The notes under the pieces were generated by a model, which was not told the origin of the DNA, searched no databases, and saw only the letters and a program-made list of their open reading frames with translations. Shown here piece by piece: positions 1 through 64,000 of a stretch of DNA of 64,000 bases. The DNA lies in the NCBI RefSeq assembly GCF_001509555.1, contig NZ_LMAS01000001.1, forward strand, positions 466,971 through 530,970, in the 5' to 3' direction. The stretch is from Bacillus sp. FJAT-29937 (GTDB lineage: Bacteria > Bacillota > Bacilli > Bacillales > Cytobacillaceae). Both the position numbers and the translations under genes were made by a program. Position 1 is the stretch's first letter. Each line of letters starts with the position of its first letter.

Positions 1-265
<265 letters not shown>

Positions 266-294
266 AATATAGCATAAAAATAATGGACTATCAA
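266..294 (-). promoter_or_regulatory. Sigma-A promoter of rpsB
   Basis: Read on the minus strand: a -35 box TTGATA (289-294), a 17-base spacer and a -10 box TATATT (266-271) preceded by TGC, which makes an extended -10. It lies just downstream of the stop codon of the SwrB-like gene, so rpsB can be transcribed independently of the flagellar operon. Confidence 0.75.
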
Positions 295-302
295 GTTATT
301 CC

Positions 303-905
303 TTATTTGTTTTGATTAAATTTTAATAAAAGATTAATTTCGGTCTTGCCTTTATTGAGCTTTTGAGCAATTTCGGTCTCATTATATCCTTTATTTTTTA
401 ATAGAAGGATATCATTTAATAATGATTGCTCCTGTGAATTCTCTTTTTCATTTACTTCTGGAATAATAGGCTCTATTTCTAGCGGCGGAAACTCTATCTC
501 GTCGTGTCCTGTCCGGTTGGAGCTATTGATTGGATAGTTTTGCACGGCAGCATTTAGTTTATATGCTTTTGCGGCGTTATAAGCATTTACTTTTCCCTTT
601 CGGCTATGAAGGCTAAGGTTCCGTTCAAGGCCCGGCTCATCTTGATCTTTCTTTGTCGTCATACCTTCTGCATTTTGGGAATCATGAGCATTCCGTTCAA
701 TATGACCCATTCGTTTAATAAAATCATCGTTTTCTTCCTTCATCTGAACTAGATAGGCAGAAATGACTTCCTCCATTTCTTGAATCATTTTTTCCTGCTT
801 TTTCTCTACTTGTAAAAACCGATTTTGGCGCAGAAATAAAATGATAATTGAAAAAAGAGCAAGAACATTTAAAAACAAACTAACTAATAATAAAAAAGTG
901 GTCAT
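303..905 (-). CDS. SwrB/DUF6115-like membrane-anchored protein
   Basis: A 200-residue protein with one N-terminal membrane segment (about residues 4-24), a charged coiled-coil stretch (about 28-70), a polar low-complexity middle and a conserved-looking C-terminus (LLLKNKGYNETEIAQKLNKG) that resembles a helix-turn-helix. This layout and the place before rpsB match SwrB (YlxL) of B. subtilis, which promotes flagellar type III export and swarming. Overall similarity is weak except at the two ends, so SwrB function is inferred from position and architecture. The start follows an AGAGGG motif. Confidence 0.7.
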   Translation of the reverse strand: MTTFLLLVSLFLNVLALFSIIILFLRQNRFLQVEKKQEKMIQEMEEVISAYLVQMKEENDDFIKRMGHIERNAHDSQNAEGMTTKKDQDEPGLERNLSLHSRKGKVNAYNAAKAYKLNAAVQNYPINSSNRTGHDEIEFPPLEIEPIIPEVNEKENSQEQSLLNDILLLKNKGYNETEIAQKLNKGKTEINLLLKFNQNK

Positions 906-914
906 ATAATCCCT

Positions 915-1226
915 CTATCCACTGTAATCAATAATATTCCCTTTATATGGGTGTTTCTCTTTTTCTATAGACTTGCTGCTTTTCTTTTTTTGGGGATTTT
1001 CTTTACTTTCCCCATTATTGCCATTGCTCTCGTCTTGCATTAGTTTGACATTCGCTTTTTGTTCGTGTTTTATGACTGTTTCTCTTTGCTGTTTTTCTTC
1101 TTTATGGGTTCGCTCTGTGGCAAAATCATTGATATTTTGACCTCGCTGCTGCAATTGCTCCTGGATTTTCCCCGCTTCCATTGTCCTTGGCAAGGCAATT
1201 TGCATTTCAATCGACTTCAAACTCAT
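915..1226 (-). CDS. Small conserved polar protein of the sigD-rpsB interval
   Basis: A 103-residue, highly charged protein without membrane segment or signal peptide. The N-terminus (SIEMQIALPRTMEAGKIQEQ) and the C-terminus (HPYKGNIIDYSG) look constrained, while the middle is Lys/Glu/Asn-rich and probably disordered. It lies 9 bases before the SwrB-like gene and 36 bases after the FapA-like gene, so it is probably cotranscribed with the flagellar cluster. I recall similar small proteins next to sigD in other Bacillaceae, but I know no function and assign none. Confidence 0.65.
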   Translation of the reverse strand: MSLKSIEMQIALPRTMEAGKIQEQLQQRGQNINDFATERTHKEEKQQRETVIKHEQKANVKLMQDESNGNNGESKENPQKKKSSKSIEKEKHPYKGNIIDYSG

Positions 1227-1262
1227 AGTTCCACACCCATCTCTAATTTGTCTTTTAACAGT

Positions 1263-2621
1263 CTATAGAATAGGCTCAGACATGATCTCCCCGCCTTGAA
1301 GAGAGTAACGTGCTGTTGATTGTTTGTGCTGCAATTGTATGGCATACTTCCCAAAACGCAAAGTCGTATTTGGATATACAGTCTCATAAATATAAATAGA
1401 AGAGTCAAGTCTTTCGTTTAATGCTTCCTCTAATTGCCTTAGCTCTTCTTCTACATTCTTGATCTGCCCAACAATATGTTGTTTTGTAGATCTTTGCTTG
1501 AGAATTACTTTTTTTTGTTCTTGTGATAATTTGCCGGTTAGCTTTGCGATTTCTAATAGCTTTCGCTCAATATTTGATAATTTCACAAGGTTATCATGTA
1601 ATTTTGCTCTTTCAACATGCAGCTCTTTCTCTTTATTTGCTAAAGAAATATCAAAGCAAGCCTGCAGTTCTGTTTTCGTAAACAAATGGTTGCCAACTTC
1701 TTTTACATGTATTTCTTTATTTGCTGTAAGCAATCCACCGATTACGAATGCATTTTTTGCTAAAATGGAGGAGTCTGCCCGAATTTTACTGTGTAAAATG
1801 GAGGACTCTATGATGACATCGTGACTAGCTTGCACATTTGCCTGATTTAAATAGGCTGCCTGAACATTGCCTGCACTTGAAATCATCCCTTTATTTCCGC
1901 CCGTAACTCCTCCAGAAATAATGATATTTCCTTCAGCTTTAATATGTGCAGCCTCTACTAAACCAAATATTCTAACATCTCCGCCAGCTCTTATTTCATA
2001 GCCGCTAGGTACATTACCATTAATAACGACATTGCCAATAAAATCAACATTTCCTGTTTTTAAATCCAAATCGCCATTGACTTCAAATACGGGATTCACA
2101 GAAATCGTTTTGTCTGTAAGACTTAGCTGACCATCAGAAGTTGAATAAAATTTCGAATTATTTAATATGACATTTTTTCCAGGTTTAATTTTAAGGGGTT
2201 TTCCATTCTTAGCGGGAATCCTTGTTCCAAATACATTCATTCCGTCTGTACCTGGAGTAGGCGGGACAATTGAAGCAAGAGGCTGGCCACTTGAAACAGA
2301 TGGGATTTGAAGAACTTTTCGGAAGTTAAACTTTTCTCTTACTTCTTCTTTCTCTTCTTGAACTTCATTTAGAAGATAGGCATCCACCCCATTTTTAGGC
2401 GGGATGCCTTCAGCAATAATGGATGGATAACTTAAAGTTTGTGGGTTTTCACAAATCTGATTTATCACATCCTCATTGAATCCGAAAGATATCTTTTCTT
2501 TAGAAAGAAATTGTTCAATATCATTCTTTTCAATGGAAAAGTCATTTTCTACATTCGAAACTAAATCAATCTTTGCTGTTAAACGATCCTTCGATATTAA
2601 AATTCGATAATGCTCTTCCAT
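1263..2621 (-). CDS. FapA family (DUF342) protein
   Basis: A 452-residue protein. About residues 150-310 form a glycine-rich repeat of short beta strands (NGDLDLKTGNVDFIGNVVIN, then GGDVRIFGLVEAAHIKAEGN), typical of the right-handed beta-helix of the DUF342/FapA family. A coiled coil follows (about 320-400). FapA-like proteins are linked to flagellar assembly and surface functions, but the biochemical role is unsettled. An AGGAGG 8 bases before the ATG fixes the start. It sits between sigD and the SwrB-like gene, where B. subtilis has nothing comparable, so a role in motility is inferred from context. Confidence 0.85.
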   Translation of the reverse strand: MEEHYRILISKDRLTAKIDLVSNVENDFSIEKNDIEQFLSKEKISFGFNEDVINQICENPQTLSYPSIIAEGIPPKNGVDAYLLNEVQEEKEEVREKFNFRKVLQIPSVSSGQPLASIVPPTPGTDGMNVFGTRIPAKNGKPLKIKPGKNVILNNSKFYSTSDGQLSLTDKTISVNPVFEVNGDLDLKTGNVDFIGNVVINGNVPSGYEIRAGGDVRIFGLVEAAHIKAEGNIIISGGVTGGNKGMISSAGNVQAAYLNQANVQASHDVIIESSILHSKIRADSSILAKNAFVIGGLLTANKEIHVKEVGNHLFTKTELQACFDISLANKEKELHVERAKLHDNLVKLSNIERKLLEIAKLTGKLSQEQKKVILKQRSTKQHIVGQIKNVEEELRQLEEALNERLDSSIYIYETVYPNTTLRFGKYAIQLQHKQSTARYSLQGGEIMSEPIL

Positions 2622-2650
2622 CTACGCTTCCTCCTTCATAGGATGCAATC

Positions 2651-3412
2651 CTAAATAACTTTTATTAACGCATTTCTTAGTTTAAAAATTGCCTTGGAAT
2701 GAATCTGTGAAATTCTTGAAGTTGATAGACCCATCACTTGACCAATTTCTGTTAAAGTTAATTCTTCTTTATAAAATAAACTAATCACTAGCTGTTCTTT
2801 CTCATTTAGTAAAGAAATCATTTCGATCAGCTCACGGATCATTTCATCTTTCACTATTTTCACTTCAGGAATTTCCGCACGATCATCTTTAATAATATAA
2901 GAGTGGCCCTCTTTATCATCTTGATCATTTAACTTTTCATCCATTGAAAGAATGTTTGCAAAGAAATGCTCATTTATAACTGAATGCACTTCTTCCTCAC
3001 TCATATTAAGTTCAGAGGATATTTCCTCAATACTGGCATTTCGCATTAATCGCTGCTCGAGTTTTTCAATAGCTGCTTCGATTTTTTTTGCCTTTTCCCT
3101 CGTATTCCGCGGGAGCCAGTCCTCTTTTCTTAATCCGTCTAAAATAGCCCCTCTTATTCGAAAGGATGCATATGTATCAAACTTTAGATCCCGATTTGGA
3201 TCGAATTTTTCCAAGGCATCATATAGTCCCATCATCCCCAAACTTCGTAAATCATCACGTGAAACATTTCTAGGAAGATTTACGGAAATCCGCTGGACAT
3301 GATAACTCACTAGCGGCATATATTTTTTTACAAGATAATCCCCTGCTTGATTGTCACGCGAGTTGACCCAATTATGCCAAAATCGTTGGTCCTCTTTTGT
3401 TTGATGCGCCAT
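2651..3412 (-). CDS. sigD: Flagellar/motility sigma factor (sigma-28 type)
   Basis: A 253-residue sigma factor of the FliA/SigD class, which directs RNA polymerase to late flagellar, motor and chemoreceptor genes. Region 2 is recognisable (LKFDTYASFRIRGAILDGLR) with the adjacent DWLPRNTREKAKK, and region 4 ends in EIGQVMGLSTSRISQIHSKA. The ATG at 3412 is chosen because AGGAGG lies 6 bases upstream. A longer reading frame to 3469 and the ATG at 3418 (touching the Shine-Dalgarno) are less likely. It is near the end of the fla/che operon and follows a possible terminator at 3492-3528, which would limit sigD expression. Confidence 0.96.
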   Translation of the reverse strand: MAHQTKEDQRFWHNWVNSRDNQAGDYLVKKYMPLVSYHVQRISVNLPRNVSRDDLRSLGMMGLYDALEKFDPNRDLKFDTYASFRIRGAILDGLRKEDWLPRNTREKAKKIEAAIEKLEQRLMRNASIEEISSELNMSEEEVHSVINEHFFANILSMDEKLNDQDDKEGHSYIIKDDRAEIPEVKIVKDEMIRELIEMISLLNEKEQLVISLFYKEELTLTEIGQVMGLSTSRISQIHSKAIFKLRNALIKVI

Positions 3413-3491
3413 GGTCATCCTCCTCAAACATTCCCTAATCCATGAATGATGATAAAATATGCTAGTCAAAAACAGTCCATTACTAAGTATA

Positions 3492-3528
3492 GTTAAAAAG
3501 GAAAAACAGCCTCTCGCCTGAAAGAAGC
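3492..3528 (-). terminator. Possible attenuator between cheD and sigD
   Basis: On the minus strand a 7-bp stem with two G-U pairs (3522-3528 with 3509-3515, loop of 6) is followed by a U-rich run interrupted by CC (3492-3508). It lies right after the cheD stop codon. The stem is moderate, so partial read-through into sigD is expected. Its activity is inferred. Confidence 0.5.
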
Positions 3529-3531
3529 GGA

Positions 3532-4029
3532 CTAAATTTCCTGCACACCCTTATTTACTGTCCGGATATGCAAAATACATGTCTGCGGATCGAATTCTAT
3601 CGTTCTTCCGCTATTTCCCCCGACATCTTCAGAAACAATAGATATTTTAAGTGATGACAGCTCGGCCTTTACAGCTTCTACATTTCTAGGACCAATACGC
3701 ATAATATCACTGCCGGAAGAAAATTGAAACATTTGAGCCCCGCCTGCGATTTTTGCCTTTAAGGAATAAGCTCTTGCACCATTTTGAATGAGTTTCGACA
3801 CTAATTCTTTCACAGCTGTATCTGCATATTTGGCAATATTTATATTGCCAGCCTTTGCAAGGGACGAATCGGGAAGCATAACATGTGAAAGTCCGGCAAT
3901 CTCCCGCTGCTGATCATAAACTACCACTCCAACACAAGAACCCAATCCGGAGGTGCGTATCGTATGAGGGGTTTTAACAATATTCATATCTGCAATTCCC
4001 ACTTTAATAACTTCTTTACATTCAATCAT
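3532..4029 (-). CDS. cheD: Chemoreceptor glutamine deamidase CheD
   Basis: A 165-residue CheD. It deamidates specific glutamines of chemoreceptors and binds CheC, forming the Bacillus adaptation loop. The catalytic cysteine is Cys32 in [12 protein letters not shown] and the histidine is His49 in AGLSHVMLP; the region GGAQMF is also typical. It starts 4 bases after the cheC stop codon. The CheC-CheD pair here indicates the B. subtilis style of chemotaxis control rather than the CheZ style. Confidence 0.96.
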
Positions 4030-4033
4030 TTTG

Positions 4034-4660
4034 TTAAACTCCCAAAGATTTAAAGATCGTATCGAAGGATTCTGGATCCGGCAGTAAGAAAAAATGACCC
4101 TTTACTGTTTCTTTATCTGCCCCATCATCATTAAGTGCAGTATCAATAACAATGGCGAAATCGCTGACTTGTGATAATTCGATTAGTCCGTAGCTAATGA
4201 TCGCACCAGCCATATCAATGCTTAATGCTGGCACAGAAGGATATAATGATAAATTGGTGAAATCAGAAAGAGATGATAAATATGACCCTGATAGGATGTT
4301 TCCAAGCTCCTGATAAGCAGATAATCCTAATTCATTAAAAGGCTGAGAATCAAAGCTAAAGCTTTCATCCCCAATCATTTCCCGAATAAATCTAGAAGCC
4401 TGTTCAACCGGCAAGACAAAAAACATGCTGCCAGGGGCATCACCTTCAATTCTAAGGAACACCCCAGCAACGACATTATCAGCCCCGCCCATCATATTCA
4501 TCATTTCATCAAATGAAACGATTCTAACGTCTGGCACTTTCATGTCAATTTTTTTATTCAATAACTTAGATAGTGCAGTAGCAGCATGTCCAGCCCCGAT
4601 ATTCCCAATCTCTTTCAATATATCGAGGTGCATGGATGAAATTTTTTCAAGAAAATTCAT
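4034..4660 (-). CDS. cheC: CheY-P phosphatase CheC
   Basis: A 208-residue CheC that dephosphorylates CheY-P and is stimulated by CheD. Both phosphatase signatures with Glu and Asn are present: [20 protein letters not shown] near the start and [11 protein letters not shown] near the middle. The ATG at 4660 is chosen because AAGGA sits 7 bases upstream and it aligns with the usual CheC N-terminus. An in-frame ATG at 4675 would overlap cheW by 11 bases and has poor Shine-Dalgarno spacing. It lies between cheW and cheD in the chemotaxis segment. Confidence 0.95.
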
Positions 4661-4664
4661 TTGT

Positions 4665-5135
4665 TCATCCTTCATTTCCTAGTAAACTTAAACGTTCTTC
4701 TGTATTTAAGATCTTTTCAAGGTCAATAAGAATTAATAAACGATTGCCGATCTTAGCAACTCCATTAATATATTCTGTCTCAGCTACGCCTACAACTTCG
4801 GGAGGCGGTTCAATGGAGCCTACTGGAATGTCTATCACATCATTAGCTAAATCGACAATGAATCCGACCTCTAAATCATTTAGACCTGCGATGATCACTC
4901 TCGTACTTTCTGAATAGGCTACTTCATCAAGCCCGAATCTGCTGCGGAGATCAATGATTGGCGTTATGACTCCACGAAGATTAATGACCCCTTTAATAAA
5001 CTTTTCTGTTCTTGGCACTCTCGTAATATGCTCAATTTTCTCAATGGACCGAACTTGGTTTACTGGGATTGCATACTCTTTATTCATAAGCTGAAAAACG
5101 ATTAATTTAATATTAGAAGCTATTGTCTCAGCCAT
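4665..5135 (-). CDS. cheW: Chemotaxis coupling protein CheW
   Basis: A 156-residue CheW, the SH3-like adaptor linking chemoreceptors to CheA. Typical features are IVFQLMNKEYAIPVNQVRSI, FIKGVINLRGVITPIIDLR and EVGFIVDLANDVIDI. The ATG at 5135 has AAGGAG 9 bases upstream. An in-frame upstream start at 5159 would add eight residues not seen in CheW and is rejected. It follows cheA by about 53 bases in the same operon. Confidence 0.96.
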   Translation of the reverse strand: MAETIASNIKLIVFQLMNKEYAIPVNQVRSIEKIEHITRVPRTEKFIKGVINLRGVITPIIDLRSRFGLDEVAYSESTRVIIAGLNDLEVGFIVDLANDVIDIPVGSIEPPPEVVGVAETEYINGVAKIGNRLLILIDLEKILNTEERLSLLGNEG

Positions 5136-5188
5136 TCTGACCCACTCCTTACTAGACAATCGAAAATTTATTGTACGAAGAAAACGAT

Positions 5189-7243
5189 TTACTTAATTAA
5201 CGAGTTGCAATCTACAATTAATGCTACCTGACCATCACCAAGGATGGTAGCCCCAGAGATAGCAAATACATTTGTTAAATAGTTGCCGAGAGACTTTAAG
5301 ACAACCTCTTGCTGGCCAATGAAAGAATCAACGACAAGGCCAGCCATCTTGTCCCCTTTTCTCACAATGACGACAGAGTAAAATTCATCCTCTTCTTCAA
5401 AAACCGGCACTTCGAAGATTTCTTTTAAGAAAAGAAGCGGAACAACCTTGCCTCTAAAATCAATGACTCTTTGATTATGGGCATTTAACACATCAGATTT
5501 TTTCACAATCGCTGTTTCTATAATTGAAGATAAAGGGATAGCAAATTTTTCGTTTTGTATTTCAGTAAGCATGACCGAAATAATCGATAAAGTAAGCGGC
5601 AATTGTATCGAGAAGATTGAACCTCTACCTAAGTTTGAATCGATTGATATGGTGCCGCCTAATGATTCAATGGTACTTTTTACAACGTCTAGACCTACTC
5701 CTCTGCCTGACACGTCAGAAATCTTCTCAGCAGTTGAGAAGCCAGAAGCAAGTATTAGCTCAAACACTTGCTTGTCAGTCATCGTTACAGCAGCCTGCCC
5801 GGTGATAATTCCATTATTAATCGCTTTTGCCAGCACCTTATCCCGATTAATTCCAGCACCATCATCTTCTATTTCAATAAAGACATGATTTCCGCTATGG
5901 TAAGCTTTAAGAATAACTGTGCCTTCTTCACTTTTTCCGTTAGCTTTTCTAACTTCAGGTGTTTCAACTCCATGGTCAAGTGCGTTTCTAATTAAATGAA
6001 CGAGAGGATCGCCGATTTCATCAATAACTGTTCTGTCTAATTCCGTTTCAGCCCCAATTATTTCAAGATTAATCTTCTTGTCCAAGTCTCGGGCTAATTG
6101 ACGCACCATCCTCGGGAACCGATTAAATACTGTTTCCACTGGCACCATGCGCATGTTTAAAATAATATTTTGCAAATCACCTGATATTCTAGTCATCCGC
6201 TCAACCGTTTCATGCAGCTCCTGATTATTTAAATCACGGGAAATTTGTTCAAGACGCCCACGGTCAATGACTAATTCTTCAAATAAATTCATTAAAATAT
6301 CAAGTCTTTCAATATTTACTCTAATTGTTTTATTGCTAGAATTTTTAGATGAAGAAGTTGTTCCAGCCTTCTTATCTTCCTGCTGCCTTTCAACACTAGT
6401 TTCTGCTGGTTCCTTTTCTTCGAGAATCGGTTCGATGCTCGTAATTAATTCTGGCGCATCTAATTCAAACTGACGAAGGGCTTCCAATGATAAAGCATGA
6501 ACTTCCACTCTTTCTACCTCTGATACCTTCATCACTTTCTTATGTATATCTTCTTTAACTTCTTTAGATACAATTGTGACAGTAAATTCTTGATCAAATT
6601 GTTCTTCCTCTAATTGCTCAACCGATGGATTCGCCTTAATCACTTCACCGATTTTTTCAAGAATTTCAAAAACCATAAACACTCTTGCTGCTTTCAGTAA
6701 ACAATCTTCCCTCAATGAAACCGTTACTTCAAAAGTTTCAAAGCCTTGTTCCTTTGATTGCTGCATAACAGTCAGTTCAAACTCATCGTATACACTTTTA
6801 ACAGTCGGTTTATGCTCTGCAACTGCAGCTGCCACCTCAGATTTTGCAATTTGAGAAATGCTTTCCCCTTTTTCTATCATTAATAGCTTTTCCACCACTT
6901 CGTGTACGTCTCTTTTTCCGTCTCCGCCTTCTGCGATTGATTGAACCATTGCTTCAAGGTCATCAACAGCAAGGAAAATGACATCTAGTATCTCAGGATT
7001 AAATGTAAGCTTATGATTTCGAATGGCGTCAAGAACATTTTCCATTTGATGGGTTAATTTAGCTAAGTCTTCATAACCCATCGTCGCTGACATTCCCTTT
7101 AGTGTATGTGCCGAGCGGAAAATTTCATTCACAATCGAAATATTCTCTGGGTTCTTTTCAAGCTCCAGCAATTGTTCATTACAAGCCTGCAAATGCTCTT
7201 TACTTTCCTCGATAAAGACTTCTAAATATTGATTCATATCCAT
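5189..7243 (-). CDS. cheA: Chemotaxis histidine kinase CheA
   Basis: A 684-residue kinase that phosphorylates CheY and CheB in response to receptor state. The P1 domain carries the phosphorylated His46 in RSAHTLKGMSATMGY. P2 covers roughly 165-260. The dimerisation and ATPase domains show the N box (LIRNALDHGVE), G1 (EIEDDGAGIN) and G2 (DVSGRGVGLDVVKS). The C-terminal CheW-like P5 domain begins near residue 540. The N-terminus MDMNQYLEVFIEESKEHLQ matches B. subtilis CheA, and a GGAGG motif precedes it. Length is normal for the family. Confidence 0.97.
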   Translation of the reverse strand: MDMNQYLEVFIEESKEHLQACNEQLLELEKNPENISIVNEIFRSAHTLKGMSATMGYEDLAKLTHQMENVLDAIRNHKLTFNPEILDVIFLAVDDLEAMVQSIAEGGDGKRDVHEVVEKLLMIEKGESISQIAKSEVAAAVAEHKPTVKSVYDEFELTVMQQSKEQGFETFEVTVSLREDCLLKAARVFMVFEILEKIGEVIKANPSVEQLEEEQFDQEFTVTIVSKEVKEDIHKKVMKVSEVERVEVHALSLEALRQFELDAPELITSIEPILEEKEPAETSVERQQEDKKAGTTSSSKNSSNKTIRVNIERLDILMNLFEELVIDRGRLEQISRDLNNQELHETVERMTRISGDLQNIILNMRMVPVETVFNRFPRMVRQLARDLDKKINLEIIGAETELDRTVIDEIGDPLVHLIRNALDHGVETPEVRKANGKSEEGTVILKAYHSGNHVFIEIEDDGAGINRDKVLAKAINNGIITGQAAVTMTDKQVFELILASGFSTAEKISDVSGRGVGLDVVKSTIESLGGTISIDSNLGRGSIFSIQLPLTLSIISVMLTEIQNEKFAIPLSSIIETAIVKKSDVLNAHNQRVIDFRGKVVPLLFLKEIFEVPVFEEEDEFYSVVIVRKGDKMAGLVVDSFIGQQEVVLKSLGNYLTNVFAISGATILGDGQVALIVDCNSLIK

Positions 7244-7262
7244 GAGCTCTCAGCCCTCCGCA

Positions 7263-8345
7263 TTAAACATATTTCAAAATTGAATCGGCAATTTTATCCA
7301 CATCTTGAATTTCATCTATTAATCTTGTAGCAATAGCAGCTTTTGGCATTCCAAAAACGATAGACGTTTCCTGAGATTCAGCGATGGCAGTTACTTTACC
7401 AGATTGCTTAAGAGCAATAAGTCCCTTTGCCCCATCTGCCCCCATTCCAGTCATGATAACAGCTACCTTCTTATAATCTTTAATTTCGCTTACTGATTCA
7501 AAAAGAACATCTACCGCAGGTCTGTGTCCGTTTCTAACATCTGATTTCTCCAAGCTTGTAAGCAGAATATTACCAGATTGCTTAACTTTAAGATGAAGAC
7601 CCCCTGGTGCTATATAAGCAGTTCCCTTTTGAATAGGTTCACCATCGATTGCTTCCTTTACTGAAATTTCACAAAGTGAATCTAATCTGTTTGCTAATGA
7701 TTTCGTAAATCCAGCAGGCATGTGCTGAACAATAAGAATGCTGGCATCAATTGTTGATGGAATGCTAGTTAAGACCTTCTGCAGAGCTCTCGGGCCGCCT
7801 GTAGATGTTCCAATACAAATTATTTTCTTTGTATAGGAATCCTTCAGATAATTACTAGTTTCACTTAGTTCTATATTACTATATCTTTCTTCATGTTTTA
7901 TAGATAAATTTCTATTTGATGCTAAATTTATCAATTGTTTCCTGCTAACTTTGCTGGCTAAGATGACTTTTTGAACTAATTCTTCTTTAATTTTATGTAA
8001 ATCGAGGGAGATTGCACCTGAAGGCTTCGCAATAAAATCGAAAGCTCCATTTTGTATCGCTGTTAACGTGTTATCGGCCCCTTCTTTAGTCGTACTAGAA
8101 AGCATGATGACTGGAACTGGATGTTCCATCATAATTTGTTTAAGAGCATCCAGTCCATTTAATAAGGGCATTTCAACATCCATTGTGACAACATCTGGAT
8201 TCAATTCTCTTACTTTTTTTAGTCCATCTTCCCCATTTCTTGCCGTTCCAATTACTTCTATCCGGGGATCTGCTTTAAGAAAATCAGAAATTAGCTTCCT
8301 CATAAAGGCCGAATCATCTACAACTAGTACATTAATTTTACTCAA
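7263..8345 (-). CDS. cheB: Chemoreceptor methylesterase/response regulator CheB
   Basis: A 360-residue CheB that removes methyl groups from receptors when phosphorylated by CheA. The receiver domain (1-120) has Asp10, Asp11 and the phosphoacceptor Asp56 in TMDVEMP. The C-terminal esterase domain has the serine in GTSTGGPRAL, the histidine in VQHMPAGFT and the aspartate in MTGMGADGAKG. The start is a TTG at 8345 with only a weak Shine-Dalgarno; no better in-frame start precedes the VLVVDD motif. It lies between flhG and cheA. Confidence 0.95.
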   Translation of the reverse strand: MSKINVLVVDDSAFMRKLISDFLKADPRIEVIGTARNGEDGLKKVRELNPDVVTMDVEMPLLNGLDALKQIMMEHPVPVIMLSSTTKEGADNTLTAIQNGAFDFIAKPSGAISLDLHKIKEELVQKVILASKVSRKQLINLASNRNLSIKHEERYSNIELSETSNYLKDSYTKKIICIGTSTGGPRALQKVLTSIPSTIDASILIVQHMPAGFTKSLANRLDSLCEISVKEAIDGEPIQKGTAYIAPGGLHLKVKQSGNILLTSLEKSDVRNGHRPAVDVLFESVSEIKDYKKVAVIMTGMGADGAKGLIALKQSGKVTAIAESQETSIVFGMPKAAIATRLIDEIQDVDKIADSILKYV

Positions 8346-8354
8346 TGAGGACGC

Positions 8355-9221
8355 CTACCTTTCGAAGAGAAATCGCTTTAGTTTTGTTATAAACGGAATG
8401 CCATTTACTGACGGTTTATCTTGAAAATGCTTCTCTTTATACCGATCAGCCAATTGGGTAATTGACTTTGAAGCCGGGGACTTATCATTATATAGAATAA
8501 AAGGGGTTTGCCTTCTAACAGCCTGCTGGATCGCTCGGTCATCTGGGATCATTCCAAGGTAGAAGGATTCCCTCCCAAGAAAATTCTGCAATACTTTAGA
8601 AATACGATTATAGGTCATTTGCCCTTCTTTTTCACTATGAACCCGATTAATGACAATATAATAGGGGATAGAAGAATCTACTAAATGAATGTGTTTCAGC
8701 ATTGAATAAGCATCTGTAATGGCTGTAGGTTCAGAAGTTGTAATACATACAATCTCTTGGGCTGAAAGGATAAATTTAATTGATTCATTTGTAATGCCTG
8801 CACCCATATCAAAAATGACATAGTCATATTCACCAAATAAAACAGAGAGCTCTTGTGTAAATTGTTCTACTCTGTTTTCATCTAAATGGACGATGTGGGA
8901 AAGTCCAGAACCGCCTGCAATGTATTTTAGCTCCTCAGGACCATTCATGATCGCTTGATTTAGAGAAACGCGTCCTTCAAAATAATCTACGATTGAATAT
9001 TCTGAGGATGTTCCCATCAATATATCCAGATTTCCCATTCCCATATCCATATCGAAAAGCAATACTGCGTTGCCCTTCTTCGTTAAAGAAATTGCAAAGT
9101 TGAGAGAAAAGTTGGATTTCCCAACTCCTCCCTTACCGCTTACAACTGCTAATGTTCTAGGATTCTTCCTTGCTTCTTTTGCTCTTAATCTTAATCGTAA
9201 ATCTTCTGCCTGGTCTTTCAT
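8355..9221 (-). CDS. flhG: MinD-like ATPase FlhG (YlxH)
   Basis: A 288-residue ParA/MinD-family ATPase that, with FlhF, sets flagellar number and position and helps place the FliM/FliY C-ring. The deviant Walker A VVSGKGGVGKSNFSLN and the switch DMDMGMGNLD are clear, and the N-terminal Arg/Lys-rich stretch fits the FlhF-activating segment. The ATG at 9221, one base after the flhF stop codon, is preferred; an upstream TTG at 9236 lacks a Shine-Dalgarno. Cotranscribed with flhF and cheB. Confidence 0.94.
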   Translation of the reverse strand: MKDQAEDLRLRLRAKEARKNPRTLAVVSGKGGVGKSNFSLNFAISLTKKGNAVLLFDMDMGMGNLDILMGTSSEYSIVDYFEGRVSLNQAIMNGPEELKYIAGGSGLSHIVHLDENRVEQFTQELSVLFGEYDYVIFDMGAGITNESIKFILSAQEIVCITTSEPTAITDAYSMLKHIHLVDSSIPYYIVINRVHSEKEGQMTYNRISKVLQNFLGRESFYLGMIPDDRAIQQAVRRQTPFILYNDKSPASKSITQLADRYKEKHFQDKPSVNGIPFITKLKRFLFER

Positions 9222-9222
9222 T

Positions 9223-10380
9223 TTATTCGACCCCAATAATGGTTTTTGCTATTGTACTTGGTTTTACTTCAATCATATCGTCTGGAACATTTTGACCATT
9301 TGTCATATAGGCAACACCTTTGTTGTATTTTGTGATCAAATTATACATCGCTCCGTAGCTGGATGTTTCATCCGCTTTTGTAAAAATAAATTTATCAATT
9401 TCTATAATGGAGAACTGTTCATATATATCTTCCATATCCCTTTGTTTTGAAGTAAGGGAGAGAACTAGGTATGTTTCCATGTCATGATCAAAATCAATGA
9501 CCTGCTTTAAATCTTCGACATATTGCTTGTTTCTAAAGTTTCTGCCTGCTGTATCGATTAGAACAAGATCATAATCATTGAACTGATTTGCAGCCTTTTT
9601 AAAATCATCAATTGTATAGCAGACTTCCATTGGCACATTCAAAATTTTGGCATATGTTTTTAATTGGTCAATCGCTGCAATACGATACGTATCTGTAGTG
9701 ATAAAGGCAACTGTCTTTTTATGATTGATGACACATTCAGCTGCAATTTTGGCCAAAGTGGTTGTTTTTCCAACACCTGTTGGTCCGACTACATTAATAT
9801 ACTTTTTCTTAAAGGAAATTCCTCCAAATGGTATTTCAGTAAGCTGATCAGCCATGTACTTTTCTAGCCAGGAATATACTTCATTAATCGATGCCTTTGC
9901 CCCATTTACATACCATTTTTCAAGAAGCAACGTTAGTATTTTGTTTTGAATGGTTTCATGAATGTCCTGTTCCTTTAATAATTTCTGCATGAGCTTTAAA
10001 TGTTCAGGGTAAACAGGCCCTATTTCCGAATTCGAAGCAGACATTGCCTTTAGCTGCGACTTTAATTCATTGATTTCTTTCATTATGTCTTCAGATGGCT
10101 TTTGATTATCGCTATTAACATTAATTACGTTCTCCATCTGCAAATTTCGATTCAAATTCGGAGCAGCCGAGGTCTTTGTTTTTGTGATTGTTTTCTGCTG
10201 GGAACTTCCCTGCTGATCGGCAGCTGCAATGACTTCGATCGTACGTTTTTTGAATAGCCCTAGGAAACCGCCAGACTGAACCTCTCTAGAATTTAAAATA
10301 ACTGCATCACTCCCAAGCTCAGCTCTTATTTGCTTCATCGCTTCAGCCATGGAAGGCGCAATATATTTTTTTACCTTCAA
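9223..10380 (-). CDS. flhF: SRP-type GTPase FlhF
   Basis: A 385-residue third member of the SRP GTPase family (with Ffh and FtsY, both also in this window). It marks the site of flagellar basal-body assembly. The N-terminal basic domain begins MKVKKYIAPSMAEAMKQIR. The NG domain carries P-loop [32 protein letters not shown] and TKADE. The ATG overlaps the flhA stop by 4 bases (ATGA), so translation is probably coupled. Confidence 0.96.
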   Translation of the reverse strand: MKVKKYIAPSMAEAMKQIRAELGSDAVILNSREVQSGGFLGLFKKRTIEVIAAADQQGSSQQKTITKTKTSAAPNLNRNLQMENVINVNSDNQKPSEDIMKEINELKSQLKAMSASNSEIGPVYPEHLKLMQKLLKEQDIHETIQNKILTLLLEKWYVNGAKASINEVYSWLEKYMADQLTEIPFGGISFKKKYINVVGPTGVGKTTTLAKIAAECVINHKKTVAFITTDTYRIAAIDQLKTYAKILNVPMEVCYTIDDFKKAANQFNDYDLVLIDTAGRNFRNKQYVEDLKQVIDFDHDMETYLVLSLTSKQRDMEDIYEQFSIIEIDKFIFTKADETSSYGAMYNLITKYNKGVAYMTNGQNVPDDMIEVKPSTIAKTIIGVE

Positions 10381-12413
10381 TCTATATTCACCACCCCTAC
10401 ACTCTGTACTTCTACATTTGCTTCAAGTTCGTTATACGAAAGAATTGGAATTTGCGGGAAATATCTTTCGGTTAATTGACGGACATACATTCTTACTGCA
10501 GGTGAACATAATACAATCGGTGTTTGTTCCATTAAGGACAATTGCTCTACCTGTGATGCGATTGATTCTAAGACGGATTGAGAAACAGTCGGATCCATCG
10601 ATAAATAATTGCCATGTTCCGTTTGTTGGATGCCTTCAGCAATTAGCTTCTCCACTTTTCCGGAAAGGGTTACCACTTTCAGGGATTCAGATCCTTGAGA
10701 AAATTGATTTGTGATTTGCCGTGCCAATGCTTGCCGGACATATTCTGTAAGTAATTCCGTGTCGCTAGTTACTTTGCCAAAGTCAGCTAATGTCTCGAAT
10801 ATAATTGGCAAGTTTCGAATAGATACATTTTCTTTTAGCAGCTTTGCCAGCACTTTCTGCACTTCTCCAACTGATAGCGGGTTTGGTGTAACTTCCTCAA
10901 CAAGAATTGGATAGCTTTCATTAAGATGATCTATCAATTGCTTCGTTTCTTGTCGTCCGATTAGTTCGTGGGCATTTCCCTTTATTACTTCTGTAATATG
11001 GGTTGAAACGACAGAAGGAGGATCCACGACTGTATAGCCAAATATTTCTGCCTGTTCTTTCATATCCTCTGTAATCCATTTAGCCGGCAGTCCGAATGAT
11101 GGCTCAATCGTATCAATGCCTTCAATAGAATCGTCCTCAATGCCAGGGCTCATCGCTAAATAATGATCTAGCAGCAGCTCGCCTCTCGCCATTTCATTTC
11201 CCTTGATTTTGAGCCTATATTCATTGGGCTGCAGCTGAATATTATCTCGTATTCGTACAACTGGAATAACTAAACCTAATTCTATCGCCAGCTGCCTTCT
11301 GATCATAACAATCCGATCAAGGAGATCTCCGCCTTGGTTGGCATCGGCTAACGGTATAAGTCCATATCCAAATTCAAATTCAATAGGATCCACGTTTAAT
11401 AAACTAACAACACTTTCTGGACTTTTCATTTCACCAGCTTCCAGCTCTTCCTCAATTTCCTGCAGCTGCTCCTTTCCTTGCTCAGGGGTACGGTTTATCA
11501 TATATCCCCCGATACATAGAAGCGCCGCAATGGGAATCGTCAGCAAATCACTTATTGGGGTAAACAGTCCTAATAAAAAGATCGTCCCAGCAGTCACATA
11601 CAGCATTTTTGGAAAGGCAAATAATTGAGTTGTAATATCTTTTCCAAGATTTCCATCCGAAGCTGCTCTAGTTACAACAATTCCTGTTGCAGTCGAAATA
11701 AGAAGTGCGGGAATTTGGCTCACAAGGCCATCCCCTACTGTTAACAGCGAAAATTTCGAGGCAGAATCAGCTACCGACAATCCAAGTTGCATTACACCGA
11801 TTACAATCCCAAAAATCAGGTTGATCAAGACGATAATGATTCCTGCGATGGCATCCCCTTTAACGAATTTACTAGCCCCATCCATTGACCCATAAAAATC
11901 CGCTTCTCTGCTTACCTTTTCACGGCGTGCTCGGGCTTCCTGCTCTGAAATCATCCCAGCATTTAAATCGGCATCAATACTCATCTGTTTCCCAGGCATC
12001 GCATCTAGGGTAAATCTGGCAGCAACCTCAGAAACACGCTCTGCTCCTTTAGTAATAACGATAAATTGAATAATGACTAAAATTAAAAATACAACTAGTC
12101 CGACAATAAGATTACCACCGACAACGAATGTACCAAATGTATGGACAACTCCTCCTGCATCCCCTGTTGAAAGGATCGAACGGGTTGTCGATACATTTAA
12201 TCCTAATCGAAAAAGTGTCAATAATAACAATAATGATGGAAATATCGAAAATTGAAGCGGCTCAGTCATATTCATAGTCGTCAGTAAAACTATGAGTGCC
12301 AATGTTATATTAATTAAGATTAGTATACTTAGAAGCCAAGTTGGAAAAGGGATAATAAGCATAGCTACAATTAAAATGACCGCTATTAATACGGATAAAT
12401 CTTTTCCTGACAT
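10377..12413 (-). CDS. flhA: Flagellar type III export protein FlhA
   Basis: A 678-residue inner-membrane component of the flagellar export gate, which handles chaperone-substrate complexes and the proton motive force. About eight membrane segments lie in residues 1-310, with the conserved FHIPEP-like loop (ARFTLDAMPGKQMSIDADLN). A large cytoplasmic domain follows (about 330-678). Length matches the family. The start follows an AGGAGAGG motif. It lies between flhB and flhF. Confidence 0.97.
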   Translation of the reverse strand: MSGKDLSVLIAVILIVAMLIIPFPTWLLSILILINITLALIVLLTTMNMTEPLQFSIFPSLLLLLTLFRLGLNVSTTRSILSTGDAGGVVHTFGTFVVGGNLIVGLVVFLILVIIQFIVITKGAERVSEVAARFTLDAMPGKQMSIDADLNAGMISEQEARARREKVSREADFYGSMDGASKFVKGDAIAGIIIVLINLIFGIVIGVMQLGLSVADSASKFSLLTVGDGLVSQIPALLISTATGIVVTRAASDGNLGKDITTQLFAFPKMLYVTAGTIFLLGLFTPISDLLTIPIAALLCIGGYMINRTPEQGKEQLQEIEEELEAGEMKSPESVVSLLNVDPIEFEFGYGLIPLADANQGGDLLDRIVMIRRQLAIELGLVIPVVRIRDNIQLQPNEYRLKIKGNEMARGELLLDHYLAMSPGIEDDSIEGIDTIEPSFGLPAKWITEDMKEQAEIFGYTVVDPPSVVSTHITEVIKGNAHELIGRQETKQLIDHLNESYPILVEEVTPNPLSVGEVQKVLAKLLKENVSIRNLPIIFETLADFGKVTSDTELLTEYVRQALARQITNQFSQGSESLKVVTLSGKVEKLIAEGIQQTEHGNYLSMDPTVSQSVLESIASQVEQLSLMEQTPIVLCSPAVRMYVRQLTERYFPQIPILSYNELEANVEVQSVGVVNID

Positions 12414-12486
12414 ACATTTCCTCTCCTAAAAAAGAAAAACCTGGCAAAGCTGAATTCCTGTTAGTTTCCAAGGTCTTTCTAAAGCA

Positions 12487-12504
12487 CTCTATAAATGTAT
12501 AGAG
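12487..12504 (-). other. Small hairpin in the flhB-flhA spacer
   Basis: The 95-base spacer between flhB and flhA begins with a perfect 7-bp inverted repeat (CTCTATA / TATAGAG, 4-base loop) just after the flhB stop codon. There is no U-run, so it is not a typical terminator. mRNA stabilisation or processing is possible but only inferred. Confidence 0.35.
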
Positions 12505-12508
12505 ATCA

Positions 12509-13594
12509 TTAAATTTTCTTTTTCATTCTATATACATGGGCAAGAATTTCCGCGACTGCTTTGAAAAATTCTTCTGGAATCGCATCTCCAATTTCCGCCT
12601 GACTATATAAAGCTCTCGCAAGAGGCCGATTTTCAACAGTTATAATATCCTTTTCCTTCGCTATCATTTTTATCTTTTGAGCAACAAAGTCGACCCCTTT
12701 TGCGACAACATAGGGTGCATCGAGTTTTGCCTCATCATATTTTAAAGCAACGGCGAAATGAGTCGGGTTCGTGATGACGACATCCGCGTTTGGAACTTCC
12801 TGCATCATTCTTCTCATCGCCATTTCCCGTTGTTTCTGTTTAATTTTTGATTTAATAAGGGGGTCCCCTTCAATATTTTTATACTCATCTTTAATATCTT
12901 GCTTTGACATTCGGATGTTTTTTTCAAAATCATATTTCTGATATAGGAAATCTAATATCGAAAGAAATAGCAGGGCACCTGAGGCATACAAACCCATTTG
13001 CACCGTTAAGCTGCCAATCGTTGCCAGCGCGGTTCCTACTGTATTTTGTGATAAGATCAGAATTTCATCTATTCTGTTCCATAAAACCATAAAGGTGATA
13101 ATGCCAACAAAGCCAATTTTTAAAATTGATTTAAAAAGTTCAACGATAGCCCTTACTGAAAAAATCCGTTTAAACCCTTTTATTGGATCTAGCTTTTCTA
13201 GTTTCGGCTGAATAGCTTCTGTAGAAAATAAAAATCCTACCTGGGCATAATTCGCGATAATTCCCGCAAGCATAGCTACTAGCATGATTGGGCCTAATAA
13301 GAATACAAGTTCTTTTAGGATAGCTAAAAATAGGATTTGTATATTTGCTTCAGTCAATTCCGTTAGCATTAGCTGACTAAAGGTATGAGTCATAATATAA
13401 AAAACAATATCCTTTAAATAGGAGCCCGCAAAAAGGAGAAATGTGAAAACACCTAATAAGACAACGGCCGTGTTAACATCCTGGCTCTTTGCAACTTGTC
13501 CTTTTTTCCTTGAATCCTGCCTTTTCTTCGGTGTTGCTTTTTCCGTTTTTTCTCCTGCAAAGAATTGCAGGTCTAACGTGATTAATCGTTTCAT
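12509..13594 (-). CDS. flhB: Flagellar export switch protein FlhB
   Basis: A 361-residue export-gate protein that switches substrate specificity from hook to filament. Four membrane segments occupy about 30-215. The cytoplasmic C-terminus holds the autocleavage motif NPTH in DVVITNPTHFAVALKYD. The N-terminus (LQFFAGEKTEKATPKKRQD) is typical. A second, stand-alone FlhB-C-like protein is encoded at 41451-41735. It starts 3 bases after the fliR stop codon. Confidence 0.97.
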   Translation of the reverse strand: MKRLITLDLQFFAGEKTEKATPKKRQDSRKKGQVAKSQDVNTAVVLLGVFTFLLFAGSYLKDIVFYIMTHTFSQLMLTELTEANIQILFLAILKELVFLLGPIMLVAMLAGIIANYAQVGFLFSTEAIQPKLEKLDPIKGFKRIFSVRAIVELFKSILKIGFVGIITFMVLWNRIDEILILSQNTVGTALATIGSLTVQMGLYASGALLFLSILDFLYQKYDFEKNIRMSKQDIKDEYKNIEGDPLIKSKIKQKQREMAMRRMMQEVPNADVVITNPTHFAVALKYDEAKLDAPYVVAKGVDFVAQKIKMIAKEKDIITVENRPLARALYSQAEIGDAIPEEFFKAVAEILAHVYRMKKKI

Positions 13595-13597
13595 CTG

Positions 13598-14374
13598 TTA
13601 GGTTCCCCCAATAATATCCATTAGGCCGCGCATCGTGCTTAACATCAATTCGAATAATTGGGAAACTACGAGCAGCATAATGCTCATTACTGCTAATAGA
13701 ACAATAAAGCTTACACCGATCTTCAATGGAAGTCCCACGACAAATACATTGAGCTGGGGAACGGTCCGCGCAACAATTCCCAAAGCAATATCTACTAAAA
13801 ACAAACTGCCTACTACTGGGATAGACATTTGAAAGGCAATAATAAACATAGAATTAAATGCTTTTACGACATATTCCGCCATGTTTTCATTCCCAAATGA
13901 AATCCACGGCTGTTCTAGAGGGATAAATTGATAGCTATAAAATACCCCATCTAACAATAAATGATGGCCATTGACAGTGAGTAAGAAAAAAAGGCCAATT
14001 GTGTATAAATATTGACCCATAAGCGGGCTTTGTGCACCTGTTTGCGGATCGATGACGTTTGCAATGGCAAACCCCATTTGAAAGTCAATAAAACCGCCGG
14101 CAATTTGTATGGCCGATAAAATCAAATACGCGATAAATCCAATTAAAAGCCCTACAAGCGCTTCTTTAATAATTAATAAAAAATAAAGACTGTCTATTTC
14201 TAACACAGGTGCATCAATGGTAAACACCATAATCAATGACATGAAAAAGCCTAAACCAATTTTTGCAGCTGTTGGTATGGAGCGATATGAAAAAAGGGGC
14301 ATCATCAGAAAAAAAGATGTTACCCTTACTAAAATAAGTAAAAAGGCCGGGAACGCCGGTAAGAAATTCACCAT
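13598..14374 (-). CDS. fliR: Flagellar export gate protein FliR
   Basis: A 258-residue integral membrane protein with about six hydrophobic segments (for example around 6-30, 40-55, 68-95, 175-200 and 210-240), including the conserved GGFIDFQMGFAIANVIDP. With FliP and FliQ it forms the core export channel. FliR and FlhB are separate genes here, not fused. It starts 4 bases after fliQ. Confidence 0.95.
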   Translation of the reverse strand: MVNFLPAFPAFLLILVRVTSFFLMMPLFSYRSIPTAAKIGLGFFMSLIMVFTIDAPVLEIDSLYFLLIIKEALVGLLIGFIAYLILSAIQIAGGFIDFQMGFAIANVIDPQTGAQSPLMGQYLYTIGLFFLLTVNGHHLLLDGVFYSYQFIPLEQPWISFGNENMAEYVVKAFNSMFIIAFQMSIPVVGSLFLVDIALGIVARTVPQLNVFVVGLPLKIGVSFIVLLAVMSIMLLVVSQLFELMLSTMRGLMDIIGGT

Positions 14375-14378
14375 ATGA

Positions 14379-14648
14379 TCATCCTACAAACCTAGTTAAA
14401 TTCGAAAATATTTCTCCAGCATATGAAAGCATATGGCTGAGCATCCACGGACCGAAGAAAACGAGTCCTGCTAAAACGGCAACAATTTTTGGAATAAACG
14501 CCAGTGTCTGTTCTTGTATTTGTGTTGTTGCTTGAAAGATACTAACGATTAACCCTACAACTAGCGCGAGCAGCAGCAAGGGACCACATATTAATAAAAC
14601 TGTCATAATTCCTTGTTCTGCAATTGTGATTACGGATTCAGGAGTCAT
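14379..14648 (-). CDS. fliQ: Flagellar export gate protein FliQ
   Basis: An 89-residue protein with two membrane segments (about 15-40 and 50-75), the usual size and layout of FliQ. The motif FQATTQIQEQTLAFIPKI is characteristic. It lies between fliP and fliR, as in nearly all flagellar operons. Confidence 0.96.
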   Translation of the reverse strand: MTPESVITIAEQGIMTVLLICGPLLLLALVVGLIVSIFQATTQIQEQTLAFIPKIVAVLAGLVFFGPWMLSHMLSYAGEIFSNLTRFVG

Positions 14649-14665
14649 TTATTATTTTCACCTGC

Positions 14666-15331
14666 TTAAAAGCTTTGTAAAAGAGATTTAACAACGAGAT
14701 ACCATCCATCCACCAGAACAAATAATAATATTTTAAATGGCAATGAAATCATCACAGGAGGCAGCATCATCATTCCCATCGACATAAGAACACTCGCAAC
14801 CACCATGTCAATCACGAGAAATGGAATAAAGATCATAAATCCAATTTGGAAAGCGGTTTTTATTTCACTAATGGCAAAAGCCGGGACAAGAGCAGTCAAC
14901 GGAATGTCCTCTATTGATTTAGGCGGCTCTGCTTTCGAATATTCAAGGAACAAAGCTAAATCCTTTTGTCTCGTATGGGCACTCATAAATTCCTTAAATG
15001 GAATGGATGCTTTTTCATATGCTTGTTCTAAATTAATTTCTTCATTAAATAATGGTGTAAGCGCCTCTTCATTCACTTGCTGAAAAGTAGGCGCCATAAT
15101 AAAAAATGAAAGAAATAAAGCTAGTCCGATTAGAACTTGGTTAGGAGGCATTTGCTGAGTGGCAAGCGCCGTTCTGACAAAGGAGAGAACAATTATGATT
15201 CTAGTAAAGCATGTCATTAAAATGAGAATGCTGGGTGCCAATGATAAAACTGTAAGCATTAATATAAGCTTTACAGATGTTGAAACATTGGCTGGCGAAC
15301 TATTGTTAAAAAACTCCATAAATTCATTCAT
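14666..15331 (-). CDS. fliP: Flagellar export gate protein FliP
   Basis: A 221-residue export-gate protein, the same length as B. subtilis FliP. Hydrophobic segments include SLAPSILILMTCFTRIIIVL and a C-terminal pair; the motif ALATQQMPPNQVLIGLALFL is diagnostic. It overlaps fliO by 4 bases, suggesting coupled translation. Forms the FliPQR channel in the centre of the MS ring. Confidence 0.97.
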   Translation of the reverse strand: MNEFMEFFNNSSPANVSTSVKLILMLTVLSLAPSILILMTCFTRIIIVLSFVRTALATQQMPPNQVLIGLALFLSFFIMAPTFQQVNEEALTPLFNEEINLEQAYEKASIPFKEFMSAHTRQKDLALFLEYSKAEPPKSIEDIPLTALVPAFAISEIKTAFQIGFMIFIPFLVIDMVVASVLMSMGMMMLPPVMISLPFKILLFVLVDGWYLVVKSLLQSF

Positions 15332-16017
15332 CGCTCGTCCGGCCCTTTCTTCTCCATTTCTTTGTATAATTGCTTTCTTCCTTTTGTGATATCTTCCAAT
15401 TGTTGTTTGAGTAAGCTTTGAAATTGTTTCCCTTGTTTCTCATCTGGCTGCACTTTTTTTCTAAGTTGAAGCACCTTTGTCACAATATCGCTTGGTTGGA
15501 CAAGCTGTTCCATCTTTTCGTTATAATCGGTCAGAATCTGATTATATTCCTCTTGATCTTCGATTTCTTTTAAAAGCTGTATGTTTTCTCCCACTCCAAC
15601 GATTAAAATTCGATTCCCGACCTTAATTAATTGAACCGAACGGTTTGTTCCTAATGCCGTACCGCCTAAATTCTCAACAAGCTGGGAGCTTTTATACATT
15701 TTACTTTTTTTATTAATCATTTTAAGAATAAAATATAGTAATCCTACAACAAAGACAGTGGCAAAAATCATTTTGACAAAATCAAAAAGATTCAATCCAA
15801 CCTTAACAGGTTGTTCCTTCTCGGCTGTTTCCTGTTTTTGAGGAAGCTGATCTTGATCGCATGCATCTGGATGTTCTATACAATCTTTTACACTATTTAC
15901 TTGCTCTGCATAGGCTGGTGCATGAATCCCTAGCAGAGCAATGCTAATGAATAACAGCGTAAAAATTGTCCGCTTGAAATATAGCAATTTACTGCACCCT
16001 CTAAATGAAATATTCAT
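15328..16017 (-). CDS. fliO: FliO/FliZ family export-apparatus protein
   Basis: A 229-residue protein with an N-terminal signal-like segment (about 17-37, ending APAYAEQ), a short acidic periplasmic part, one membrane helix (about 75-97) and a cytoplasmic domain with the FliO motif QLVENLGGTALGTNRSVQLI. A charged C-terminal coil follows. FliO assists assembly of the FliP ring. In B. subtilis this gene was called fliZ. It overlaps the cheY stop by one base (TAATG). Confidence 0.9.
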   Translation of the reverse strand: MNISFRGCSKLLYFKRTIFTLLFISIALLGIHAPAYAEQVNSVKDCIEHPDACDQDQLPQKQETAEKEQPVKVGLNLFDFVKMIFATVFVVGLLYFILKMINKKSKMYKSSQLVENLGGTALGTNRSVQLIKVGNRILIVGVGENIQLLKEIEDQEEYNQILTDYNEKMEQLVQPSDIVTKVLQLRKKVQPDEKQGKQFQSLLKQQLEDITKGRKQLYKEMEKKGPDER

Positions 16018-16379
16018 TAGCCTAAAGTTTTGGAGATAGCCTCGATCACACGGTCAGCCTGGAATGGTTTTACGATAAAATCCTTTGCCCCTGCCTGGAT
16101 CGCATCAATCACCATTGCCTGCTGCCCCATTGCGGAACACATAATAACTTTAGCATTTGGATTAATTTTTTTAATTTCTTTAAGGGCAGTAATTCCATCC
16201 ATTTCGGGCATCGTAATATCCATCGTCACTAAATCTGGCTGCGACTCTTTATACTTTTCCACTGCCTGAGCACCATCTGCTGCTTCTCCAACTACTTCAT
16301 AACCATTTTTTGTAAGAATATCCTTAATCATCATTCTCATAAAAGCTGCGTCATCTACAATTAAAATTCTGTGAGCCAT
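16017..16379 (-). CDS. cheY: Chemotaxis response regulator CheY
   Basis: A 120-residue single-domain receiver. The acidic pair is in ILIVDDAAFMR, the phosphoacceptor aspartate in LVTMDITMPEMDG, and Thr/Ser and Lys in IMCSAMGQQ and FIVKPF. In Bacillus CheY-P binds FliM to favour counter-clockwise rotation. It lies between fliY and fliO, away from the cheB-A-W-C-D group, as in B. subtilis. Confidence 0.96.
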   Translation of the reverse strand: MAHRILIVDDAAFMRMMIKDILTKNGYEVVGEAADGAQAVEKYKESQPDLVTMDITMPEMDGITALKEIKKINPNAKVIMCSAMGQQAMVIDAIQAGAKDFIVKPFQADRVIEAISKTLG

Positions 16380-16397
16380 GTTCTGTTAACCCCCGTG

Positions 16398-17723
16398 CTA
16401 TTTAAGTTTTTTTATTCGGTCACTTTGACTAATGATATCTGTTACACGTACTCCGAAGTTCTCGTCAATTACAACAACCTCTCCTTGAGCAATAAGGCGA
16501 TTATTGACTAGAATATCAACGGGTTCCCCTGCAAGCTTATCTAATTCAATGATTGATCCGGCAGATAACTCAAGAATTTCTTTCACTGATCGTTTTGTTC
16601 TGCCTAGCTCAACGGTTACTTGCAACGGAATATCAAGTAGCATGTTTAAATTTTTTGATTCCGATTCTTGCAGTGAATATGGTTCAAAGCTTGAAAATAC
16701 TGCAGGCTGAACAGTCGGCTGTACTCCGCCAGGTAACGAAGAACCAAAATGCTGTGGACCATTTGGATGGCTCGCTGCTTGTGGCGGCGGGTAATATGCT
16801 GGTTGTGCCTGATATGCTTGATGCACCTGTTGTACATGCTGACCTTGAGGTGCTTGCTGCCATCCCCCATTCGGTGGAACCATTTCTCTTTCTGAATAAG
16901 GATTTTGTGAATAACCATTTTCCTGAGCAAATGTCTCTTCAGGCTGTTTATCCAATGTTGCGGCGGTCTCTTGATACATTGAGAAAGAATCCGCAGCTTC
17001 CTTCATTGTACCTGAACTATTCTCTGGTTCTCCTCCCGGATTTAACAATTCATTGACTAAACTTTTAGCAAATTGCAGTGGTAAAAGCTGCATAATATTA
17101 GAGTCAATTAAATCCCCGATTTTCAAACGGAAGGAGATTTTCACTAAAATATCTTCTCCTGGAATGCGGTTTGTTCCCTCACCTTGAGGAACATCTAGCA
17201 TATCTATCGTTGGAGGTGAAATATCCACTCTTTTGCTAAAAATGGTAGACATAGATGTTGCAGCAGAACCCATCATTTGATTCATCGCTTCCTGCACAGC
17301 ACTTAGCTGGATCTCTCCCATCAGATCGGCTGGATTTAGCCCATTTCCGCCTAACATTAAATCAGCAATAATTGCTGCATCTGTTTGTTTAATGACTAAT
17401 AAATTACTTCCAGAAAATCCTTCCGTATAACTAACTTGGATTGCAACGTATGGATGTGGAAATTCTTCATGTAATTTTCTAGGCGGTATGGTTGTTACGG
17501 TAGGTGTCGTTATATCTACTTTTTGGTTCAGTAAGGTTGACAAGGCTGTTGCAGAGCTTCCAAACGAAATGTTCCCAATTTCTCCTAAAGCATCCTGCTC
17601 CATTAGAGATAGGAAATCTTCTACATTTAAAGTTTCGTCTAAAATTTCCGGCTCATCATCGTCATCTACCCCACGTAATAGTGCATCAATTTCATCTTGT
17701 GAAAGCATATCATCGCTCATCAT
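16398..17723 (-). CDS. fliY: Flagellar switch protein and CheY-P phosphatase FliY
   Basis: A 441-residue fusion. An N-terminal CheY-P-binding peptide (MLSQDEIDALLRG) is followed by a CheC-like phosphatase domain with two active centres (LGEIGNISFGSSATALSTLL and VQEAMNQMMGSAATSMSTIF). A Gln/His/Tyr/Pro-rich linker spans about 260-345, and a C-terminal FliN domain about 360-441 (LLDIPLQVTVELGRTKRSVK). It replaces FliN in the C-ring. It is longer than the B. subtilis protein as I recall it (about 378), mainly through the linker. The start overlaps fliM by 14 bases. Confidence 0.95.
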   Translation of the reverse strand: MMSDDMLSQDEIDALLRGVDDDDEPEILDETLNVEDFLSLMEQDALGEIGNISFGSSATALSTLLNQKVDITTPTVTTIPPRKLHEEFPHPYVAIQVSYTEGFSGSNLLVIKQTDAAIIADLMLGGNGLNPADLMGEIQLSAVQEAMNQMMGSAATSMSTIFSKRVDISPPTIDMLDVPQGEGTNRIPGEDILVKISFRLKIGDLIDSNIMQLLPLQFAKSLVNELLNPGGEPENSSGTMKEAADSFSMYQETAATLDKQPEETFAQENGYSQNPYSEREMVPPNGGWQQAPQGQHVQQVHQAYQAQPAYYPPPQAASHPNGPQHFGSSLPGGVQPTVQPAVFSSFEPYSLQESESKNLNMLLDIPLQVTVELGRTKRSVKEILELSAGSIIELDKLAGEPVDILVNNRLIAQGEVVVIDENFGVRVTDIISQSDRIKKLK

Positions 17724-18711
17724 CGTCGCCTCCCCCTTTCACGATGTCTAATACTTGAATAGCAAGTTTCTTGTTTACTTTGCCTGGCTGACCGAGAAAT
17801 TTAGGTATATCCCCTACTTTTACAAGTAAAGGCTGATCAATTGGTTTATTTAACTCTATAACATCACCAATATCTAGCATCAAAAAATCCTGAATGCTGA
17901 TTTCCGAATTGCCAAGTTCCCCGATTATAGAAACTTCCGCACGTTGGATATGCTTCTCAAGCATATCTAACTCTTCAGGAACCCTCTCCTTTTTATCTGT
18001 TTGCATCCAATAGTGCACAGATAGCTTCGGAATAATTGGCTCAAGGACGACATGTGGAATACAAATATTCATCATTCCGCTCGTTTCGCCAATTGTCGTA
18101 TTTAACGAGATGACTACAACCGTTTCATTCGGAGATACCATTTGCAGGAATTGTGGATTGACCTCGAAATCCATTAGCTGTGGATCAATTTCTTCAATAG
18201 TGCTCCAGGCCTCCATATAATTCTCAAATGCTCGTTCGAAAGCGGTAGACATAATTTTTGTTTCAATTTCTGTTAAAGTATCAACCTTATTGATACTCGA
18301 GCCTCTCCCGCCCATCATTCTGTCCATTAATGCGTAAGCAATATTAGGATTGACCTCCATCAGGATTCTTCCATCTAAAGGAGGCACCTCAAAAACATTT
18401 AAGATCGTCATTTTTGGAATGGACCTAATAAACTCTTCATACGGAATCTGATCGGCTGATGCGACAGTAATTTGCACATACGTTCTTAATTGGGCAGAGA
18501 AGAAAGTAGTTAACAGCCGCGCAAAGTTCTCATGGATCCTTGTTAAGCTTCTAATTTGGTCCTTTGAAAAGCGCAGTGCCCTTTTAAAGTCATAAACCTT
18601 TACTTTTTTCTCAGTCTGCTCTTTTTTGAGCTCATCTGCATCCATTTCTCCTGTGGACAATGCAGAAAGCAGCGCATCTATTTCACTCTGTGATAAAACT
18701 TCGCCTGACAT
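17710..18711 (-). CDS. fliM: Flagellar motor switch protein FliM
   Basis: A 333-residue C-ring protein that receives CheY-P. The N-terminal peptide LSQSEIDALLSAL is the CheY-P docking site. The CheC-like middle domain includes the GGRGSS loop, and the C-terminal FliN-like domain is at about 250-330. It lies 46 bases after fliL and overlaps fliY by 14 bases, fitting stoichiometric C-ring assembly. Confidence 0.96.
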   Translation of the reverse strand: MSGEVLSQSEIDALLSALSTGEMDADELKKEQTEKKVKVYDFKRALRFSKDQIRSLTRIHENFARLLTTFFSAQLRTYVQITVASADQIPYEEFIRSIPKMTILNVFEVPPLDGRILMEVNPNIAYALMDRMMGGRGSSINKVDTLTEIETKIMSTAFERAFENYMEAWSTIEEIDPQLMDFEVNPQFLQMVSPNETVVVISLNTTIGETSGMMNICIPHVVLEPIIPKLSVHYWMQTDKKERVPEELDMLEKHIQRAEVSIIGELGNSEISIQDFLMLDIGDVIELNKPIDQPLLVKVGDIPKFLGQPGKVNKKLAIQVLDIVKGGGDDDER

Positions 18712-18757
18712 GAAATCTCACCTCCAGCCTTTGACTATAAATTTTAATAATGTTGTT

Positions 18758-19186
18758 CTATTGGAGGAGATTTTCAGTAATATATACCTGTTTTACTTCG
18801 CCTTTTTGCAAAATCGTATTAATTTTTCCCTTTAATTCCTCTTTTAGCTTGTTCTGAGCGTCTTTACCTTGAATATCTTCAGCTTCCATTTCAGATAGTT
18901 CTTGAATAATGATGTCTTTTACTTGAAAATCTCTTTTTTCTAGTTCCTCTTTTGCTTTTTTGCTATCTGTTTGAATTTTAAATGAAATACGGATAAAATC
19001 ATTGCTTGCTAGGTTAGTTGTAATTTGCGGAACGTCTACAGATGCCGCTAACACTTCATCAATAGATGGTTCTTTCGGGCCGGAATTATCATTAAGCTGT
19101 TTAACTATAATAATCGCAACTGCTCCAACTAAGGCAATAGCCACAAGCAATATTAACATGATCATGATCAGCTTATTATTCTTCAT
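18758..19186 (-). CDS. fliL: Flagellar basal-body protein FliL
   Basis: A 142-residue protein with one N-terminal membrane helix (about 5-28) and a C-terminal FliL domain (residues 50-142, with [20 protein letters not shown]) outside the membrane. FliL surrounds stators and supports torque. It overlaps the preceding swrD by 11 bases. Confidence 0.92.
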
Positions 19187-19397
19187 TCTCTCTTTCTCCC
19201 ATTTGCTGCTGCCCTAAAAGGCCGACAGATTGATAGAATTCCTTTACAAGCTTCGATACAGTATCCTCCGATTCTTTCACAACATACTTTCGGCCATTCG
19301 TTAACGTGATTGTTGTATCGGGAAAAGACTCTATCGTTTCAATAAACAATGCATTAAGTGTAAATGGTTTTCCATTTAAGCGACTAACTTTAATCAA
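19176..19397 (-). CDS. swrD: FlbD family protein SwrD
   Basis: A 73-residue FlbD family protein. The core [20 protein letters not shown] and the following [19 protein letters not shown] match SwrD of B. subtilis, which raises flagellar torque for swarming. The only start fitting the family N-terminus is a TTG at 19397 with no clear Shine-Dalgarno. A 10-bp hairpin at 19407-19439 lies immediately upstream. It sits between flgE and fliL. Confidence 0.9.
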
Positions 19398-19406
19398 TGT
19401 TATGTT

Positions 19407-19439
19407 CAGGGCCTTGGGACATGAAGCCTCAAGACCCTG
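19407..19439 (-). other. 10-bp hairpin between flgE and swrD
   Basis: On the minus strand CAGGGTCTTG (430-439 of this kb) pairs with CAAGGCCCTG (407-416) with one G-U and a 13-base loop. The strand after it is not U-rich, so it is not an ordinary terminator. It fills the spot where the swrD ribosome-binding site should be, 9 bases from the TTG start. Confidence 0.55.
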
Positions 19440-19451
19440 TCCCTCCCTTAC

Positions 19452-20672
19452 CTATCGTTTAAGGTTTACTAATTCTTGTAAAATCTCATCTGAAGTAGTG
19501 ATGATTCTAGTATTTGCCTGAAAACCACGCTGGGCTGTGATCATTTCAGTGAATTCTTCGGAAAGGTCGACGTTGGACATTTCAAGGGCACCCGGTGCGA
19601 TTGAGCCGCGACCATTACCTGGAAAATCAATATTTGGTGTACCAGAGTTTATAGATGCCTGAAACAAATTATTTCCAGCCTTCGTTAACCCAGATGAGTT
19701 ACTAAATTTTGCAAGTGCAAGTACTCCTAATGTGCTTACTTGGCCATTGGAATACACTCCGTTGATCTCACCCATTGCACCAATGTTGAAACTTTCAAGT
19801 CTACCTTCTGTGTTTCCATCTGGATTTACTATAGCTGTTGTAGGGTCATTCAACTGAGTTAATTTAGAAAAATCAAAGTCAACTGATATCTGGTTTGTAT
19901 TATCCGGTAGATCTATTGTAAATGAACTTGTTGGGCCAGTAGTAAACTTCCCTGGATCAGGCGCCGCATTTGGTGCATTAAATGCTATTTGAAAGTCAGC
20001 TGCTGGAGCAGGGGTAGCGTTTAAGTCCTTATTAATATAAACATCCCATTGGTTCGCAGTAGCTGATTTCTTGAAATGGACATCTATTTTATGTTCCTCC
20101 CCATTGCTATCTACTACCTTAATTTGTTGGGTATAAACCGCACCATCAATTGTTTTTGCTGACAAGTTTTCAGTTACTGCTACTTTCTCAGTTTTGGTTG
20201 CCGGTAATACAGCATTCACATTTATTGCTACATCGCTATACTCTCTAGAAGATAGATCTTTAAAGGCTTGTACTTTATAACCATCTCCATTTACTAAATT
20301 ACCTTTATCATCTAGATAAAAGTTTCCGGCTCTAGAATAAAATTCAGCATTTCCTTGTTTTACTATAAAATACCCATCACCATCAATTCCAAGATCCAAG
20401 GATCGTCCAGTTGTCTGTAAACTTGCACCTGTATGGATTGTATCAATAGAAGCCAACATTGAACCCAATCCCACTTGCATCGGGTTTTTCCCGCCACGAT
20501 TATCCTGTGCAGCACTAGCCCCCGCAACCATCTGGTTCATCGTATCCTTAAAAGTCACACGCCCCTTTTTAAATCCGAACGTGTTTACGTTAGCTATATT
20601 ATTCCCAATAACATCAAGCTTTGTTTGGAAGTTTTTCATTCCGCTTATTCCTGAGTACATTGAACGTAGCAT
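19452..20672 (-). CDS. flgE: Flagellar hook protein FlgE
   Basis: A 406-residue hook protein. The N-terminus (MLRSMYSGISGMKNFQTKLD, then VIGNNIANVNTFGFKKGRV) and C-terminus (SNVDLSEEFTEMITAQRGFQ, then ANTRIITTSDEILQELV) form the D0/D1 coiled coils of the rod-hook family. The middle (about 130-330) is a large surface domain. This is much longer than the roughly 264-residue hook protein of B. subtilis as I recall it; the extra length is all in the exposed middle. An AAAGGAG precedes the ATG. Older annotations may call it FlgG, but its place between flgD and swrD marks the hook gene. Confidence 0.93.
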   Translation of the reverse strand: MLRSMYSGISGMKNFQTKLDVIGNNIANVNTFGFKKGRVTFKDTMNQMVAGASAAQDNRGGKNPMQVGLGSMLASIDTIHTGASLQTTGRSLDLGIDGDGYFIVKQGNAEFYSRAGNFYLDDKGNLVNGDGYKVQAFKDLSSREYSDVAINVNAVLPATKTEKVAVTENLSAKTIDGAVYTQQIKVVDSNGEEHKIDVHFKKSATANQWDVYINKDLNATPAPAADFQIAFNAPNAAPDPGKFTTGPTSSFTIDLPDNTNQISVDFDFSKLTQLNDPTTAIVNPDGNTEGRLESFNIGAMGEINGVYSNGQVSTLGVLALAKFSNSSGLTKAGNNLFQASINSGTPNIDFPGNGRGSIAPGALEMSNVDLSEEFTEMITAQRGFQANTRIITTSDEILQELVNLKR

Positions 20673-20674
20673 TA

Positions 20675-20745
20675 AAGATTTGCTCCTTTCGTATGCAGCT
20701 GCTTCATTCAGTCGGCAGCTTAGGCTTCCTTAAAAAGGTCCAGCC
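20675..20745 (-). other. Paired small hairpins before flgE
   Basis: The 77-base spacer between the TIGR02530-like gene and flgE contains two short inverted repeats on the minus strand: AGGCT/AGCCT with an inner CCTT/AAGG, and AGCTGC/GCAGCT with a 12-base loop. Neither is followed by a U-run. They may affect mRNA stability or flgE translation; this is inferred. Confidence 0.3.
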
Positions 20746-20749
20746 TTGT

Positions 20750-21139
20750 TTATTGATCTAAAAGAATAGTGCCATTAATATTTGTGAATATTTGTGTTCG
20801 GGCTTCGTCCCGATCCATTGCCGTGATCACTGTATTGTTTTTTGCGCTGACAATGAGTGCCGCATCTTTAAGCAATACGAGTGATTCATTTACACCCTTT
20901 TTTCTAGCTTCGAGAACTTTGTCCGCAATTTGATTCCAGTGAGTTTCGTTAATCTGAATTCCTCTCTGGTGCATGCGATCCTGTGCGTGTTTACTCACTA
21001 CTAATTTACCTTGGGGCTGTAGAGCCGTATGTAGATGAGCGGCAAATTTTTGAGAGCTTTGCAATTCCGGCTTAAATGGTTGGGCCTTCGGGCTTATAAC
21101 GGCTTTCGATTGAATCGGATGAAACATCATTTTATCCAT
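20750..21139 (-). CDS. Flagellar operon protein of the TIGR02530 type
   Basis: A 129-residue soluble protein with the core LVVSKHAQDRMHQRGIQINE, followed by VSAKNNTVITAMDRDEA. I recognise this as the small flagellar-operon family (TIGR02530) found between flgD and the hook gene in many Firmicutes. Its function is not known to me. The position suggests hook assembly or export. It starts 15 bases after the flgD stop codon. Confidence 0.82.
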   Translation of the reverse strand: MDKMMFHPIQSKAVISPKAQPFKPELQSSQKFAAHLHTALQPQGKLVVSKHAQDRMHQRGIQINETHWNQIADKVLEARKKGVNESLVLLKDAALIVSAKNNTVITAMDRDEARTQIFTNINGTILLDQ

Positions 21140-21154
21140 TCAATCACCTTCTCA

Positions 21155-21790
21155 TTATTCTATTTTTGTTATTTGCGAAGCAGTGATTGTAGTCTTTTCA
21201 TCATCTAACTGAAACAGTGTTTTCCCATCTTTAAAGGAAACTGATTTCACTAATCCTGTTTTTTCTGCTTTATCTACTAAGTATGTAACCGATTTTCCAA
21301 TCATCATGCTCGCTTGAACCATTGCATTTTCTTTTGATGTTTCATTGATTTGTGAAATATTGCCTGGTTCTAGCTTCGTTCCATCATCAAGAATAAAGAG
21401 GACATTATTATCCTTAAACTGGACGGATGCTACTCTCCCTATTCCTTCCTCAATTACAGGAGTTCCGCCTAGTTCCTTTGCTTCCGAAACTTTATGCCAT
21501 GTAATGTCTTTGCCGACAAATTGGTTATAGGCAATTAATTGACTCTGTTCCTGTACCTTCACAAATTTATCCATTGATTTTCCCATATTCGTTATCTGCT
21601 CTAATGTCGAAAAAGTGGCCATTTGGGCAATAAAATCTTTATCCTGCATCGGATTCATTGGATCCTGGTTTTGGAGCTGGACCATTAATATTTTTAGAAA
21701 GTCATCTTTTCCTAAAATATCCGATCCCGTTTTTCTCTGTTCTTTTTGATAGCTTGATAGCATTAAAGACGAATCTATCGTATTAGTCAT
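21155..21790 (-). CDS. flgD: Hook capping/scaffold protein FlgD
   Basis: A 211-residue FlgD. The conserved block FLKILMVQLQNQDPMNPMQD, followed by KDFIAQMATFSTLEQ (about residues 28-62), is diagnostic. The C-terminal half carries beta-rich repeats. FlgD caps the growing hook and is required for FlgE polymerisation. It starts 11 bases after the fliK stop codon. Confidence 0.96.
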   Translation of the reverse strand: MTNTIDSSLMLSSYQKEQRKTGSDILGKDDFLKILMVQLQNQDPMNPMQDKDFIAQMATFSTLEQITNMGKSMDKFVKVQEQSQLIAYNQFVGKDITWHKVSEAKELGGTPVIEEGIGRVASVQFKDNNVLFILDDGTKLEPGNISQINETSKENAMVQASMMIGKSVTYLVDKAEKTGLVKSVSFKDGKTLFQLDDEKTTITASQITKIE

Positions 21791-21801
21791 GTTTTTCTCA
21801 C

Positions 21802-23031
21802 CTACGCTTCCGTATTAAGAAGTGCTTCTTCGAATGAGTGGTTAAAATCGCCTGTTTGTTTTTCTTGACGCTCTTCGTGCTGTTGTCTTCCCTGACCTTG
21901 ATGTTGCTGTTCACGATTAAAGCTGCGTTCCTGAGAAGTAAAAGCTTGAGAGATCTCAATTCTCTCCACTTGTATATTTTGCGATTGGAAGGCTTGTCTT
22001 AATCCATTCAAATGCGACTCCATCATGTCTTTTGCATTTGCAGTCGAAGTAAGTATCCGGGCTATGATTGTTGAATCCTTTTGAATTAACTCAATTCTAA
22101 GTGATCCGAGATTTTCTGGATTTAACTTAAGGAATAGTCTTTGAGTGCCCCCGCTTTTCAACAATTGGCTTTTAGATAAAATCGATTCAAATTGTTCAAT
22201 CAGCTGCTCGGCTGAAACAGGTCTGCCAGAGCTTGATAGCAAGGTTAATTGCTCAGGCTTTGATAATTGCTGAAATTGAATGAATCCGGGGGTGTTAACA
22301 GCCTCAGATTTATTCAATGCTTTTGCGATTTGTTCTCCCGCTTTATCAGTACTCAAACCAGATTTTCCATTCAATTCATTTACAAGAGTCTGAAAGGTTT
22401 TCCTTGCAAATTCACCTCTATCAGAGGAGTTTGCACTATTTAAGGCCATTTCTAGCTTTTCAGAGATATTTTTCATAAATTCTTTCAACTTTAACTGATT
22501 TCCTAAAGAATCCTCATGTGCAGATAACAGCTCAAATAGTTTGATGGCTTTCATTGCTTGCCCAAAGTCTTTATTCGGTTCTATTTTCATATCTTGCTGT
22601 TGAAGAGAAACAATCGTTTGGATCAGCGCTACGATCATATCTATTTGGGTAGCATCCTCATCAATTGACTTTTCAGCAGCGCTAATATCATTGAAAAGTT
22701 TACTAAGCAGTTCGAAAAGTTCATCTGTCGATAGATTTAACTCATTTTCTATTATTTTGATGACTTCCGCAGAATTAAGATTTGATCCATTAATTAGCTC
22801 AGCCCCATTTTCCAGCGCATAAATATCTGTTATCTGCAGAAATTGAAGTAAGCTTCCAAGCTCATCACTAGGTAAATGATTTGAAGCAAACTTATCATGT
22901 TCAAGGTTCGTTGAATTCCCATTCAATCCCGCAATCAAAGCCCCAAATCCAGTTGAACCTTTACCGATTGAACTGGAATTCCCCTTGTTGGATACAATCG
23001 TATGAATTGCTCCTAATCCGCTCATTTCCAT
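21802..23031 (-). CDS. fliK: Hook-length control protein FliK
   Basis: A 409-residue FliK, the secreted ruler that triggers the FlhB export switch. The C-terminal Flg_hook domain is clear (LFLKLNPENLGSLRIELIQK, then DSTIIARILTSTA), followed by a Gln/Arg/His-rich tail. The long N-terminal part is polar and poorly conserved, as expected. The ATG at 23031 is chosen because AAAGGGGGTG lies just upstream; an ATG at 23025 is also possible. A paralogue-like protein is encoded at 41732-43045. Confidence 0.93.
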   Translation of the reverse strand: MEMSGLGAIHTIVSNKGNSSSIGKGSTGFGALIAGLNGNSTNLEHDKFASNHLPSDELGSLLQFLQITDIYALENGAELINGSNLNSAEVIKIIENELNLSTDELFELLSKLFNDISAAEKSIDEDATQIDMIVALIQTIVSLQQQDMKIEPNKDFGQAMKAIKLFELLSAHEDSLGNQLKLKEFMKNISEKLEMALNSANSSDRGEFARKTFQTLVNELNGKSGLSTDKAGEQIAKALNKSEAVNTPGFIQFQQLSKPEQLTLLSSSGRPVSAEQLIEQFESILSKSQLLKSGGTQRLFLKLNPENLGSLRIELIQKDSTIIARILTSTANAKDMMESHLNGLRQAFQSQNIQVERIEISQAFTSQERSFNREQQHQGQGRQQHEERQEKQTGDFNHSFEEALLNTEA

Positions 23032-23062
23032 TTTCCCACCCCCTTTCAATTAACTCCTTAAA

Positions 23063-23677
23063 TTACGGAGAATTCTCCAACTGATTTTCAGCATTGGCAG
23101 TTAATAGTTCCGTATACCGAGCTGCATCTTCCGGATTCATTTTTTCCATAATAGCTGCTAGAGTATCAGCCTTTATGCTTGAAAGGATTTGCAAAGCTTC
23201 ATCCTCACTCATTTGTGTAAGTATAGGAGCAGCCTTCTTCGCTGAAATCGTTTCATAGGTTTTGATAATATCCTTAAATGCACGTTTGTTTTCATCTTTC
23301 ATTGCTGTTAGTTCGAGGATTTCTTCTTCCAGACGTTCCTTTTCTAATTGCACTTGTGAAATTTCCTCGTCTTTATTTACGATCTCGGTTTCAAGCTTAG
23401 AAATTTTCGCTTCCCTGTCTTTAATTTCCGCTTCAAGATCAATCATTTTTGACTCGATGTCTTCAATGCTTTGAGTACCTTCTTCATCTAAGGCTGAAGA
23501 TATAAACGGAATCTTCTGAGAGTATTCCTTTGATAGTTCGAAAACATTAATTCCAAGAATCGTCATCACGATTAGAGCTACTGTAATGGCAAATAATAAC
23601 GGAATAAAGACAACAAAAATGAATCCTTGAAATCTTGATTGCTTTTTCTCTTCTTTTTCTTCTAATACCTTGTCCAC
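23063..23677 (-). CDS. ylxF: YlxF/MotE-like membrane coiled-coil protein
   Basis: A 204-residue protein with one N-terminal membrane helix (about 18-42), a long coiled coil (about 65-140) and a C-terminal MgtE-N-like helical domain (ILTQMSEDEALQILSSIKAD). This is the layout of YlxF of B. subtilis and of MotE, a stator chaperone in other bacteria. It starts with GTG at 23677 after an AGGTGG motif. It lies between fliJ and fliK. A stator or export role is inferred from relatives. Confidence 0.85.
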   Translation of the reverse strand: MDKVLEEKEEKKQSRFQGFIFVVFIPLLFAITVALIVMTILGINVFELSKEYSQKIPFISSALDEEGTQSIEDIESKMIDLEAEIKDREAKISKLETEIVNKDEEISQVQLEKERLEEEILELTAMKDENKRAFKDIIKTYETISAKKAAPILTQMSEDEALQILSSIKADTLAAIMEKMNPEDAARYTELLTANAENQLENSP

Positions 23678-23685
23678 TTTACCAC

Positions 23686-24129
23686 CTAATTTCCCCGATA
23701 CATATAATGCTGAATCGAGATATCATCCATTTGCCTTCCCTCTTGCAGCCTTACATCTTCAGCAAAATTCGTCATGTCTTTTTCTTTGATTTTCTCATAT
23801 TTTTTCACTTCTACATTTTTCTCCAGCAGCCTTTCCTGCTGAAAGTTCATGTGATTTCGTGCATTCATAACAATTTGCTGATAATGCTCGATCGTTCTTT
23901 CCAATTGATGAATAAAGTGCTGATGATGCCTAATTTCTTGCACTGGCAACCCGTTAACTAGCCTAGAAGATTGATAGTCTTCTAAATCCTCTTTTTTCTT
24001 AAGGAGTTCATACAATTTTTCAGCGGCAGTTTCAAATCGTTTGACTGATTGATTATAAACGTTTAGCGCTTCATCCTTTTCTCTTTCTTTAATCGTAAGG
24101 ATTTTTTCAAATTTGAATTGGTATTGCAT
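23686..24129 (-). CDS. fliJ: Flagellar export chaperone FliJ
   Basis: A 147-residue, almost entirely coiled-coil protein beginning MQYQFKFEKILTIKEREKDE, typical of FliJ. FliJ docks in the FliI hexamer and on FlhA to activate the export gate. It starts 3 bases after fliI. Identification relies on the coiled-coil pattern, size and position. Confidence 0.92.
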   Translation of the reverse strand: MQYQFKFEKILTIKEREKDEALNVYNQSVKRFETAAEKLYELLKKKEDLEDYQSSRLVNGLPVQEIRHHQHFIHQLERTIEHYQQIVMNARNHMNFQQERLLEKNVEVKKYEKIKEKDMTNFAEDVRLQEGRQMDDISIQHYMYRGN

Positions 24130-24132
24130 GAA

Positions 24133-25452
24133 TTAATCTCCTTTCCCTAGAAGGCTATTTAGTTGGTAAACACTTTCTTGAAAAGTTATTTTTTCATGCG
24201 TTCCCTGCTTTAAGAAGGAAATAATATTCGGATAAAGCCTAATTGCTTCATCAATTTCGCTGGATGAGCCTTTTTTATAAGCACCGATATTAATTAAATC
24301 TTCGGCATTCATATATGTACTCAGTGCCTCTCTTAACTTCTCCGCTGCTCGTATATGTTCAGTTGGCACGATATTATTCATCACCCTGCTTACGCTTTTC
24401 AGCACATTAACAGCGGGATATTGACCTTTATTAGCGAGAGCGCGATCAAGAACAAAGTGACCATCCAATATCCCGCGGACTGTATCAGCAATGGGTTCAT
24501 TCATATCGTCGCCATCTACTAAAACAGTATAAAATGCTGTAATGGACCCTTTTTCATTTGTTCCGGTTCTTTCGAGAAGCTTTGGCAAAATGGCAAAAAC
24601 TGAAGGGGTATATCCTTTTGTTGTCGGAGGCTCACCTATCGCAAGTCCAACCTCCCTTTGCGCCATAGCCACCCTTGTTACCGAATCCATCATCATCATG
24701 ACATTTAGGCCTTTATCGCGAAAATATTCGGCAATGGCTGTTGCTGTATAAGCACCTTTAATTCTCATTAAGGCTGGTTGATCAGACGTTGCCACAACGA
24801 CAATAGATCGGCTTAAGCCTTCTGGGCCAAGGTCACGCTCAATGAATTCACGCACCTCCCTGCCACGCTCACCAATTAAGGCAATGACGTTTAAATCTGC
24901 AGTTGTATTTCTGGCAACCATGCCAAGCAGTGTACTCTTCCCTACACCACTTCCTGCAAAAATCCCAACCCGCTGTCCGATTCCAACAGTTAATAAACTA
25001 TCAATCATCCGAACTCCTACTTCCATTGCTGAAGAAATAGGGGGTCTTTGCATCGGATTGGGCGGAGCCTGATCTGTTGGCACGGCAGAAAGACCTTTTG
25101 GCAATGGCGATCCATCAAGAGGCTGGCCTAGCGAGTCAATGACTGAGCCAATCAGCTGAGCCCCAACTTTAATTTCCAATGGCCTTGATGTCGCTTCAAC
25201 TAAGCTGCCAGGTGAAATATCATTAATGGTCGTATATGGCATCAAAATAACTTCTTCGTTTTTAAAACCGACGACTTCCGCTTGAATGGTTCTTTTTCGT
25301 TTATTGCCGACATGAATATAGCAAACATCGCCAATCGAGCTTTCAGGCGGCCCCTGGGACTCAATCATTAATCCTACTACTCTCTTTACTCTTCCGTAAC
25401 GTTTAAAGGAGTCTAGCTGGTCAATTTGCTCAATGACATCCAAAAGCTTCAT
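24133..25452 (-). CDS. fliI: Flagellum-specific ATPase FliI
   Basis: A 439-residue F1-beta-like ATPase that drives substrate delivery to the export gate. The P-loop is GIFAGSGVGKSTLLGMVARN, the Walker B region ends in NVMMMMDSVTRVAMAQREVG, and the region KGYTPSVFAILPKLLERTG is conserved. The start overlaps the fliH stop by 4 bases (ATGA). Confidence 0.97.
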   Translation of the reverse strand: MKLLDVIEQIDQLDSFKRYGRVKRVVGLMIESQGPPESSIGDVCYIHVGNKRKRTIQAEVVGFKNEEVILMPYTTINDISPGSLVEATSRPLEIKVGAQLIGSVIDSLGQPLDGSPLPKGLSAVPTDQAPPNPMQRPPISSAMEVGVRMIDSLLTVGIGQRVGIFAGSGVGKSTLLGMVARNTTADLNVIALIGERGREVREFIERDLGPEGLSRSIVVVATSDQPALMRIKGAYTATAIAEYFRDKGLNVMMMMDSVTRVAMAQREVGLAIGEPPTTKGYTPSVFAILPKLLERTGTNEKGSITAFYTVLVDGDDMNEPIADTVRGILDGHFVLDRALANKGQYPAVNVLKSVSRVMNNIVPTEHIRAAEKLREALSTYMNAEDLINIGAYKKGSSSEIDEAIRLYPNIISFLKQGTHEKITFQESVYQLNSLLGKGD

Positions 25453-26234
25453 TCCTGCTCACCCTCTAGCATTTCAATAAGCTTTCGTTTTATTTCTTCT
25501 AGCTGACTATCAATACTGGCATCAATTCTCCCATTAACGGATTCAATAATGCAGCTTGATATTGCTAATTCATCATCCGGGTATATAAATAAATCAATTT
25601 CTTTTGGAAAAATCATTTTCAGTTCTTCTTTATTTGAAAGAAGGAAATCATAGTGGCTTGGATGGACATGCAATTGAACCTCTTGATTGTCCCTTGCTTC
25701 TTTTAGCGCCCGTCTGACAATCAATAAGAATTCTTCCTCGCTCTCTTCAATCTGCTTCCCTAATATCTTTTGGGCTACTTTGATGCCAATCTCAAGTATT
25801 TCTCTTTCTGAAGATTCAACATGGCTTCGGTAGTCTCTTTTGGCCGATTCTACGATATGATGTGCTGATTGGATGACTTCATGGTATTCGACATATCCTT
25901 TTTCTCTGCCTTCTGTTAACCCTGCTTCGAATCCGGATTGATGTGCTTCTGCAGCCATTCTTTCTTTCTCTTGCTCAAAGGCTTGAATATTTTCATCCAG
26001 CTGCTGACGAATCAATTCCGCTTCATGTCTTGCGCTGTTTAATATTTCTTCCGCTTTCTGTTGCGCCTCTTCAATCAGTGATTGAACTTGTTCTTCCATG
26101 TTTATTGGTGTTGGGACGAATTCATCTTCTTGAACTTCCGGTTTAAAAACCTTGATTGCGATGACTTTTTTGTCGTTCTGGACAGGATTAACTAAAGGGG
26201 GCACACCTTTGATTAACCTAGACAATGATATCAT
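25449..26234 (-). CDS. fliH: Flagellar export regulator FliH
   Basis: A 261-residue FliH, the stator-like negative regulator of FliI. The middle is a long charged coiled coil (about 45-110) and the C-terminus has the FliH/V-ATPase-E fold signature (VAQKILGKQIEESEEEFLLI). The ATG at 26234 fits the family N-terminus (MISLSRLIKG), but GGAGGGG abuts it. A TTG at 26252 or a TTG four codons in are alternatives. The start overlaps fliG by about 17 bases. Confidence 0.92.
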   Translation of the reverse strand: MISLSRLIKGVPPLVNPVQNDKKVIAIKVFKPEVQEDEFVPTPINMEEQVQSLIEEAQQKAEEILNSARHEAELIRQQLDENIQAFEQEKERMAAEAHQSGFEAGLTEGREKGYVEYHEVIQSAHHIVESAKRDYRSHVESSEREILEIGIKVAQKILGKQIEESEEEFLLIVRRALKEARDNQEVQLHVHPSHYDFLLSNKEELKMIFPKEIDLFIYPDDELAISSCIIESVNGRIDASIDSQLEEIKRKLIEMLEGEQE

Positions 26235-27234
26235 CCCCTCCGCCGCGGGCAACGACGATTTCTCCAGCTTCCTCTAGGCGGCGAATAATAGCAACAATGC
26301 GTGATTGGGCCTCTTCTACATCTCGAAGTCTAACTGGCCCCATATATTCCATCTCGTCTTTAAACGTTTCAACCATACGCTTAGACATATTTTTGAATAT
26401 TATTTCCTTAACTTCATCGCTAGAAACTTTAAGTGAAAGCATGAGATCTTCACTTTCACAATCGCGGATAACTCGCTGAATTGCACGGTTATCGAGGGTA
26501 ACAATATCCTCGAATACAAACATTCTTTTCTTAATTTCTTCGGCAAGCTCTGGGTCTTGAATTTCTAAAGCATCCAAAATTGTCCGCTCTGTAGAACGGT
26601 CAACCCCATTTAATACATCCACGACAGCTTCAATACCGCCAGTTTGAGTGTAGTCTTGTGTAACAGTTGCAGAAAGTTTTCTTTCGAGTATTTGTTCCAC
26701 TTCATTAATTATTTCTGGTGCTGTGCTGTCCATGACGGCAATCCTTCTCGCGATATCTGCTTGCATTTCCTGCGGGAGCTCCGATAGGATTTGCCCTGCT
26801 TGAGCTGCATCCAAATACGATAATATTAATGCTATCGTTTGCGGATGCTCATTTTGGATAAAGTTAAGGATTTGAGCAGGATCTGCTTTTCTTGCAAAGT
26901 CGAAAGGCCTCACCTGCAAGGAAGATGTTAGCCTATTAATGATAATAGCTGCCTGCTCATTCCCAAGCGCTTTTTCTAAAACCGTTTTTGCATATCCAAT
27001 ACCGCCTTGGGAGATATAATCCTGAGCTAACGCGATATTGTGAAATTCCTCTACGATTTCTTCTTTTGCCAGTGAATCAACTTTTTTGACACCAGAAATT
27101 TCTAAAGTTAATTTTTCTATTTCTTCTTCACTTAAATGCTTATATACAGATGATGCAACATCTGGTCCAAGTGATATTAGAAGTATGGCCGCTTTTTGTT
27201 TACCTGATAGCTCTTTTTGATCTTTCTTTGCCAT
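26218..27234 (-). CDS. fliG: Flagellar motor switch protein FliG
   Basis: A 338-residue FliG, the rotor protein that contacts MotA. The N-terminal domain (LSGKQKAAILLISLGPDVAS) binds FliF. The middle domain holds the EHPQTIALILSYL motif that binds FliM. The C-terminal torque helix has alternating charged residues (IVTLDNRAIQRVIRDCESED). Length is normal. Confidence 0.97.
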   Translation of the reverse strand: MAKKDQKELSGKQKAAILLISLGPDVASSVYKHLSEEEIEKLTLEISGVKKVDSLAKEEIVEEFHNIALAQDYISQGGIGYAKTVLEKALGNEQAAIIINRLTSSLQVRPFDFARKADPAQILNFIQNEHPQTIALILSYLDAAQAGQILSELPQEMQADIARRIAVMDSTAPEIINEVEQILERKLSATVTQDYTQTGGIEAVVDVLNGVDRSTERTILDALEIQDPELAEEIKKRMFVFEDIVTLDNRAIQRVIRDCESEDLMLSLKVSSDEVKEIIFKNMSKRMVETFKDEMEYMGPVRLRDVEEAQSRIVAIIRRLEEAGEIVVARGGGDDIIV

Positions 27235-27246
27235 TACCCATACCCC

Positions 27247-28842
27247 CTAATCTTCAGCAATCCAAGTACGCAGAAGCTTTGCAAAATCCTCTGGCTTTTC
27301 CTTTGCCATTTTTTCAAGCTGTTTTTTGCGCATTGTGCTTTCTGTCTCGTGCTCCTCATTCACGTCTGGAACATGAATAGCTTCTTCCACTTCCATTAGT
27401 TCCTGTTCTTCTGCTTTTTGTTTTCTTCTTGCCGTAATAAATAAGAAGATTAATAGACCGATAATAGCAAGAAGCACACCGCCTACAATGTAAGCCCATA
27501 GCGGCAGAACTTGCTTAACATCGTTAGGAAATTCTACTTTTCCATTGAACGGCTGAACTGATACGACGACCTTTTCATTAATCGCTTCTTCCGTTAATTC
27601 ATCAGATCCAGCTTTTTTATCAATTGTCGTACGAACAATCGTGGCAAGAATTTTTGTTATATCATCTATTCTTTCCTGAGGAAGAGAAGCTGGGTCCTCA
27701 GGCTGTGGCGGTTCAACCATGACTTGAATGCCTAAATCTCTGACCTTATATGGGCTCTCAACTATTTCTTTGCGAATTTTATTAACTTCATTATTGATGG
27801 TTTCTTCGATTTTTTCATAATCGCCATTCGCCCCGTTTCCTTCTAAATAAGAAGAACCCGGAACATCTGCAGGATCCTCAGCAGCAGCAAGACCGCCTGC
27901 TTGATCTGCATTTCCTGTAAAGGTTTCCGTTATTTTTTGGGCGCTAATCGCTATGCCAGCCATATTTTCTTCGTCTACCGGAGTGACAAGATTTTCTTCT
28001 CTGTTCTCCTGCGTAAAATCAACGTCAGCCGTCACTGACACAACAACTTTGTCATGTCCCATTAATGTGCCTAACATTCCTTGTACTTGGCGCTGTACAT
28101 CTCGTTCAATTTGCTTTTTAATTTCATGTTGTTCGGCAAATGTTGAGCCAGGTGTAGAATTTTGTTTATTTTTTAAATCAAAGTACTCAAAGAATTGATT
28201 AGTAATGACGATATTATCAGTAGGCAGATTAGGAATACTTTTTGAAACTAAATGATACAGTGCTTGAATTTGGGATTCTTCAAATTGATAACCTGCTTTT
28301 GTATTTAATACAATTGACGCCGATGCTTCTTCAGAAGGATCTTTAACAAATATCCCTTTTTCGGGAAGGTTTATCATAACCTTGGCATCATTAACCCCTT
28401 CAATCCCTTTTATTAAATTGGCTAATTCTGTTTGCATTGTATCTAATTTAATCATTTTAAATTCATTTTCAGTCGTGCCTATCCCAGCGTTCTGACTAAA
28501 AAATGAATAATCGATATTACCGGATTTCGGTATCCCTTCAGCTGCTAGTTCAACTTTAAGTGTATCTACTACTTCCTCGGGCACTTTAATCGTAGTTCCA
28601 CCGTCAGCTATTTCTGATTTGATGCCTCTTCCGTCTAAGCTCTCTTTAATCGTCCCTGTTTCAGAGGGGGTAAGATTGCTATAAAGCGGAACTAGTGTAG
28701 TCCTAGTCGCTAAAAACGAAGCACCAGCAACAATGATGATAAATAAAAGGACGGAACCAAAAAGCAAAGCCTTCTGCTTTTTGGTTCGACTTTGCCAAAA
28801 TTCTTGGACTTTTTCTTTATATTTCCGAAACGATTCTTTCAT
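27247..28842 (-). CDS. fliF: Flagellar MS-ring protein FliF
   Basis: A 531-residue MS-ring subunit. Two membrane helices, at about 26-46 and 445-465, flank the large external ring-building part (NLTPSETGTIKESLDGRGIK and similar). The C-terminal FliG-binding tail ends AKLLRTWIAED. The ATG at 28842 has GGGGG 7 bases upstream. An in-frame extension to 28869 is less likely. Confidence 0.96.
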   Translation of the reverse strand: MKESFRKYKEKVQEFWQSRTKKQKALLFGSVLLFIIIVAGASFLATRTTLVPLYSNLTPSETGTIKESLDGRGIKSEIADGGTTIKVPEEVVDTLKVELAAEGIPKSGNIDYSFFSQNAGIGTTENEFKMIKLDTMQTELANLIKGIEGVNDAKVMINLPEKGIFVKDPSEEASASIVLNTKAGYQFEESQIQALYHLVSKSIPNLPTDNIVITNQFFEYFDLKNKQNSTPGSTFAEQHEIKKQIERDVQRQVQGMLGTLMGHDKVVVSVTADVDFTQENREENLVTPVDEENMAGIAISAQKITETFTGNADQAGGLAAAEDPADVPGSSYLEGNGANGDYEKIEETINNEVNKIRKEIVESPYKVRDLGIQVMVEPPQPEDPASLPQERIDDITKILATIVRTTIDKKAGSDELTEEAINEKVVVSVQPFNGKVEFPNDVKQVLPLWAYIVGGVLLAIIGLLIFLFITARRKQKAEEQELMEVEEAIHVPDVNEEHETESTMRKKQLEKMAKEKPEDFAKLLRTWIAED

Positions 28843-28945
28843 TTCAATCCCCCGGTTATTCTGTCTCACTCTATGGCAGCTAATAACCGCAAACAGAAGT
28901 TTTTAGCCTTAAATAATCTAAATTAAATTAAAAATATTGATTCTG

Positions 28946-29254
28946 CTATACTTGCATTCTCATTGTCTCTTGATAAGCCTCAATTACTTTATTGCGGATT
29001 TCGAGTGTGGCCTGCAATGTAACGCTAGCTTTTTGAGAGGCAATCATGACTTGATGCAAATCAACATTTTCGCCTTTAACGAGCTTCTCAGTCATTTTAT
29101 CTGATTCATTTTGGAGCTTATTTAATTCTTGAATTGAATTTTTAAGTACGGACGCAAAACTCTTGTGAGCTTCGTATGGTGTATATGTATGAATCTGTTT
29201 AGTTTCCTGAGGTCTTAATATATTGCTAACAGAAGGGAATCCGACATTATTCAT
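28946..29254 (-). CDS. fliE: Rod/MS-ring junction protein FliE
   Basis: A 102-residue FliE, which joins the MS ring to the proximal rod. The C-terminal half (VDLHQVMIASQKASVTLQAT, then LEIRNKVIEAYQETMRMQV) is the conserved signature. It starts 13 bases after flgC. Confidence 0.95.
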   Translation of the reverse strand: MNNVGFPSVSNILRPQETKQIHTYTPYEAHKSFASVLKNSIQELNKLQNESDKMTEKLVKGENVDLHQVMIASQKASVTLQATLEIRNKVIEAYQETMRMQV

Positions 29255-29267
29255 TTATACTGCTCCT

Positions 29268-29717
29268 CTATTTCCCAATTTCTAATGCTTTCATCAACAT
29301 GCTTTTGGATGCATTAAGGACGGTCACATTCGCTTCATATGATCGTGTAGCACTAATTAGATCTACCATTTCCCGCAAAGGGTCCACATTCGGCAGCGCT
29401 ACATATCCTTCATCATTTGCATCTGGATGCTCTGGATTGTATACGAGCTTAAACGGTGTTTCGTCCTCAATAATTCTTGTTGCCTTCACTCCATTACCGG
29501 CACTAGAACGATTCATTGCCTTATTTAGAAAGCTTCCGAACTGTCCTTCTTTCGGTTCAAGTACGACCGATTTACGGCGATAAGGCTGCCATTCTCCATT
29601 AACTAGCGTTCCCCTCGTTGATTCCGCATTAGCCATATTCGATGAGATGACATCCATTCTTAATCTTTGAGCTGTTAAAGCAGAAGCAGAATTATTCATG
29701 CTATGAAAAATGGACAT
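29268..29717 (-). CDS. flgC: Flagellar proximal rod protein FlgC
   Basis: A 149-residue rod protein. The N-terminal signature MNNSASALTAQRLRMDVISS, followed by NMANAESTRG, and the C-terminal ATRSYEANVTVLNASKSMLM are diagnostic. It starts 2 bases after flgB and belongs to the rod set with FlgB and FliE. Confidence 0.97.
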   Translation of the reverse strand: MSIFHSMNNSASALTAQRLRMDVISSNMANAESTRGTLVNGEWQPYRRKSVVLEPKEGQFGSFLNKAMNRSSAGNGVKATRIIEDETPFKLVYNPEHPDANDEGYVALPNVDPLREMVDLISATRSYEANVTVLNASKSMLMKALEIGK

Positions 29718-29719
29718 GT

Positions 29720-30115
29720 TTACTTACCTCCCCTAATAACAGTCTGCAAGCTTGAAAACTTACCGCTTATCCGGTCAATAAGCGCATTGTAATAAATTTG
29801 GTTTCCGGCTAAGTCTGTCATTTCATTATCAATATCCACGCTATTTCCGTTATGATTATAAGACACGTTCTTCCGATTAATGATTCCGATATTAGAAAGC
29901 GGGCTGCTTTTAAAGGTAAAATGTCTTTGATCAGTTCGATTAGCTTCTAATGATCGGTTAATTGCTGTTTCCAATGATTGCTTAAAGCTTACGTCTTTTG
30001 CTTTATATCCAGGCGTTGCTTCATTTGCTATATTTTGTGATATAACTTTTTGTTTGAGAGAAGAATAATTTAGACCATTTTCAAGTGTCGTAATTGAATT
30101 AGAAAACAACTTCAT
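29720..30115 (-). CDS. flgB: Flagellar proximal rod protein FlgB
   Basis: A 131-residue rod protein and the first gene of the fla/che operon. The signature VISQNIANEATPGYKAKDVS is clear. A GAGGTG lies 5 bases before the ATG. About 355 bases of apparently noncoding sequence separate it from the codY terminator and must hold the operon promoter(s). Confidence 0.96.
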   Translation of the reverse strand: MKLFSNSITTLENGLNYSSLKQKVISQNIANEATPGYKAKDVSFKQSLETAINRSLEANRTDQRHFTFKSSPLSNIGIINRKNVSYNHNGNSVDIDNEMTDLAGNQIYYNALIDRISGKFSSLQTVIRGGK

Positions 30116-30470
30116 AAATGCACCTCATTATTGCTATTTCCAACGATATACCATTTTTCATTAAATTATGTAGAATTTTGAAGAAAAAGAACATTATATG
30201 TCGCTTACCTTTTATTGTAATGAAAATGAAATAATATGTCTATCATACTTGGGATACTTTTAACATGACCTTCTTCCCATTTTTCATTATAAAAAAAGAA
30301 ACTGCTTAGTGAAACAGCAAATCACTGTAATAAATTACAATTTAACGAACAAAAACCTTTTCTCTATTATTATTTTTCAGGTAAAAAAGTCCTAAGATTT
30401 ATTAAATTATAAATTGTAATAAAAATAAAGAAATTTTTCATTTGATTTACATTTTGTAAAAAATTCGTAA
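30116..30470 (-). promoter_or_regulatory. fla/che operon promoter region (codY-flgB interval)
   Basis: No gene is visible in this AT-rich stretch. On the minus strand a sigma-A-like element TTACAA (30215-30220), 16-base spacer, TATAAT (30193-30198) lies about 80 bases before flgB. A second TATAAT farther upstream (near 30286) lacks a good -35. I find no convincing sigma-D promoter. At 30371-30386 one half of a CodY-box-like sequence (CTGAAAAAT) is present, but the other half is poor (5 mismatches to the 15-base consensus). CodY repression of this operon is known in B. subtilis; here it is inferred. Confidence 0.45.
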
Positions 30471-30500
30471 TAAAAACCCCTTTCTTGTCGAAAGGGGTTT
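30471..30500 (-). terminator. Terminator of codY
   Basis: A perfect 11-bp inverted repeat (AAACCCCTTTC, 5-base loop, GAAAGGGGTTT; arms 30490-30500 and 30474-30484) is followed on the minus strand by a U-run. It lies 11 bases after the codY stop codon, so codY transcription ends before the flagellar operon. Confidence 0.92.
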
Positions 30501-30510
30501 GGTTAAAAAA

Positions 30511-31290
30511 TTAATGAGATTTTAATTTCTCAAGTTCAAATAAAAACTTATCATTTAGGACCTTAATATAGGTTCCTTTCATTCCAAGTGATCTAGATTC
30601 AATCACTCCTGCGCTTTCTAATTTACGTAAAGCATTCACGATTACTGACCTTGTAATCCCAACACGGTCGGCAATTTTTGAAGCTACGAGCAAACCTTCA
30701 CTGCCATTTAGTTCTTCAAAAATATGCTCAATTGCTTCTAATTCACTGTAAGATAATGAGCTAATGGCCATTTGAACAACCGCTTTACTGCGCGCTTCTT
30801 CTTCAATTTCCTCAGCTTTTTCACGTAATATTTCCATGCCAACTACTGTTGCACCATATTCAGCAAGAATTAAATCATCGTCTTGGAATTGATCATTCAA
30901 TCTTGCAAGGATCAGTGTTCCTAAACGCTCTCCACCGCCAATAATTGGAACGATAGTAGTTAGCCCTGTTCTGAAAAGATCTTTATTTTCAACAGGGAAA
31001 GCTGAATATTCACTTTCAACATCAAGGTTTGGCGAAGTCTCCTGTAGATTAAAAAGATTATTCGTATATTCTTCAGGGAATTGGCGATCAGCAAGCATTT
31101 GCTTCATACGGTCATTTTCAATTTGCTGGTTAACTGCAAAACCAAGTAATTTTCCTCGTCTGCTTACAACGAAAATATTGGCAGTAATAACATCACTTAA
31201 TGTCTCAGCCATTTCTTTAAAGTTAACAGGTTTTCCTGCTGCTCTTTGCAGCATTGCATTAATTTTTCTTGTTCTTGATAATAAATCCAT
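30511..31290 (-). CDS. codY: Global nutrient-sensing repressor CodY
   Basis: A 259-residue CodY, identical in length to B. subtilis CodY. It senses branched-chain amino acids through its N-terminal GAF-like domain (about 1-155) and GTP, and binds DNA with the C-terminal winged helix ([20 protein letters not shown]). The region [20 protein letters not shown] is highly conserved. The ATG at 31290 has GGAGG 8 bases upstream; an upstream in-frame start at 31305 would overlap that Shine-Dalgarno. It is the last gene of the xerC-hslV-hslU-codY group. Confidence 0.98.
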
Positions 31291-31392
31291 TAGTTTTTCC
31301 TCCATTTGCTTAACAAAAAAGCCTTATTCTATTTTATCTTGAAATAATAAAAATTATTTGTCTATCTATTCACATATAACTTAACAAAAAAT

Positions 31393-32799
31393 TTACAATA
31401 TGAATTGACTTAAATCTTTGTTACGGGAAATTGCACCTAATTTCTCTTCAACATATTGAGGAGTAATCGTAATCTTTTCCATTGTTACATCTGGCGCTTC
31501 AAAAGATAAATCTTCAAGCAGCTTTTCCATGATCGTATGAAGACGTCGTGCTCCAATATTGTCGGTATTTTGATTCACTTCAAAGGCAAATTCAGCAATC
31601 CTACGAATAGCATCGTCAGAAAATTCAATTTGTATACCTTCAGTTTCCAATAATGCTTGATATTGTTTAATAAGAGCATTATCTGGCTCAACTAAAATGT
31701 TAAAGAAATCCTCAACGGTCAGCTTCGTTAATTCTACACGGATCGGAAAACGTCCTTGCAGCTCGGGAATTAAATCTGAAGGCTTTGCCATATGAAATGC
31801 TCCAGCGGCCATAAACAGCACGTGATCGGTTTTTACTGTGCCATATTTCGTTACGACTGTAGACCCTTCTACGACTGGCAGAATATCTCTTTGGACACCT
31901 TCACGTGATACGTCAGCAGACGAACCGCCGTTACCCCGGCTTGCAATTTTATCTATTTCGTCAATAAATATGATCCCCGACTGCTCTGCTCGGAAAACAG
32001 CTTCTTGGGTTACTTCATCCATATCTATTAATTTTTGTGCTTCCTCGTTTGTTAGCACCTTTCTTGCTTCACTTACAGTCAGTTTTCTTTTCTTCCGGCG
32101 TTTAGGCATTAACCCGCTTAACGCATCCTGCATATTCATGCCCATTTGTTCCATTCCAGAACCTTGGAGCATATCAAACATGGATGGAGGCTGTTCCTCT
32201 AACTCTACTGTAATATACTCATTTTCAAGTTCACCTAAGGCGAGTTTTTCTTTCACAACCTTACGTTTTGCTTGAATATTCATATCATCTGAAGCTTGTG
32301 AATCTTGATCTGACTGATCATTGCCTCCACCAAAAAGCATTTCCAGTGGATTCTTATAATTGACAGTCTTTTTATTAGAAGGAACTAACATTTCGACGAT
32401 GATTCGATTGGCACTTTCTTCTGCACGTTCCTTCACGCTATTCATCTTTTCTTCTTTCACGAGCCTTACAGATGTTTCTACAAGGTCTCTGACCATTGAT
32501 TCAACATCTCTTCCAACATACCCGACTTCTGTAAATTTCGTTGCTTCAACTTTAATAAAAGGAGCACCTACTAATTTTGCCATTCTGCGGGCAATTTCTG
32601 TTTTACCAACACCTGTGGGCCCGATCATTAATATGTTTTTAGGACTAATTTCATCACGCAGCTTATCATCTAGCAATCCGCGGCGATATCTGTTTCTTAA
32701 TGCTACAGCTACTGCCTTTTTTGCATCCTTTTGGCCAATAATAAATTGATCAAGTTTTTCAACAATTTGGCGGGGTGTTAAATCCGTACCTTTAACCAT
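31393..32799 (-). CDS. hslU: ATP-dependent protease ATPase subunit HslU (ClpY)
   Basis: A 468-residue AAA+ unfoldase. The P-loop is [18 protein letters not shown], the Walker [12 protein letters not shown], and the I domain (about 110-245) is acidic with a Met-rich stretch. The C-terminus LSQFIL inserts into HslV. Together with HslV it forms the CodWX (ClpYQ) protease. It starts 18 bases after hslV. Confidence 0.97.
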
Positions 32800-32817
32800 C
32801 AGTCAGCTCACCTTCCC

Positions 32818-33360
32818 TTAAAGTTCTTCCACTATAATATTGTGATTCGTGTAAACACATATTTCAGCTGCCATTTCAAGAGAGGCTTTCGCAATTTCTT
32901 TTGCAGTTAAATGATCCCCAGCGTAGCGTTTTAATGACCTTCCTGCTGCTAATGCATAATGCCCGCCGGAGCCAATCGCTAATATTCCATCATCAGGTTC
33001 TATAACCTCCCCGGTGCCAGAAATTAGCAGGAGGCTTTCCGCATTCATAACAATAAGCATTGCTTCAAGCTTATGCATGATCTTATCGCTTCTCCATTGT
33101 TTCGCTAGCTCCACAGCGGCACGCTGCAAATTTCCATTGTATTCTTCCAGCTTGCTTTCAAACATTTCAAATAGTGTGAAGGCATCTGCAACAGAACCTG
33201 CAAAACCGGCAATTACCTTTCCGTTAAATAGCTTCCGAACCTTGCGTGCTGTATGTTTCATGACTACCGCATTTCCGAAGGTCACTTGACCGTCTCCAGC
33301 CATTGCGCAATTCCCCTTGTGGTGCACAGCGAAAATAGTTGTTGCATGAAATTGAGACAT
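32818..33360 (-). CDS. hslV: ATP-dependent protease peptidase subunit HslV (ClpQ)
   Basis: A 180-residue proteasome-like peptidase. The N-terminus is [20 protein letters not shown]. Compared with the Thr-first enterobacterial protein, there are five extra residues before the TTI motif, so after Met removal the first residue is Ser, as in B. subtilis ClpQ. That suggests a serine nucleophile. The motifs [20 protein letters not shown] and [11 protein letters not shown] are typical. Cotranscribed with xerC and hslU. Confidence 0.96.
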
Positions 33361-33430
33361 TCTTATATCCTCCTTTGCCGTTTATACGTAAACTACTTTT
33401 TACAAATTCAAGTTTTCGTAAATCTGTAAA

Positions 33431-34333
33431 TTATGCTCTTGGATGATGTGCTAAATAAGAATTTCTTAAATATTCCGAAGTAACATGCGTATATACTTGT
33501 GTCGATGATAGAAAGGCATGGCCTAACAATTCTTGGACGGTTCTCATATCGGCTCCATTAGCTAATAAATGTGTGGCAAATGAATGTCGAAGCATATGCG
33601 GATGAATTTTGCCATTTAAAGACGATCGTTCAATTAATTTACTGAGAATATGCCTGATCCCTCGAGGTGTTAATGGTCTTCCTCTGCTATTCAGAAATAC
33701 ATAATCATTCGGGGCTTCCTTTGTCAGCAAGCTTCTGCGACCGTTATTTATGTAATATTCTAAGGCATCCTGTGCAAAGCTTCCAAAAGGGATATACCTT
33801 TGCTTATTGCCCTTTCCATGAACTAGAACAGTTGATAAGTACATATCAATATCATTTAATTGAATATTGCTGCATTCGCCTACGCGCATACCTGTAGCGT
33901 ATAGAAGCTCTAATAAAGCTTTATTTCTTTGCCCTAATATCGTTTCCGTTTCACATGCATTAAATAACTCATTCAATTCTTCCTCATAAAAAAATTCCGG
34001 AAGCTTTTTTTCAAGCCTTGGAATGGAAGCTAGTGCAAAAGGGTTTTCAGTGACTATTTTCTCTCTGACAAGGAATTTAAAAAAACTTCGCAAACAAGAA
34101 ATTTTTCTAGCTACCGTTTTTCTTGCAAATCTTCTTTCATAAAGCTTTGTAAGATAAATACGGACATCAGAATACTCTACATCCTGCAAATTGTCTATTG
34201 CTTGTTCATTGATGAACAAAAAAAATTCGTTAATATCCTGTTGATAATACTCAATAGTATATTGTGAATAGTTTTTTTCAATTTGTAAATATTCAATAAA
34301 CATCTTTAACGAATTGTTCACATTTTGGTCCAT
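33431..34333 (-). CDS. xerC: Tyrosine recombinase XerC (CodV)
   Basis: A 300-residue integrase-family recombinase that resolves chromosome dimers with XerD/RipX at dif. The N-terminal SAM-like domain (about 1-95) precedes the catalytic domain. The catalytic residues are in ATGMRVGEC (Arg), HPHMLRHSFATHLL (His and Arg) and STQVYTHV (Tyr). It lies directly before hslV-hslU-codY, as in the B. subtilis cod operon, which is why it is not taken as part of a mobile element. A long hairpin precedes its ribosome-binding site. Confidence 0.96.
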   Translation of the reverse strand: MDQNVNNSLKMFIEYLQIEKNYSQYTIEYYQQDINEFFLFINEQAIDNLQDVEYSDVRIYLTKLYERRFARKTVARKISCLRSFFKFLVREKIVTENPFALASIPRLEKKLPEFFYEEELNELFNACETETILGQRNKALLELLYATGMRVGECSNIQLNDIDMYLSTVLVHGKGNKQRYIPFGSFAQDALEYYINNGRRSLLTKEAPNDYVFLNSRGRPLTPRGIRHILSKLIERSSLNGKIHPHMLRHSFATHLLANGADMRTVQELLGHAFLSSTQVYTHVTSEYLRNSYLAHHPRA

Positions 34334-34347
34334 TCATTTTCACCTCA

Positions 34348-34386
34348 CAAGGGCTTCTAAATAGTATCATATTTTAGAAGCCCTTG
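34348..34386 (-). other. Long hairpin between trmFO and xerC
   Basis: A perfect 14-bp inverted repeat (CAAGGGCTTCTAAA at 34348-34361 and its complement at 34373-34386, loop of 11) starts right after the trmFO stop codon. It ends 2 bases before the xerC Shine-Dalgarno GAGGTG. Neither strand shows a U-run after it, so it is not a standard terminator. Confidence 0.7.
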
Positions 34387-34389
34387 CAA

Positions 34390-35703
34390 TTAAATTCCCT
34401 TACTTTTCACAAAGTTCTGAATTGTTTCCAACGCACGGTTTGCATGCTGCTCATTACGTTCTTTTTTTCCTCTAATTTTGACAGGAAGTTCAGGCAGCAG
34501 CCCAAAGTTGGCATTCATTGGCTGAAAGCTTTTCTCATTAGCGGATGTGATATATCTTGCCATACTTCCGATGACGGTTTCATGTGGAAATTCTACAAGA
34601 TCTTCACCATCCAATAATCTCGCTGCGTTTATCCCTGCTGCCAATCCGCTCGCTGCAGATTCAACATAGCCTTCCACACCCGTCATTTGCCCTGCAAAAA
34701 ATAAATCTTCCCTGTTAATAAATTGATACGTAGGCTTCAATACTTTTGGGGAATTGATAAACGTATTACGATGCATAACTCCATAGCGGACAATTTCGGC
34801 GTTTTCTAATCCCGGAATTAATTGAATAACCTCTTTTTGCGGACCCCATTTTAAGTGTGTTTGAAATCCGACAATATTATATAATGTTCCTGCTGCATCA
34901 TCCTGACGAAGCTGAACGACTGCATATGGTCTTTTCCCCGTTTTTGGATCCTCTAAACCAACAGGCTTCATCGGGCCAAAAAGCATTGTTTTCTTCCCTC
35001 TGTTAGCCATAACCTCAACTGGCATACAGCCTTCAAAAAAGATTTCCTTTTCGAATTCTTTTAATGGAACGGTTTCAGCGCTTATTAAGGCTTCATAAAA
35101 TGTATTAAATTCCTCTTCTGTCATCGGGCAGTTTAAATAGGCGGCTTCTCCTTTATCATAGCGTGATTTAAGGTAAACCTTATCCATATTAATCGATTCT
35201 TTTTCAATAATTGGTGCTGCCGCATCATAGAAATATAAGTATTCCTCACCTGACAACTCCTTAAGCTTCAAAGATAATGCTTCGCTTGTTAATGGTCCTG
35301 TCGAGATGATCGTAGTACCTTCAGGAATATCAGTAACTTCTTCTTGAATGACTGTCACATTTGGATGATTCTTCACTTTATCTGTTACTCGGGCTGCAAA
35401 TTCATGGCGATCAACAGCTAAGGCCCCTCCAGCGGGTACAGCACTTGCATCAGCTGATTCAATAATAATTGAATTTAACTTTCTCATCTCTTCTTTGAGA
35501 ACTCCTACCGCATTCGTCAGCGTATTTGCGCGCAGCGAATTGCTGCAAACAAGTTCCGCGAATTTATCTGTGTGATGAGCAGGTGTTTGCCTCACAGGTC
35601 TCATCTCATAAAGCCTTACTTGAATCCCTCTATTAGCAAGCTGCCATGCTGCTTCACTTCCAGCTAACCCAGCACCTATTACATTTACTGTTTTTTCCTT
35701 CAT
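34390..35703 (-). CDS. trmFO: Folate-dependent tRNA uridine-54 methyltransferase TrmFO (Gid)
   Basis: A 437-residue flavoprotein that forms ribothymidine at position 54 of tRNA with methylene-tetrahydrofolate. The N-terminal FAD motif [20 protein letters not shown] is followed by [13 protein letters not shown]. Further conserved blocks are [30 protein letters not shown] and [20 protein letters not shown]. It has its own probable promoter in the topA-trmFO spacer and precedes xerC. Confidence 0.97.
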
Positions 35704-35739
35704 TTTCTAACCTCCACGTTTCAAAAACATAGCTATCTT

Positions 35740-35769
35740 ACTTTACACCTAATCAATATCATTTTGCAA
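35740..35769 (-). promoter_or_regulatory. Possible promoter of trmFO
   Basis: On the minus strand TTGCAA (35764-35769), an 18-base spacer and TAAAGT (35740-35745) lie about 37 bases before the trmFO ATG and downstream of the topA terminator. Both boxes deviate from consensus, so the call is tentative. Confidence 0.4.
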
Positions 35770-35845
35770 TTAAACAATACGAGGATTTATGATTTTTTCT
35801 ATTATCATTCCCTTAATATCCTAAAATGAGGAAGATTTCAGTTTC

Positions 35846-35878
35846 CATAAGAAAAGAGTGAGCCAATAGCCCACCCTT
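35846..35878 (-). terminator. Terminator of topA
   Basis: A 10-bp stem with two G-U pairs (AAGGGTGGGC at 35869-35878 with GCTCACTCTT at 35854-35863, 5-base loop) overlaps the topA stop codon. A U-rich run follows on the minus strand. Confidence 0.75.
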
Positions 35879-37952
35879 AACCTTGCTTCTCTTCCTTGTA
35901 ATCACATTCAATGCATTGAACTTGAACACCCTTTTTCAGCTTCTTCTCAATTAGCAGATTCTCGCATTTTGGACAGCTTCGTGGTAAAGGCTTATCCCAA
36001 GAAATAAAGTCACATTCAGGGAAACGGTCACAGCCATAAAAAATTCGCCGTTTTTTGCTTTTTCTTTCTATAATATTTCCCTCTTTACACTTCGGACATG
36101 TAACACCAATCTCTTTAACAATTGGTTTTGTATTTCTGCAATCAGGGAAATTGCTGCAAGCCATAAATTTACCATATCGACCCATTTTAAAGACCATTGG
36201 GTTCCCACATTGTTCACAGTCTTCTCCTGCAGGCTCATCTTTAATTTCAATCTCTTGCATTTCTTTTTCTGCTATTTCTAGATGTTTTTCAAAATCAACG
36301 TAAAAATTATTGATAATTTCTATCCAATTTACTTTACCTTCTTCAACATAATCCAAATCTTTTTCCATCTTGGCGGTAAATTCAACATCTAGAATATCCG
36401 GGAAAAATTCATAAATTAACTCATGAACAATTTCCCCCAGCTCAGTTGGGATGAATCGCTTATTATCTAAAGCAACATATCCACGCTTTTGAATAGTATC
36501 GAGAGTCGGCGCAAATGTGGAAGGGCGTCCAATCCCTAGCTCTTCAAGAGTTTTCACTAATCGGGCTTCGGTATATCTTGGAGGAGGCTGCGTGAAATGC
36601 TGTTTAGGGTCAATATCCTTTTTATTGACCTCATCACCCTCATTTAGGTCTGGAAGCATTTTATCTTTTTCTTCAGCCTGATCATCAGTACCTTCAACAT
36701 ACACTTTCATAAATCCAGGGAATTTCACCTTAGATCCCGTTGCCCTAAAAATAACATCGCCATTCATTAAGTCTACACTCATCGTATCCATAACGGCTGG
36801 GGCCATTTGACTTGCTACAAATCGTTCCCAAATCAACCTATACAATCGCAGCTGATCTCTTGAGAGAAACTCTTTTAAACTAGCTGGCTCTTTCGCTACA
36901 CTTGTCGGTCTGATTGCCTCATGGGCGTCTTGAGTATTCGATTTCTTTTTATCTTTCTTTTTATCAACCTGCAAAAAATTCTTGCCATAAGCCTCTTCGA
37001 TAAATTGGGAAGCTTCCCCTTGAGCCACTTCTGAAATTCGAGTAGAATCCGTTCTCATATACGTAATTAAACCGACTGTTCCCTCTTTGCCAAGGTCGAT
37101 TCCTTCATAAAGCTGCTGGGCTATCATCATTGTTTTTTTCGCCCGGAAATTTAATTTCCTAGCTGCTTCCTGCTGAAGTGACGAAGTAGTAAATGGAGCA
37201 GCAGGATTCCTTTTACGTTCTTTTTTTGTAACTGATGTTACTTTAAATTTATTCCCTTTCATCTTGCTTAATACAAGTTCAACATCTTCTTTTGATTTTA
37301 GTTCAAGCCTCTTGGTCCCTATTCCATAGAAAGATGCTTCAAAGCTGTCTTTGCCTTTTAGGAAATCACCTTCAATGGACCAATACTCCTCAGGTTCAAA
37401 AGCTTTAATTTCTTTTTCCCTGTCAATAATTAAACGAACTGCTACAGATTGAACTCTTCCGGCACTTAAGCCCTTTTTTACTTTTTTCCATAATAAAGGG
37501 CTAATATTATATCCGACGAGTCTATCAAGCAGCCGCCGCGCTTGCTGGGAATCAACGAGATCCATATTAATAGGTCTAGGATGTTTAAACGATTCTTTGA
37601 TCGCATCCTTCGTTATTTCATTAAAGACAACTCGGCAATCAGAGGAAATATCCATATTAAGGCTATGTGCCAAGTGCCAGGCAATAGCCTCACCCTCACG
37701 GTCGGGGTCAGCTGCGAGATAAATTTTCTTTGCCTTTTTTGCAGCTGTCTTTAATTCCTTCAATACAGGGCCTTTTCCGCGGATTGTAATATATTTTGGC
37801 TCGTACTGATTTTCTATGTCAACACCCATCTGACTTTTCGGAAGATCTCTAACATGTCCCATGGATGCTTTTACTTTATATTTTTTTCCAAGATAACGCT
37901 CAATCGTTTTCGCCTTTGCCGGCGATTCAACGATTACTAAAAACTCAGACAT
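35877..37952 (-). CDS. topA: DNA topoisomerase I
   Basis: A 691-residue type IA topoisomerase that relaxes negative supercoils, the same length as in B. subtilis. The TOPRIM domain shows [20 protein letters not shown] and [17 protein letters not shown]. The catalytic tyrosine is in [14 protein letters not shown]. Three C-terminal Cys4 zinc modules begin [16 protein letters not shown] and CPKCENLL. The ATG at 37952 has AGGAGG 7 bases upstream; the TTG one codon earlier is less likely. Confidence 0.98.
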
Positions 37953-37955
37953 CAA

Positions 37956-38253
37956 TAGTCCTCCTTAAGAGGGGATTTTAAAAGAAATATCAACTATTAT
38001 TGTACAACTGTTTCATCTTTGTCAAACATTATTGTCAAATTTAAAACGGTTTCATAATTTTATTAAAAATTTATTATGGAATTTTTCATTCTAAATTTCG
38101 AACGTCTGTTGCACAATGTATAACAGTTCCGAAGTTATTTCAAGCCTTTTTGAATAAAATCAGGAAAAATGATTCAATAATTCTATTCTAATAAACGTTA
38201 ATATTCTTTTTTTAGAATTATACAACAATTTCAAACAAAAAATACATAATTGT
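37956..38253 (-). promoter_or_regulatory. topA upstream region with promoter
   Basis: A noncoding AT-rich interval between dprA and topA. On the minus strand TTGACA (38020-38025), a short 15-base spacer and TACAAT (37999-38004) lie about 47 bases before topA. The box AATAAT 18 bases from the same TTGACA is an alternative -10. Farther upstream, TTGAAA, 17 bases and TACATT form a second candidate, next to an imperfect inverted repeat (CTGTT/AACAG). I see no terminator for dprA here. Confidence 0.5.
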
Positions 38254-39120
38254 TTAATAAACCAATTCTTCTATTATATCTTCTGAAGATTTGACAAGCT
38301 TTGCCCCTTGCTGAATCAGCTCGTTCGTGCCAGCTGAATATGGACTAAAGATATTTCCTGGAAGGGCAAAGACCTCCCTTCCCTCTTGAACAGCATAGTT
38401 AGCCGTAATTAATGAGCCGCTCTTACTCTTTGCTTGTACAACAAATGTCCCTTTGCAAATTCCGCTAATGATTCTATTCCTCATAGGAAAATGCCATTTC
38501 ATCGGTTTTGTAATTGGCGGATACTCTGAAAGGATTAAATGGTTTTTCATCATTTTAATAGAAAGGTCCCTATTCTCCTGCGGATAAATGTTGTACAATC
38601 CCCCCGCTATGACACCGATTGTTTTTCCCTTTAAATGAATGGCGGTTTCGTGGGCTATTTTATCAATTCCCGCTGCCAATCCACTTACAATCACAATTTC
38701 TTTTTCTATTAATTTAGGAAAGAAATTGTGAATAGCATCTTTCCCATAGTCATTATACTGCCTTGAGCCAACAACGGCTAAATGCATATGGTTTTTAAGA
38801 AATGATAGATCACCTTTCCCATAGAGGACCCATGGAGGCTGATAAATTTCCTTTAATAATTCCGGGTATTCATCATCAAAAATTGTAATCATGCGAATGC
38901 CATTTAACCTGTACTGGCTAATTTGTTGAGGGATAAAATCGGAATGAAGATCTTGAAGGATGGCAGAAGCAGCGGTGGTGTTCTGGAGAAAAAGATCATG
39001 AGGAGAAAGATTGTAAAGCCGTTTAAGCTCTGGATCAGCTTTTAATATATTTAATATTGTTTTCCAGCCTATCCCCCTGCAATGGTGTAAATGAATTAAT
39101 CTTAATTTAAAATCGTCCAT
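38254..39120 (-). CDS. dprA: DNA processing protein DprA (Smf)
   Basis: A 288-residue DprA that loads RecA onto incoming single-stranded DNA during transformation. The Rossmann-like core has VVGSRQYNDYGKDAI, SGLAAGIDKIAHETAI, GVIAGGLYNIYP and SKSGSLITANYAVQEGREVF. The short N-terminal part includes a helix-hairpin-helix-like HCRGIGWKTILNIL. The ATG at 39120 has AGGAGG 6 bases upstream; an in-frame start at 39138 is upstream of it. It sits between sucD and topA. Confidence 0.95.
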   Translation of the reverse strand: MDDFKLRLIHLHHCRGIGWKTILNILKADPELKRLYNLSPHDLFLQNTTAASAILQDLHSDFIPQQISQYRLNGIRMITIFDDEYPELLKEIYQPPWVLYGKGDLSFLKNHMHLAVVGSRQYNDYGKDAIHNFFPKLIEKEIVIVSGLAAGIDKIAHETAIHLKGKTIGVIAGGLYNIYPQENRDLSIKMMKNHLILSEYPPITKPMKWHFPMRNRIISGICKGTFVVQAKSKSGSLITANYAVQEGREVFALPGNIFSPYSAGTNELIQQGAKLVKSSEDIIEELVY

Positions 39121-39156
39121 TGGAAGCCTCCTAATCATTACTTGCTCATGCAGAAT

Positions 39157-39180
39157 AGCCCCCCTATAAAAGGGGGGTCT
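39157..39180 (-). other. C6/G6 hairpin between sucD and dprA
   Basis: An 8-bp stem built on C6/G6 with a 7-base loop (with flanking AG/CT) lies in the 92-base spacer after the sucD stop codon. It is in the right place for a sucD terminator, but the following bases (CTATTCTGC on the minus strand) are not a U-run, so termination would be weak. Confidence 0.5.
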
Positions 39181-39212
39181 GCAAGAATTTCTAGCTTATT
39201 TTCACCAGCGAA

Positions 39213-40115
39213 TTAATGTGTTTTACACTTCTCATAAAGCCCTTTTTCTTTAAGAACTTTAATTAATGTTTCACCCATTACAGATGGAGTCTCAGCAACT
39301 TCAATTCCACATTCATTCATGACGCGGATCTTTTCATCAGCTGTTCCTTTTCCGCCAGAAATGATAGCGCCGGCATGTCCCATACGCTTCCCTGGAGGTG
39401 CCGTACGTCCGCCGATAAAGCCGACAACAGGTTTCGTCATATTCGCTTTAACCCACTCTGCAGCTTCCTCTTCAGCTGTTCCGCCGATTTCACCGATCAT
39501 GATTACTGCATACGTTTCTGGATCTTCGTTAAAAGCTTTCAGAACATCGATGAAGTTTGTTCCATTAACAGGGTCTCCGCCAATCCCAACCGCAGTTGTT
39601 TGACCAATACCTGCTTGAGTTAACTGATGTACTGCTTCATATGTTAATGTTCCTGAACGTGAAACAACGCCTACATGGCCTTTTGTATGGATATAGCCTG
39701 GCATAATTCCAATCTTGCACTCGTCAGCTGTAATAACTCCAGGACAGTTAGGACCAACTAGACGGGTTTTCTTGCCTTCCATATAGCGTTTTACCTTTAC
39801 CATATCAAGTACAGGAATATGCTCTGTTATACAAATAGCAAGGTCAAGCTCAGCGTCAACAGCTTCTAGAATTGCATCTGCAGCAAATGGAGCAGGAACA
39901 TAAATAACTGAAGCCGTTGCACCAGTAGCTTTAACAGCTTCTTGAACTGTATTAAAAACTGGCACGCCTTCTACTTCAGATCCGCCTTTACCAGGTGATG
40001 TTCCTCCGACAATTTTAGTACCGTATTCTAACATTTGTTTTGTATGGAATAGTGCTGTAGAACCTGTAATTCCTTGCACTATAACTTTTGTATCTTTGTT
40101 AATAAATACACTCAC
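39213..40115 (-). CDS. sucD: Succinyl-CoA ligase, alpha subunit
   Basis: A 300-residue subunit of the TCA-cycle enzyme that interconverts succinyl-CoA and succinate with phosphorylation of ADP or GDP. The CoA-binding Rossmann region shows [20 protein letters not shown] and GTSPGKGG. The phosphorylated active-site histidine is in [12 protein letters not shown]. The start is GTG at 40115 after AAAGGGG. It is 69 bases after sucC. Confidence 0.98.
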
Positions 40116-40184
40116 AATTATTCCCCTTTCTGATTTTCAGGTATACCGCCGATCAAGCTAAAAGCTTTCAGATGGTATAGGTTA

Positions 40185-41345
40185 TTACCCAACTAATGAA
40201 ACGATTTTTTGTGCGCCGTCAGCCATAGAATCAGCTGCAACAATATCAATGTCGGACTCAGCAAGAATTTTCTTGCCTAAATCCACATTCGTACCTTCTA
40301 AACGAACAACTAAAGGCACTTTTAGACCTACTTGTTTTGCAGCCTCTACTACACCTGTTGCGATTACATCACATTTCATTATTCCGCCAAAGATATTAAC
40401 AAAAATACCTTTAACATTGTTATCAGAAAGGATGATTTTAAATGCTTCTGTTACCTTTTCTGCTGTAGCACCGCCGCCAACATCAAGGAAGTTAGCAGGA
40501 TCACCGCCATAATGCTTAATGATATCCATCGTAGCCATCGCTAATCCAGCACCGTTAACCATGCAGCCGATATTTCCATCTAATGAAATATAGCTTAGAT
40601 CGTATTTAGATGCTTCGATTTCCTTTGGGTCCTCTTCATCAAGATCACGATATTCTAAAATATCTTTTTGACGGTAAATCGCGTTGCTGTCAAAGTTTAA
40701 TTTCGCGTCTAATGCCATAACCTTACCATCACCAGTTACAACTAACGGGTTAATTTCAGCAATAGAACAATCCTTTTCAATATAAGCAGCATATAATCCC
40801 AGCATGAATTTAACTGCTTGGTTTACAAGCTCTTTCGGAATATTGATGTTAAAGGCAATACGGCGAGCTTGGAAAGCTGTTAAACCAATCACCGGATCAA
40901 CTTCTTCTTTAAAGATTTTTTCAGGTGTTTTTTCAGCAACTTCCTCGATTTCAGTTCCGCCCTCTTCAGATGCCATTAATACAACGCGTGAAGTAGCACG
41001 GTCTAATACTAAACCAATATAGTATTCTTTTTTTATGTCACAGCCTTCTTCAATAAGCAGGCGTTTAACTTCTTTACCCTCTGGACCTGTTTGATGAGTA
41101 ACAAGTGTTTTTCCTAGAATTTCATTTGCATATGTACGAACTTCATCTAAATTTTTTGCGACTTTTACACCGCCAGCTTTACCGCGTCCCCCTGCATGAA
41201 TTTGTGCTTTTACTACACAAACTTCTGTGCCTAATTTCTTTGCGGCTTCCACTGCTTCCTCAACTGTAAAAGCAACGATTCCATTCGGAACTGATACCCC
41301 ATATTGTCTGAGGACCTCTTTCCCTTGGTACTCATGTATATTCAT
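40185..41345 (-). CDS. sucC: Succinyl-CoA ligase, beta subunit
   Basis: A 386-residue ATP-grasp subunit. The N-terminus [20 protein letters not shown], the motif [18 protein letters not shown] and the CoA-ligase block [20 protein letters not shown] are highly conserved. The ATG at 41345 has AGGAGG 6 bases upstream; the ATG at 41351 abuts the Shine-Dalgarno. A good sigma-A promoter precedes it, so sucCD is its own transcription unit. Confidence 0.98.
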
Positions 41346-41389
41346 TTCCATCCTCCTATTTGGTCAATCGTAAAATAGACTGCGATACC

Positions 41390-41418
41390 ATTTTATATAA
41401 TGACACAATCCTTGTCCA
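41390..41418 (-). promoter_or_regulatory. Sigma-A promoter of sucCD
   Basis: On the minus strand TGGACA (41413-41418), a 17-base spacer and TAAAAT (41390-41395); each box matches five of six consensus bases. It lies about 45 bases before the sucC start. Confidence 0.75.
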
Positions 41419-41450
41419 CCTTTAATAACGAAATATTTACATTATAAAGG
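41419..41450. repeat. Imperfect inverted repeat between flhX and the sucC promoter
   Basis: An 11-bp inverted repeat with one bulge and one G-U (CCTTTATAATG with CGTTATTAAAGG, read on the minus strand) fills the space between the flhX stop codon and the sucC -35 box. A U-rich run follows only on the plus strand, where there is no gene. It could be a protein-binding site or a weak barrier; function unknown. Confidence 0.4.
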
Positions 41451-41735
41451 TTAAATTTTTCCCGCCTCTTTATCCGCTTTATAGATAAATGCAAAAACTT
41501 CAGCAACTGCCTCATATAATTCCTCAGGTATTTGTTCGTTAATATTAAGCTTTCCTAATAGTTCTAATAAAGATGGATCTTCTTGGACAGGTATATCATG
41601 CTCATTCGCTTTCGCAAGTATACTTTCTGCAATCAGCCCTTTTCCCTTCGCAGAAACATACGGGGCATCCACACCATTCTTACCGTAGGTCAGTGCTACA
41701 GCTTCTTTACGATGCATATTATTTTGTTTTCTCAT
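41451..41735 (-). CDS. Stand-alone FlhB C-terminus-like protein (FlhX/YlqH)
   Basis: A 94-residue soluble protein matching only the cytoplasmic C-terminus of FlhB (VALTYGKNGVDAPYVSAKGK, then LAKANEHDIPVQEDPSLLEL). The membrane part is absent, and the NPTH cleavage motif is missing: the matching stretch begins at RKEAVALTYG. Such FlhX proteins can partly replace the FlhB C-terminus in export switching in other bacteria. It overlaps the FliK-like gene upstream by 4 bases (ATGA), so the two are translated together. Confidence 0.88.
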   Translation of the reverse strand: MRKQNNMHRKEAVALTYGKNGVDAPYVSAKGKGLIAESILAKANEHDIPVQEDPSLLELLGKLNINEQIPEELYEAVAEVFAFIYKADKEAGKI

Positions 41736-43045
41736 ATCCGAAAATCAACCCCGTTATATTGATTTGGCAGGTTTAAACTGGATAAGGTTTTTTTCTTTTC
41801 AATGTAGTTACTCTTCTTATCTATTGGTTTTTCAAAATGAATAGTGGAAAGGTAATATTTAAAGTCTTGCAATCTTTCTTTTAAATACGGAATATACTTA
41901 TAGGCCAGGTTTTTCAAATCTTCTCGATGATTTACTATGGAAATTGATATGACCCTATTTTGAACATGTAAATCGACAATGGTTTCCTTTAAATGTTCCA
42001 GATTTAAATAAAATAAAACTCGGCAAAAATTAGGATCTATCTGGCCATTTTTGTCTTTTCTTCCGCTCCATTGCATCGTCAAATCTGTCCTTTTATCCAA
42101 AAATGTCAATGGTATTTGAAAGATTAATTGCTGAATAGGGCCTGTTTCTTGTGAGAGCAGCTGATACCCTGTTATTTTGTTTAATAGCTTCTCGGCTGCA
42201 TGTTGAACAGGGCCAGCTGCTTCCTCGCTTAATAGATGCATTAAAACCGGTTTGAGAGTCTCCAATTTATTAACATTGAATGGCTCATTGTCTCTTATTA
42301 TCTTTACCATTTCATTTTCATATGAAAATCCAACTGTTTTAATAGCGGACTTTAATTCATCCTTTATGAATTGGGGTTGTGGCGCCTCATTGTTTTGAAA
42401 AGATGAAGCAGTGGGTTTACTTTCAGAAAAACGAAGCTGATCGATTATTGAATTCAAACGTCTGGATGCATCTGATAATTCCCCATTTTTCAAATGAGTT
42501 TGAAGCTTATCTAACAAAGAGGAAATAGGTTCATCCTCTTGGATGACATATAAGGAATTCAACACATTTTTTGTAAAAGGCAGCTGTTTGGACAAAACAG
42601 CCTCAATAATCTTTAAGCCATCCACTAAAGTTTTGTCTTTTAGCCAGTCAGCTGCTGTATGCATCGTTTCTTTCGTTAGTGGGAGTTGTTTATTTTGGAA
42701 GAGTTCCAGTAAGGCGGTATTTTCTTTTGAAATTGGAAGAGCCAGTTCTTTTAATACATTTCCATTACTAGAAACATGTCCATTGCCGCCATTTCCCTCC
42801 AGCACTCTTAGATGCACTTTCCCTTCACCGGGCTGTACTTGAAACCAATGTCGCTCATGAACCGATAATGGCACTTCAAGCTGGGCAATTACTTTATTAG
42901 CTCCAACTAAAACCTCAGCAATCTGATTCGGAAATAACTTTACGACCTTACCGCTGACGATTTGCCCCGGCCTTAAAGTTAATGCAAGATTGTCACTCAA
43001 TTGATTCTGATTTAAAAGGGATTGAACAAAATTTAGAGGCTGCAA
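41732..43045 (-). CDS. FliK-like protein paired with FlhX (YlqG position)
   Basis: A 437-residue protein with a polar, variable N-terminal two thirds and a C-terminal region (about 335-415; RVLFYLNLEHLKETIVDLHV, then ENRV-like VQNRVISISIVNHREDL) that resembles the Flg_hook export domain of FliK. Position corresponds to ylqG of B. subtilis. The start is TTG at 43045 after AAGGTG. FliK likeness is my reading of the pattern and coupling with FlhX supports it; the hook-length role is not shown. Confidence 0.7.
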   Translation of the reverse strand: MQPLNFVQSLLNQNQLSDNLALTLRPGQIVSGKVVKLFPNQIAEVLVGANKVIAQLEVPLSVHERHWFQVQPGEGKVHLRVLEGNGGNGHVSSNGNVLKELALPISKENTALLELFQNKQLPLTKETMHTAADWLKDKTLVDGLKIIEAVLSKQLPFTKNVLNSLYVIQEDEPISSLLDKLQTHLKNGELSDASRRLNSIIDQLRFSESKPTASSFQNNEAPQPQFIKDELKSAIKTVGFSYENEMVKIIRDNEPFNVNKLETLKPVLMHLLSEEAAGPVQHAAEKLLNKITGYQLLSQETGPIQQLIFQIPLTFLDKRTDLTMQWSGRKDKNGQIDPNFCRVLFYLNLEHLKETIVDLHVQNRVISISIVNHREDLKNLAYKYIPYLKERLQDFKYYLSTIHFEKPIDKKSNYIEKKKTLSSLNLPNQYNGVDFRI

Positions 43046-43066
43046 TTTTTCACCTTCTTATATCTC

Positions 43067-43837
43067 TTATCCTTTATAATTCTTTACTGGCGCAAAGCTT
43101 TTTCGGTGATGGGGAGTGATGCCAAACATTTGAATGGCTGATAGATGTTCTTTTGTCCCATAACCCATATTTGTAGAAAAACCGTAAGCAGGATATTCTC
43201 TTCCTAAATCAACCATTAGTCTGTCACGAGTCACCTTGGCAATAATAGAGGCGGCTGCGATTGAGATACTTTTGCCGTCGCCTTTAATAATCGCTTCCTC
43301 GGGATACGGTGTATGTAGTTTTACAGCATCAATTAGCAAAAAATCAGGCTTTAATCTCAAACCAGCAATAGCCGTCCGCATCGCTTTTTTTGAAGCCTCA
43401 TATATATTAATCCTGTCAATCTCTTCAGAGTCAATAATTCCAACATAATAATCCAGCGCCGTTTGGATAATTTCCTCATAATATTCAACTCGTTTTTTTT
43501 CTGATAGCTTCTTAGAATCATCAAGTCCAGGCAAATAGAAGTCAGGCGGCAAAATAACGGCTGCCGCAATAACAGGACCGGCCAAAGGACCTCTTCCTAC
43601 CTCGTCAATCCCAGCGATATGAACATACCCTTTAGAACGGTATTTATTTTCGTAATATGTCATTTGAGCATGCTTTTCATAGGCTTTAGCTTCTAGATCT
43701 TTTTTGTTATGCCATTTTTTTAACAGCTGCTGTACGCCTTTTCGTTCATCCTTTTCGAGCATTTTCACTAATGGACTTTGAAGGTCATTTTCTTTTGCAA
43801 GCAGCTTCTCAATTTCCCGTATGTTTAGTTTCTCCAT
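43067..43837 (-). CDS. rnhB: Ribonuclease HII
   Basis: A 256-residue RNase HII that removes RNA from DNA hybrids and single ribonucleotides. The active-site motif is IAGIDEVGRGPLAGPVIAAA (Asp-Glu), with further acidic residues in LLIDAVKLHTP and the conserved GDGKSISIAAASIIAKVTRD. An N-terminal extension of about 70 residues is usual in Bacillus. It lies after rbgA and before the FliK-like gene. Confidence 0.97.
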   Translation of the reverse strand: MEKLNIREIEKLLAKENDLQSPLVKMLEKDERKGVQQLLKKWHNKKDLEAKAYEKHAQMTYYENKYRSKGYVHIAGIDEVGRGPLAGPVIAAAVILPPDFYLPGLDDSKKLSEKKRVEYYEEIIQTALDYYVGIIDSEEIDRINIYEASKKAMRTAIAGLRLKPDFLLIDAVKLHTPYPEEAIIKGDGKSISIAAASIIAKVTRDRLMVDLGREYPAYGFSTNMGYGTKEHLSAIQMFGITPHHRKSFAPVKNYKG

Positions 43838-43879
43838 GTAGATTCCCCTTTATTTCCACAACCTATGTATCGGCCTTTT

Positions 43880-43919
43880 TCTAAAAATATTAAAGCCCTC
43901 TCTGCTAAAGGAAGGGCTG
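43880..43919 (-). terminator. Probable terminator of rbgA
   Basis: On the minus strand AGCCCT (43913-43918) pairs with AGGGCT (43894-43899) across a 13-base loop that can extend the stem slightly. A U-rich stretch (TTTAATATTTTT) follows. It lies in the rbgA-rnhB spacer. Confidence 0.6.
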
Positions 43920-43940
43920 TTACAATTATTTATGAAATTT

Positions 43941-44819
43941 TTATTCATGTTCTTCCGTTTTTTCTTCTAATAAGTCTTCAGGCTTCTCTAAGGAAATAGG
44001 TCCCCATTTTTCAGTCCGGAACTCTCTAATAACGAGTTCAGTTACTTTATCATAGTCAATTTCTCCGCCAGCCATTAAGCAGCCCCGGAGTTCTCCTATT
44101 TCATTAAATAACTCTACAATATCTTCAGGAATCTCATTTAGCTTATAACGTTCCTTCAGCCGATCAGGGTATTTCTGCTCGAGAAATCTTAAAGCATAAA
44201 TGGCGATATCCTGCAAGTTTAAGATTGTATCCTTAATGGCTCCTGTAAGAGCAAGCTTTAAACCGACTTGCTGATCTTCGAATTTTGGCCATAGAATTCC
44301 GGGTGTATCTAAGAGCTCCAATTCCTTCCCAACCTTAATCCACTGTTGGGCCTTCGTAACTCCTGGTGTATTTCCAGTCTTTGCAATATTCTTTTTCGCC
44401 AGCCGATTAATTAACGTTGATTTTCCAGCATTAGGGATTCCTACAATCATAGCGCGAATAGCACGAGGTTTTACCCCTTTTGCCCTCATGCGGTCAAATT
44501 TTTCTTTCAGAATATCTTGAGAGGCGGCTACGATTTCCTTCATGCCTTGTCCCGCCTGCGAATTAATGGCAAGTGCTCTCGTTCCTTCGTCCTGAAAATG
44601 CTTGATCCATTGTTTGGTCACTTCTTTATCGGCCATGTCAGCCTTGTTTAAAAGGACAATTCTCGGCTTATGCTGAATAATCTCATCAATCATTGGATTA
44701 CGAGAAGAGTATGGGATTCTGGCATCGACCAATTCAAATATTATATCCACTAGCTTTAGTTTCTCTGTAACTTGTCTGCGGGCTTTTGCCATATGTCCCG
44801 GAAACCATTGAATCGTCAT
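43941..44819 (-). CDS. rbgA: Ribosome biogenesis GTPase RbgA (YlqF)
   Basis: A 292-residue circularly permuted GTPase required for late 50S subunit assembly. The GTPase motifs occur in the permuted order G4 ([10 protein letters not shown]), G1 ([18 protein letters not shown]), G3 ([10 protein letters not shown]). The N-terminus [16 protein letters not shown] is characteristic. It lies between the signal peptidase gene and rnhB, near the ribosomal and SRP genes. Confidence 0.97.
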
Positions 44820-44857
44820 AGCTTATACCTCTTTCAAAATTGAATTGCATCCATGTA

Positions 44858-45409
44858 TTATTTTACAATTCGAATGTCTTCGATTGGCCAATAAATAATA
44901 CCTGTATTCCCTAGTACCTTCTCCATTGGCACTGTCCCAATATGGCGGCTGTCCTTGCTGTATCTTCGATTATCCCCCATAACAAACAGATGGCCTTCTG
45001 GCACCGTATCCTGGCCAATCTTTTCTTGAAGCGTAAACGGCTCAGTCAGTGGTCCGTCAATGATTTGCTGCTTATACTCATCTAAATAAGGTTCATTAAA
45101 CGCTTCTCCGTTCACATAAAGCACGTCATCCTTGTATTCAATGCGGTCTCCCGGCAGCCCAATCACTCTCTTTATGTAGTCTTTATTTTCCGGTGCATGA
45201 AAAACAATAATATCAAAACGATCTGGCTTTCCTATCTTATAGCTGAATTTATTTACAATCATCCGATCTTGATCATGCAATGTTGGCATCATAGATAATC
45301 CATCTACCACTATAGGAGCGAATAAAAAGTATCGAATAATGGCTGCTAATAAAACTGCAATGACTAACGCTTTAGTCCATTCCCATAATTCATTTTTCTT
45401 CTTTGTCAT
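44858..45409 (-). CDS. Type I signal peptidase
   Basis: A 183-residue signal peptidase that cleaves secretory signal peptides at the membrane surface. One N-terminal membrane helix (about 10-30) is followed by the catalytic serine in DGLSMMPTL and the lysine in DYIKRVIGLPGDRI. The block GHLFVMGDNRRYSKDSRHIG is conserved. The ATG at 45409 follows GGTGGGG; an in-frame start at 45439 is less likely. Sip-type paralogues exist in Bacillus, so I do not choose between sipS/sipT names. Confidence 0.95.
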   Translation of the reverse strand: MTKKKNELWEWTKALVIAVLLAAIIRYFLFAPIVVDGLSMMPTLHDQDRMIVNKFSYKIGKPDRFDIIVFHAPENKDYIKRVIGLPGDRIEYKDDVLYVNGEAFNEPYLDEYKQQIIDGPLTEPFTLQEKIGQDTVPEGHLFVMGDNRRYSKDSRHIGTVPMEKVLGNTGIIYWPIEDIRIVK

Positions 45410-45559
45410 TATTTCCCCACCAATCTTAGTAAAAATCAAAAGACGATCCTATGAACTGTGGGCACTTTTGCACCCGTTTTTATTGTACAAAAATCCTTGT
45501 CAACATTCACATATAGGACCTTATGTCATTATTATTTAACAATTATGTAATATTATTAG

Positions 45560-45593
45560 CTAAGAAAAAGGAGCTTGTAATTACAAGCTCCTT
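45560..45593 (-). terminator. Terminator of rplS
   Basis: A perfect 12-bp inverted repeat with almost no loop (AGGAGCTTGTAA and its complement, 45569-45592) is followed on the minus strand by CTTTTTCTTAG. It is 14 bases after the rplS stop codon. Confidence 0.9.
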
Positions 45594-45606
45594 CCTTTTT
45601 CTTAGA

Positions 45607-45951
45607 TTATCGGATTTCTTTAATACGAGCTTTTTTACCACGTAGGTTACGTAGGTAGTAAAGTTTCGCACGGCGTACTTTACCGCGGCGAAGAACTTCA
45701 AGCTTCGCAATCTTTGGTGTGTGAACAGGGAATGTACGCTCTACGCCTACACCGTAAGAGATCTTACGAACTGTGAAAGTTTCGCTAATTCCACCACCAC
45801 GACGCTTAATCACGACTCCTTCGTAAACCTGAATACGCTCACGAGTTCCCTCAACAATACTTACGTGTACACGTACAGTATCACCAGGACGGAACGCAGG
45901 AACATCCGTACGAAGTTGTTCTTTTGTGATTTCTTCGATTAATTTATGCAT
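45607..45951 (-). CDS. rplS: 50S ribosomal protein L19
   Basis: A 114-residue L19, at the interface of the ribosomal subunits. [20 protein letters not shown] and [20 protein letters not shown] are diagnostic. The ATG at 45951 has AAGGAG 9 bases upstream. A longer in-frame reading to 46014 would translate the leader RNA and is rejected. It has its own promoter after trmD. Confidence 0.97.
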
Positions 45952-45957
45952 CGTTTT

Positions 45958-46056
45958 CAACTCCTTCCAACAGACGCTCATGCACATCTTTTCTTCTACA
46001 TTGCAGCGGAACATCTTTATAGGACAAAAAACTGAAATAGTCCAGCCTAAGTCACA
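45958..46056 (-). promoter_or_regulatory. Leader of rplS, candidate L19 leader RNA
   Basis: Between the promoter and the rplS start the RNA can form a small CTGC/GTAG hairpin within a TTC...GAA frame, followed by GATG(T)/(G)CGTC pairing that ends just before the Shine-Dalgarno. A short autoregulatory L19 leader is known upstream of rplS in Firmicutes. Match to that family is from memory of the pattern and position, not from a model search. Confidence 0.5.
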
Positions 46057-46062
46057 AAGAGT

Positions 46063-46091
46063 ATTCTATCATAAACAAGGTCCAACTTCAA
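46063..46091 (-). promoter_or_regulatory. Sigma-A promoter of rplS
   Basis: On the minus strand TTGAAG (46086-46091), a 17-base spacer and TAGAAT (46063-46068) preceded by TGA (extended -10). It begins 3 bases before the trmD stop codon, giving rplS independent expression from trmD. Confidence 0.7.
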
Positions 46092-46093
46092 TG

Positions 46094-46834
46094 TTAATTC
46101 TGTTCTTTTTTTATTTCTTCCAGCCATTTTTCTTGCACATCAGTTAAATGAATATGCTCAAATAAATCAGGTCTGCGAGTGAATGTTCTTCTTAATGATT
46201 CCTTCGTTCTCCACTCATCAATTAAGCGATGATTCCCTGAAATTAGTATATCCGGCACTTTCATTCCTCTGAAGTCGGCTGGCCGGGTATAATGTGGATG
46301 CTCAAGAAGGCCTGTACTAAAAGAATCCTTGCGGTGGGATTCTTCATTTCCCAGAACACCAGGAAGGAGTCTGACCACACTGTCAATAACTACCATAGCA
46401 CCGAGTTCCCCACCAGTTAGGACAAAATCACCGATGGATATTTCATCCGTCACCACATGCTCACGAATCCTCTCATCATAACCTTCGTAATGGCCGCAAA
46501 CGAAAATAAGATGATCCAGCCCGGCAAGCTCTTCTGCTTTTTTCTGCGTGTATCTTTCCCCTTGGGGACAGAGAAGGATGACTCTTGGATTGGAATTGCC
46601 TTTCTCACGTAAATCTGCAACAGCATCAAAAATTGGCTGTGGCTTTAACACCATTCCTGCACCGCCGCCATAAGGATAGTCATCTACGGTTTGATGCTTA
46701 TTATCAGCATACTCCCTAAAGTTAACGACATTATATTCAACAGCATTATTTTCAGCCGCTTTTTTTAATATGGAATGGCCAAAGACTCCATCAAACATTT
46801 CGGGAAAAAGTGTTAGAACATCGATTTTCATCAT
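46094..46834 (-). CDS. trmD: tRNA (guanine-37-N1)-methyltransferase
   Basis: A 246-residue SPOUT methyltransferase that makes m1G37 in tRNA and prevents frameshifting. The knot region shows [40 protein letters not shown] and [19 protein letters not shown]. The start overlaps the rimM stop by 4 bases (ATGA). It forms rimM-trmD as in most bacteria. Confidence 0.98.
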
Positions 46835-47349
46835 GACAGCAGTCCTTCAATTGGGTCAATGATGACCATCTTTTCTTTCACATTAACCTCTTTTACAACC
46901 GCTTCAATATATGGAATTAAAATTTCCTTGCCGCCTTTGCCTTTTATAACCCATACATCATTTGCACCTGGCGAGAGAATTTCACTGATTTTTCCAATTT
47001 CTTCGCCATCTTTCGTCGTTACGGTGCAGCCGATAATTTCATGGTAATAAAATTCATCCTCATCTAAAGCACTAAGCTGGCTTTCCGGAACCTTTAAAAT
47101 TCCGCCTTTCATGTTTTCAACTTGATTAATATTGTTGTAACCATCAAAGGTAACTAAATCAAAGTTTTTATGTGTTCGATGCGAGTTAACGGTTAATTCA
47201 AGAGGGCTCTTAGATTGAGGCATAAATAAATACAATCGATTCCCAGACTTATATCTTTCATCTGCAAAATCAGTCTTTGAAATGATTCTCACTTCTCCTC
47301 TAATCCCATGGGTGTTCACTATTTTTCCAACATTAAACCACTTTTCCAA
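46831..47349 (-). CDS. rimM: 16S rRNA processing protein RimM
   Basis: A 172-residue RimM that assists maturation of the 30S head and binds S19. The N-terminal [14 protein letters not shown] and the C-terminal PRC-barrel region ([20 protein letters not shown], then [10 protein letters not shown]) are typical. It starts with TTG at 47349, preceded by GAGGTG. Confidence 0.96.
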
Positions 47350-47361
47350 TTGCCTTCACCT

Positions 47362-47748
47362 CTAACGTATGTCCTCAACGATTCCATCTTTAATAATGAT
47401 TGTTTTTCCGCTTTGAATATCCTCCCAGCGATCTCCAATTTCAATATCAATAATGGCATTGACCTCTTTTTCTTTAAGTTCGCTTCCTAGCGGTAGTATA
47501 TGTAATTGTTCAATTTGAAAATCGAGCAGCTTAATCTTTTCCTTACGCATTTGAATTTCTTTCTCAAATTGCTTCTTTAAATTGGCTGCATTGAACTTTT
47601 TGGACTTTTCCTGTTTCTTCATCTCGAATCGAAGCTGATCGCATTCTTTCTGGAGCTGCAGCTTGTTAGAGTGATATTTATTTAATAGCTCACTTTTACT
47701 ATTTTCGGTAAGAACTTGTTTAACCACGACAGATTGAATGATTTTCAT
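47362..47748 (-). CDS. ylqD: YlqD family protein
   Basis: A 128-residue protein with a central coiled coil (about 20-85; LRFEMKKQEKSKKFNAANLK) and a C-terminal beta-rich end (IDIEIGDRWEDIQSGKTIII). It matches YlqD of Bacillus in place between khpA and rimM. Its function is unknown to me. A strong terminator separates it from khpA. Confidence 0.9.
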   Translation of the reverse strand: MKIIQSVVVKQVLTENSKSELLNKYHSNKLQLQKECDQLRFEMKKQEKSKKFNAANLKKQFEKEIQMRKEKIKLLDFQIEQLHILPLGSELKEKEVNAIIDIEIGDRWEDIQSGKTIIIKDGIVEDIR

Positions 47749-47802
47749 CTTTTATGCCTCCTAAGGCTTTAATCGTGCATTAGTTCTGAATAAGTCATGT
47801 AA

Positions 47803-47847
47803 TTGGCAAAAAGGAGGGGACCTAAAGGGACCCCTCCTTTTTGCTAA
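47803..47847 (-). terminator. Strong terminator after khpA
   Basis: A perfect 14-bp inverted repeat GCAAAAAGGAGGGG / CCCCTCCTTTTTGC (arms 47806-47819 and 47831-47844) with an 11-base loop. The arm itself ends in a U-rich stretch on the minus strand. It lies about 65 bases after khpA and before ylqD. Confidence 0.9.
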
Positions 47848-47910
47848 TTAAGCATGGCTTAAAATGTGCCAATACTTTCGTATGTTTCAGTTATAGCGCT
47901 TAGAAAAGCA

Positions 47911-48141
47911 TTATTCACTGATTTCTAGAAAAACTTTTTTCTGCTGTGATGATCCTGCTGCATAAACAACAGTTCGTATTGCTTTCGCAACGCGCCCTTG
48001 CTTCCCAATTACTTTCCCCATGTCATTCTTGTTGACAGAAAGCTGATAGGTTACGCGGTTGTCTTCTTCAAGCACATTTACATGCACTTCGTCCGGAAAA
48101 TCAACAAGGGGCTTAACAATCGTTTCGATAAGCTCTTTCAT
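47911..48141 (-). CDS. khpA: KH-domain RNA-binding protein KhpA (YlqC)
   Basis: A 76-residue single KH-domain protein. The RNA-binding loop is GKVIGKQGRVAKAIRTVV. KhpA partners with KhpB (Jag) and is linked to cell-wall and translation-related RNA control. It starts 11 bases after rpsP, the usual neighbour. Confidence 0.95.
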   Translation of the reverse strand: MKELIETIVKPLVDFPDEVHVNVLEEDNRVTYQLSVNKNDMGKVIGKQGRVAKAIRTVVYAAGSSQQKKVFLEISE

Positions 48142-48152
48142 CTTATTATAAA

Positions 48153-48428
<276 letters not shown>

Positions 48429-48465
48429 TTAAAGCACCTCCGAATAGTTTCACACAAGATAGTAT

Positions 48466-48493
48466 ATTATCAGATATTCAATAAGTTTGTAAA
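48466..48493 (-). promoter_or_regulatory. Promoter of rpsP
   Basis: On the minus strand TTTACA (48488-48493), a 16-base spacer and GATAAT (48466-48471); TAATAT two bases later is an alternative -10 with an 18-base spacer. It lies about 40 bases before rpsP. Confidence 0.6.
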
Positions 48494-48533
48494 GGGTTTA
48501 TTCTTTACAGTACAAAAAAACTTTCTAAATGGA

Positions 48534-49886
48534 TTAAAAAGGATTAAATGGAAATTTAAATCCGCCCTTTTTCTTCCCTTTTTGCTGCATTCCCGACATT
48601 TGCTTCATCATTTTCTTCATATCTTCAAATTGCTTCAGCAAACGGTTTACTTCAGGTACAGTTGTGCCGCTGCCCTTTGCAATTCGCTTGCGGCGGCTTG
48701 CATTGATCGTTTCCGGATGAATTTTCTCATTCTTTGTCATCGATCTAATAATGGCTTCAACCTGCGAAATTTGCTTTTCATCCACCTGAAGCTTGTCTAA
48801 GCCTTTCATTTTGCTGGCCCCGGGAAGCATTTTCAGCAATTCATCCAATGGCCCCATACTGCGAACCTGGCTTAACTGCTCTAAAAAGTCATCAAAAGTT
48901 AATGAAGCTGTGCGCATTTTTTGCTGCATTTCTTTCGCTTTTTCTTCATCAACGTTCGCTTGGGCTTTTTCAATAAGAGTAAGAACATCACCCATGCCTA
49001 AAATTCTTGATGCCATTCTTTCAGGATGGAATGGCTCAAGCGCATCCAATTTCTCGCCTAAACCGACAAATTTAATAGGAGTATTCGTGACGGAGCGAAT
49101 AGATAGGGCAGCCCCTCCACGAGTATCGCCATCAAGCTTTGTCAGTACAACACCGGTTAATCCAAGCAGTTCGTTAAAGCTTTGTGCTACATTAACAGCA
49201 TCTTGACCTGTCATTGCATCCACAACTAGGAAGATTTCATCTGGTTTAGACAGCTCTTTAATTTGCTTTAACTCATCCATCAACGCTTCATCAACATGTA
49301 ATCGTCCCGCCGTGTCGATCAACACATAATCATGATGATCTTCCTTTGCCTTTGCAATGGCTTGCTTAGCAATTTCGACAGGGCTCACCTTGTCACCTAA
49401 TGAAAAAACAGGCATACTTAGCTGTTTCCCAAGCGTTTCAAGCTGCTTAATGGCAGCCGGGCGATAAATATCAGCTGCAACGAGCAATGGATTTCGGTTG
49501 TATTTCTTACGGAGCAAGTTGGCAAGCTTGCCAGTTGTCGTCGTTTTACCTGCTCCTTGTAACCCAACCATCATAATGACAGTCGGAGGACGGCTAGAGA
49601 CAGCAATCTTGCTTTGCTCTCCACCCATAAGCTGAGTCAATTCTTCTTTAACGACTTTAACAACCTGCTGCCCTGGTGTTAAGCTCTTTAACACTTCCTG
49701 GCCGACAGCCCGTTCACTTACTTTTTTGACAAACTCTTTGACGACCTTAAAGTTAACGTCTGCTTCTAATAATGCAAGACGAACATCTCGCATCATTTCT
49801 TTTACATCCGCCTCATTTACTTTCCCTTTGCCGCGGATCTTCTGGATTGTATTCTGCAGTCGGTCGGCTAATCCTTCAAATGCCAT
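48534..49886 (-). CDS. ffh: Signal recognition particle protein Ffh
   Basis: A 450-residue SRP GTPase that binds signal sequences and 4.5S/scRNA. The NG domain has GLQGAGKTTTTGKLANLLRK, DTAGRLHVDEALMDEL and TKLDGDTRGGAALS. The C-terminal Met-rich M domain includes SRRKRIAKGSGTTVPEVNRL and MKKMMKQMSGMQ. It starts 11 bases after ylxM. Its receptor FtsY is encoded about 13 kb away, beyond the eight-gene block. Confidence 0.98.
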   Translation of the reverse strand: MAFEGLADRLQNTIQKIRGKGKVNEADVKEMMRDVRLALLEADVNFKVVKEFVKKVSERAVGQEVLKSLTPGQQVVKVVKEELTQLMGGEQSKIAVSSRPPTVIMMVGLQGAGKTTTTGKLANLLRKKYNRNPLLVAADIYRPAAIKQLETLGKQLSMPVFSLGDKVSPVEIAKQAIAKAKEDHHDYVLIDTAGRLHVDEALMDELKQIKELSKPDEIFLVVDAMTGQDAVNVAQSFNELLGLTGVVLTKLDGDTRGGAALSIRSVTNTPIKFVGLGEKLDALEPFHPERMASRILGMGDVLTLIEKAQANVDEEKAKEMQQKMRTASLTFDDFLEQLSQVRSMGPLDELLKMLPGASKMKGLDKLQVDEKQISQVEAIIRSMTKNEKIHPETINASRRKRIAKGSGTTVPEVNRLLKQFEDMKKMMKQMSGMQQKGKKKGGFKFPFNPF

Positions 49887-49897
49887 GTTGCCGCCTC

Positions 49898-50230
49898 CTA
49901 ATCTAATTTCTCAAGCTCAGCAATCATTGAATTCATTACTTCTAGAATCTCAGGATTTTCTTTAAGAATGTCCTTCATGCTTGCAAACAGCTTACTTCGC
50001 TCTTGAAATTTTTGAAATAATAACAGCTTTTCTTCATACTCTTCAAGCATTGCTTCAGTGCGTTTAATATTGTCGTAAACTGCTTGACGACTGACATCAT
50101 ACTCCTCTGCAATCTCTCCAAGCGAATAATCATCCAGGTAATAAAGGGACATATAGCTTCGCTGCTTAGGAGTCAACAACGATTGATAAAAATCATAGAG
50201 ATAATTCATTCTCGTTGTCTTTTCTAACAT
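49898..50230 (-). CDS. ylxM: YlxM family SRP-associated DNA-binding-like protein
   Basis: A 110-residue protein with a helix-turn-helix of the sigma-70 region 4 type ([20 protein letters not shown]). YlxM is encoded next to ffh throughout Firmicutes and modulates the SRP pathway in streptococci. It is the first gene of ylxM-ffh, driven by a strong promoter just upstream. Confidence 0.95.
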
Positions 50231-50270
50231 CCCTATTCCCCCTTGTTAAGTGAAAAGCCTTTACAAACAT

Positions 50271-50299
50271 AGTTTACCTAGGACATTTGAATATGTCAA
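50271..50299 (-). promoter_or_regulatory. Strong sigma-A promoter of ylxM-ffh
   Basis: On the minus strand a consensus TTGACA (50294-50299), a 17-base spacer and TAAACT (50271-50276), about 41 bases before ylxM. It isolates ylxM-ffh from the eight-gene block, for which I see no clear terminator in the 135-base spacer. Confidence 0.85.
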
Positions 50300-50365
50300 G
50301 AAATTATCTTTACATTCCGAACTAGTTAAATTTAAATTTGAAAATAGCAGTAAATAGGCAGTCTC

Positions 50366-53146
50366 TTAATTCTTCCGTTTTTTTGCTTCAAGAAGCCTTT
50401 TCATTCTTTCAGCCCGTTCTTCAGCTGACACTTGAACGTCTTTTTGTACTTTCTTCGGCCTAGCTTGTTTCATTTTATCATTTGTTTGCAGGGTCTTCAC
50501 CGCTTTTTCTTCGGCCTTTCTATCATTTTTTAAAGCGGGCTCATCCCTGCTAGAATTTGCCTGTTTTATTTTTTCTTCGCGACTAAAACTGCTTCCGCGC
50601 TTTTCCAATCTCGCTTTTCTATTGTGACTGAATTGCGTAATCAACCCAAATCTTCGGATGGCGATTTCGATAAAAAACAGCAAAAAGGCAGCTAGAATTA
50701 ACCATTGGCTTATTGACTGCTTCTCATACTTTTTGGACATTAAGGGCCTAAAGGTTTCCTTTTCAGTCACTAATGCTTTTCCCCCGGTCTTTTTCGCTAA
50801 TTCCGTTAGAAGGGCTTCATTCGGGCCATTGATTAAATACTCATCTGAATATGGAACAGTGAAACCAGTTTGATAAGTATGAATCGATCCGTCTTGATTT
50901 GTTTGCTTTACACTTAGAAAAAACATACCTGACGAATTTGGCATCGAAAGCTCATATTTGCCTGGAGCCACAAGCTTCGTATTCGTATGAAGGACTTCCC
51001 CATTCTCTGAGACGAGAGAAGCCTCAATTGGTAAAGTTTGGTTTGTTGCTGATTCTAATGACAGAATCGGATTACCATCAACATTAGAAAATTGAATTCT
51101 ATATGGCTCACTCTCATACTGAGGAAGAGTTTTTGTCACTAGCTGATTAATAAATAGCGGCCAGTTTTCCCAGCGAGCCCAATCACCTGACCATTTTCCT
51201 GAAAAATCAGATGTAAAGGCAATCGTATGACCCATTCCATATTGCCATTCTGCAAGGATTGGATCTTCCTTTTCACTTAAAATAGGCACCTGTGCACGTC
51301 CCTTTGGTGTTGTGGCAATGTAGGCGTTCATCTTCGGAACCCCATCCTGAAATAATTTTGACCAGTCTGGAATAGGCTGGATACTAGGAAAAAAGGGATC
51401 ATCCTCAATATACGTTCTAGTTGCCATGACAGTTTCACGTGAGAGAATGCTTGGGATCACCGAAGAATCCGTTACATCATAAAACCGGCCAGATCCCATA
51501 TTGGCTAAATCCTCAAGCAAACCTCGATCAGCATCGCTTCCTAATGCGACTGTCGACAGGGTAATATTTTTTTCCTTTCCTTTTTCAATCAATCCCTCAT
51601 AATCACCGCCGGGCGCTTGCCCATCTGTCAGCAGGATAATATGCTTTCTCTGCAGCTTCAGATCCTCTAGCTCTTGAAAAGCGAGCTCCAAAGAAGAATA
51701 AATTTCAGTTCCGCCGCCCGGTGTAACAGATCGAATTTGATCAGCCACTTTTTTCTTATCTTTAATAGGCTTTGTTTCAACGATTACCCAAGGACGGTCA
51801 TCAAAAGCAATAAAGCCAAGGGTATCCTCTTCCCGCAATAATGCTACTGATCTTGCTGCAGCTTCCTTTGCGAGTTCAAGCTTTGATCCTGCCATACTTC
51901 CAGACCGATCCATTACAATCATCAAACCGAGAGAAGGCATCTCTTGTTTCCCTTTAAGATCCATATCTACAGGCAAAAGTTTTTCGATAGGAGTTTTAAA
52001 GTATCCTCCTAGACCAAAGCTTTCCTCTCCTCCTGCCATCACAAAGCCGGTACCAAATTCCTTTACTGCTTTCTCAATCATATTCATCTGGCTCTCTGTG
52101 ATGACTGTTGCTGGTACGTTATTGAAAATAATCGATTGGTACTGAAGATAGCTTGATAGTGTTGTCGGAAGTTTTTCCGGCGAAATGGTCTCAGCCTCTA
52201 CACCAGAATTACTTAAAATAGCTTCTAAATTGCCGCCCTCTTTTCCTTGAACAATTAGTATTTTAGGTGTCCCTTTAACATTTGCAACGGAATGCATCAT
52301 ATTATTTTCGATAAAAGTATCGTTTTCGGCAGCAATCTCACCCTTATATACTGTCAGTCCCGATGTATCCGCTTTGTGAGTAAAAGTATAGACATTCTTT
52401 CCTTCCTTCACATGAACAATCTCTTTGAGAATTTCTTGATTATTTACGGAAAGCCGAATGACAGCATCTTTATCAGCATTGCTATCAATGACAAAGGAAA
52501 CGAGTGCCTCCTCACCTTTATACAGTGAAGGAGGGACATTTATCTCAGATAATGACATATCTTCCCCGACATGATTTTTTAACAGAACATAGTCAAGTTC
52601 AATATTGCGATTTTTAAGAAGATTAGCAGCTTCCAAGCTGTTCCCTGCAGTTTCGTTTCCATCCGATAGCAGCACGATTCTGCCGCTTGCATGAGGAGGA
52701 ATTAATGATGCTGCAAACTGTATTCCTGCTTCTATATTTGTTTCACCATCATCAATCTCGCTATTAAATTGCTGAGGCGGACTTTTTCTGATTCCAGTAT
52801 TTTGTTCCAATGAAACATTTTCACCAAAAGTGACTATAGCGAAAGAATCATCCTGGTGCTTATCCATGACACTCTTTTCAATCCATTCAAGAAGCTGGTG
52901 GTCAGACTGGCTGACACTTGCAGAACGGTCAGCTAGAAAAACAACCGTTTCGCCCTTTGATGGAAGTAATATTTGCGGGACCGTTAAGGCAAAAATTAAT
53001 AGAACAAATATAGTCAGCCTCATACTTGCTATCCAATAGAATTCCTTGGAGGGAGTTTGCTTTTTCTGCTTAAGGAATAGATAAACTGCCAACATTGCAG
53101 GAATTAGCAGCAAAAATAGAATGGGATAATTAAACTCTATGCCCAC
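50366..53146 (-). CDS. Large membrane protein with two VWA domains and a glutamine-amidotransferase-like segment
   Basis: A 926-residue protein, eighth gene of the block. Two membrane helices (about 8-25 and 38-60) lead into an incomplete VWA domain with DRSASVS (Asp73, Ser75, Ser77). A second, complete VWA domain follows with DRSGSM near residue 412. Between them is a stretch like the GATase-1-like fold (MAGGEESFGLGGYFKTPIEK). A third membrane helix is near 820-840, then a Lys/Glu/Arg-rich cytoplasmic tail of about 90 residues. The start is GTG after GGGAGG, overlapping the previous gene by 17 bases. Exact function unknown. Confidence 0.88.
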   Translation of the reverse strand: MGIEFNYPILFLLLIPAMLAVYLFLKQKKQTPSKEFYWIASMRLTIFVLLIFALTVPQILLPSKGETVVFLADRSASVSQSDHQLLEWIEKSVMDKHQDDSFAIVTFGENVSLEQNTGIRKSPPQQFNSEIDDGETNIEAGIQFAASLIPPHASGRIVLLSDGNETAGNSLEAANLLKNRNIELDYVLLKNHVGEDMSLSEINVPPSLYKGEEALVSFVIDSNADKDAVIRLSVNNQEILKEIVHVKEGKNVYTFTHKADTSGLTVYKGEIAAENDTFIENNMMHSVANVKGTPKILIVQGKEGGNLEAILSNSGVEAETISPEKLPTTLSSYLQYQSIIFNNVPATVITESQMNMIEKAVKEFGTGFVMAGGEESFGLGGYFKTPIEKLLPVDMDLKGKQEMPSLGLMIVMDRSGSMAGSKLELAKEAAARSVALLREEDTLGFIAFDDRPWVIVETKPIKDKKKVADQIRSVTPGGGTEIYSSLELAFQELEDLKLQRKHIILLTDGQAPGGDYEGLIEKGKEKNITLSTVALGSDADRGLLEDLANMGSGRFYDVTDSSVIPSILSRETVMATRTYIEDDPFFPSIQPIPDWSKLFQDGVPKMNAYIATTPKGRAQVPILSEKEDPILAEWQYGMGHTIAFTSDFSGKWSGDWARWENWPLFINQLVTKTLPQYESEPYRIQFSNVDGNPILSLESATNQTLPIEASLVSENGEVLHTNTKLVAPGKYELSMPNSSGMFFLSVKQTNQDGSIHTYQTGFTVPYSDEYLINGPNEALLTELAKKTGGKALVTEKETFRPLMSKKYEKQSISQWLILAAFLLFFIEIAIRRFGLITQFSHNRKARLEKRGSSFSREEKIKQANSSRDEPALKNDRKAEEKAVKTLQTNDKMKQARPKKVQKDVQVSAEERAERMKRLLEAKKRKN

Positions 53147-54896
53147 GCCTGAATACCTCCCATTCTAAAGCAATAATACATAAAGCTAGTAAGGCAAGCC
53201 AAAACCACAATTTATCATTTGGATTTTCCCTTTTCCCATTCTCTTGAGCCTTCTGCTCGTTAAGATGGAAAGCTGTCTCCACCTTTGGATGTTTCTCCCG
53301 ATCGTCAAGCAGGACTGAGAAATAGAATATTTTATTTCCTGAAACAGCCTGATACGTGCCTGGCTCAATAGGTGCTTTAAAGCTTTCCTTCGTTAAATCT
53401 AAAGTATACAAATTCTTATCTTCGTTATTAAAAATTTCAATGCTCTGATTTCCTTGACCAATATTCAGCCATTTTTCCTCGCCCGGTCCAAAGTAACCAA
53501 GAAAATCTGTTTGCTTAGAAAGCCACTCATATGCATTATATAGAAAAATTGGAAAGCTTGGCTGAAGTGGCCAATCAGAATCTGACAATGAAAAGTTTAT
53601 GATGATGATGGGGTGGCCATTTACTTGTCCCCTTTGGATTAATGGCAGATTGCCGCTTTTTACAATCGTTTCCCAATCACCCTGTAATTCCTTCGATGCT
53701 GTTTCAATATATATTTTTCCATAATCAACATATTGAAGCAGCCGATCATCCTTAGCCGCCAATGGGTCAGACAACTGTATTTTGTCATTGTTCGAATTGA
53801 AAAAAATCGTTGGCTGTTCGAGCTGTTTCGGCAACTCGGTGCCTTCAGTCAAGAGGATTCCTTGGACATGGTCGGCATTGCCTGCATTTGTTTGCAGCAG
53901 TTCAGCTCCGATCGTTTGAAAACCTTTTATTGCAAATGGATTTACCTCTCCCACTGTATATACCTTTGGATTACTTTCTGTAAAAATCGATGTTGAGTAA
54001 TTATCGGCTTCATAACCATCTAGATTCAAAATCATTGCTTCGTAATATGGCTTTTCCGGCAGAGAAGGAATTTGCACGACATATTGCTGGGCCCCTTCAA
54101 TTGTAAACTTCTGTTCGAAAAGCTTATCTTCTTCACTTTTTACTATAAAATCAATTTCCATCTTTTCATCTGTTTGATTTTCAATTAAAGCAACACCAAT
54201 AATTTGTCTATCAACAGGCGCAACCCCAAATGAAAGGAGTGAAGCATTGTTGACACCCTCCCCGATATTATGAACCTCAACATATTGATCCTTCATAGTC
54301 TCTTCAACATTTGACTTCGCAACTCCGTCTGAAAAAATATGGATGGACGTATTCTTTTCAGTTGAAAGCGAGGCTGCTAGATTCATTGCTTTATCCATCT
54401 GCTCATGCTCGTAGTTCAATTGCAAGCTATTGACTAGCTTTTTAATTACAGCGGTATTCCTTTCGTGGCTTAAAAGAATTTCCGGCTTCTTCCCCGCTTT
54501 TATCAAGGTGACCTCCTGTCCTTCAAGCTTTTCTATTAGATTAAGCATTTTCTGCTTTGCTATTTCAAAGCGGCTGCTTTTTTCAAATTCAGCTGACATG
54601 GAGGCTGAAGAATCAATAATCATGATGACATGATCCCCCTTTATAGCGTTCTCAAACCAAAACGGCCGGACAAGTGAAAACATTAACAGTAAAAGGGCTA
54701 ACAGCTGGAGCCAAAATAATAGGTTTTGCTGAAGCTTCTTAAGCCAAGGAGAAGCTTGCCACTCATTTAACACTTGTTCCCAAAGAAAGTTAGAGGAAAC
54801 AGATTTCTCCACATATTGCTTCCGGAAAAAATAAAATAATATGACGGCAGCTATAAAAACAGTTAATAGAAAAAACCACGGATTTAAAAATTGCAT
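53130..54896 (-). CDS. BatA-type membrane-anchored VWA protein
   Basis: A 588-residue protein. The first 80 residues hold two membrane helices with the BatA N-terminal pattern (MQFLNPWFFLLTVFIAAVIL). A VWA domain with MIDAS residues Asp95, Ser97 and Ser99 (IIDSSASM) follows, then a long extracytoplasmic beta-rich region and a final membrane helix (about 565-583). Such proteins pair with MoxR ATPases and are thought to bind metal-dependent ligands at the envelope. It is 9 bases after the DUF58 gene and overlaps the next gene. The substrate is unknown. Confidence 0.88.
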   Translation of the reverse strand: MQFLNPWFFLLTVFIAAVILFYFFRKQYVEKSVSSNFLWEQVLNEWQASPWLKKLQQNLLFWLQLLALLLLMFSLVRPFWFENAIKGDHVIMIIDSSASMSAEFEKSSRFEIAKQKMLNLIEKLEGQEVTLIKAGKKPEILLSHERNTAVIKKLVNSLQLNYEHEQMDKAMNLAASLSTEKNTSIHIFSDGVAKSNVEETMKDQYVEVHNIGEGVNNASLLSFGVAPVDRQIIGVALIENQTDEKMEIDFIVKSEEDKLFEQKFTIEGAQQYVVQIPSLPEKPYYEAMILNLDGYEADNYSTSIFTESNPKVYTVGEVNPFAIKGFQTIGAELLQTNAGNADHVQGILLTEGTELPKQLEQPTIFFNSNNDKIQLSDPLAAKDDRLLQYVDYGKIYIETASKELQGDWETIVKSGNLPLIQRGQVNGHPIIIINFSLSDSDWPLQPSFPIFLYNAYEWLSKQTDFLGYFGPGEEKWLNIGQGNQSIEIFNNEDKNLYTLDLTKESFKAPIEPGTYQAVSGNKIFYFSVLLDDREKHPKVETAFHLNEQKAQENGKRENPNDKLWFWLALLALCIIALEWEVFRRGHRV

Positions 54897-54905
54897 AGCC
54901 TCACC

Positions 54906-55772
54906 TCAGTTGATTAACCCTTTCCCGGAAAAGTCATGAAATAATATGGATTGAATATCCCGGTTATCACTTGCAAGTACATAATGACCGCCAAATTTTC
55001 GGCATAGACCTTCTAAGTGTCGATTGTGCTCTTGGATTCGTTTTTCGTATTCTGCTATGATGGACGGACTCATGCTGACATTCACAATTGAATCTGTTTC
55101 AGCATCAATTAATTTCATATCCCCTGAATATCGGGGAGATATTTCTTCACTGCTAAGCACTTGAATAAACCAGACCTCTTGCTTATAGGCTGCCAGTTTT
55201 TTCAACAAATTTTCTATTTCGTTTAGAGGCTCTAGACCGTCCGTTATGATAATGGAAAGCTGCTGCGATTTAACAATTGATTTATTCAAGTTCTTGATAA
55301 ACTCGCCGGTCGTTTCTGCTTCATCCAGCTGGAGAATTTCTACAAACGTCCGCCTGCTATAGACGGCCCCCTTCCTCTTAACAGGCTGGATGCCTCTTGA
55401 TGAAACTGGAGTGAAAAACAGTCTGTCATCACTATTTAACACGATAAAACTTAGTGCTGCTCCTAAATACTTTGCTAGTTCCCATTTTTTATTTATTTTC
55501 CTCATGGAGGAGGTTGCATCAAGATAAATAGCGATAGATAGTTCCTGTTCGTCCAGATACCTTTTAATATAATGCTTTTGTGTTCTTCCATAGACATTCC
55601 AATCAATTTGCCGAACATCGTCGCCTGGCTGATATGCCCTAAAATCCGAGAATTCTAGAGAAGACCCGAACTTACTAGATTGTCTTGAGCCTTTGTGGAA
55701 GCCTCTCTTTTTCGTCTTAACCATTATTCTTTTTTTCTGCAATTTACTAATGAGCGCATGCTGATTGGTCAT
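54906..55772 (-). CDS. DUF58 family protein (VWA-like adaptor)
   Basis: A 288-residue soluble protein. The DUF58 signature EFSDFRAYQPGDDVRQIDWN spans residues 40-59, and the VWA-like MIDAS begins at Asp85 in YLDATSSM. The second MIDAS position is Thr87, where most relatives have Ser. No membrane segment is seen. DUF58 proteins nearly always accompany MoxR ATPases. It overlaps the MoxR stop codon by one base (TAATG), so translation is coupled. Confidence 0.93.
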   Translation of the reverse strand: MTNQHALISKLQKKRIMVKTKKRGFHKGSRQSSKFGSSLEFSDFRAYQPGDDVRQIDWNVYGRTQKHYIKRYLDEQELSIAIYLDATSSMRKINKKWELAKYLGAALSFIVLNSDDRLFFTPVSSRGIQPVKRKGAVYSRRTFVEILQLDEAETTGEFIKNLNKSIVKSQQLSIIITDGLEPLNEIENLLKKLAAYKQEVWFIQVLSSEEISPRYSGDMKLIDAETDSIVNVSMSPSIIAEYEKRIQEHNRHLEGLCRKFGGHYVLASDNRDIQSILFHDFSGKGLIN

Positions 55773-56785
55773 TATCCTCTTGCACCCTGTCCAAGATTAT
55801 CTAGTATATGTGCGATCATCTCATCAGCCGTCATGCCATTAGCTTCTCCTTCGAAGTTCAAAATGAGGCGATGTCTTAAGACTGGCTTAGCCACATGCTT
55901 AATATCACCTACAGACACATGATATCTTCCTAAGGAGATGGCTCTTGCTTTAGCTAGGCTAATTAAGCTTTGAAGACCACGCGGACCGCTTCCATACTGA
56001 ATGAATTGCTTTACTAATTCCGGTGCTTCCAAAGAATCGGGGTGTGTAGCTGAAATGATATTTACAGCATAATCAATGATGTCTTCTGAAACTAATACCT
56101 CTTTAGTCAAATGCTGAAGTGCTATGACATCCTCTACATTAGCCATTTTTTCTAATTGGACAGTTTCCGTTCCTGTTGTCCGTAAAACAATTTCTTTTAG
56201 CTCTTCTTTAGAAGGATAATGAACATGCACTTTACAAATAAAACGGTCTGTTTGAGCCTCCGGGAGCGGATAAGTTCCTTCCATGTCAATTGGATTTTGC
56301 GTAGCCAATACGAAAAACGGGTTTTCCATTCGTTTAGTTTCACCCATAATGGTAACGGTTTTTTCTCCCATCGCCTCCAGAAGGGCACTTTGTGTTTTTG
56401 GGGTGGCTCTATTAATTTCATCTGCCAAAACTATATTTGCAAATAATGGCCCTTTATGAAAAACAAAATTTTGTCTTCCCGCTTCATCCGGCTGAAGAAG
56501 CATCGTTCCTGTAATATCGGATGGCATTATATCTGGTGTAAATTGAATGCGGGAGAATTGCAGATCCATGCATTCAGCTATCGTTTTGATCAGCATTGTT
56601 TTTCCTAATCCAGGAAGCCCTTCTAATAGTACATGGCCACCAGCTAATATGCTCCATAATACTTGATCTATAACCTCGTTTTGGCCGACCATAAATGATT
56701 GAATTTCATCTTTGACCTTTGAGATTGTTTCAGCAGCAAAGGTAAATTGCTGTTCCTTTTCTGTTATTGAAGTCAATTTTGTCAC
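55772..56785 (-). CDS. MoxR family AAA+ ATPase
   Basis: A 337-residue AAA+ ATPase. Walker A GLPGLGKT is at 56-63, Walker B ends in LADEINRATPK with Asp122-Glu123, and the block LATQNPIDMEGTYPLPEAQT is the MoxR sensor-1 region. MoxR ATPases act as chaperones that remodel or load metal into VWA-containing partners, four of which or their fragments lie in this operon. The start is GTG at 56785 overlapping the previous stop, or TTG at 56776, which has better Shine-Dalgarno spacing (AAGGAG, 8 bases). Confidence 0.96.
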   Translation of the reverse strand: MTKLTSITEKEQQFTFAAETISKVKDEIQSFMVGQNEVIDQVLWSILAGGHVLLEGLPGLGKTMLIKTIAECMDLQFSRIQFTPDIMPSDITGTMLLQPDEAGRQNFVFHKGPLFANIVLADEINRATPKTQSALLEAMGEKTVTIMGETKRMENPFFVLATQNPIDMEGTYPLPEAQTDRFICKVHVHYPSKEELKEIVLRTTGTETVQLEKMANVEDVIALQHLTKEVLVSEDIIDYAVNIISATHPDSLEAPELVKQFIQYGSGPRGLQSLISLAKARAISLGRYHVSVGDIKHVAKPVLRHRLILNFEGEANGMTADEMIAHILDNLGQGARG

Positions 56786-58368
56786 TCCTTGTTCGGATCG
56801 ATATTTGTAAAGTAATTTTTAACGATTTCCTCTAAATCGGCTGGCAGTTTGTACCTGTCTGTACTTTGCCGGTAAGCTTTTTCATAGGTTTCAAAAACCT
56901 CATCATACGGTTTGATAGACCCTTTTAGTACTGGTCCAGAACCTTCTGTTTGCTCGGCAGGGCTTCCTTCACCAAGTCCGCCGTTATCTGTTTCAATATT
57001 TGTCTGACCGTTTAACTGATCAGGGACTGTGAGCAGCTCACGAGAGCCTTGCCCTTTGCCCGCTCCCAAACCGCCAGAACCGCTGCCGCTTCCTGAGCCT
57101 GAGCCTCCTGAACCGGGGCCAGAGCCGCTGCCACTGCCGGAGCCAGTTCCTGAACCGCTTCCTGCTCCATTCCCCTGTCCACTCCCTGAACCTGAACTGT
57201 TTCCGCCAGACGAGCCTTGAGGATTTTGGCCAGGCTGCTGTCCATTGCCATTCTGTCCACTTGGCTGACTCCCTGGAGAATTAGCTTGATTACTAGGCTG
57301 AGCTGGAGGGGCGAAGGCAAGCTGACCGGGAGGAATCCCATTTGAAGCCATTTGATTTTGCATTGCTAATCCTGTTTTTTGCAAAGCTTGCTGTGCAGCG
57401 GCAAGCTGGGCTAGAAATTCATCAGAATTAAGCGCACTTTCAATCTGTTCCATTAATTTAGCCAGTTCTTCTTCAGTGAGTTGGCGGTCATTATCGGTTA
57501 ATTGATTAAAGGCCATCTTCTGTTCTTCTGTAAGTTCATCCCATTTTTCATTTAACTTAGATATTTCTTTTTCAATGGCTTCTAAGCTTTTTTCATTTAG
57601 AATCTTTTCTAAATCCGACAATCCGTTATTTTTCAATTCATTCTTCCAGTTTTCAAGTGCCAGTTGTTTTTCTTTTTCCTTCAGAGCCTTTAATTCCAAT
57701 TCCTTTTTCTGTTTAGCCAGCTCTTTTAATGCTTCCTCTGCAGATTTCTTTTCTGCTATTTTGTCTGCTGCTTCCTGAAGGGCTTTTTTCACTTCTGGAT
57801 CTTTTTCCTTTTTGATTTCTTCCTTTAGTTCTTTTTTAGCCTCTGCTACAAGCTTAATTTCCTTCTCCTTCTGCTTTGCCAGATTGATGTTTTCATTAGG
57901 AAAAACAAATAGAAATATAGCTGCTGCTGTGATTGCAAGACTTAATAGCAGCCATCTTGGATAAAAGTATTGTTTTTTTCTTTTATACACTTTTTCACTA
58001 GTATTCTTCATGTGCTTAACAGCATCAGATAGCTGAAGGGAAGCCATGATTCCTTCTGTTTTTAAGAAGCTATATGCTGTCAAAACCCGATCATCCGGTA
58101 CAAATCGGTTATAAATGAGGGCCGCTTCGTATTTTTTTGAACGTTTTCTCCAAATTCGAATGATAAAAACGATGAACAGTGCAAGTATAATGGAAAAGAA
58201 ATAATAGTGAACAAAAGGAATGACAATAAATCTTGCCAGCCCGAGCAGAATAAGGGCCAGAGCTCCTGCAAATACAAGCAGAAGCTGTACCTCCTTAATG
58301 ATTAACTGAACGAGCAGCTGTTTCTGTATGGGCCTTAACAGTTTTTCAAATTGTTTGCGATCCTCCAT
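56782..58368 (-). CDS. Membrane coiled-coil protein with Gly/Ser linker (DUF4175-like layout)
   Basis: A 528-residue protein. Two membrane helices (about 30-70) and a third (about 145-163) precede a very Lys/Glu-rich coiled coil (about 165-330). A Gly/Ser/Pro/Gln linker covers about 355-440, and a conserved-looking C-terminus (YKLPADLEEIVKNYFTNIDP) ends the protein. Similar proteins ending in a YF motif stand beside MoxR/VWA genes in other bacteria. The ATG at 58368 follows AAGGA by 9 bases; an ATG at 58377 is the alternative. The linker DNA is notably GC-rich for this genome. Function unknown. Confidence 0.82.
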   Translation of the reverse strand: MEDRKQFEKLLRPIQKQLLVQLIIKEVQLLLVFAGALALILLGLARFIVIPFVHYYFFSIILALFIVFIIRIWRKRSKKYEAALIYNRFVPDDRVLTAYSFLKTEGIMASLQLSDAVKHMKNTSEKVYKRKKQYFYPRWLLLSLAITAAAIFLFVFPNENINLAKQKEKEIKLVAEAKKELKEEIKKEKDPEVKKALQEAADKIAEKKSAEEALKELAKQKKELELKALKEKEKQLALENWKNELKNNGLSDLEKILNEKSLEAIEKEISKLNEKWDELTEEQKMAFNQLTDNDRQLTEEELAKLMEQIESALNSDEFLAQLAAAQQALQKTGLAMQNQMASNGIPPGQLAFAPPAQPSNQANSPGSQPSGQNGNGQQPGQNPQGSSGGNSSGSGSGQGNGAGSGSGTGSGSGSGSGPGSGGSGSGSGSGSGGLGAGKGQGSRELLTVPDQLNGQTNIETDNGGLGEGSPAEQTEGSGPVLKGSIKPYDEVFETYEKAYRQSTDRYKLPADLEEIVKNYFTNIDPNKE

Positions 58369-58388
58369 TGGTTTCATTCCTTATCTGT

Positions 58389-59234
58389 TCATCCCTTTTT
58401 CATATTAGGACGCAGTTTTTTAATACTGATAAATACAGCACCAATTATGATGACTGTATACGAAATTAAATAAGAGATCCATAAAGGGAATTTAATCCCT
58501 GTTGTATTCGCAATTTCTCTTGAAAATTCAGGCTCAAAAGTACTTAGCAAAATGATTGGCGGATTAAGCATCGCCGCAAAATAAGCTAATGGGCTTGCTG
58601 ACGGTGTTCCGGTGTATCCATAGCGATTGGCGAATTGCATAAATACGAGCGTCAAAAAAGCAGTACCGCCTGCTAAAAATAAAGTAACTCCATAAGCCGA
58701 CACCATCGAAACAATCGTTTTCCTAATAAGTGTTGATAATAGTACACCGACAGTGCCAAAGGCAATCATCGTGAAAATATAAAAGGAAATGGTCGTTAAC
58801 ACCTGACCCGGGGAAATTCCTCCGAACAGAAAAACGAAGCTGTAAAGCGGAAGTCCCGCAATAATTAATAAAAGTAAGTAAGAGATGGACGATATAAGCT
58901 TGCTTAGGATAATGCTGGCCGAGCTTTGTGTCGTTGTCAGCATGATGTTCAACGTCTGTCTCTCACGCTCACTGCTAATTACACCTGCTGTTAATCCGGG
59001 AGTGATAAACAGGACTAAAGCGAGCTGAAGAAAAGAGAGCATGATGAATATCGTCCTGCTTTGGTCTGGCTTGAAGAAGCCATGTGAGTTCGATAATGAC
59101 TCAATAAACACAAATCCGACAATGATTAATCCAAGTGCCAGCAAATAGAAGAGAATGCCAAGAAAGCTTTTAAAAGATCGGAAACGAAGCTTAAATTCCT
59201 TATTCAGAACAGGGTTAATAACAAAATTCTTCAT
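58389..59234 (-). CDS. ABC-2 type transporter permease
   Basis: A 281-residue membrane protein with six hydrophobic segments (about 22-46, 64-85, 108-135, 142-165, 172-195 and 245-268). The block SSERERQTLNIMLTTTQSSA before the third segment is typical of ABC-2/GldF-like permeases. It overlaps its ATPase gene by 4 bases. Direction and substrate of transport cannot be told from the sequence. Confidence 0.92.
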   Translation of the reverse strand: MKNFVINPVLNKEFKLRFRSFKSFLGILFYLLALGLIIVGFVFIESLSNSHGFFKPDQSRTIFIMLSFLQLALVLFITPGLTAGVISSERERQTLNIMLTTTQSSASIILSKLISSISYLLLLIIAGLPLYSFVFLFGGISPGQVLTTISFYIFTMIAFGTVGVLLSTLIRKTIVSMVSAYGVTLFLAGGTAFLTLVFMQFANRYGYTGTPSASPLAYFAAMLNPPIILLSTFEPEFSREIANTTGIKFPLWISYLISYTVIIIGAVFISIKKLRPNMKKG

Positions 59235-60166
59235 GACAGCTCTACTCCCTTAGTAATTTCCATAAATACATCTTCCAGGTTCGTCTCAATTTCCGAAAAG
59301 CTTATGATCGCTAGATTGTTTATGATCGCTTTTTTCAGTAATTCCGTTTGTTCAAAGGCAGAGCCTTTGTATATAAATTGCAGGGAGTTTTCCTCCTCAC
59401 CTTTAATTAATTTCGACACATTTGGATCATCTTCAAAAAAGGCTGCCGCTTTCTCGAGATCTTGATATGTCTTAACAATAATCAGTTTCTCTCCTTTTAA
59501 CTTCGCTTGTATGTCCGAAACTGCCCCTTCAGCAACAAGCTGGCCTTGATCAATAATTCCAATCGTATCGCACATTTCAGCTAGCTCCGGCAGAATATGC
59601 GAAGAAATTAATATCGTTTTCCCCATGCTCTTTAGTTCCTTTAATATTTCTCGCATTTCTACACGCGCTCTTGGATCAAGTCCAGAGGCAGGTTCGTCCA
59701 GGATTAACACTTCAGGATCATGGATTAAACTTCTGGCCAAGCATAAACGCTGCTTCATTCCTCTTGACAGTGCGTCAACATAGGAGTCCTGCTTATGAGA
59801 TAAATTAACAAGATCGAGCAATTGGGGAATAAGCTTTTCTCTTTCATGCAATGGAATTCCATAGCTTGCACCATAGAAATGTAAATATTCTATTGTCTTG
59901 AGCTGATCGTAAACACCAAAGAAATCCGGCATATACCCAAGCTGTCTTCTAACCATCTTCGGTTCCTTTTGAACGTTATACCCGTTTATATAAGCTGTCC
60001 CTGAACTCGGGGCAAGCAAAGTAGCTAATATTGAAAAGGTTGTTGACTTTCCAGCGCCATTTTGCCCGACAAATCCGAAAACAGAGCCTTTATCAATTTG
60101 CAGATTAAGTGAATTCAGCGCGGTAAAATTTCCGTATCGTTTTGTTAGGTCGATAATTTCAATCAT
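59231..60166 (-). CDS. ABC transporter ATP-binding protein
   Basis: A 311-residue ATPase. Walker A GQNGAGKST is at 34-42, Walker B LILDEP at 154-159 and the H-loop is in ILISSHILPELAE. The signature is LSRGMKQR (133-140) rather than LSGGQ, a variant common in ABC-2 drug/GldA-type ATPases. A C-terminal domain (about 215-311) is present. It is coupled by 4-base overlaps to genes on both sides, so the ABC pair and the large secreted protein form one unit. Confidence 0.95.
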   Translation of the reverse strand: MIEIIDLTKRYGNFTALNSLNLQIDKGSVFGFVGQNGAGKSTTFSILATLLAPSSGTAYINGYNVQKEPKMVRRQLGYMPDFFGVYDQLKTIEYLHFYGASYGIPLHEREKLIPQLLDLVNLSHKQDSYVDALSRGMKQRLCLARSLIHDPEVLILDEPASGLDPRARVEMREILKELKSMGKTILISSHILPELAEMCDTIGIIDQGQLVAEGAVSDIQAKLKGEKLIIVKTYQDLEKAAAFFEDDPNVSKLIKGEEENSLQFIYKGSAFEQTELLKKAIINNLAIISFSEIETNLEDVFMEITKGVELS

Positions 60167-62547
60167 GGTGTCACATCCCCTTTAATAGTGATCACCGGTA
60201 GTTGAACATGTGGATCACCTTTTGCATTTTTTATAAGCAATAACTTTATTTCGCCTTCCTTTGAAATAAATGGCTGAATATTGTTTTCATTAGTAAGAGT
60301 GAGGCTTCGTTTATCCGCTTCAATTAGAAGCCATTCCCCAGTGCCATAATTAAATACCGAATACTGAATCAGTTGACTGTTCGTTTTAATAGTCATTTCA
60401 TCCAACTTAATGCCTTTATCTACTATTTGCTTTGGTAGCTGAACAATATATTCATATTCTCCATCATCCATAGCCATTTCCCGATTCGATCCATTGATCA
60501 TATTCTCAAAAATATGTCCTTTAAGCACATTCACATGGGAGCTTAACATATCGTTCTTAATCGTCACTGCTCCCGAGAACTCATGTTCAGCATGAAAAGA
60601 CTGTACAATAAGATTCGTATTATCCTGTTTTTCCTTTTTGCCCGCCATATTAACGTCTAAAATAGCATCTTTCGTAAATCCGCCAATAATCGGTTCATTT
60701 TTAGTTCCGTTTATTAAAATAAAGTTTGAGGCAGCATATTGTAATCTATCTTTTCTCATTTTATTAATATCTGAATTCTGATAGGAATAGTTCGGCCCAC
60801 CAGCACCAGTAGGCTTTGTCAGAAGCGCCTGCTTCATTTGTTTATCTACCTGTAATGACTCCCCCTTCTTCAATGGACCTAAGCTAATTTTTTCATTTCC
60901 TGACCAAATAAAAACTTCCTCAAAATCAAAGTCAAAACCGTTGTGAATATTTCCTGTCAACTGACTATTTTTAAGTGTAAGATCTGTTGTAAAGCTGCCC
61001 TCTGTTTTCGTGCTTGCCTTGCCATACAGAGTTTTTGATGACCAGTAGCCGACTTCTGGGAAGACAATATCAGTAGTTTTGCGTTTTTCTTCAAACACCG
61101 CATTCCTTGCAGCATCATAGCCATTCATATTCTGTGTACTTGTCACAGCTTTAAAATCCTTTGGTATGGAAAGAGTATATTCCCCGCTTTTATTCGATAA
61201 TAGTGTTGCTGCTTGTAATCCTGTTAAATGTTTATCAGATACTTTGTAAACGCCCATTTGATTAAGCTGGGGCTTAGCAATCCGGTCTTTTGCGCCTATT
61301 CCAAATACAATGGCAGCCATCATTAAAGCTAGTGAAGGAATAATCCACCATGAATGCTCCCTTTTATCCAGTTTCCGCAAAACAAAATATAATAGGGGCA
61401 CAATGACAATGATATATCCACCCAATAAAGCAATAAGCTGACTGATTGAAAAATGGCTGGCAGGGAAAAATTCATTTGCCTCTACAAAATCCCAATATAG
61501 TGACCCATAAAAATCCGGGCCATATCTTCCAAAGAACATATTCGTTTTATCAGCTTCATTCAAAAACTTGGCAAACCAACTGCTATAGCCCTTCCATGAG
61601 GATAGAGGTTCATCCCCAAGAGAAAACCCCGTTTGTAAAATAGTTCCATCTCCAACTTTTATTTTGGCCGTTATTGGAGTTGACTCACTTTGATCAATAA
61701 TGTCAGCAGTTTTTTCTACTGCTCCAGTGAAAACATTCAACTCTTTAAAGTTTGGATTTTTCTCCTGATCGACAAGCTTAAGGAAATCAGCAGAAACCTT
61801 CATTTCACTATCCATTTTCATTGGGAGCAAAGAATATATATCACCATAAGAACCGCTTCCATTAGGAGAAGCCCCTGCAATTAAAACGCCTCCCCCTTCA
61901 ATCCATTCCTTAATGGCTGTTTGCTGCTCTTTGTCCAATTGTGCCAGAGGGTATTCATCAATGAGCAAGTAATCAAGCATCTCTAGTCCCAATGACCGCT
62001 TAGGCATTTGTTCCTTCTTGAGTTCAATCATTTGCGTTTGAGTAAAAGGAAGAATTCTTAATTCCTTTAATCGATCATAATTCTCGCTTAATACACCTAT
62101 TACATTTTCATTCATATCGATGTGATGTATTTTTATTTTGTCTGACCCAGTAAATTTGATTTTTTTTCCTTTTTTCCAATCTCCTTTGTAAAGAGAAAGT
62201 TGGGAAAGATTTTGGTATGATGATGGATGGTCATCTGTTACCCCTGGAAATGAAACTTGATATGTTTTCGCAGAATTTGCAGGAAGATCAACATTTACCG
62301 AAATTGCACCCCCTGTATTCCAGGAAGGATTGAAATTAACTAATAAATCTCCGGAAAATGCTTCTCCTTTATTTTCAAGCTTAATAGTGAGCGGAAAGCC
62401 TTTCCCCACCTTCACTTTTCCGTTAAAGCCTGACTCAAGTGTAATATTTATATTTTCAGCATCTGCTTTAACAGTTGGCAGAAAAATGCCAATGGTCAAG
62501 AAAAAGCTAACTAAAAGACCAATGGCTAATTTAATACTTTTTTGCAT
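60163..62547 (-). CDS. Large secreted/membrane protein of the ABC-MoxR-VWA block
   Basis: A 794-residue protein, first gene of the block. It has a signal peptide (about 1-29, cut near VKADAEN), a beta-rich extracytoplasmic half, and a DUF4350/GldG-like segment (MLDYLLIDEYPLAQL, then IKEWIEGGGVLIAGASPNGS, about 185-225). Two adjacent membrane helices lie at about 370-390 and 400-420, and a second large extracytoplasmic part follows. I do not recognise a named family for the whole protein. A GldG-like partner of the ABC transporter is the most likely role (inference). GGGGGAG precedes the ATG. Confidence 0.85.
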   Translation of the reverse strand: MQKSIKLAIGLLVSFFLTIGIFLPTVKADAENINITLESGFNGKVKVGKGFPLTIKLENKGEAFSGDLLVNFNPSWNTGGAISVNVDLPANSAKTYQVSFPGVTDDHPSSYQNLSQLSLYKGDWKKGKKIKFTGSDKIKIHHIDMNENVIGVLSENYDRLKELRILPFTQTQMIELKKEQMPKRSLGLEMLDYLLIDEYPLAQLDKEQQTAIKEWIEGGGVLIAGASPNGSGSYGDIYSLLPMKMDSEMKVSADFLKLVDQEKNPNFKELNVFTGAVEKTADIIDQSESTPITAKIKVGDGTILQTGFSLGDEPLSSWKGYSSWFAKFLNEADKTNMFFGRYGPDFYGSLYWDFVEANEFFPASHFSISQLIALLGGYIIVIVPLLYFVLRKLDKREHSWWIIPSLALMMAAIVFGIGAKDRIAKPQLNQMGVYKVSDKHLTGLQAATLLSNKSGEYTLSIPKDFKAVTSTQNMNGYDAARNAVFEEKRKTTDIVFPEVGYWSSKTLYGKASTKTEGSFTTDLTLKNSQLTGNIHNGFDFDFEEVFIWSGNEKISLGPLKKGESLQVDKQMKQALLTKPTGAGGPNYSYQNSDINKMRKDRLQYAASNFILINGTKNEPIIGGFTKDAILDVNMAGKKEKQDNTNLIVQSFHAEHEFSGAVTIKNDMLSSHVNVLKGHIFENMINGSNREMAMDDGEYEYIVQLPKQIVDKGIKLDEMTIKTNSQLIQYSVFNYGTGEWLLIEADKRSLTLTNENNIQPFISKEGEIKLLLIKNAKGDPHVQLPVITIKGDVTP

Positions 62548-62565
62548 CTAAATCTCCCCCAGCAA

Positions 62566-62619
62566 CTTCCATAATAATGTTAATTTCCATAATAAAATTA
62601 ATTTCCATAATAATAGACG
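62566..62619. repeat. Three 18-bp tandem repeats in the leader of the eight-gene block
   Basis: Three contiguous 18-base units (62566-62583, 62584-62601, 62602-62619) share the core TTTCCATAATAA on the plus strand, with consensus TTTCCATAATAAWRTTAA. The first 12 bases differ at only one position across copies (a C in unit 1). They lie between the promoter and the first gene, ending about 19 bases before its ATG. Direct, regularly spaced copies suggest binding sites or an RNA element. Confidence 0.8.
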
Positions 62620-62649
62620 AAAAATATTGGTGAAAGTTCTCGCTCTTTT

Positions 62650-62679
62650 ATTAAAATAGGTAAATGGAAGGATTATCAA
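62650..62679 (-). promoter_or_regulatory. Promoter of the eight-gene block
   Basis: On the minus strand TTGATA (62674-62679), an 18-base spacer and TTTAAT (62650-62655), each five of six consensus bases. It starts just after the ftsY terminator. The predicted leader is about 95 bases and contains the tandem repeats. Confidence 0.65.
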
Positions 62680-62687
62680 ACTAGAAA

Positions 62688-62726
62688 ATAAAAAAACAGC
62701 CAAATGCACTGTTCGGCTGTTTTTAC
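62688..62726 (-). terminator. Terminator of ftsY
   Basis: A perfect 10-bp inverted repeat AAAAACAGCC / GGCTGTTTTT (arms 62715-62724 and 62692-62701, 13-base loop) with a long U-run on the minus strand. It lies about 14 bases after the ftsY stop codon and separates smc-ftsY from the eight-gene block. Confidence 0.93.
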
Positions 62727-62738
62727 ATGTATTTTCAA

Positions 62739-63728
62739 TTAATCAGCTTCTTGTTCCACTAACTCTGCAAAAAGCCCATAAACATATTGCTCTGCATTAA
62801 ATTCCTGGAGGTCATCCATTTTTTCTCCGAGACCGACAAATTTAACTGGGATATCCAGTTCATTTCTGATAGCAAGGACGATTCCGCCTTTTGCTGTACC
62901 ATCAAGCTTTGTAAGAACAATTCCGCTAACATTTGTCGCTTCCTTGAAGGTTTTTGCTTGAATCATTGCATTTTGGCCAGTAGTAGCATCAAGGACTAGA
63001 AGAACCTCATGCGGAGCGCCAGGTACTTCCCTTTCAATCACTCTCTTAACCTTTTCAAGCTCTTTCATCAAGTTTACTTTATTTTGAAGCCTTCCAGCTG
63101 TATCGCAAATTAATATATCTGCATTGCGGGATTTTGCAGCTTGAATCGCATCAAACATAACAGCGGCAGGATCTGACCCTTCACCCTGCTTAATGACTTC
63201 AACACCGACTCTTTCCCCCCAAACCTCAAGCTGTTCGATCGCTCCCGCTCTGAAGGTATCTCCGGCTGCTAATATCACCTTATTGCCTTCCGTTTTGAAT
63301 TTATGTGCAAGCTTACCAATGGTTGTTGTTTTCCCAACACCATTAACCCCAACAAACAGGATAACGGTTAGTGAATCGGATTGGATATTAAGCTCGGATG
63401 AAGATTTTCCGCCAGCCTCATAAATTTCAACTAGTTTCTCAGAAATTACACTTTGAACTTCTCTAGGATCTTGAATGTTTTTCCTTTTCACTTCTAATTT
63501 TAATTCTTCCACAAGCTTCATGACGGTATCGAAGCCAACATCCGCTTGAATGAGGATTTCCTCTAATTCCTCAAAGAAATCTTCATCAACCTTTCGATAT
63601 CGGGCAACGAGATCATTTACTTTATTTGAAAAATTGTCTCTTGTTTTTGCCAATCCATCTTTAAACTTTTCTGTTACACTATCCGTTTGTTTTGTAATTT
63701 TTTCTTTTAATTTTTTGAAAAAGCTCAT
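62739..63728 (-). CDS. ftsY: Signal recognition particle receptor FtsY
   Basis: A 329-residue SRP receptor GTPase, the same length as in B. subtilis. The NG domain carries VGVNGVGKTTTIGKLAHKFK, DTFRAGAIEQLEVW, DTAGRLQNKVNLMKEL and TKLDGTAKGGIVLAI. The N-terminal A region is short and charged. It follows smc by 69 bases, a spacer with a strong hairpin. Confidence 0.98.
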   Translation of the reverse strand: MSFFKKLKEKITKQTDSVTEKFKDGLAKTRDNFSNKVNDLVARYRKVDEDFFEELEEILIQADVGFDTVMKLVEELKLEVKRKNIQDPREVQSVISEKLVEIYEAGGKSSSELNIQSDSLTVILFVGVNGVGKTTTIGKLAHKFKTEGNKVILAAGDTFRAGAIEQLEVWGERVGVEVIKQGEGSDPAAVMFDAIQAAKSRNADILICDTAGRLQNKVNLMKELEKVKRVIEREVPGAPHEVLLVLDATTGQNAMIQAKTFKEATNVSGIVLTKLDGTAKGGIVLAIRNELDIPVKFVGLGEKMDDLQEFNAEQYVYGLFAELVEQEAD

Positions 63729-63764
63729 TACGGTTCACTTCCTTTAATATAGAATCATATGTAC

Positions 63765-63795
63765 TTGGAGCCGGCCGAAAAAGGCCAGCTTCCAA
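63765..63795 (-). other. Hairpin in the smc-ftsY spacer
   Basis: On the minus strand TTGG-A-AGCTGGCC pairs with GGCCGGCT-CCAA (12 bp, one bulged A, one G-U, loop TTTTTC). It lies 2 bases before the smc stop region's end and upstream of ftsY. No U-run follows, so read-through into ftsY is expected; an mRNA stability or processing role is inferred. Confidence 0.65.
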
Positions 63796-63797
63796 CT

Positions 63798-64000
63798 TTA
63801 ATGTGTGACTAATTCCTTCGTCTCTTCAAGGCGAACAGACACTAGCTTTGAGACACCTGACTCTTGCATAGTCACCCCATACAATACATCAGCTTCCTCC
63901 ATCGTTCCTTTACGATGGGTAATAACAATAAATTGCGTTTCAGAGCTGAATCTTTTTAAATATTGACTAAAACGGAATACGTTTGCTTCATCAAGGGCTG
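63798..64000 (-). CDS. smc: Chromosome segregation SMC protein, C-terminal end (partial)
   Basis: The last 67 codons of SMC, the ATPase that organises and separates chromosomes with ScpA and ScpB. The visible part begins ALDEANVFRFSQYLKRFSSE, the D-loop/Walker B follow-on of the C-terminal head, then FIVITHRKGTMEEADVLYGV and ends LVSVRLEETKELVTH. The TAA stop is at 63798-63800. The rest lies right of the window. smc-ftsY order matches Bacillus. Confidence 0.96.
   Translation of the reverse strand, partial: ALDEANVFRFSQYLKRFSSETQFIVITHRKGTMEEADVLYGVTMQESGVSKLVSVRLEETKELVTH

Follow-up and report, generated by a model that had tools for sequence, protein, structure and literature searches.

The 64,000-nucleotide stretch of the Bacillus sp. 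FJAT-29937 genome analysed here (the window) carries eight co-oriented genes, A to H (50366-62547), between ftsY and the ylxM-ffh pair. The open reading frames confirm this arrangement, which had been proposed from an earlier sequence-only reading of the same DNA. The genes are tightly packed: A/B, B/C and D/E overlap by 4 nt each, E/F by 1 nt and G/H by 17 nt, in agreement with the overlaps of 1-17 nt given before. The accompanying claim of gaps of 9-20 nt was slightly wide, since C/D and F/G are separated by 11 and 9 nt, respectively. A scan of positions 46000-64000 against Rfam gave no match at gathering scores.

Table 1. Genes and predicted signals of the eight-gene block and its flanks, in window coordinates.
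Feature	Positions	Strand	Remark
Gene A: secreted/membrane protein, 794 aa	60163..62547	-	
Gene B: ABC ATPase, 311 aa (DrrA/GldA/ABCA-like)	59231..60166	-	
Gene C: ABC-2-type permease, 281 aa	58389..59234	-	
Gene D: three-TM protein with coiled coil and Gly/Ser-rich stretch	56782..58377	-	
Gene E: MoxR-type AAA+ ATPase, 337 aa	55772..56785	-	
Gene F: DUF58 protein, 288 aa	54906..55772	-	
Gene G: BatA-type VWA membrane protein, 588 aa	53130..54896	-	
Gene H: double-VWA membrane protein, 926 aa	50366..53146	-	
ftsY	62739..63728	-	upstream flank
ylxM	49898..50230	-	downstream flank
ffh	48534..49886	-	downstream flank
ECF-sigma-type promoter-like site AACTTT-N13-CGTCTA	62614..62638	-	box 72 nt before A start
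Intrinsic-terminator-like hairpin after ftsY	62692..62724	-	upstream of the block's promoter-like site

The first three genes form the ABC half of the block. The product of gene A comprises a signal-like N-terminal helix, a beta domain (residues about 30-145) and a GATase1/GIFT-like domain (146-335), followed by two transmembrane helices and a large C-terminal beta region. It matches no NCBIfam model and, in Pfam, shows a weak similarity to DUF7408 below the cut-off of that family. The fold searches of A and H, which we judge on the domains listed, recovered the GATase1/GIFT-like fold in A and barely probed its C-terminal beta region. Gene B matches the Pfam families ABC_tran (100 bits) and DrrA1-3_C (32.6 bits, cut-off 27.4), and falls below the cut-off of the NCBIfam drrA model. 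The solved chains nearest to it are ABCA lipid transporters, a resemblance common among ATPases of this kind. Gene C matches ABC2_membrane_2 (28 bits, cut-off 27.2), and together B and C supply the ABC ATPase and the ABC-2 membrane protein expected of an ABC-2/DrrA-type exporter.

Gene D has no assigned Pfam family, and its C-terminal motif is strongly conserved, with Tyr491, Val494, Tyr498, Arg508, Pro512, Leu515 and Tyr522 invariant in 21/21 sequences. A and D remain nameless in both NCBIfam and Pfam, and the other parts receive generic names only. The product of gene E is a MoxR-type ATPase (AAA_3, 208.6 bits, cut-off 27; structure 2r44, E 5e-81) with conserved P-loop and DEINRA stretches. 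Gene F belongs to the DUF58 family and keeps Asp85, Ser89 and Asp178 in 41/41 sequences; a search for transmembrane helices in it found none. Gene G combines a BatA domain (PF07584, 55.6 bits, cut-off 25.9) with VWA_2, and its MIDAS is partial, lacking the threonine. Gene H contains two VWA_2 stretches and a GATase1-like part (26.1 bits, cut-off 27), the second VWA domain being inserted within the GATase1-like domain, and the fold search likewise returned GATase1/GIFT-like and VWA folds. Both of its MIDAS motifs—Asp73/Ser75/Ser77/Thr136/Asp162 and Asp413/Ser415/Ser417/Thr480/Asp508—are invariant in 26/26 sequences. The block therefore pairs a MoxR-type ATPase with adjacent VWA partners, G and H, that carry MIDAS residues. 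Hydropathy places most parts of the block outside the cytoplasm and predicts that G and H are anchored in the membrane, with their VWA domains facing outward.

Is the block a single unit? All eight genes occur in one order in 40/42 Bacillales loci by tblastn (35/42 under a stricter ORF rule) and in 12/19 distant Bacillota loci, counts that are not independent because the loci are related. The junctions recur as well: the overlap is exactly 4 nt in 36/42 loci for A/B and in 35/42 for B/C, and 17 nt in 28/40 for G/H, with start codons as chosen by the script. Among 39 sequence sets, including that of the window, the pairwise distances of seven block proteins correlate with one another (r 0.81-0.97), and they also correlate with those of ftsY (r 0.73-0.93). 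The rigid order, the overlapping genes and the correlated distances bear out the proposal of a single inherited unit.

We surveyed 151 genomes of the window's family, 150 of them with a listed ftsY, and found 50 carriers. In 49 of these the block sits at the ftsY-ylxM site, and in the exception (G016) it lies on another contig. In 99 of the 100 listed non-carriers the block is absent and ftsY and ylxM are 85-4394 nt apart; the remaining one (G001) was left out, as its distance was not measurable. Cytobacillus depressus BZ1 (L010) and C. citreus FJAT-49705 (L009) carry the block. In other families the block is mostly found at different addresses, and two of their loci (L093 and L098) also use the ftsY-ylxM site, which is thus an address used mainly in one family. 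The gene order, which the sequence-only reading had asked to be surveyed at this site, recurs across the phylum. What that reading had considered special, a fusion of two systems in one operon in a Firmicute, is thus no local event, and the block is a single operon with a wide distribution.

Next to gene A, an ECF-type promoter signature is conserved in relatives. In the 260 nt that precede A, 33/43 loci have the ECF-sigma-type -10 box CGTCTA and 10/43 lack it; shuffled sequences gave a mean of 0.93 and a maximum of 4, in a comparison that is not a blind test, because the looser pattern was chosen after viewing the sequences. The wider pattern AAC-N16/17-CGT[CT] occurs in 24/43 loci. CGTCTA precedes 2/124 flanking ORFs and neither ylxM nor ffh (0/22 each). 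Upstream of the other block genes it occurs 0-2 times per gene, a weak comparison because the DNA upstream of inner genes is coding. At loci away from the SRP site the box is present in 11/19 and missing in 8/19, and among the distant loci it precedes A in 1/13. Classical sigma-B, sigma-A and sigma-E patterns are rare upstream of A (1, 2 and 0 of 43, respectively). The strict pattern TGAAAC-N-CGT was found in only 4/43 loci, while a looser -35 element recurs with CGTCTA, and GAACTTT-N-CGTCTA was found in 0/43 at the spacing used.

Which other genes share this promoter? In the window's own genome, the searches have little power, with 4 pattern matches against 3 in reversed controls and 1 against 2; one of the four (L166) has no clear gene downstream. 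Across the genus, the two patterns gave 39 matches against 20 and, with TGTAGGG, 7 against 4, and therefore about half of the matches could be due to chance. A locus was assigned to 30 of the 39, four of which (L177, L185, L195 and L197) lack a clear downstream gene; of the seven TGTAGGG matches, two lie inside ORFs and two have no clear gene. AACTTTT-N12-CGTCTA also stands before ltaS (L172), DUF1002, spx, ECF-sigma and wecA/tagO-like genes, and similar promoters precede PAP2-phosphatase genes. A search of the own genome for the cognate ECF sigma factor did not find it: the best match to the sigma piece of L196 is only 40% identical, and no CGTCTA promoter was seen before its gene. Sites resembling the sigma-X and sigma-W consensus sequences were seen by eye before two other sigma candidates of this genome.

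Two features support the envelope role that had been suggested for the block: parts of its proteins are predicted to lie outside the cytoplasm, and its ECF-sigma-type promoter is of a kind that also precedes cell-wall genes. The promoter signature further suggests a role in the protection or rebuilding of the cell surface. We thus read the block as one co-inherited operon whose products would make up an envelope system that spans the membrane and uses two ATPases. In many Bacillales, cell-envelope stress would induce it through an ECF sigma factor, presumptively of the sigma-M/X/V class. We assign this reading as a whole a probability of roughly one half.

How would such a system work? We propose that A, G and H come together outside the membrane, joined by the long Gly-rich arm of D, and that this assembly would hold a surface client through its MIDAS sites, with the GATase1/GIFT-like domains also serving for docking. 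On the inner side, the MoxR ring of E, together with the VWA-like DUF58 protein F, may pull or twist the tails that the membrane subunits extend into the cytoplasm, and could thereby assemble, reset or release the extracytoplasmic complex. The ABC unit—B and C, with A as the outer subunit—would move or extract this client, for which a lipid or a lipid-linked polymer is the likeliest candidate. More tentatively, the block may encode a phylum-wide Gram-positive machine, in which the MoxR/DUF58 ring and the ABC pump act on one GIFT/double-VWA assembly and the Gly-rich arm of D passes through the wall. Such a machine could be an effector of the stress response, replacing, extracting or repositioning lipid-linked wall or teichoic-acid polymers, and a sigma-M-type arm that B. 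subtilis lost or never had. The block is not known from B. subtilis.

The halves may instead be separate modules, with A-B-C as an exporter and D-H as a MoxR/VWA system; both would answer envelope stress and for that reason share one promoter, yet would not form one machine. Among the 42 Bacillales loci, two (L095 and L105) have only A-B-C, and gene H was sought in their genomes and not found. In the wider set of loci, B is missing in L149, L158 and L160, and F-G-H alone was detected in L161. The two halves are therefore separable, a point that bears on the coupling of AAA+ remodelling to an ABC-2 pump suggested by the sequence-only reading. E-H-like genes occur in Ketogulonicigenium (L162) without A-C and in Deinococcus (L163) with an NMT1-type ABC set in their place. 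On the other hand, all eight genes stay together in the great majority of the Bacillales loci and in most of the distant ones, the three loci without B retain A, and pairwise distances are correlated between A-C and E-H. We consider this alternative the strongest competitor, though an unlikely one.

A protein secretion or surface-assembly system, with the ABC and MoxR motors exporting or assembling a surface protein, appears less probable still. It would suit the mostly extracytoplasmic parts, and the GIFT-like domain of A with its MoxR-VWA partners matches the proposal made for archaeal DUF4350/MoxR/vWA proteins (PMC5898192). However, no shared cargo gene adjoins the block, by eye, in the 11 loci with printed flanks, and the promoter class indicates cell-wall polymers over protein cargo, though it also precedes two subtilase genes. 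A Bat-type aerotolerance or oxidative-stress system, for which the shared MoxR, DUF58 and BatA-family proteins would speak, is very doubtful: none of the eight block proteins matches the BatD or TPR (BatC/BatE) families of Pfam at E <= 0.01, and for Leptospira biflexa the Bat label is itself unsupported, since a bat deletion there altered no oxidative phenotype (PMC3557215). MoxR-VWA pairs elsewhere are described as metal- or cofactor-insertion chaperones of the NorQ/NorD or CoxD kind (PMC13036017), but such a role is highly improbable here, as there is no metalloenzyme among the eight genes, and the predicted topology of the membrane proteins G and H puts the VWA outside, whereas the VWA of NorD works at the AAA+ ring. 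An equally improbable mobile or defence cassette inserted in the SRP locus would account for the patchy presence, the varied genomic addresses and the transposase-like genes that, by eye in the same 11 loci, adjoin the block in L099 and L101, but PADLOC returned no defence family beyond generic ATPase models (B and E) and a marginal coiled-coil match to D (E 0.0056), and nearly all family carriers share one site.

Operons of the MoxR-DUF58-VWA type are common, yet no function for them is accepted. Here, a Gram-positive set has a stable link to an ABC exporter and, in many carriers, stands behind a putative envelope-stress promoter. The block supplies a concrete regulon, inducers and phenotypes to probe in organisms near B. 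subtilis, for which sigma-M genetics is well established. Should the promoter reading be correct, the long-open question of what MoxR-VWA envelope systems do becomes experimentally approachable.

The component modules of the block are known; for their combination, ABC with MoxR-DUF58-VWA, our literature searches showed no earlier description in the listed titles and abstracts. The GldA-GldF-GldG complex of gliding Bacteroidota likewise joins an ABC ATPase and an ABC-2 permease, with a GIFT-domain partner to which A may correspond. The label "GldA/F/G-like" given to the block before is only partly apt: B and C match the GldA (TIGR03522; 241.2 bits, cut-off 402.6) and GldF (TIGR03518; 28.2 bits, cut-off 288.5) models below their cut-offs, and A, which has no NCBIfam match, would resemble GldG through its GATase1/GIFT-like fold. 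The Gld complex is not known to include a MoxR or VWA part. Bat loci, which consist of MoxR-DUF58-BatA-BatB-BatC-BatD-BatE, share with the block a MoxR, a DUF58 and a BatA-family VWA protein in one operon, whereas the block adds the ABC unit, gene D and the double-VWA/GATase1-like protein, and has no BatD or TPR match. In archaea, the arCOG01314 (DUF4350) set similarly places a GldG-like flavodoxin-fold protein with a MoxR-family ATPase and vWA partners, and was predicted to be a secretion or membrane remodelling system; it differs in its S-layer-type partners, and no ABC-2 unit is among the components noted in the available text (PMC5898192). The RL3499-RL3502 operon of Rhizobium leguminosarum is reported to be important for membrane integrity and cell morphology (PMC3893208), with impaired growth on TY medium for RL3499 and RL3500 (PMC5118466). 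It is led by a MoxR gene but belongs to a Gram-negative organism, and we set it beside the block by description. That operon is not known to contain an ABC unit. Finally, the B. subtilis-type yeaC-yeaD-yebA locus (MoxR-DUF58-transglutaminase) shares the MoxR and DUF58 pair. A like locus (L209) exists separately in the genome of the window. It differs in having no VWA or ABC gene seen next to it, and against the block models its E-like protein reaches 307 bits and its F-like protein 23 bits, as compared to 399-519 and 132-288 bits for the distant block loci.

The eight genes A to H occupy the space between ftsY and ylxM-ffh (hereafter the SRP site) on the minus strand and encode an extracytoplasmic GATase1/GIFT-like protein (A), an ABC ATPase (B), an ABC-2-type permease (C), a Gly-rich membrane coiled-coil protein (D), a MoxR AAA+ ATPase (E), a DUF58 protein (F), a BatA-type VWA protein (G), and a double-VWA protein (H). 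Their junctions, in order, are -4, -4, +11, -4, -1, +9, and -17 nt. With a terminator-like hairpin behind ftsY and a promoter-like site of its own, the block need not be transcribed from ftsY; the H-ylxM interval of the window showed no such hairpin. The assembly is flagged with 9.28% contamination, and a single 784-kb contig carries the block, ftsY, and ffh together. Besides the block, this genome carries two MoxR-DUF58 loci, of which L209 is yeaC-yeaD-yebA-like by eye and lies 3′ of guaA, while the other contains unnamed membrane proteins.

Coordinates of the block, its flanking signals, and related loci
Feature	Sequence	Positions	Remark
Block A to H	window	50366-62547	minus strand
Terminator-like hairpin	window	62692-62724	3′ of ftsY
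Block's own promoter-like site	window	62614-62638	1 match in the window vs 0.14 expected
MoxR-DUF58 locus L209	own genome	G000:C6:1-18000	make-up unlike the block
MoxR-DUF58 locus L210	own genome	G000:C1:219000-238000	make-up unlike the block
Operon-like run, L163	Deinococcus aetherius plasmid pDAETH-2	3388-13851	fused G+H protein, 1334 aa

The gene order is conserved among relatives, and within the family so is the site. We compared 42 Bacillales loci (L009, L010, and L091-L130, the last 40 found via H or A), which were picked for carrying H or A and are related to each other (gene A likeness reaches 92% between L009 and L111 and 90% between L099 and L100), so that locus counts are not independent. 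By tblastn, in which the D matches may arise partly through its Gly-rich stretch, A to H are complete and in order in 40/42 loci. A stricter ORF rule gives 35/42, and the five loci that fail it (L101, L102, L107, L110, and L114) have an ORF or a D-sized gap in the place of D. The overlaps are also exact in most loci: A/B is -4 in 36/42, B/C is -4 in 35/42, and G/H is -17 in 28/40. The remaining two loci, L095 and L105, have A-B-C only, and a search of their genomes, run without a positive control, did not find H. Since the neighbours of L095 are shared, by eye, with L094, L096, and L097, D to H were probably lost there. In L124, an insertion of about 1.6 kb separates B and C. Broken or split copies also occur: H lies in two frames in L093, D is divided into two parts in both L123 and L145, and an H remnant with two stops is present at G007:C233. 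Transposase-like genes were seen by eye close to the upstream side of the block in L099 and L101.

Among 151 sampled genomes of the family Cytobacillaceae, 66 have an H match; 50 of these were read as full-length orthologues (at least 986 bits), and the remaining 16 cover VWA alone or are broken. By the coordinates of H, ftsY (listed for 150/151 genomes), and ylxM, the block lies at the ftsY-ylxM site in 49 of the 50 carriers, two of which (G147 and G076) were judged from one flank because of contig breaks; in the exception, G016, H is on a different contig from ftsY and ylxM. The two flanks are 85-4394 nt apart in all 99 measurable non-carriers (of 100). Gene A matches 33/199 genomes sampled across the order, with long stretches in 32, and H matches 60/398 sampled across the phylum, exceeding 200 bits in 50; all three surveys are samples, not a census. 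The block is real, and its distribution is ordinary: the sequence-only reading had stressed the fusion in one Firmicute, and the present genome is no special case.

The main new result is the presence of CGTCTA, an ECF-sigma-type -10 box by the generally known consensus, upstream of gene A. It occurs within 260 nt in 33/43 loci, as compared to a mean of 0.93 and a maximum of 4 in 200 first-order Markov shuffles, the motif having first been spotted in these same sequences. The identical test gave 0-2 for each of the other block genes, 0/22 for both ylxM and ffh, and 2/124 for flanking ORFs. By address, the box precedes A in 22/24 SRP-site loci vs 11/19 elsewhere, with L123, where tblastn detects ylxM, counted among the 24. 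An AACTTT-like -35 element (AAC[TC]TT-N8-14-CGT[CT]) is found in 21/43 loci vs 0.28 expected, and a TGTAGGG element, which we take to be unlike the sigma-M/W consensus, precedes the box in 9/43 vs 0 expected (L091, L092, L112, L116, L117, L118, L124, L125, and L126). Both classes stand in tandem in some loci.

Which other genes share these promoters? A search of 29 genomes of the genus for AACTTTT-N12-CGTCTA gave 39 matches vs 20 for the reversed pattern. The genes downstream of the 30 matches with a locus, read by eye and spot-checked by HMM on representatives, are ltaS (7), DUF1002 (7), gene A (3), ECF sigma (2), S8 protease (2), lipoproteins (2), spx, wecA/tagO-like, and DUF1287 (1 each), with 4 lacking a clear gene. 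The DUF1002 protein is presumably YpuA, assumed to be sigma-M dependent. The TGTAGGG pattern has 7 matches in the genus vs 4 in the control, before PAP2 undecaprenyl-phosphatase-like genes (2) and gene A (1), the other 4 having no clear gene or lying within ORFs; in the present genome, a relaxed version of it lies before uppP. The DUF1287, subtilase (S8 protease), and small lipoprotein genes among these (L183, L178, L184, L170, and L186) may likewise belong to an ECF-sigma regulon. In B. subtilis, the LTA synthase gene yfnI (PMC3089822) and bcrC are under the control of sigma-M, which also has an Spx branch (PMC11081497, PMC7478892). The box upstream of A, the genus genes sharing its promoter, and these sigma-M targets together make an envelope-stress role likely for the block, a link that is testable.

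The arrangement extends to distant Bacillota. Of 20 stretches taken from 50 strong matches, L140 was too short, leaving 19 loci (L143-L161); A to H are in order in 12, contig ends cut three (L144, L154, and L159), and only F-G-H was detected in L161. L149, L158, and L160 lack the ATPase B and have, by eye, a permease-like ORF in the position of C; a lipoprotein-like gene was seen by eye 5′ of A in L149 and L158. CGTCTA precedes A in 1/13 distant loci (L146). The distances of seven block proteins agree with one another (r 0.81-0.97, 39 sets), the pattern that co-inheritance should leave. Because ftsY correlates with them too (0.73-0.93, 20 sets), the agreement cannot separate co-function from vertical descent.

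Of 35 matching plasmid records, two, both outside Bacillota, have related sets. In L163, an NMT1-type binding protein, a BPD permease, an ATPase, and two unnamed proteins precede MoxR, DUF58, and the fused G+H protein; this NMT1-type ABC importer set occupies the place held by the exporter set in Bacillota. In L162, a Ketogulonicigenium robustum plasmid, a fused G+H protein is followed by MoxR and DUF58, and A, C, and D were not detected there. The other 18 among the 20 plasmid matches listed align to at most 25% of the query, around VWA2. The make-up of L162 and L163 indicates that the E-H-like core is wider than Bacillota, with partners that can differ.

How might such a block work? The DUF58 fold is VWA-like, and F could be the cytoplasmic VWA-like partner of the AAA+ ring of E. 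Force would then reach the outside via G and H, and a possible task of the ABC unit is to move the client or pull it out. We infer this mechanism as a whole; in NorQD, a finger of the VWA protein enters the AAA+ pore, and this protein has been proposed to twist its client (PMC13036017).

Searches of largely open-access literature turned up no description of the eight-gene block. Three known systems are related to it. The R. leguminosarum MoxR protein RL3499 (MRP subfamily) reportedly has an important part in membrane integrity and cell morphology (PMC3893208). In archaea, a secretion system has been predicted in which a GldG-like DUF4350 protein is joined by vWA proteins and a MoxR-family ATPase (PMC5898192). 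In L. biflexa, no oxidative phenotype could be linked to Bat proteins (PMC3557215). Neither the RL3499 system, nor the archaeal DUF4350/MoxR/vWA system, nor the Bat system is known to have the eight-gene set.
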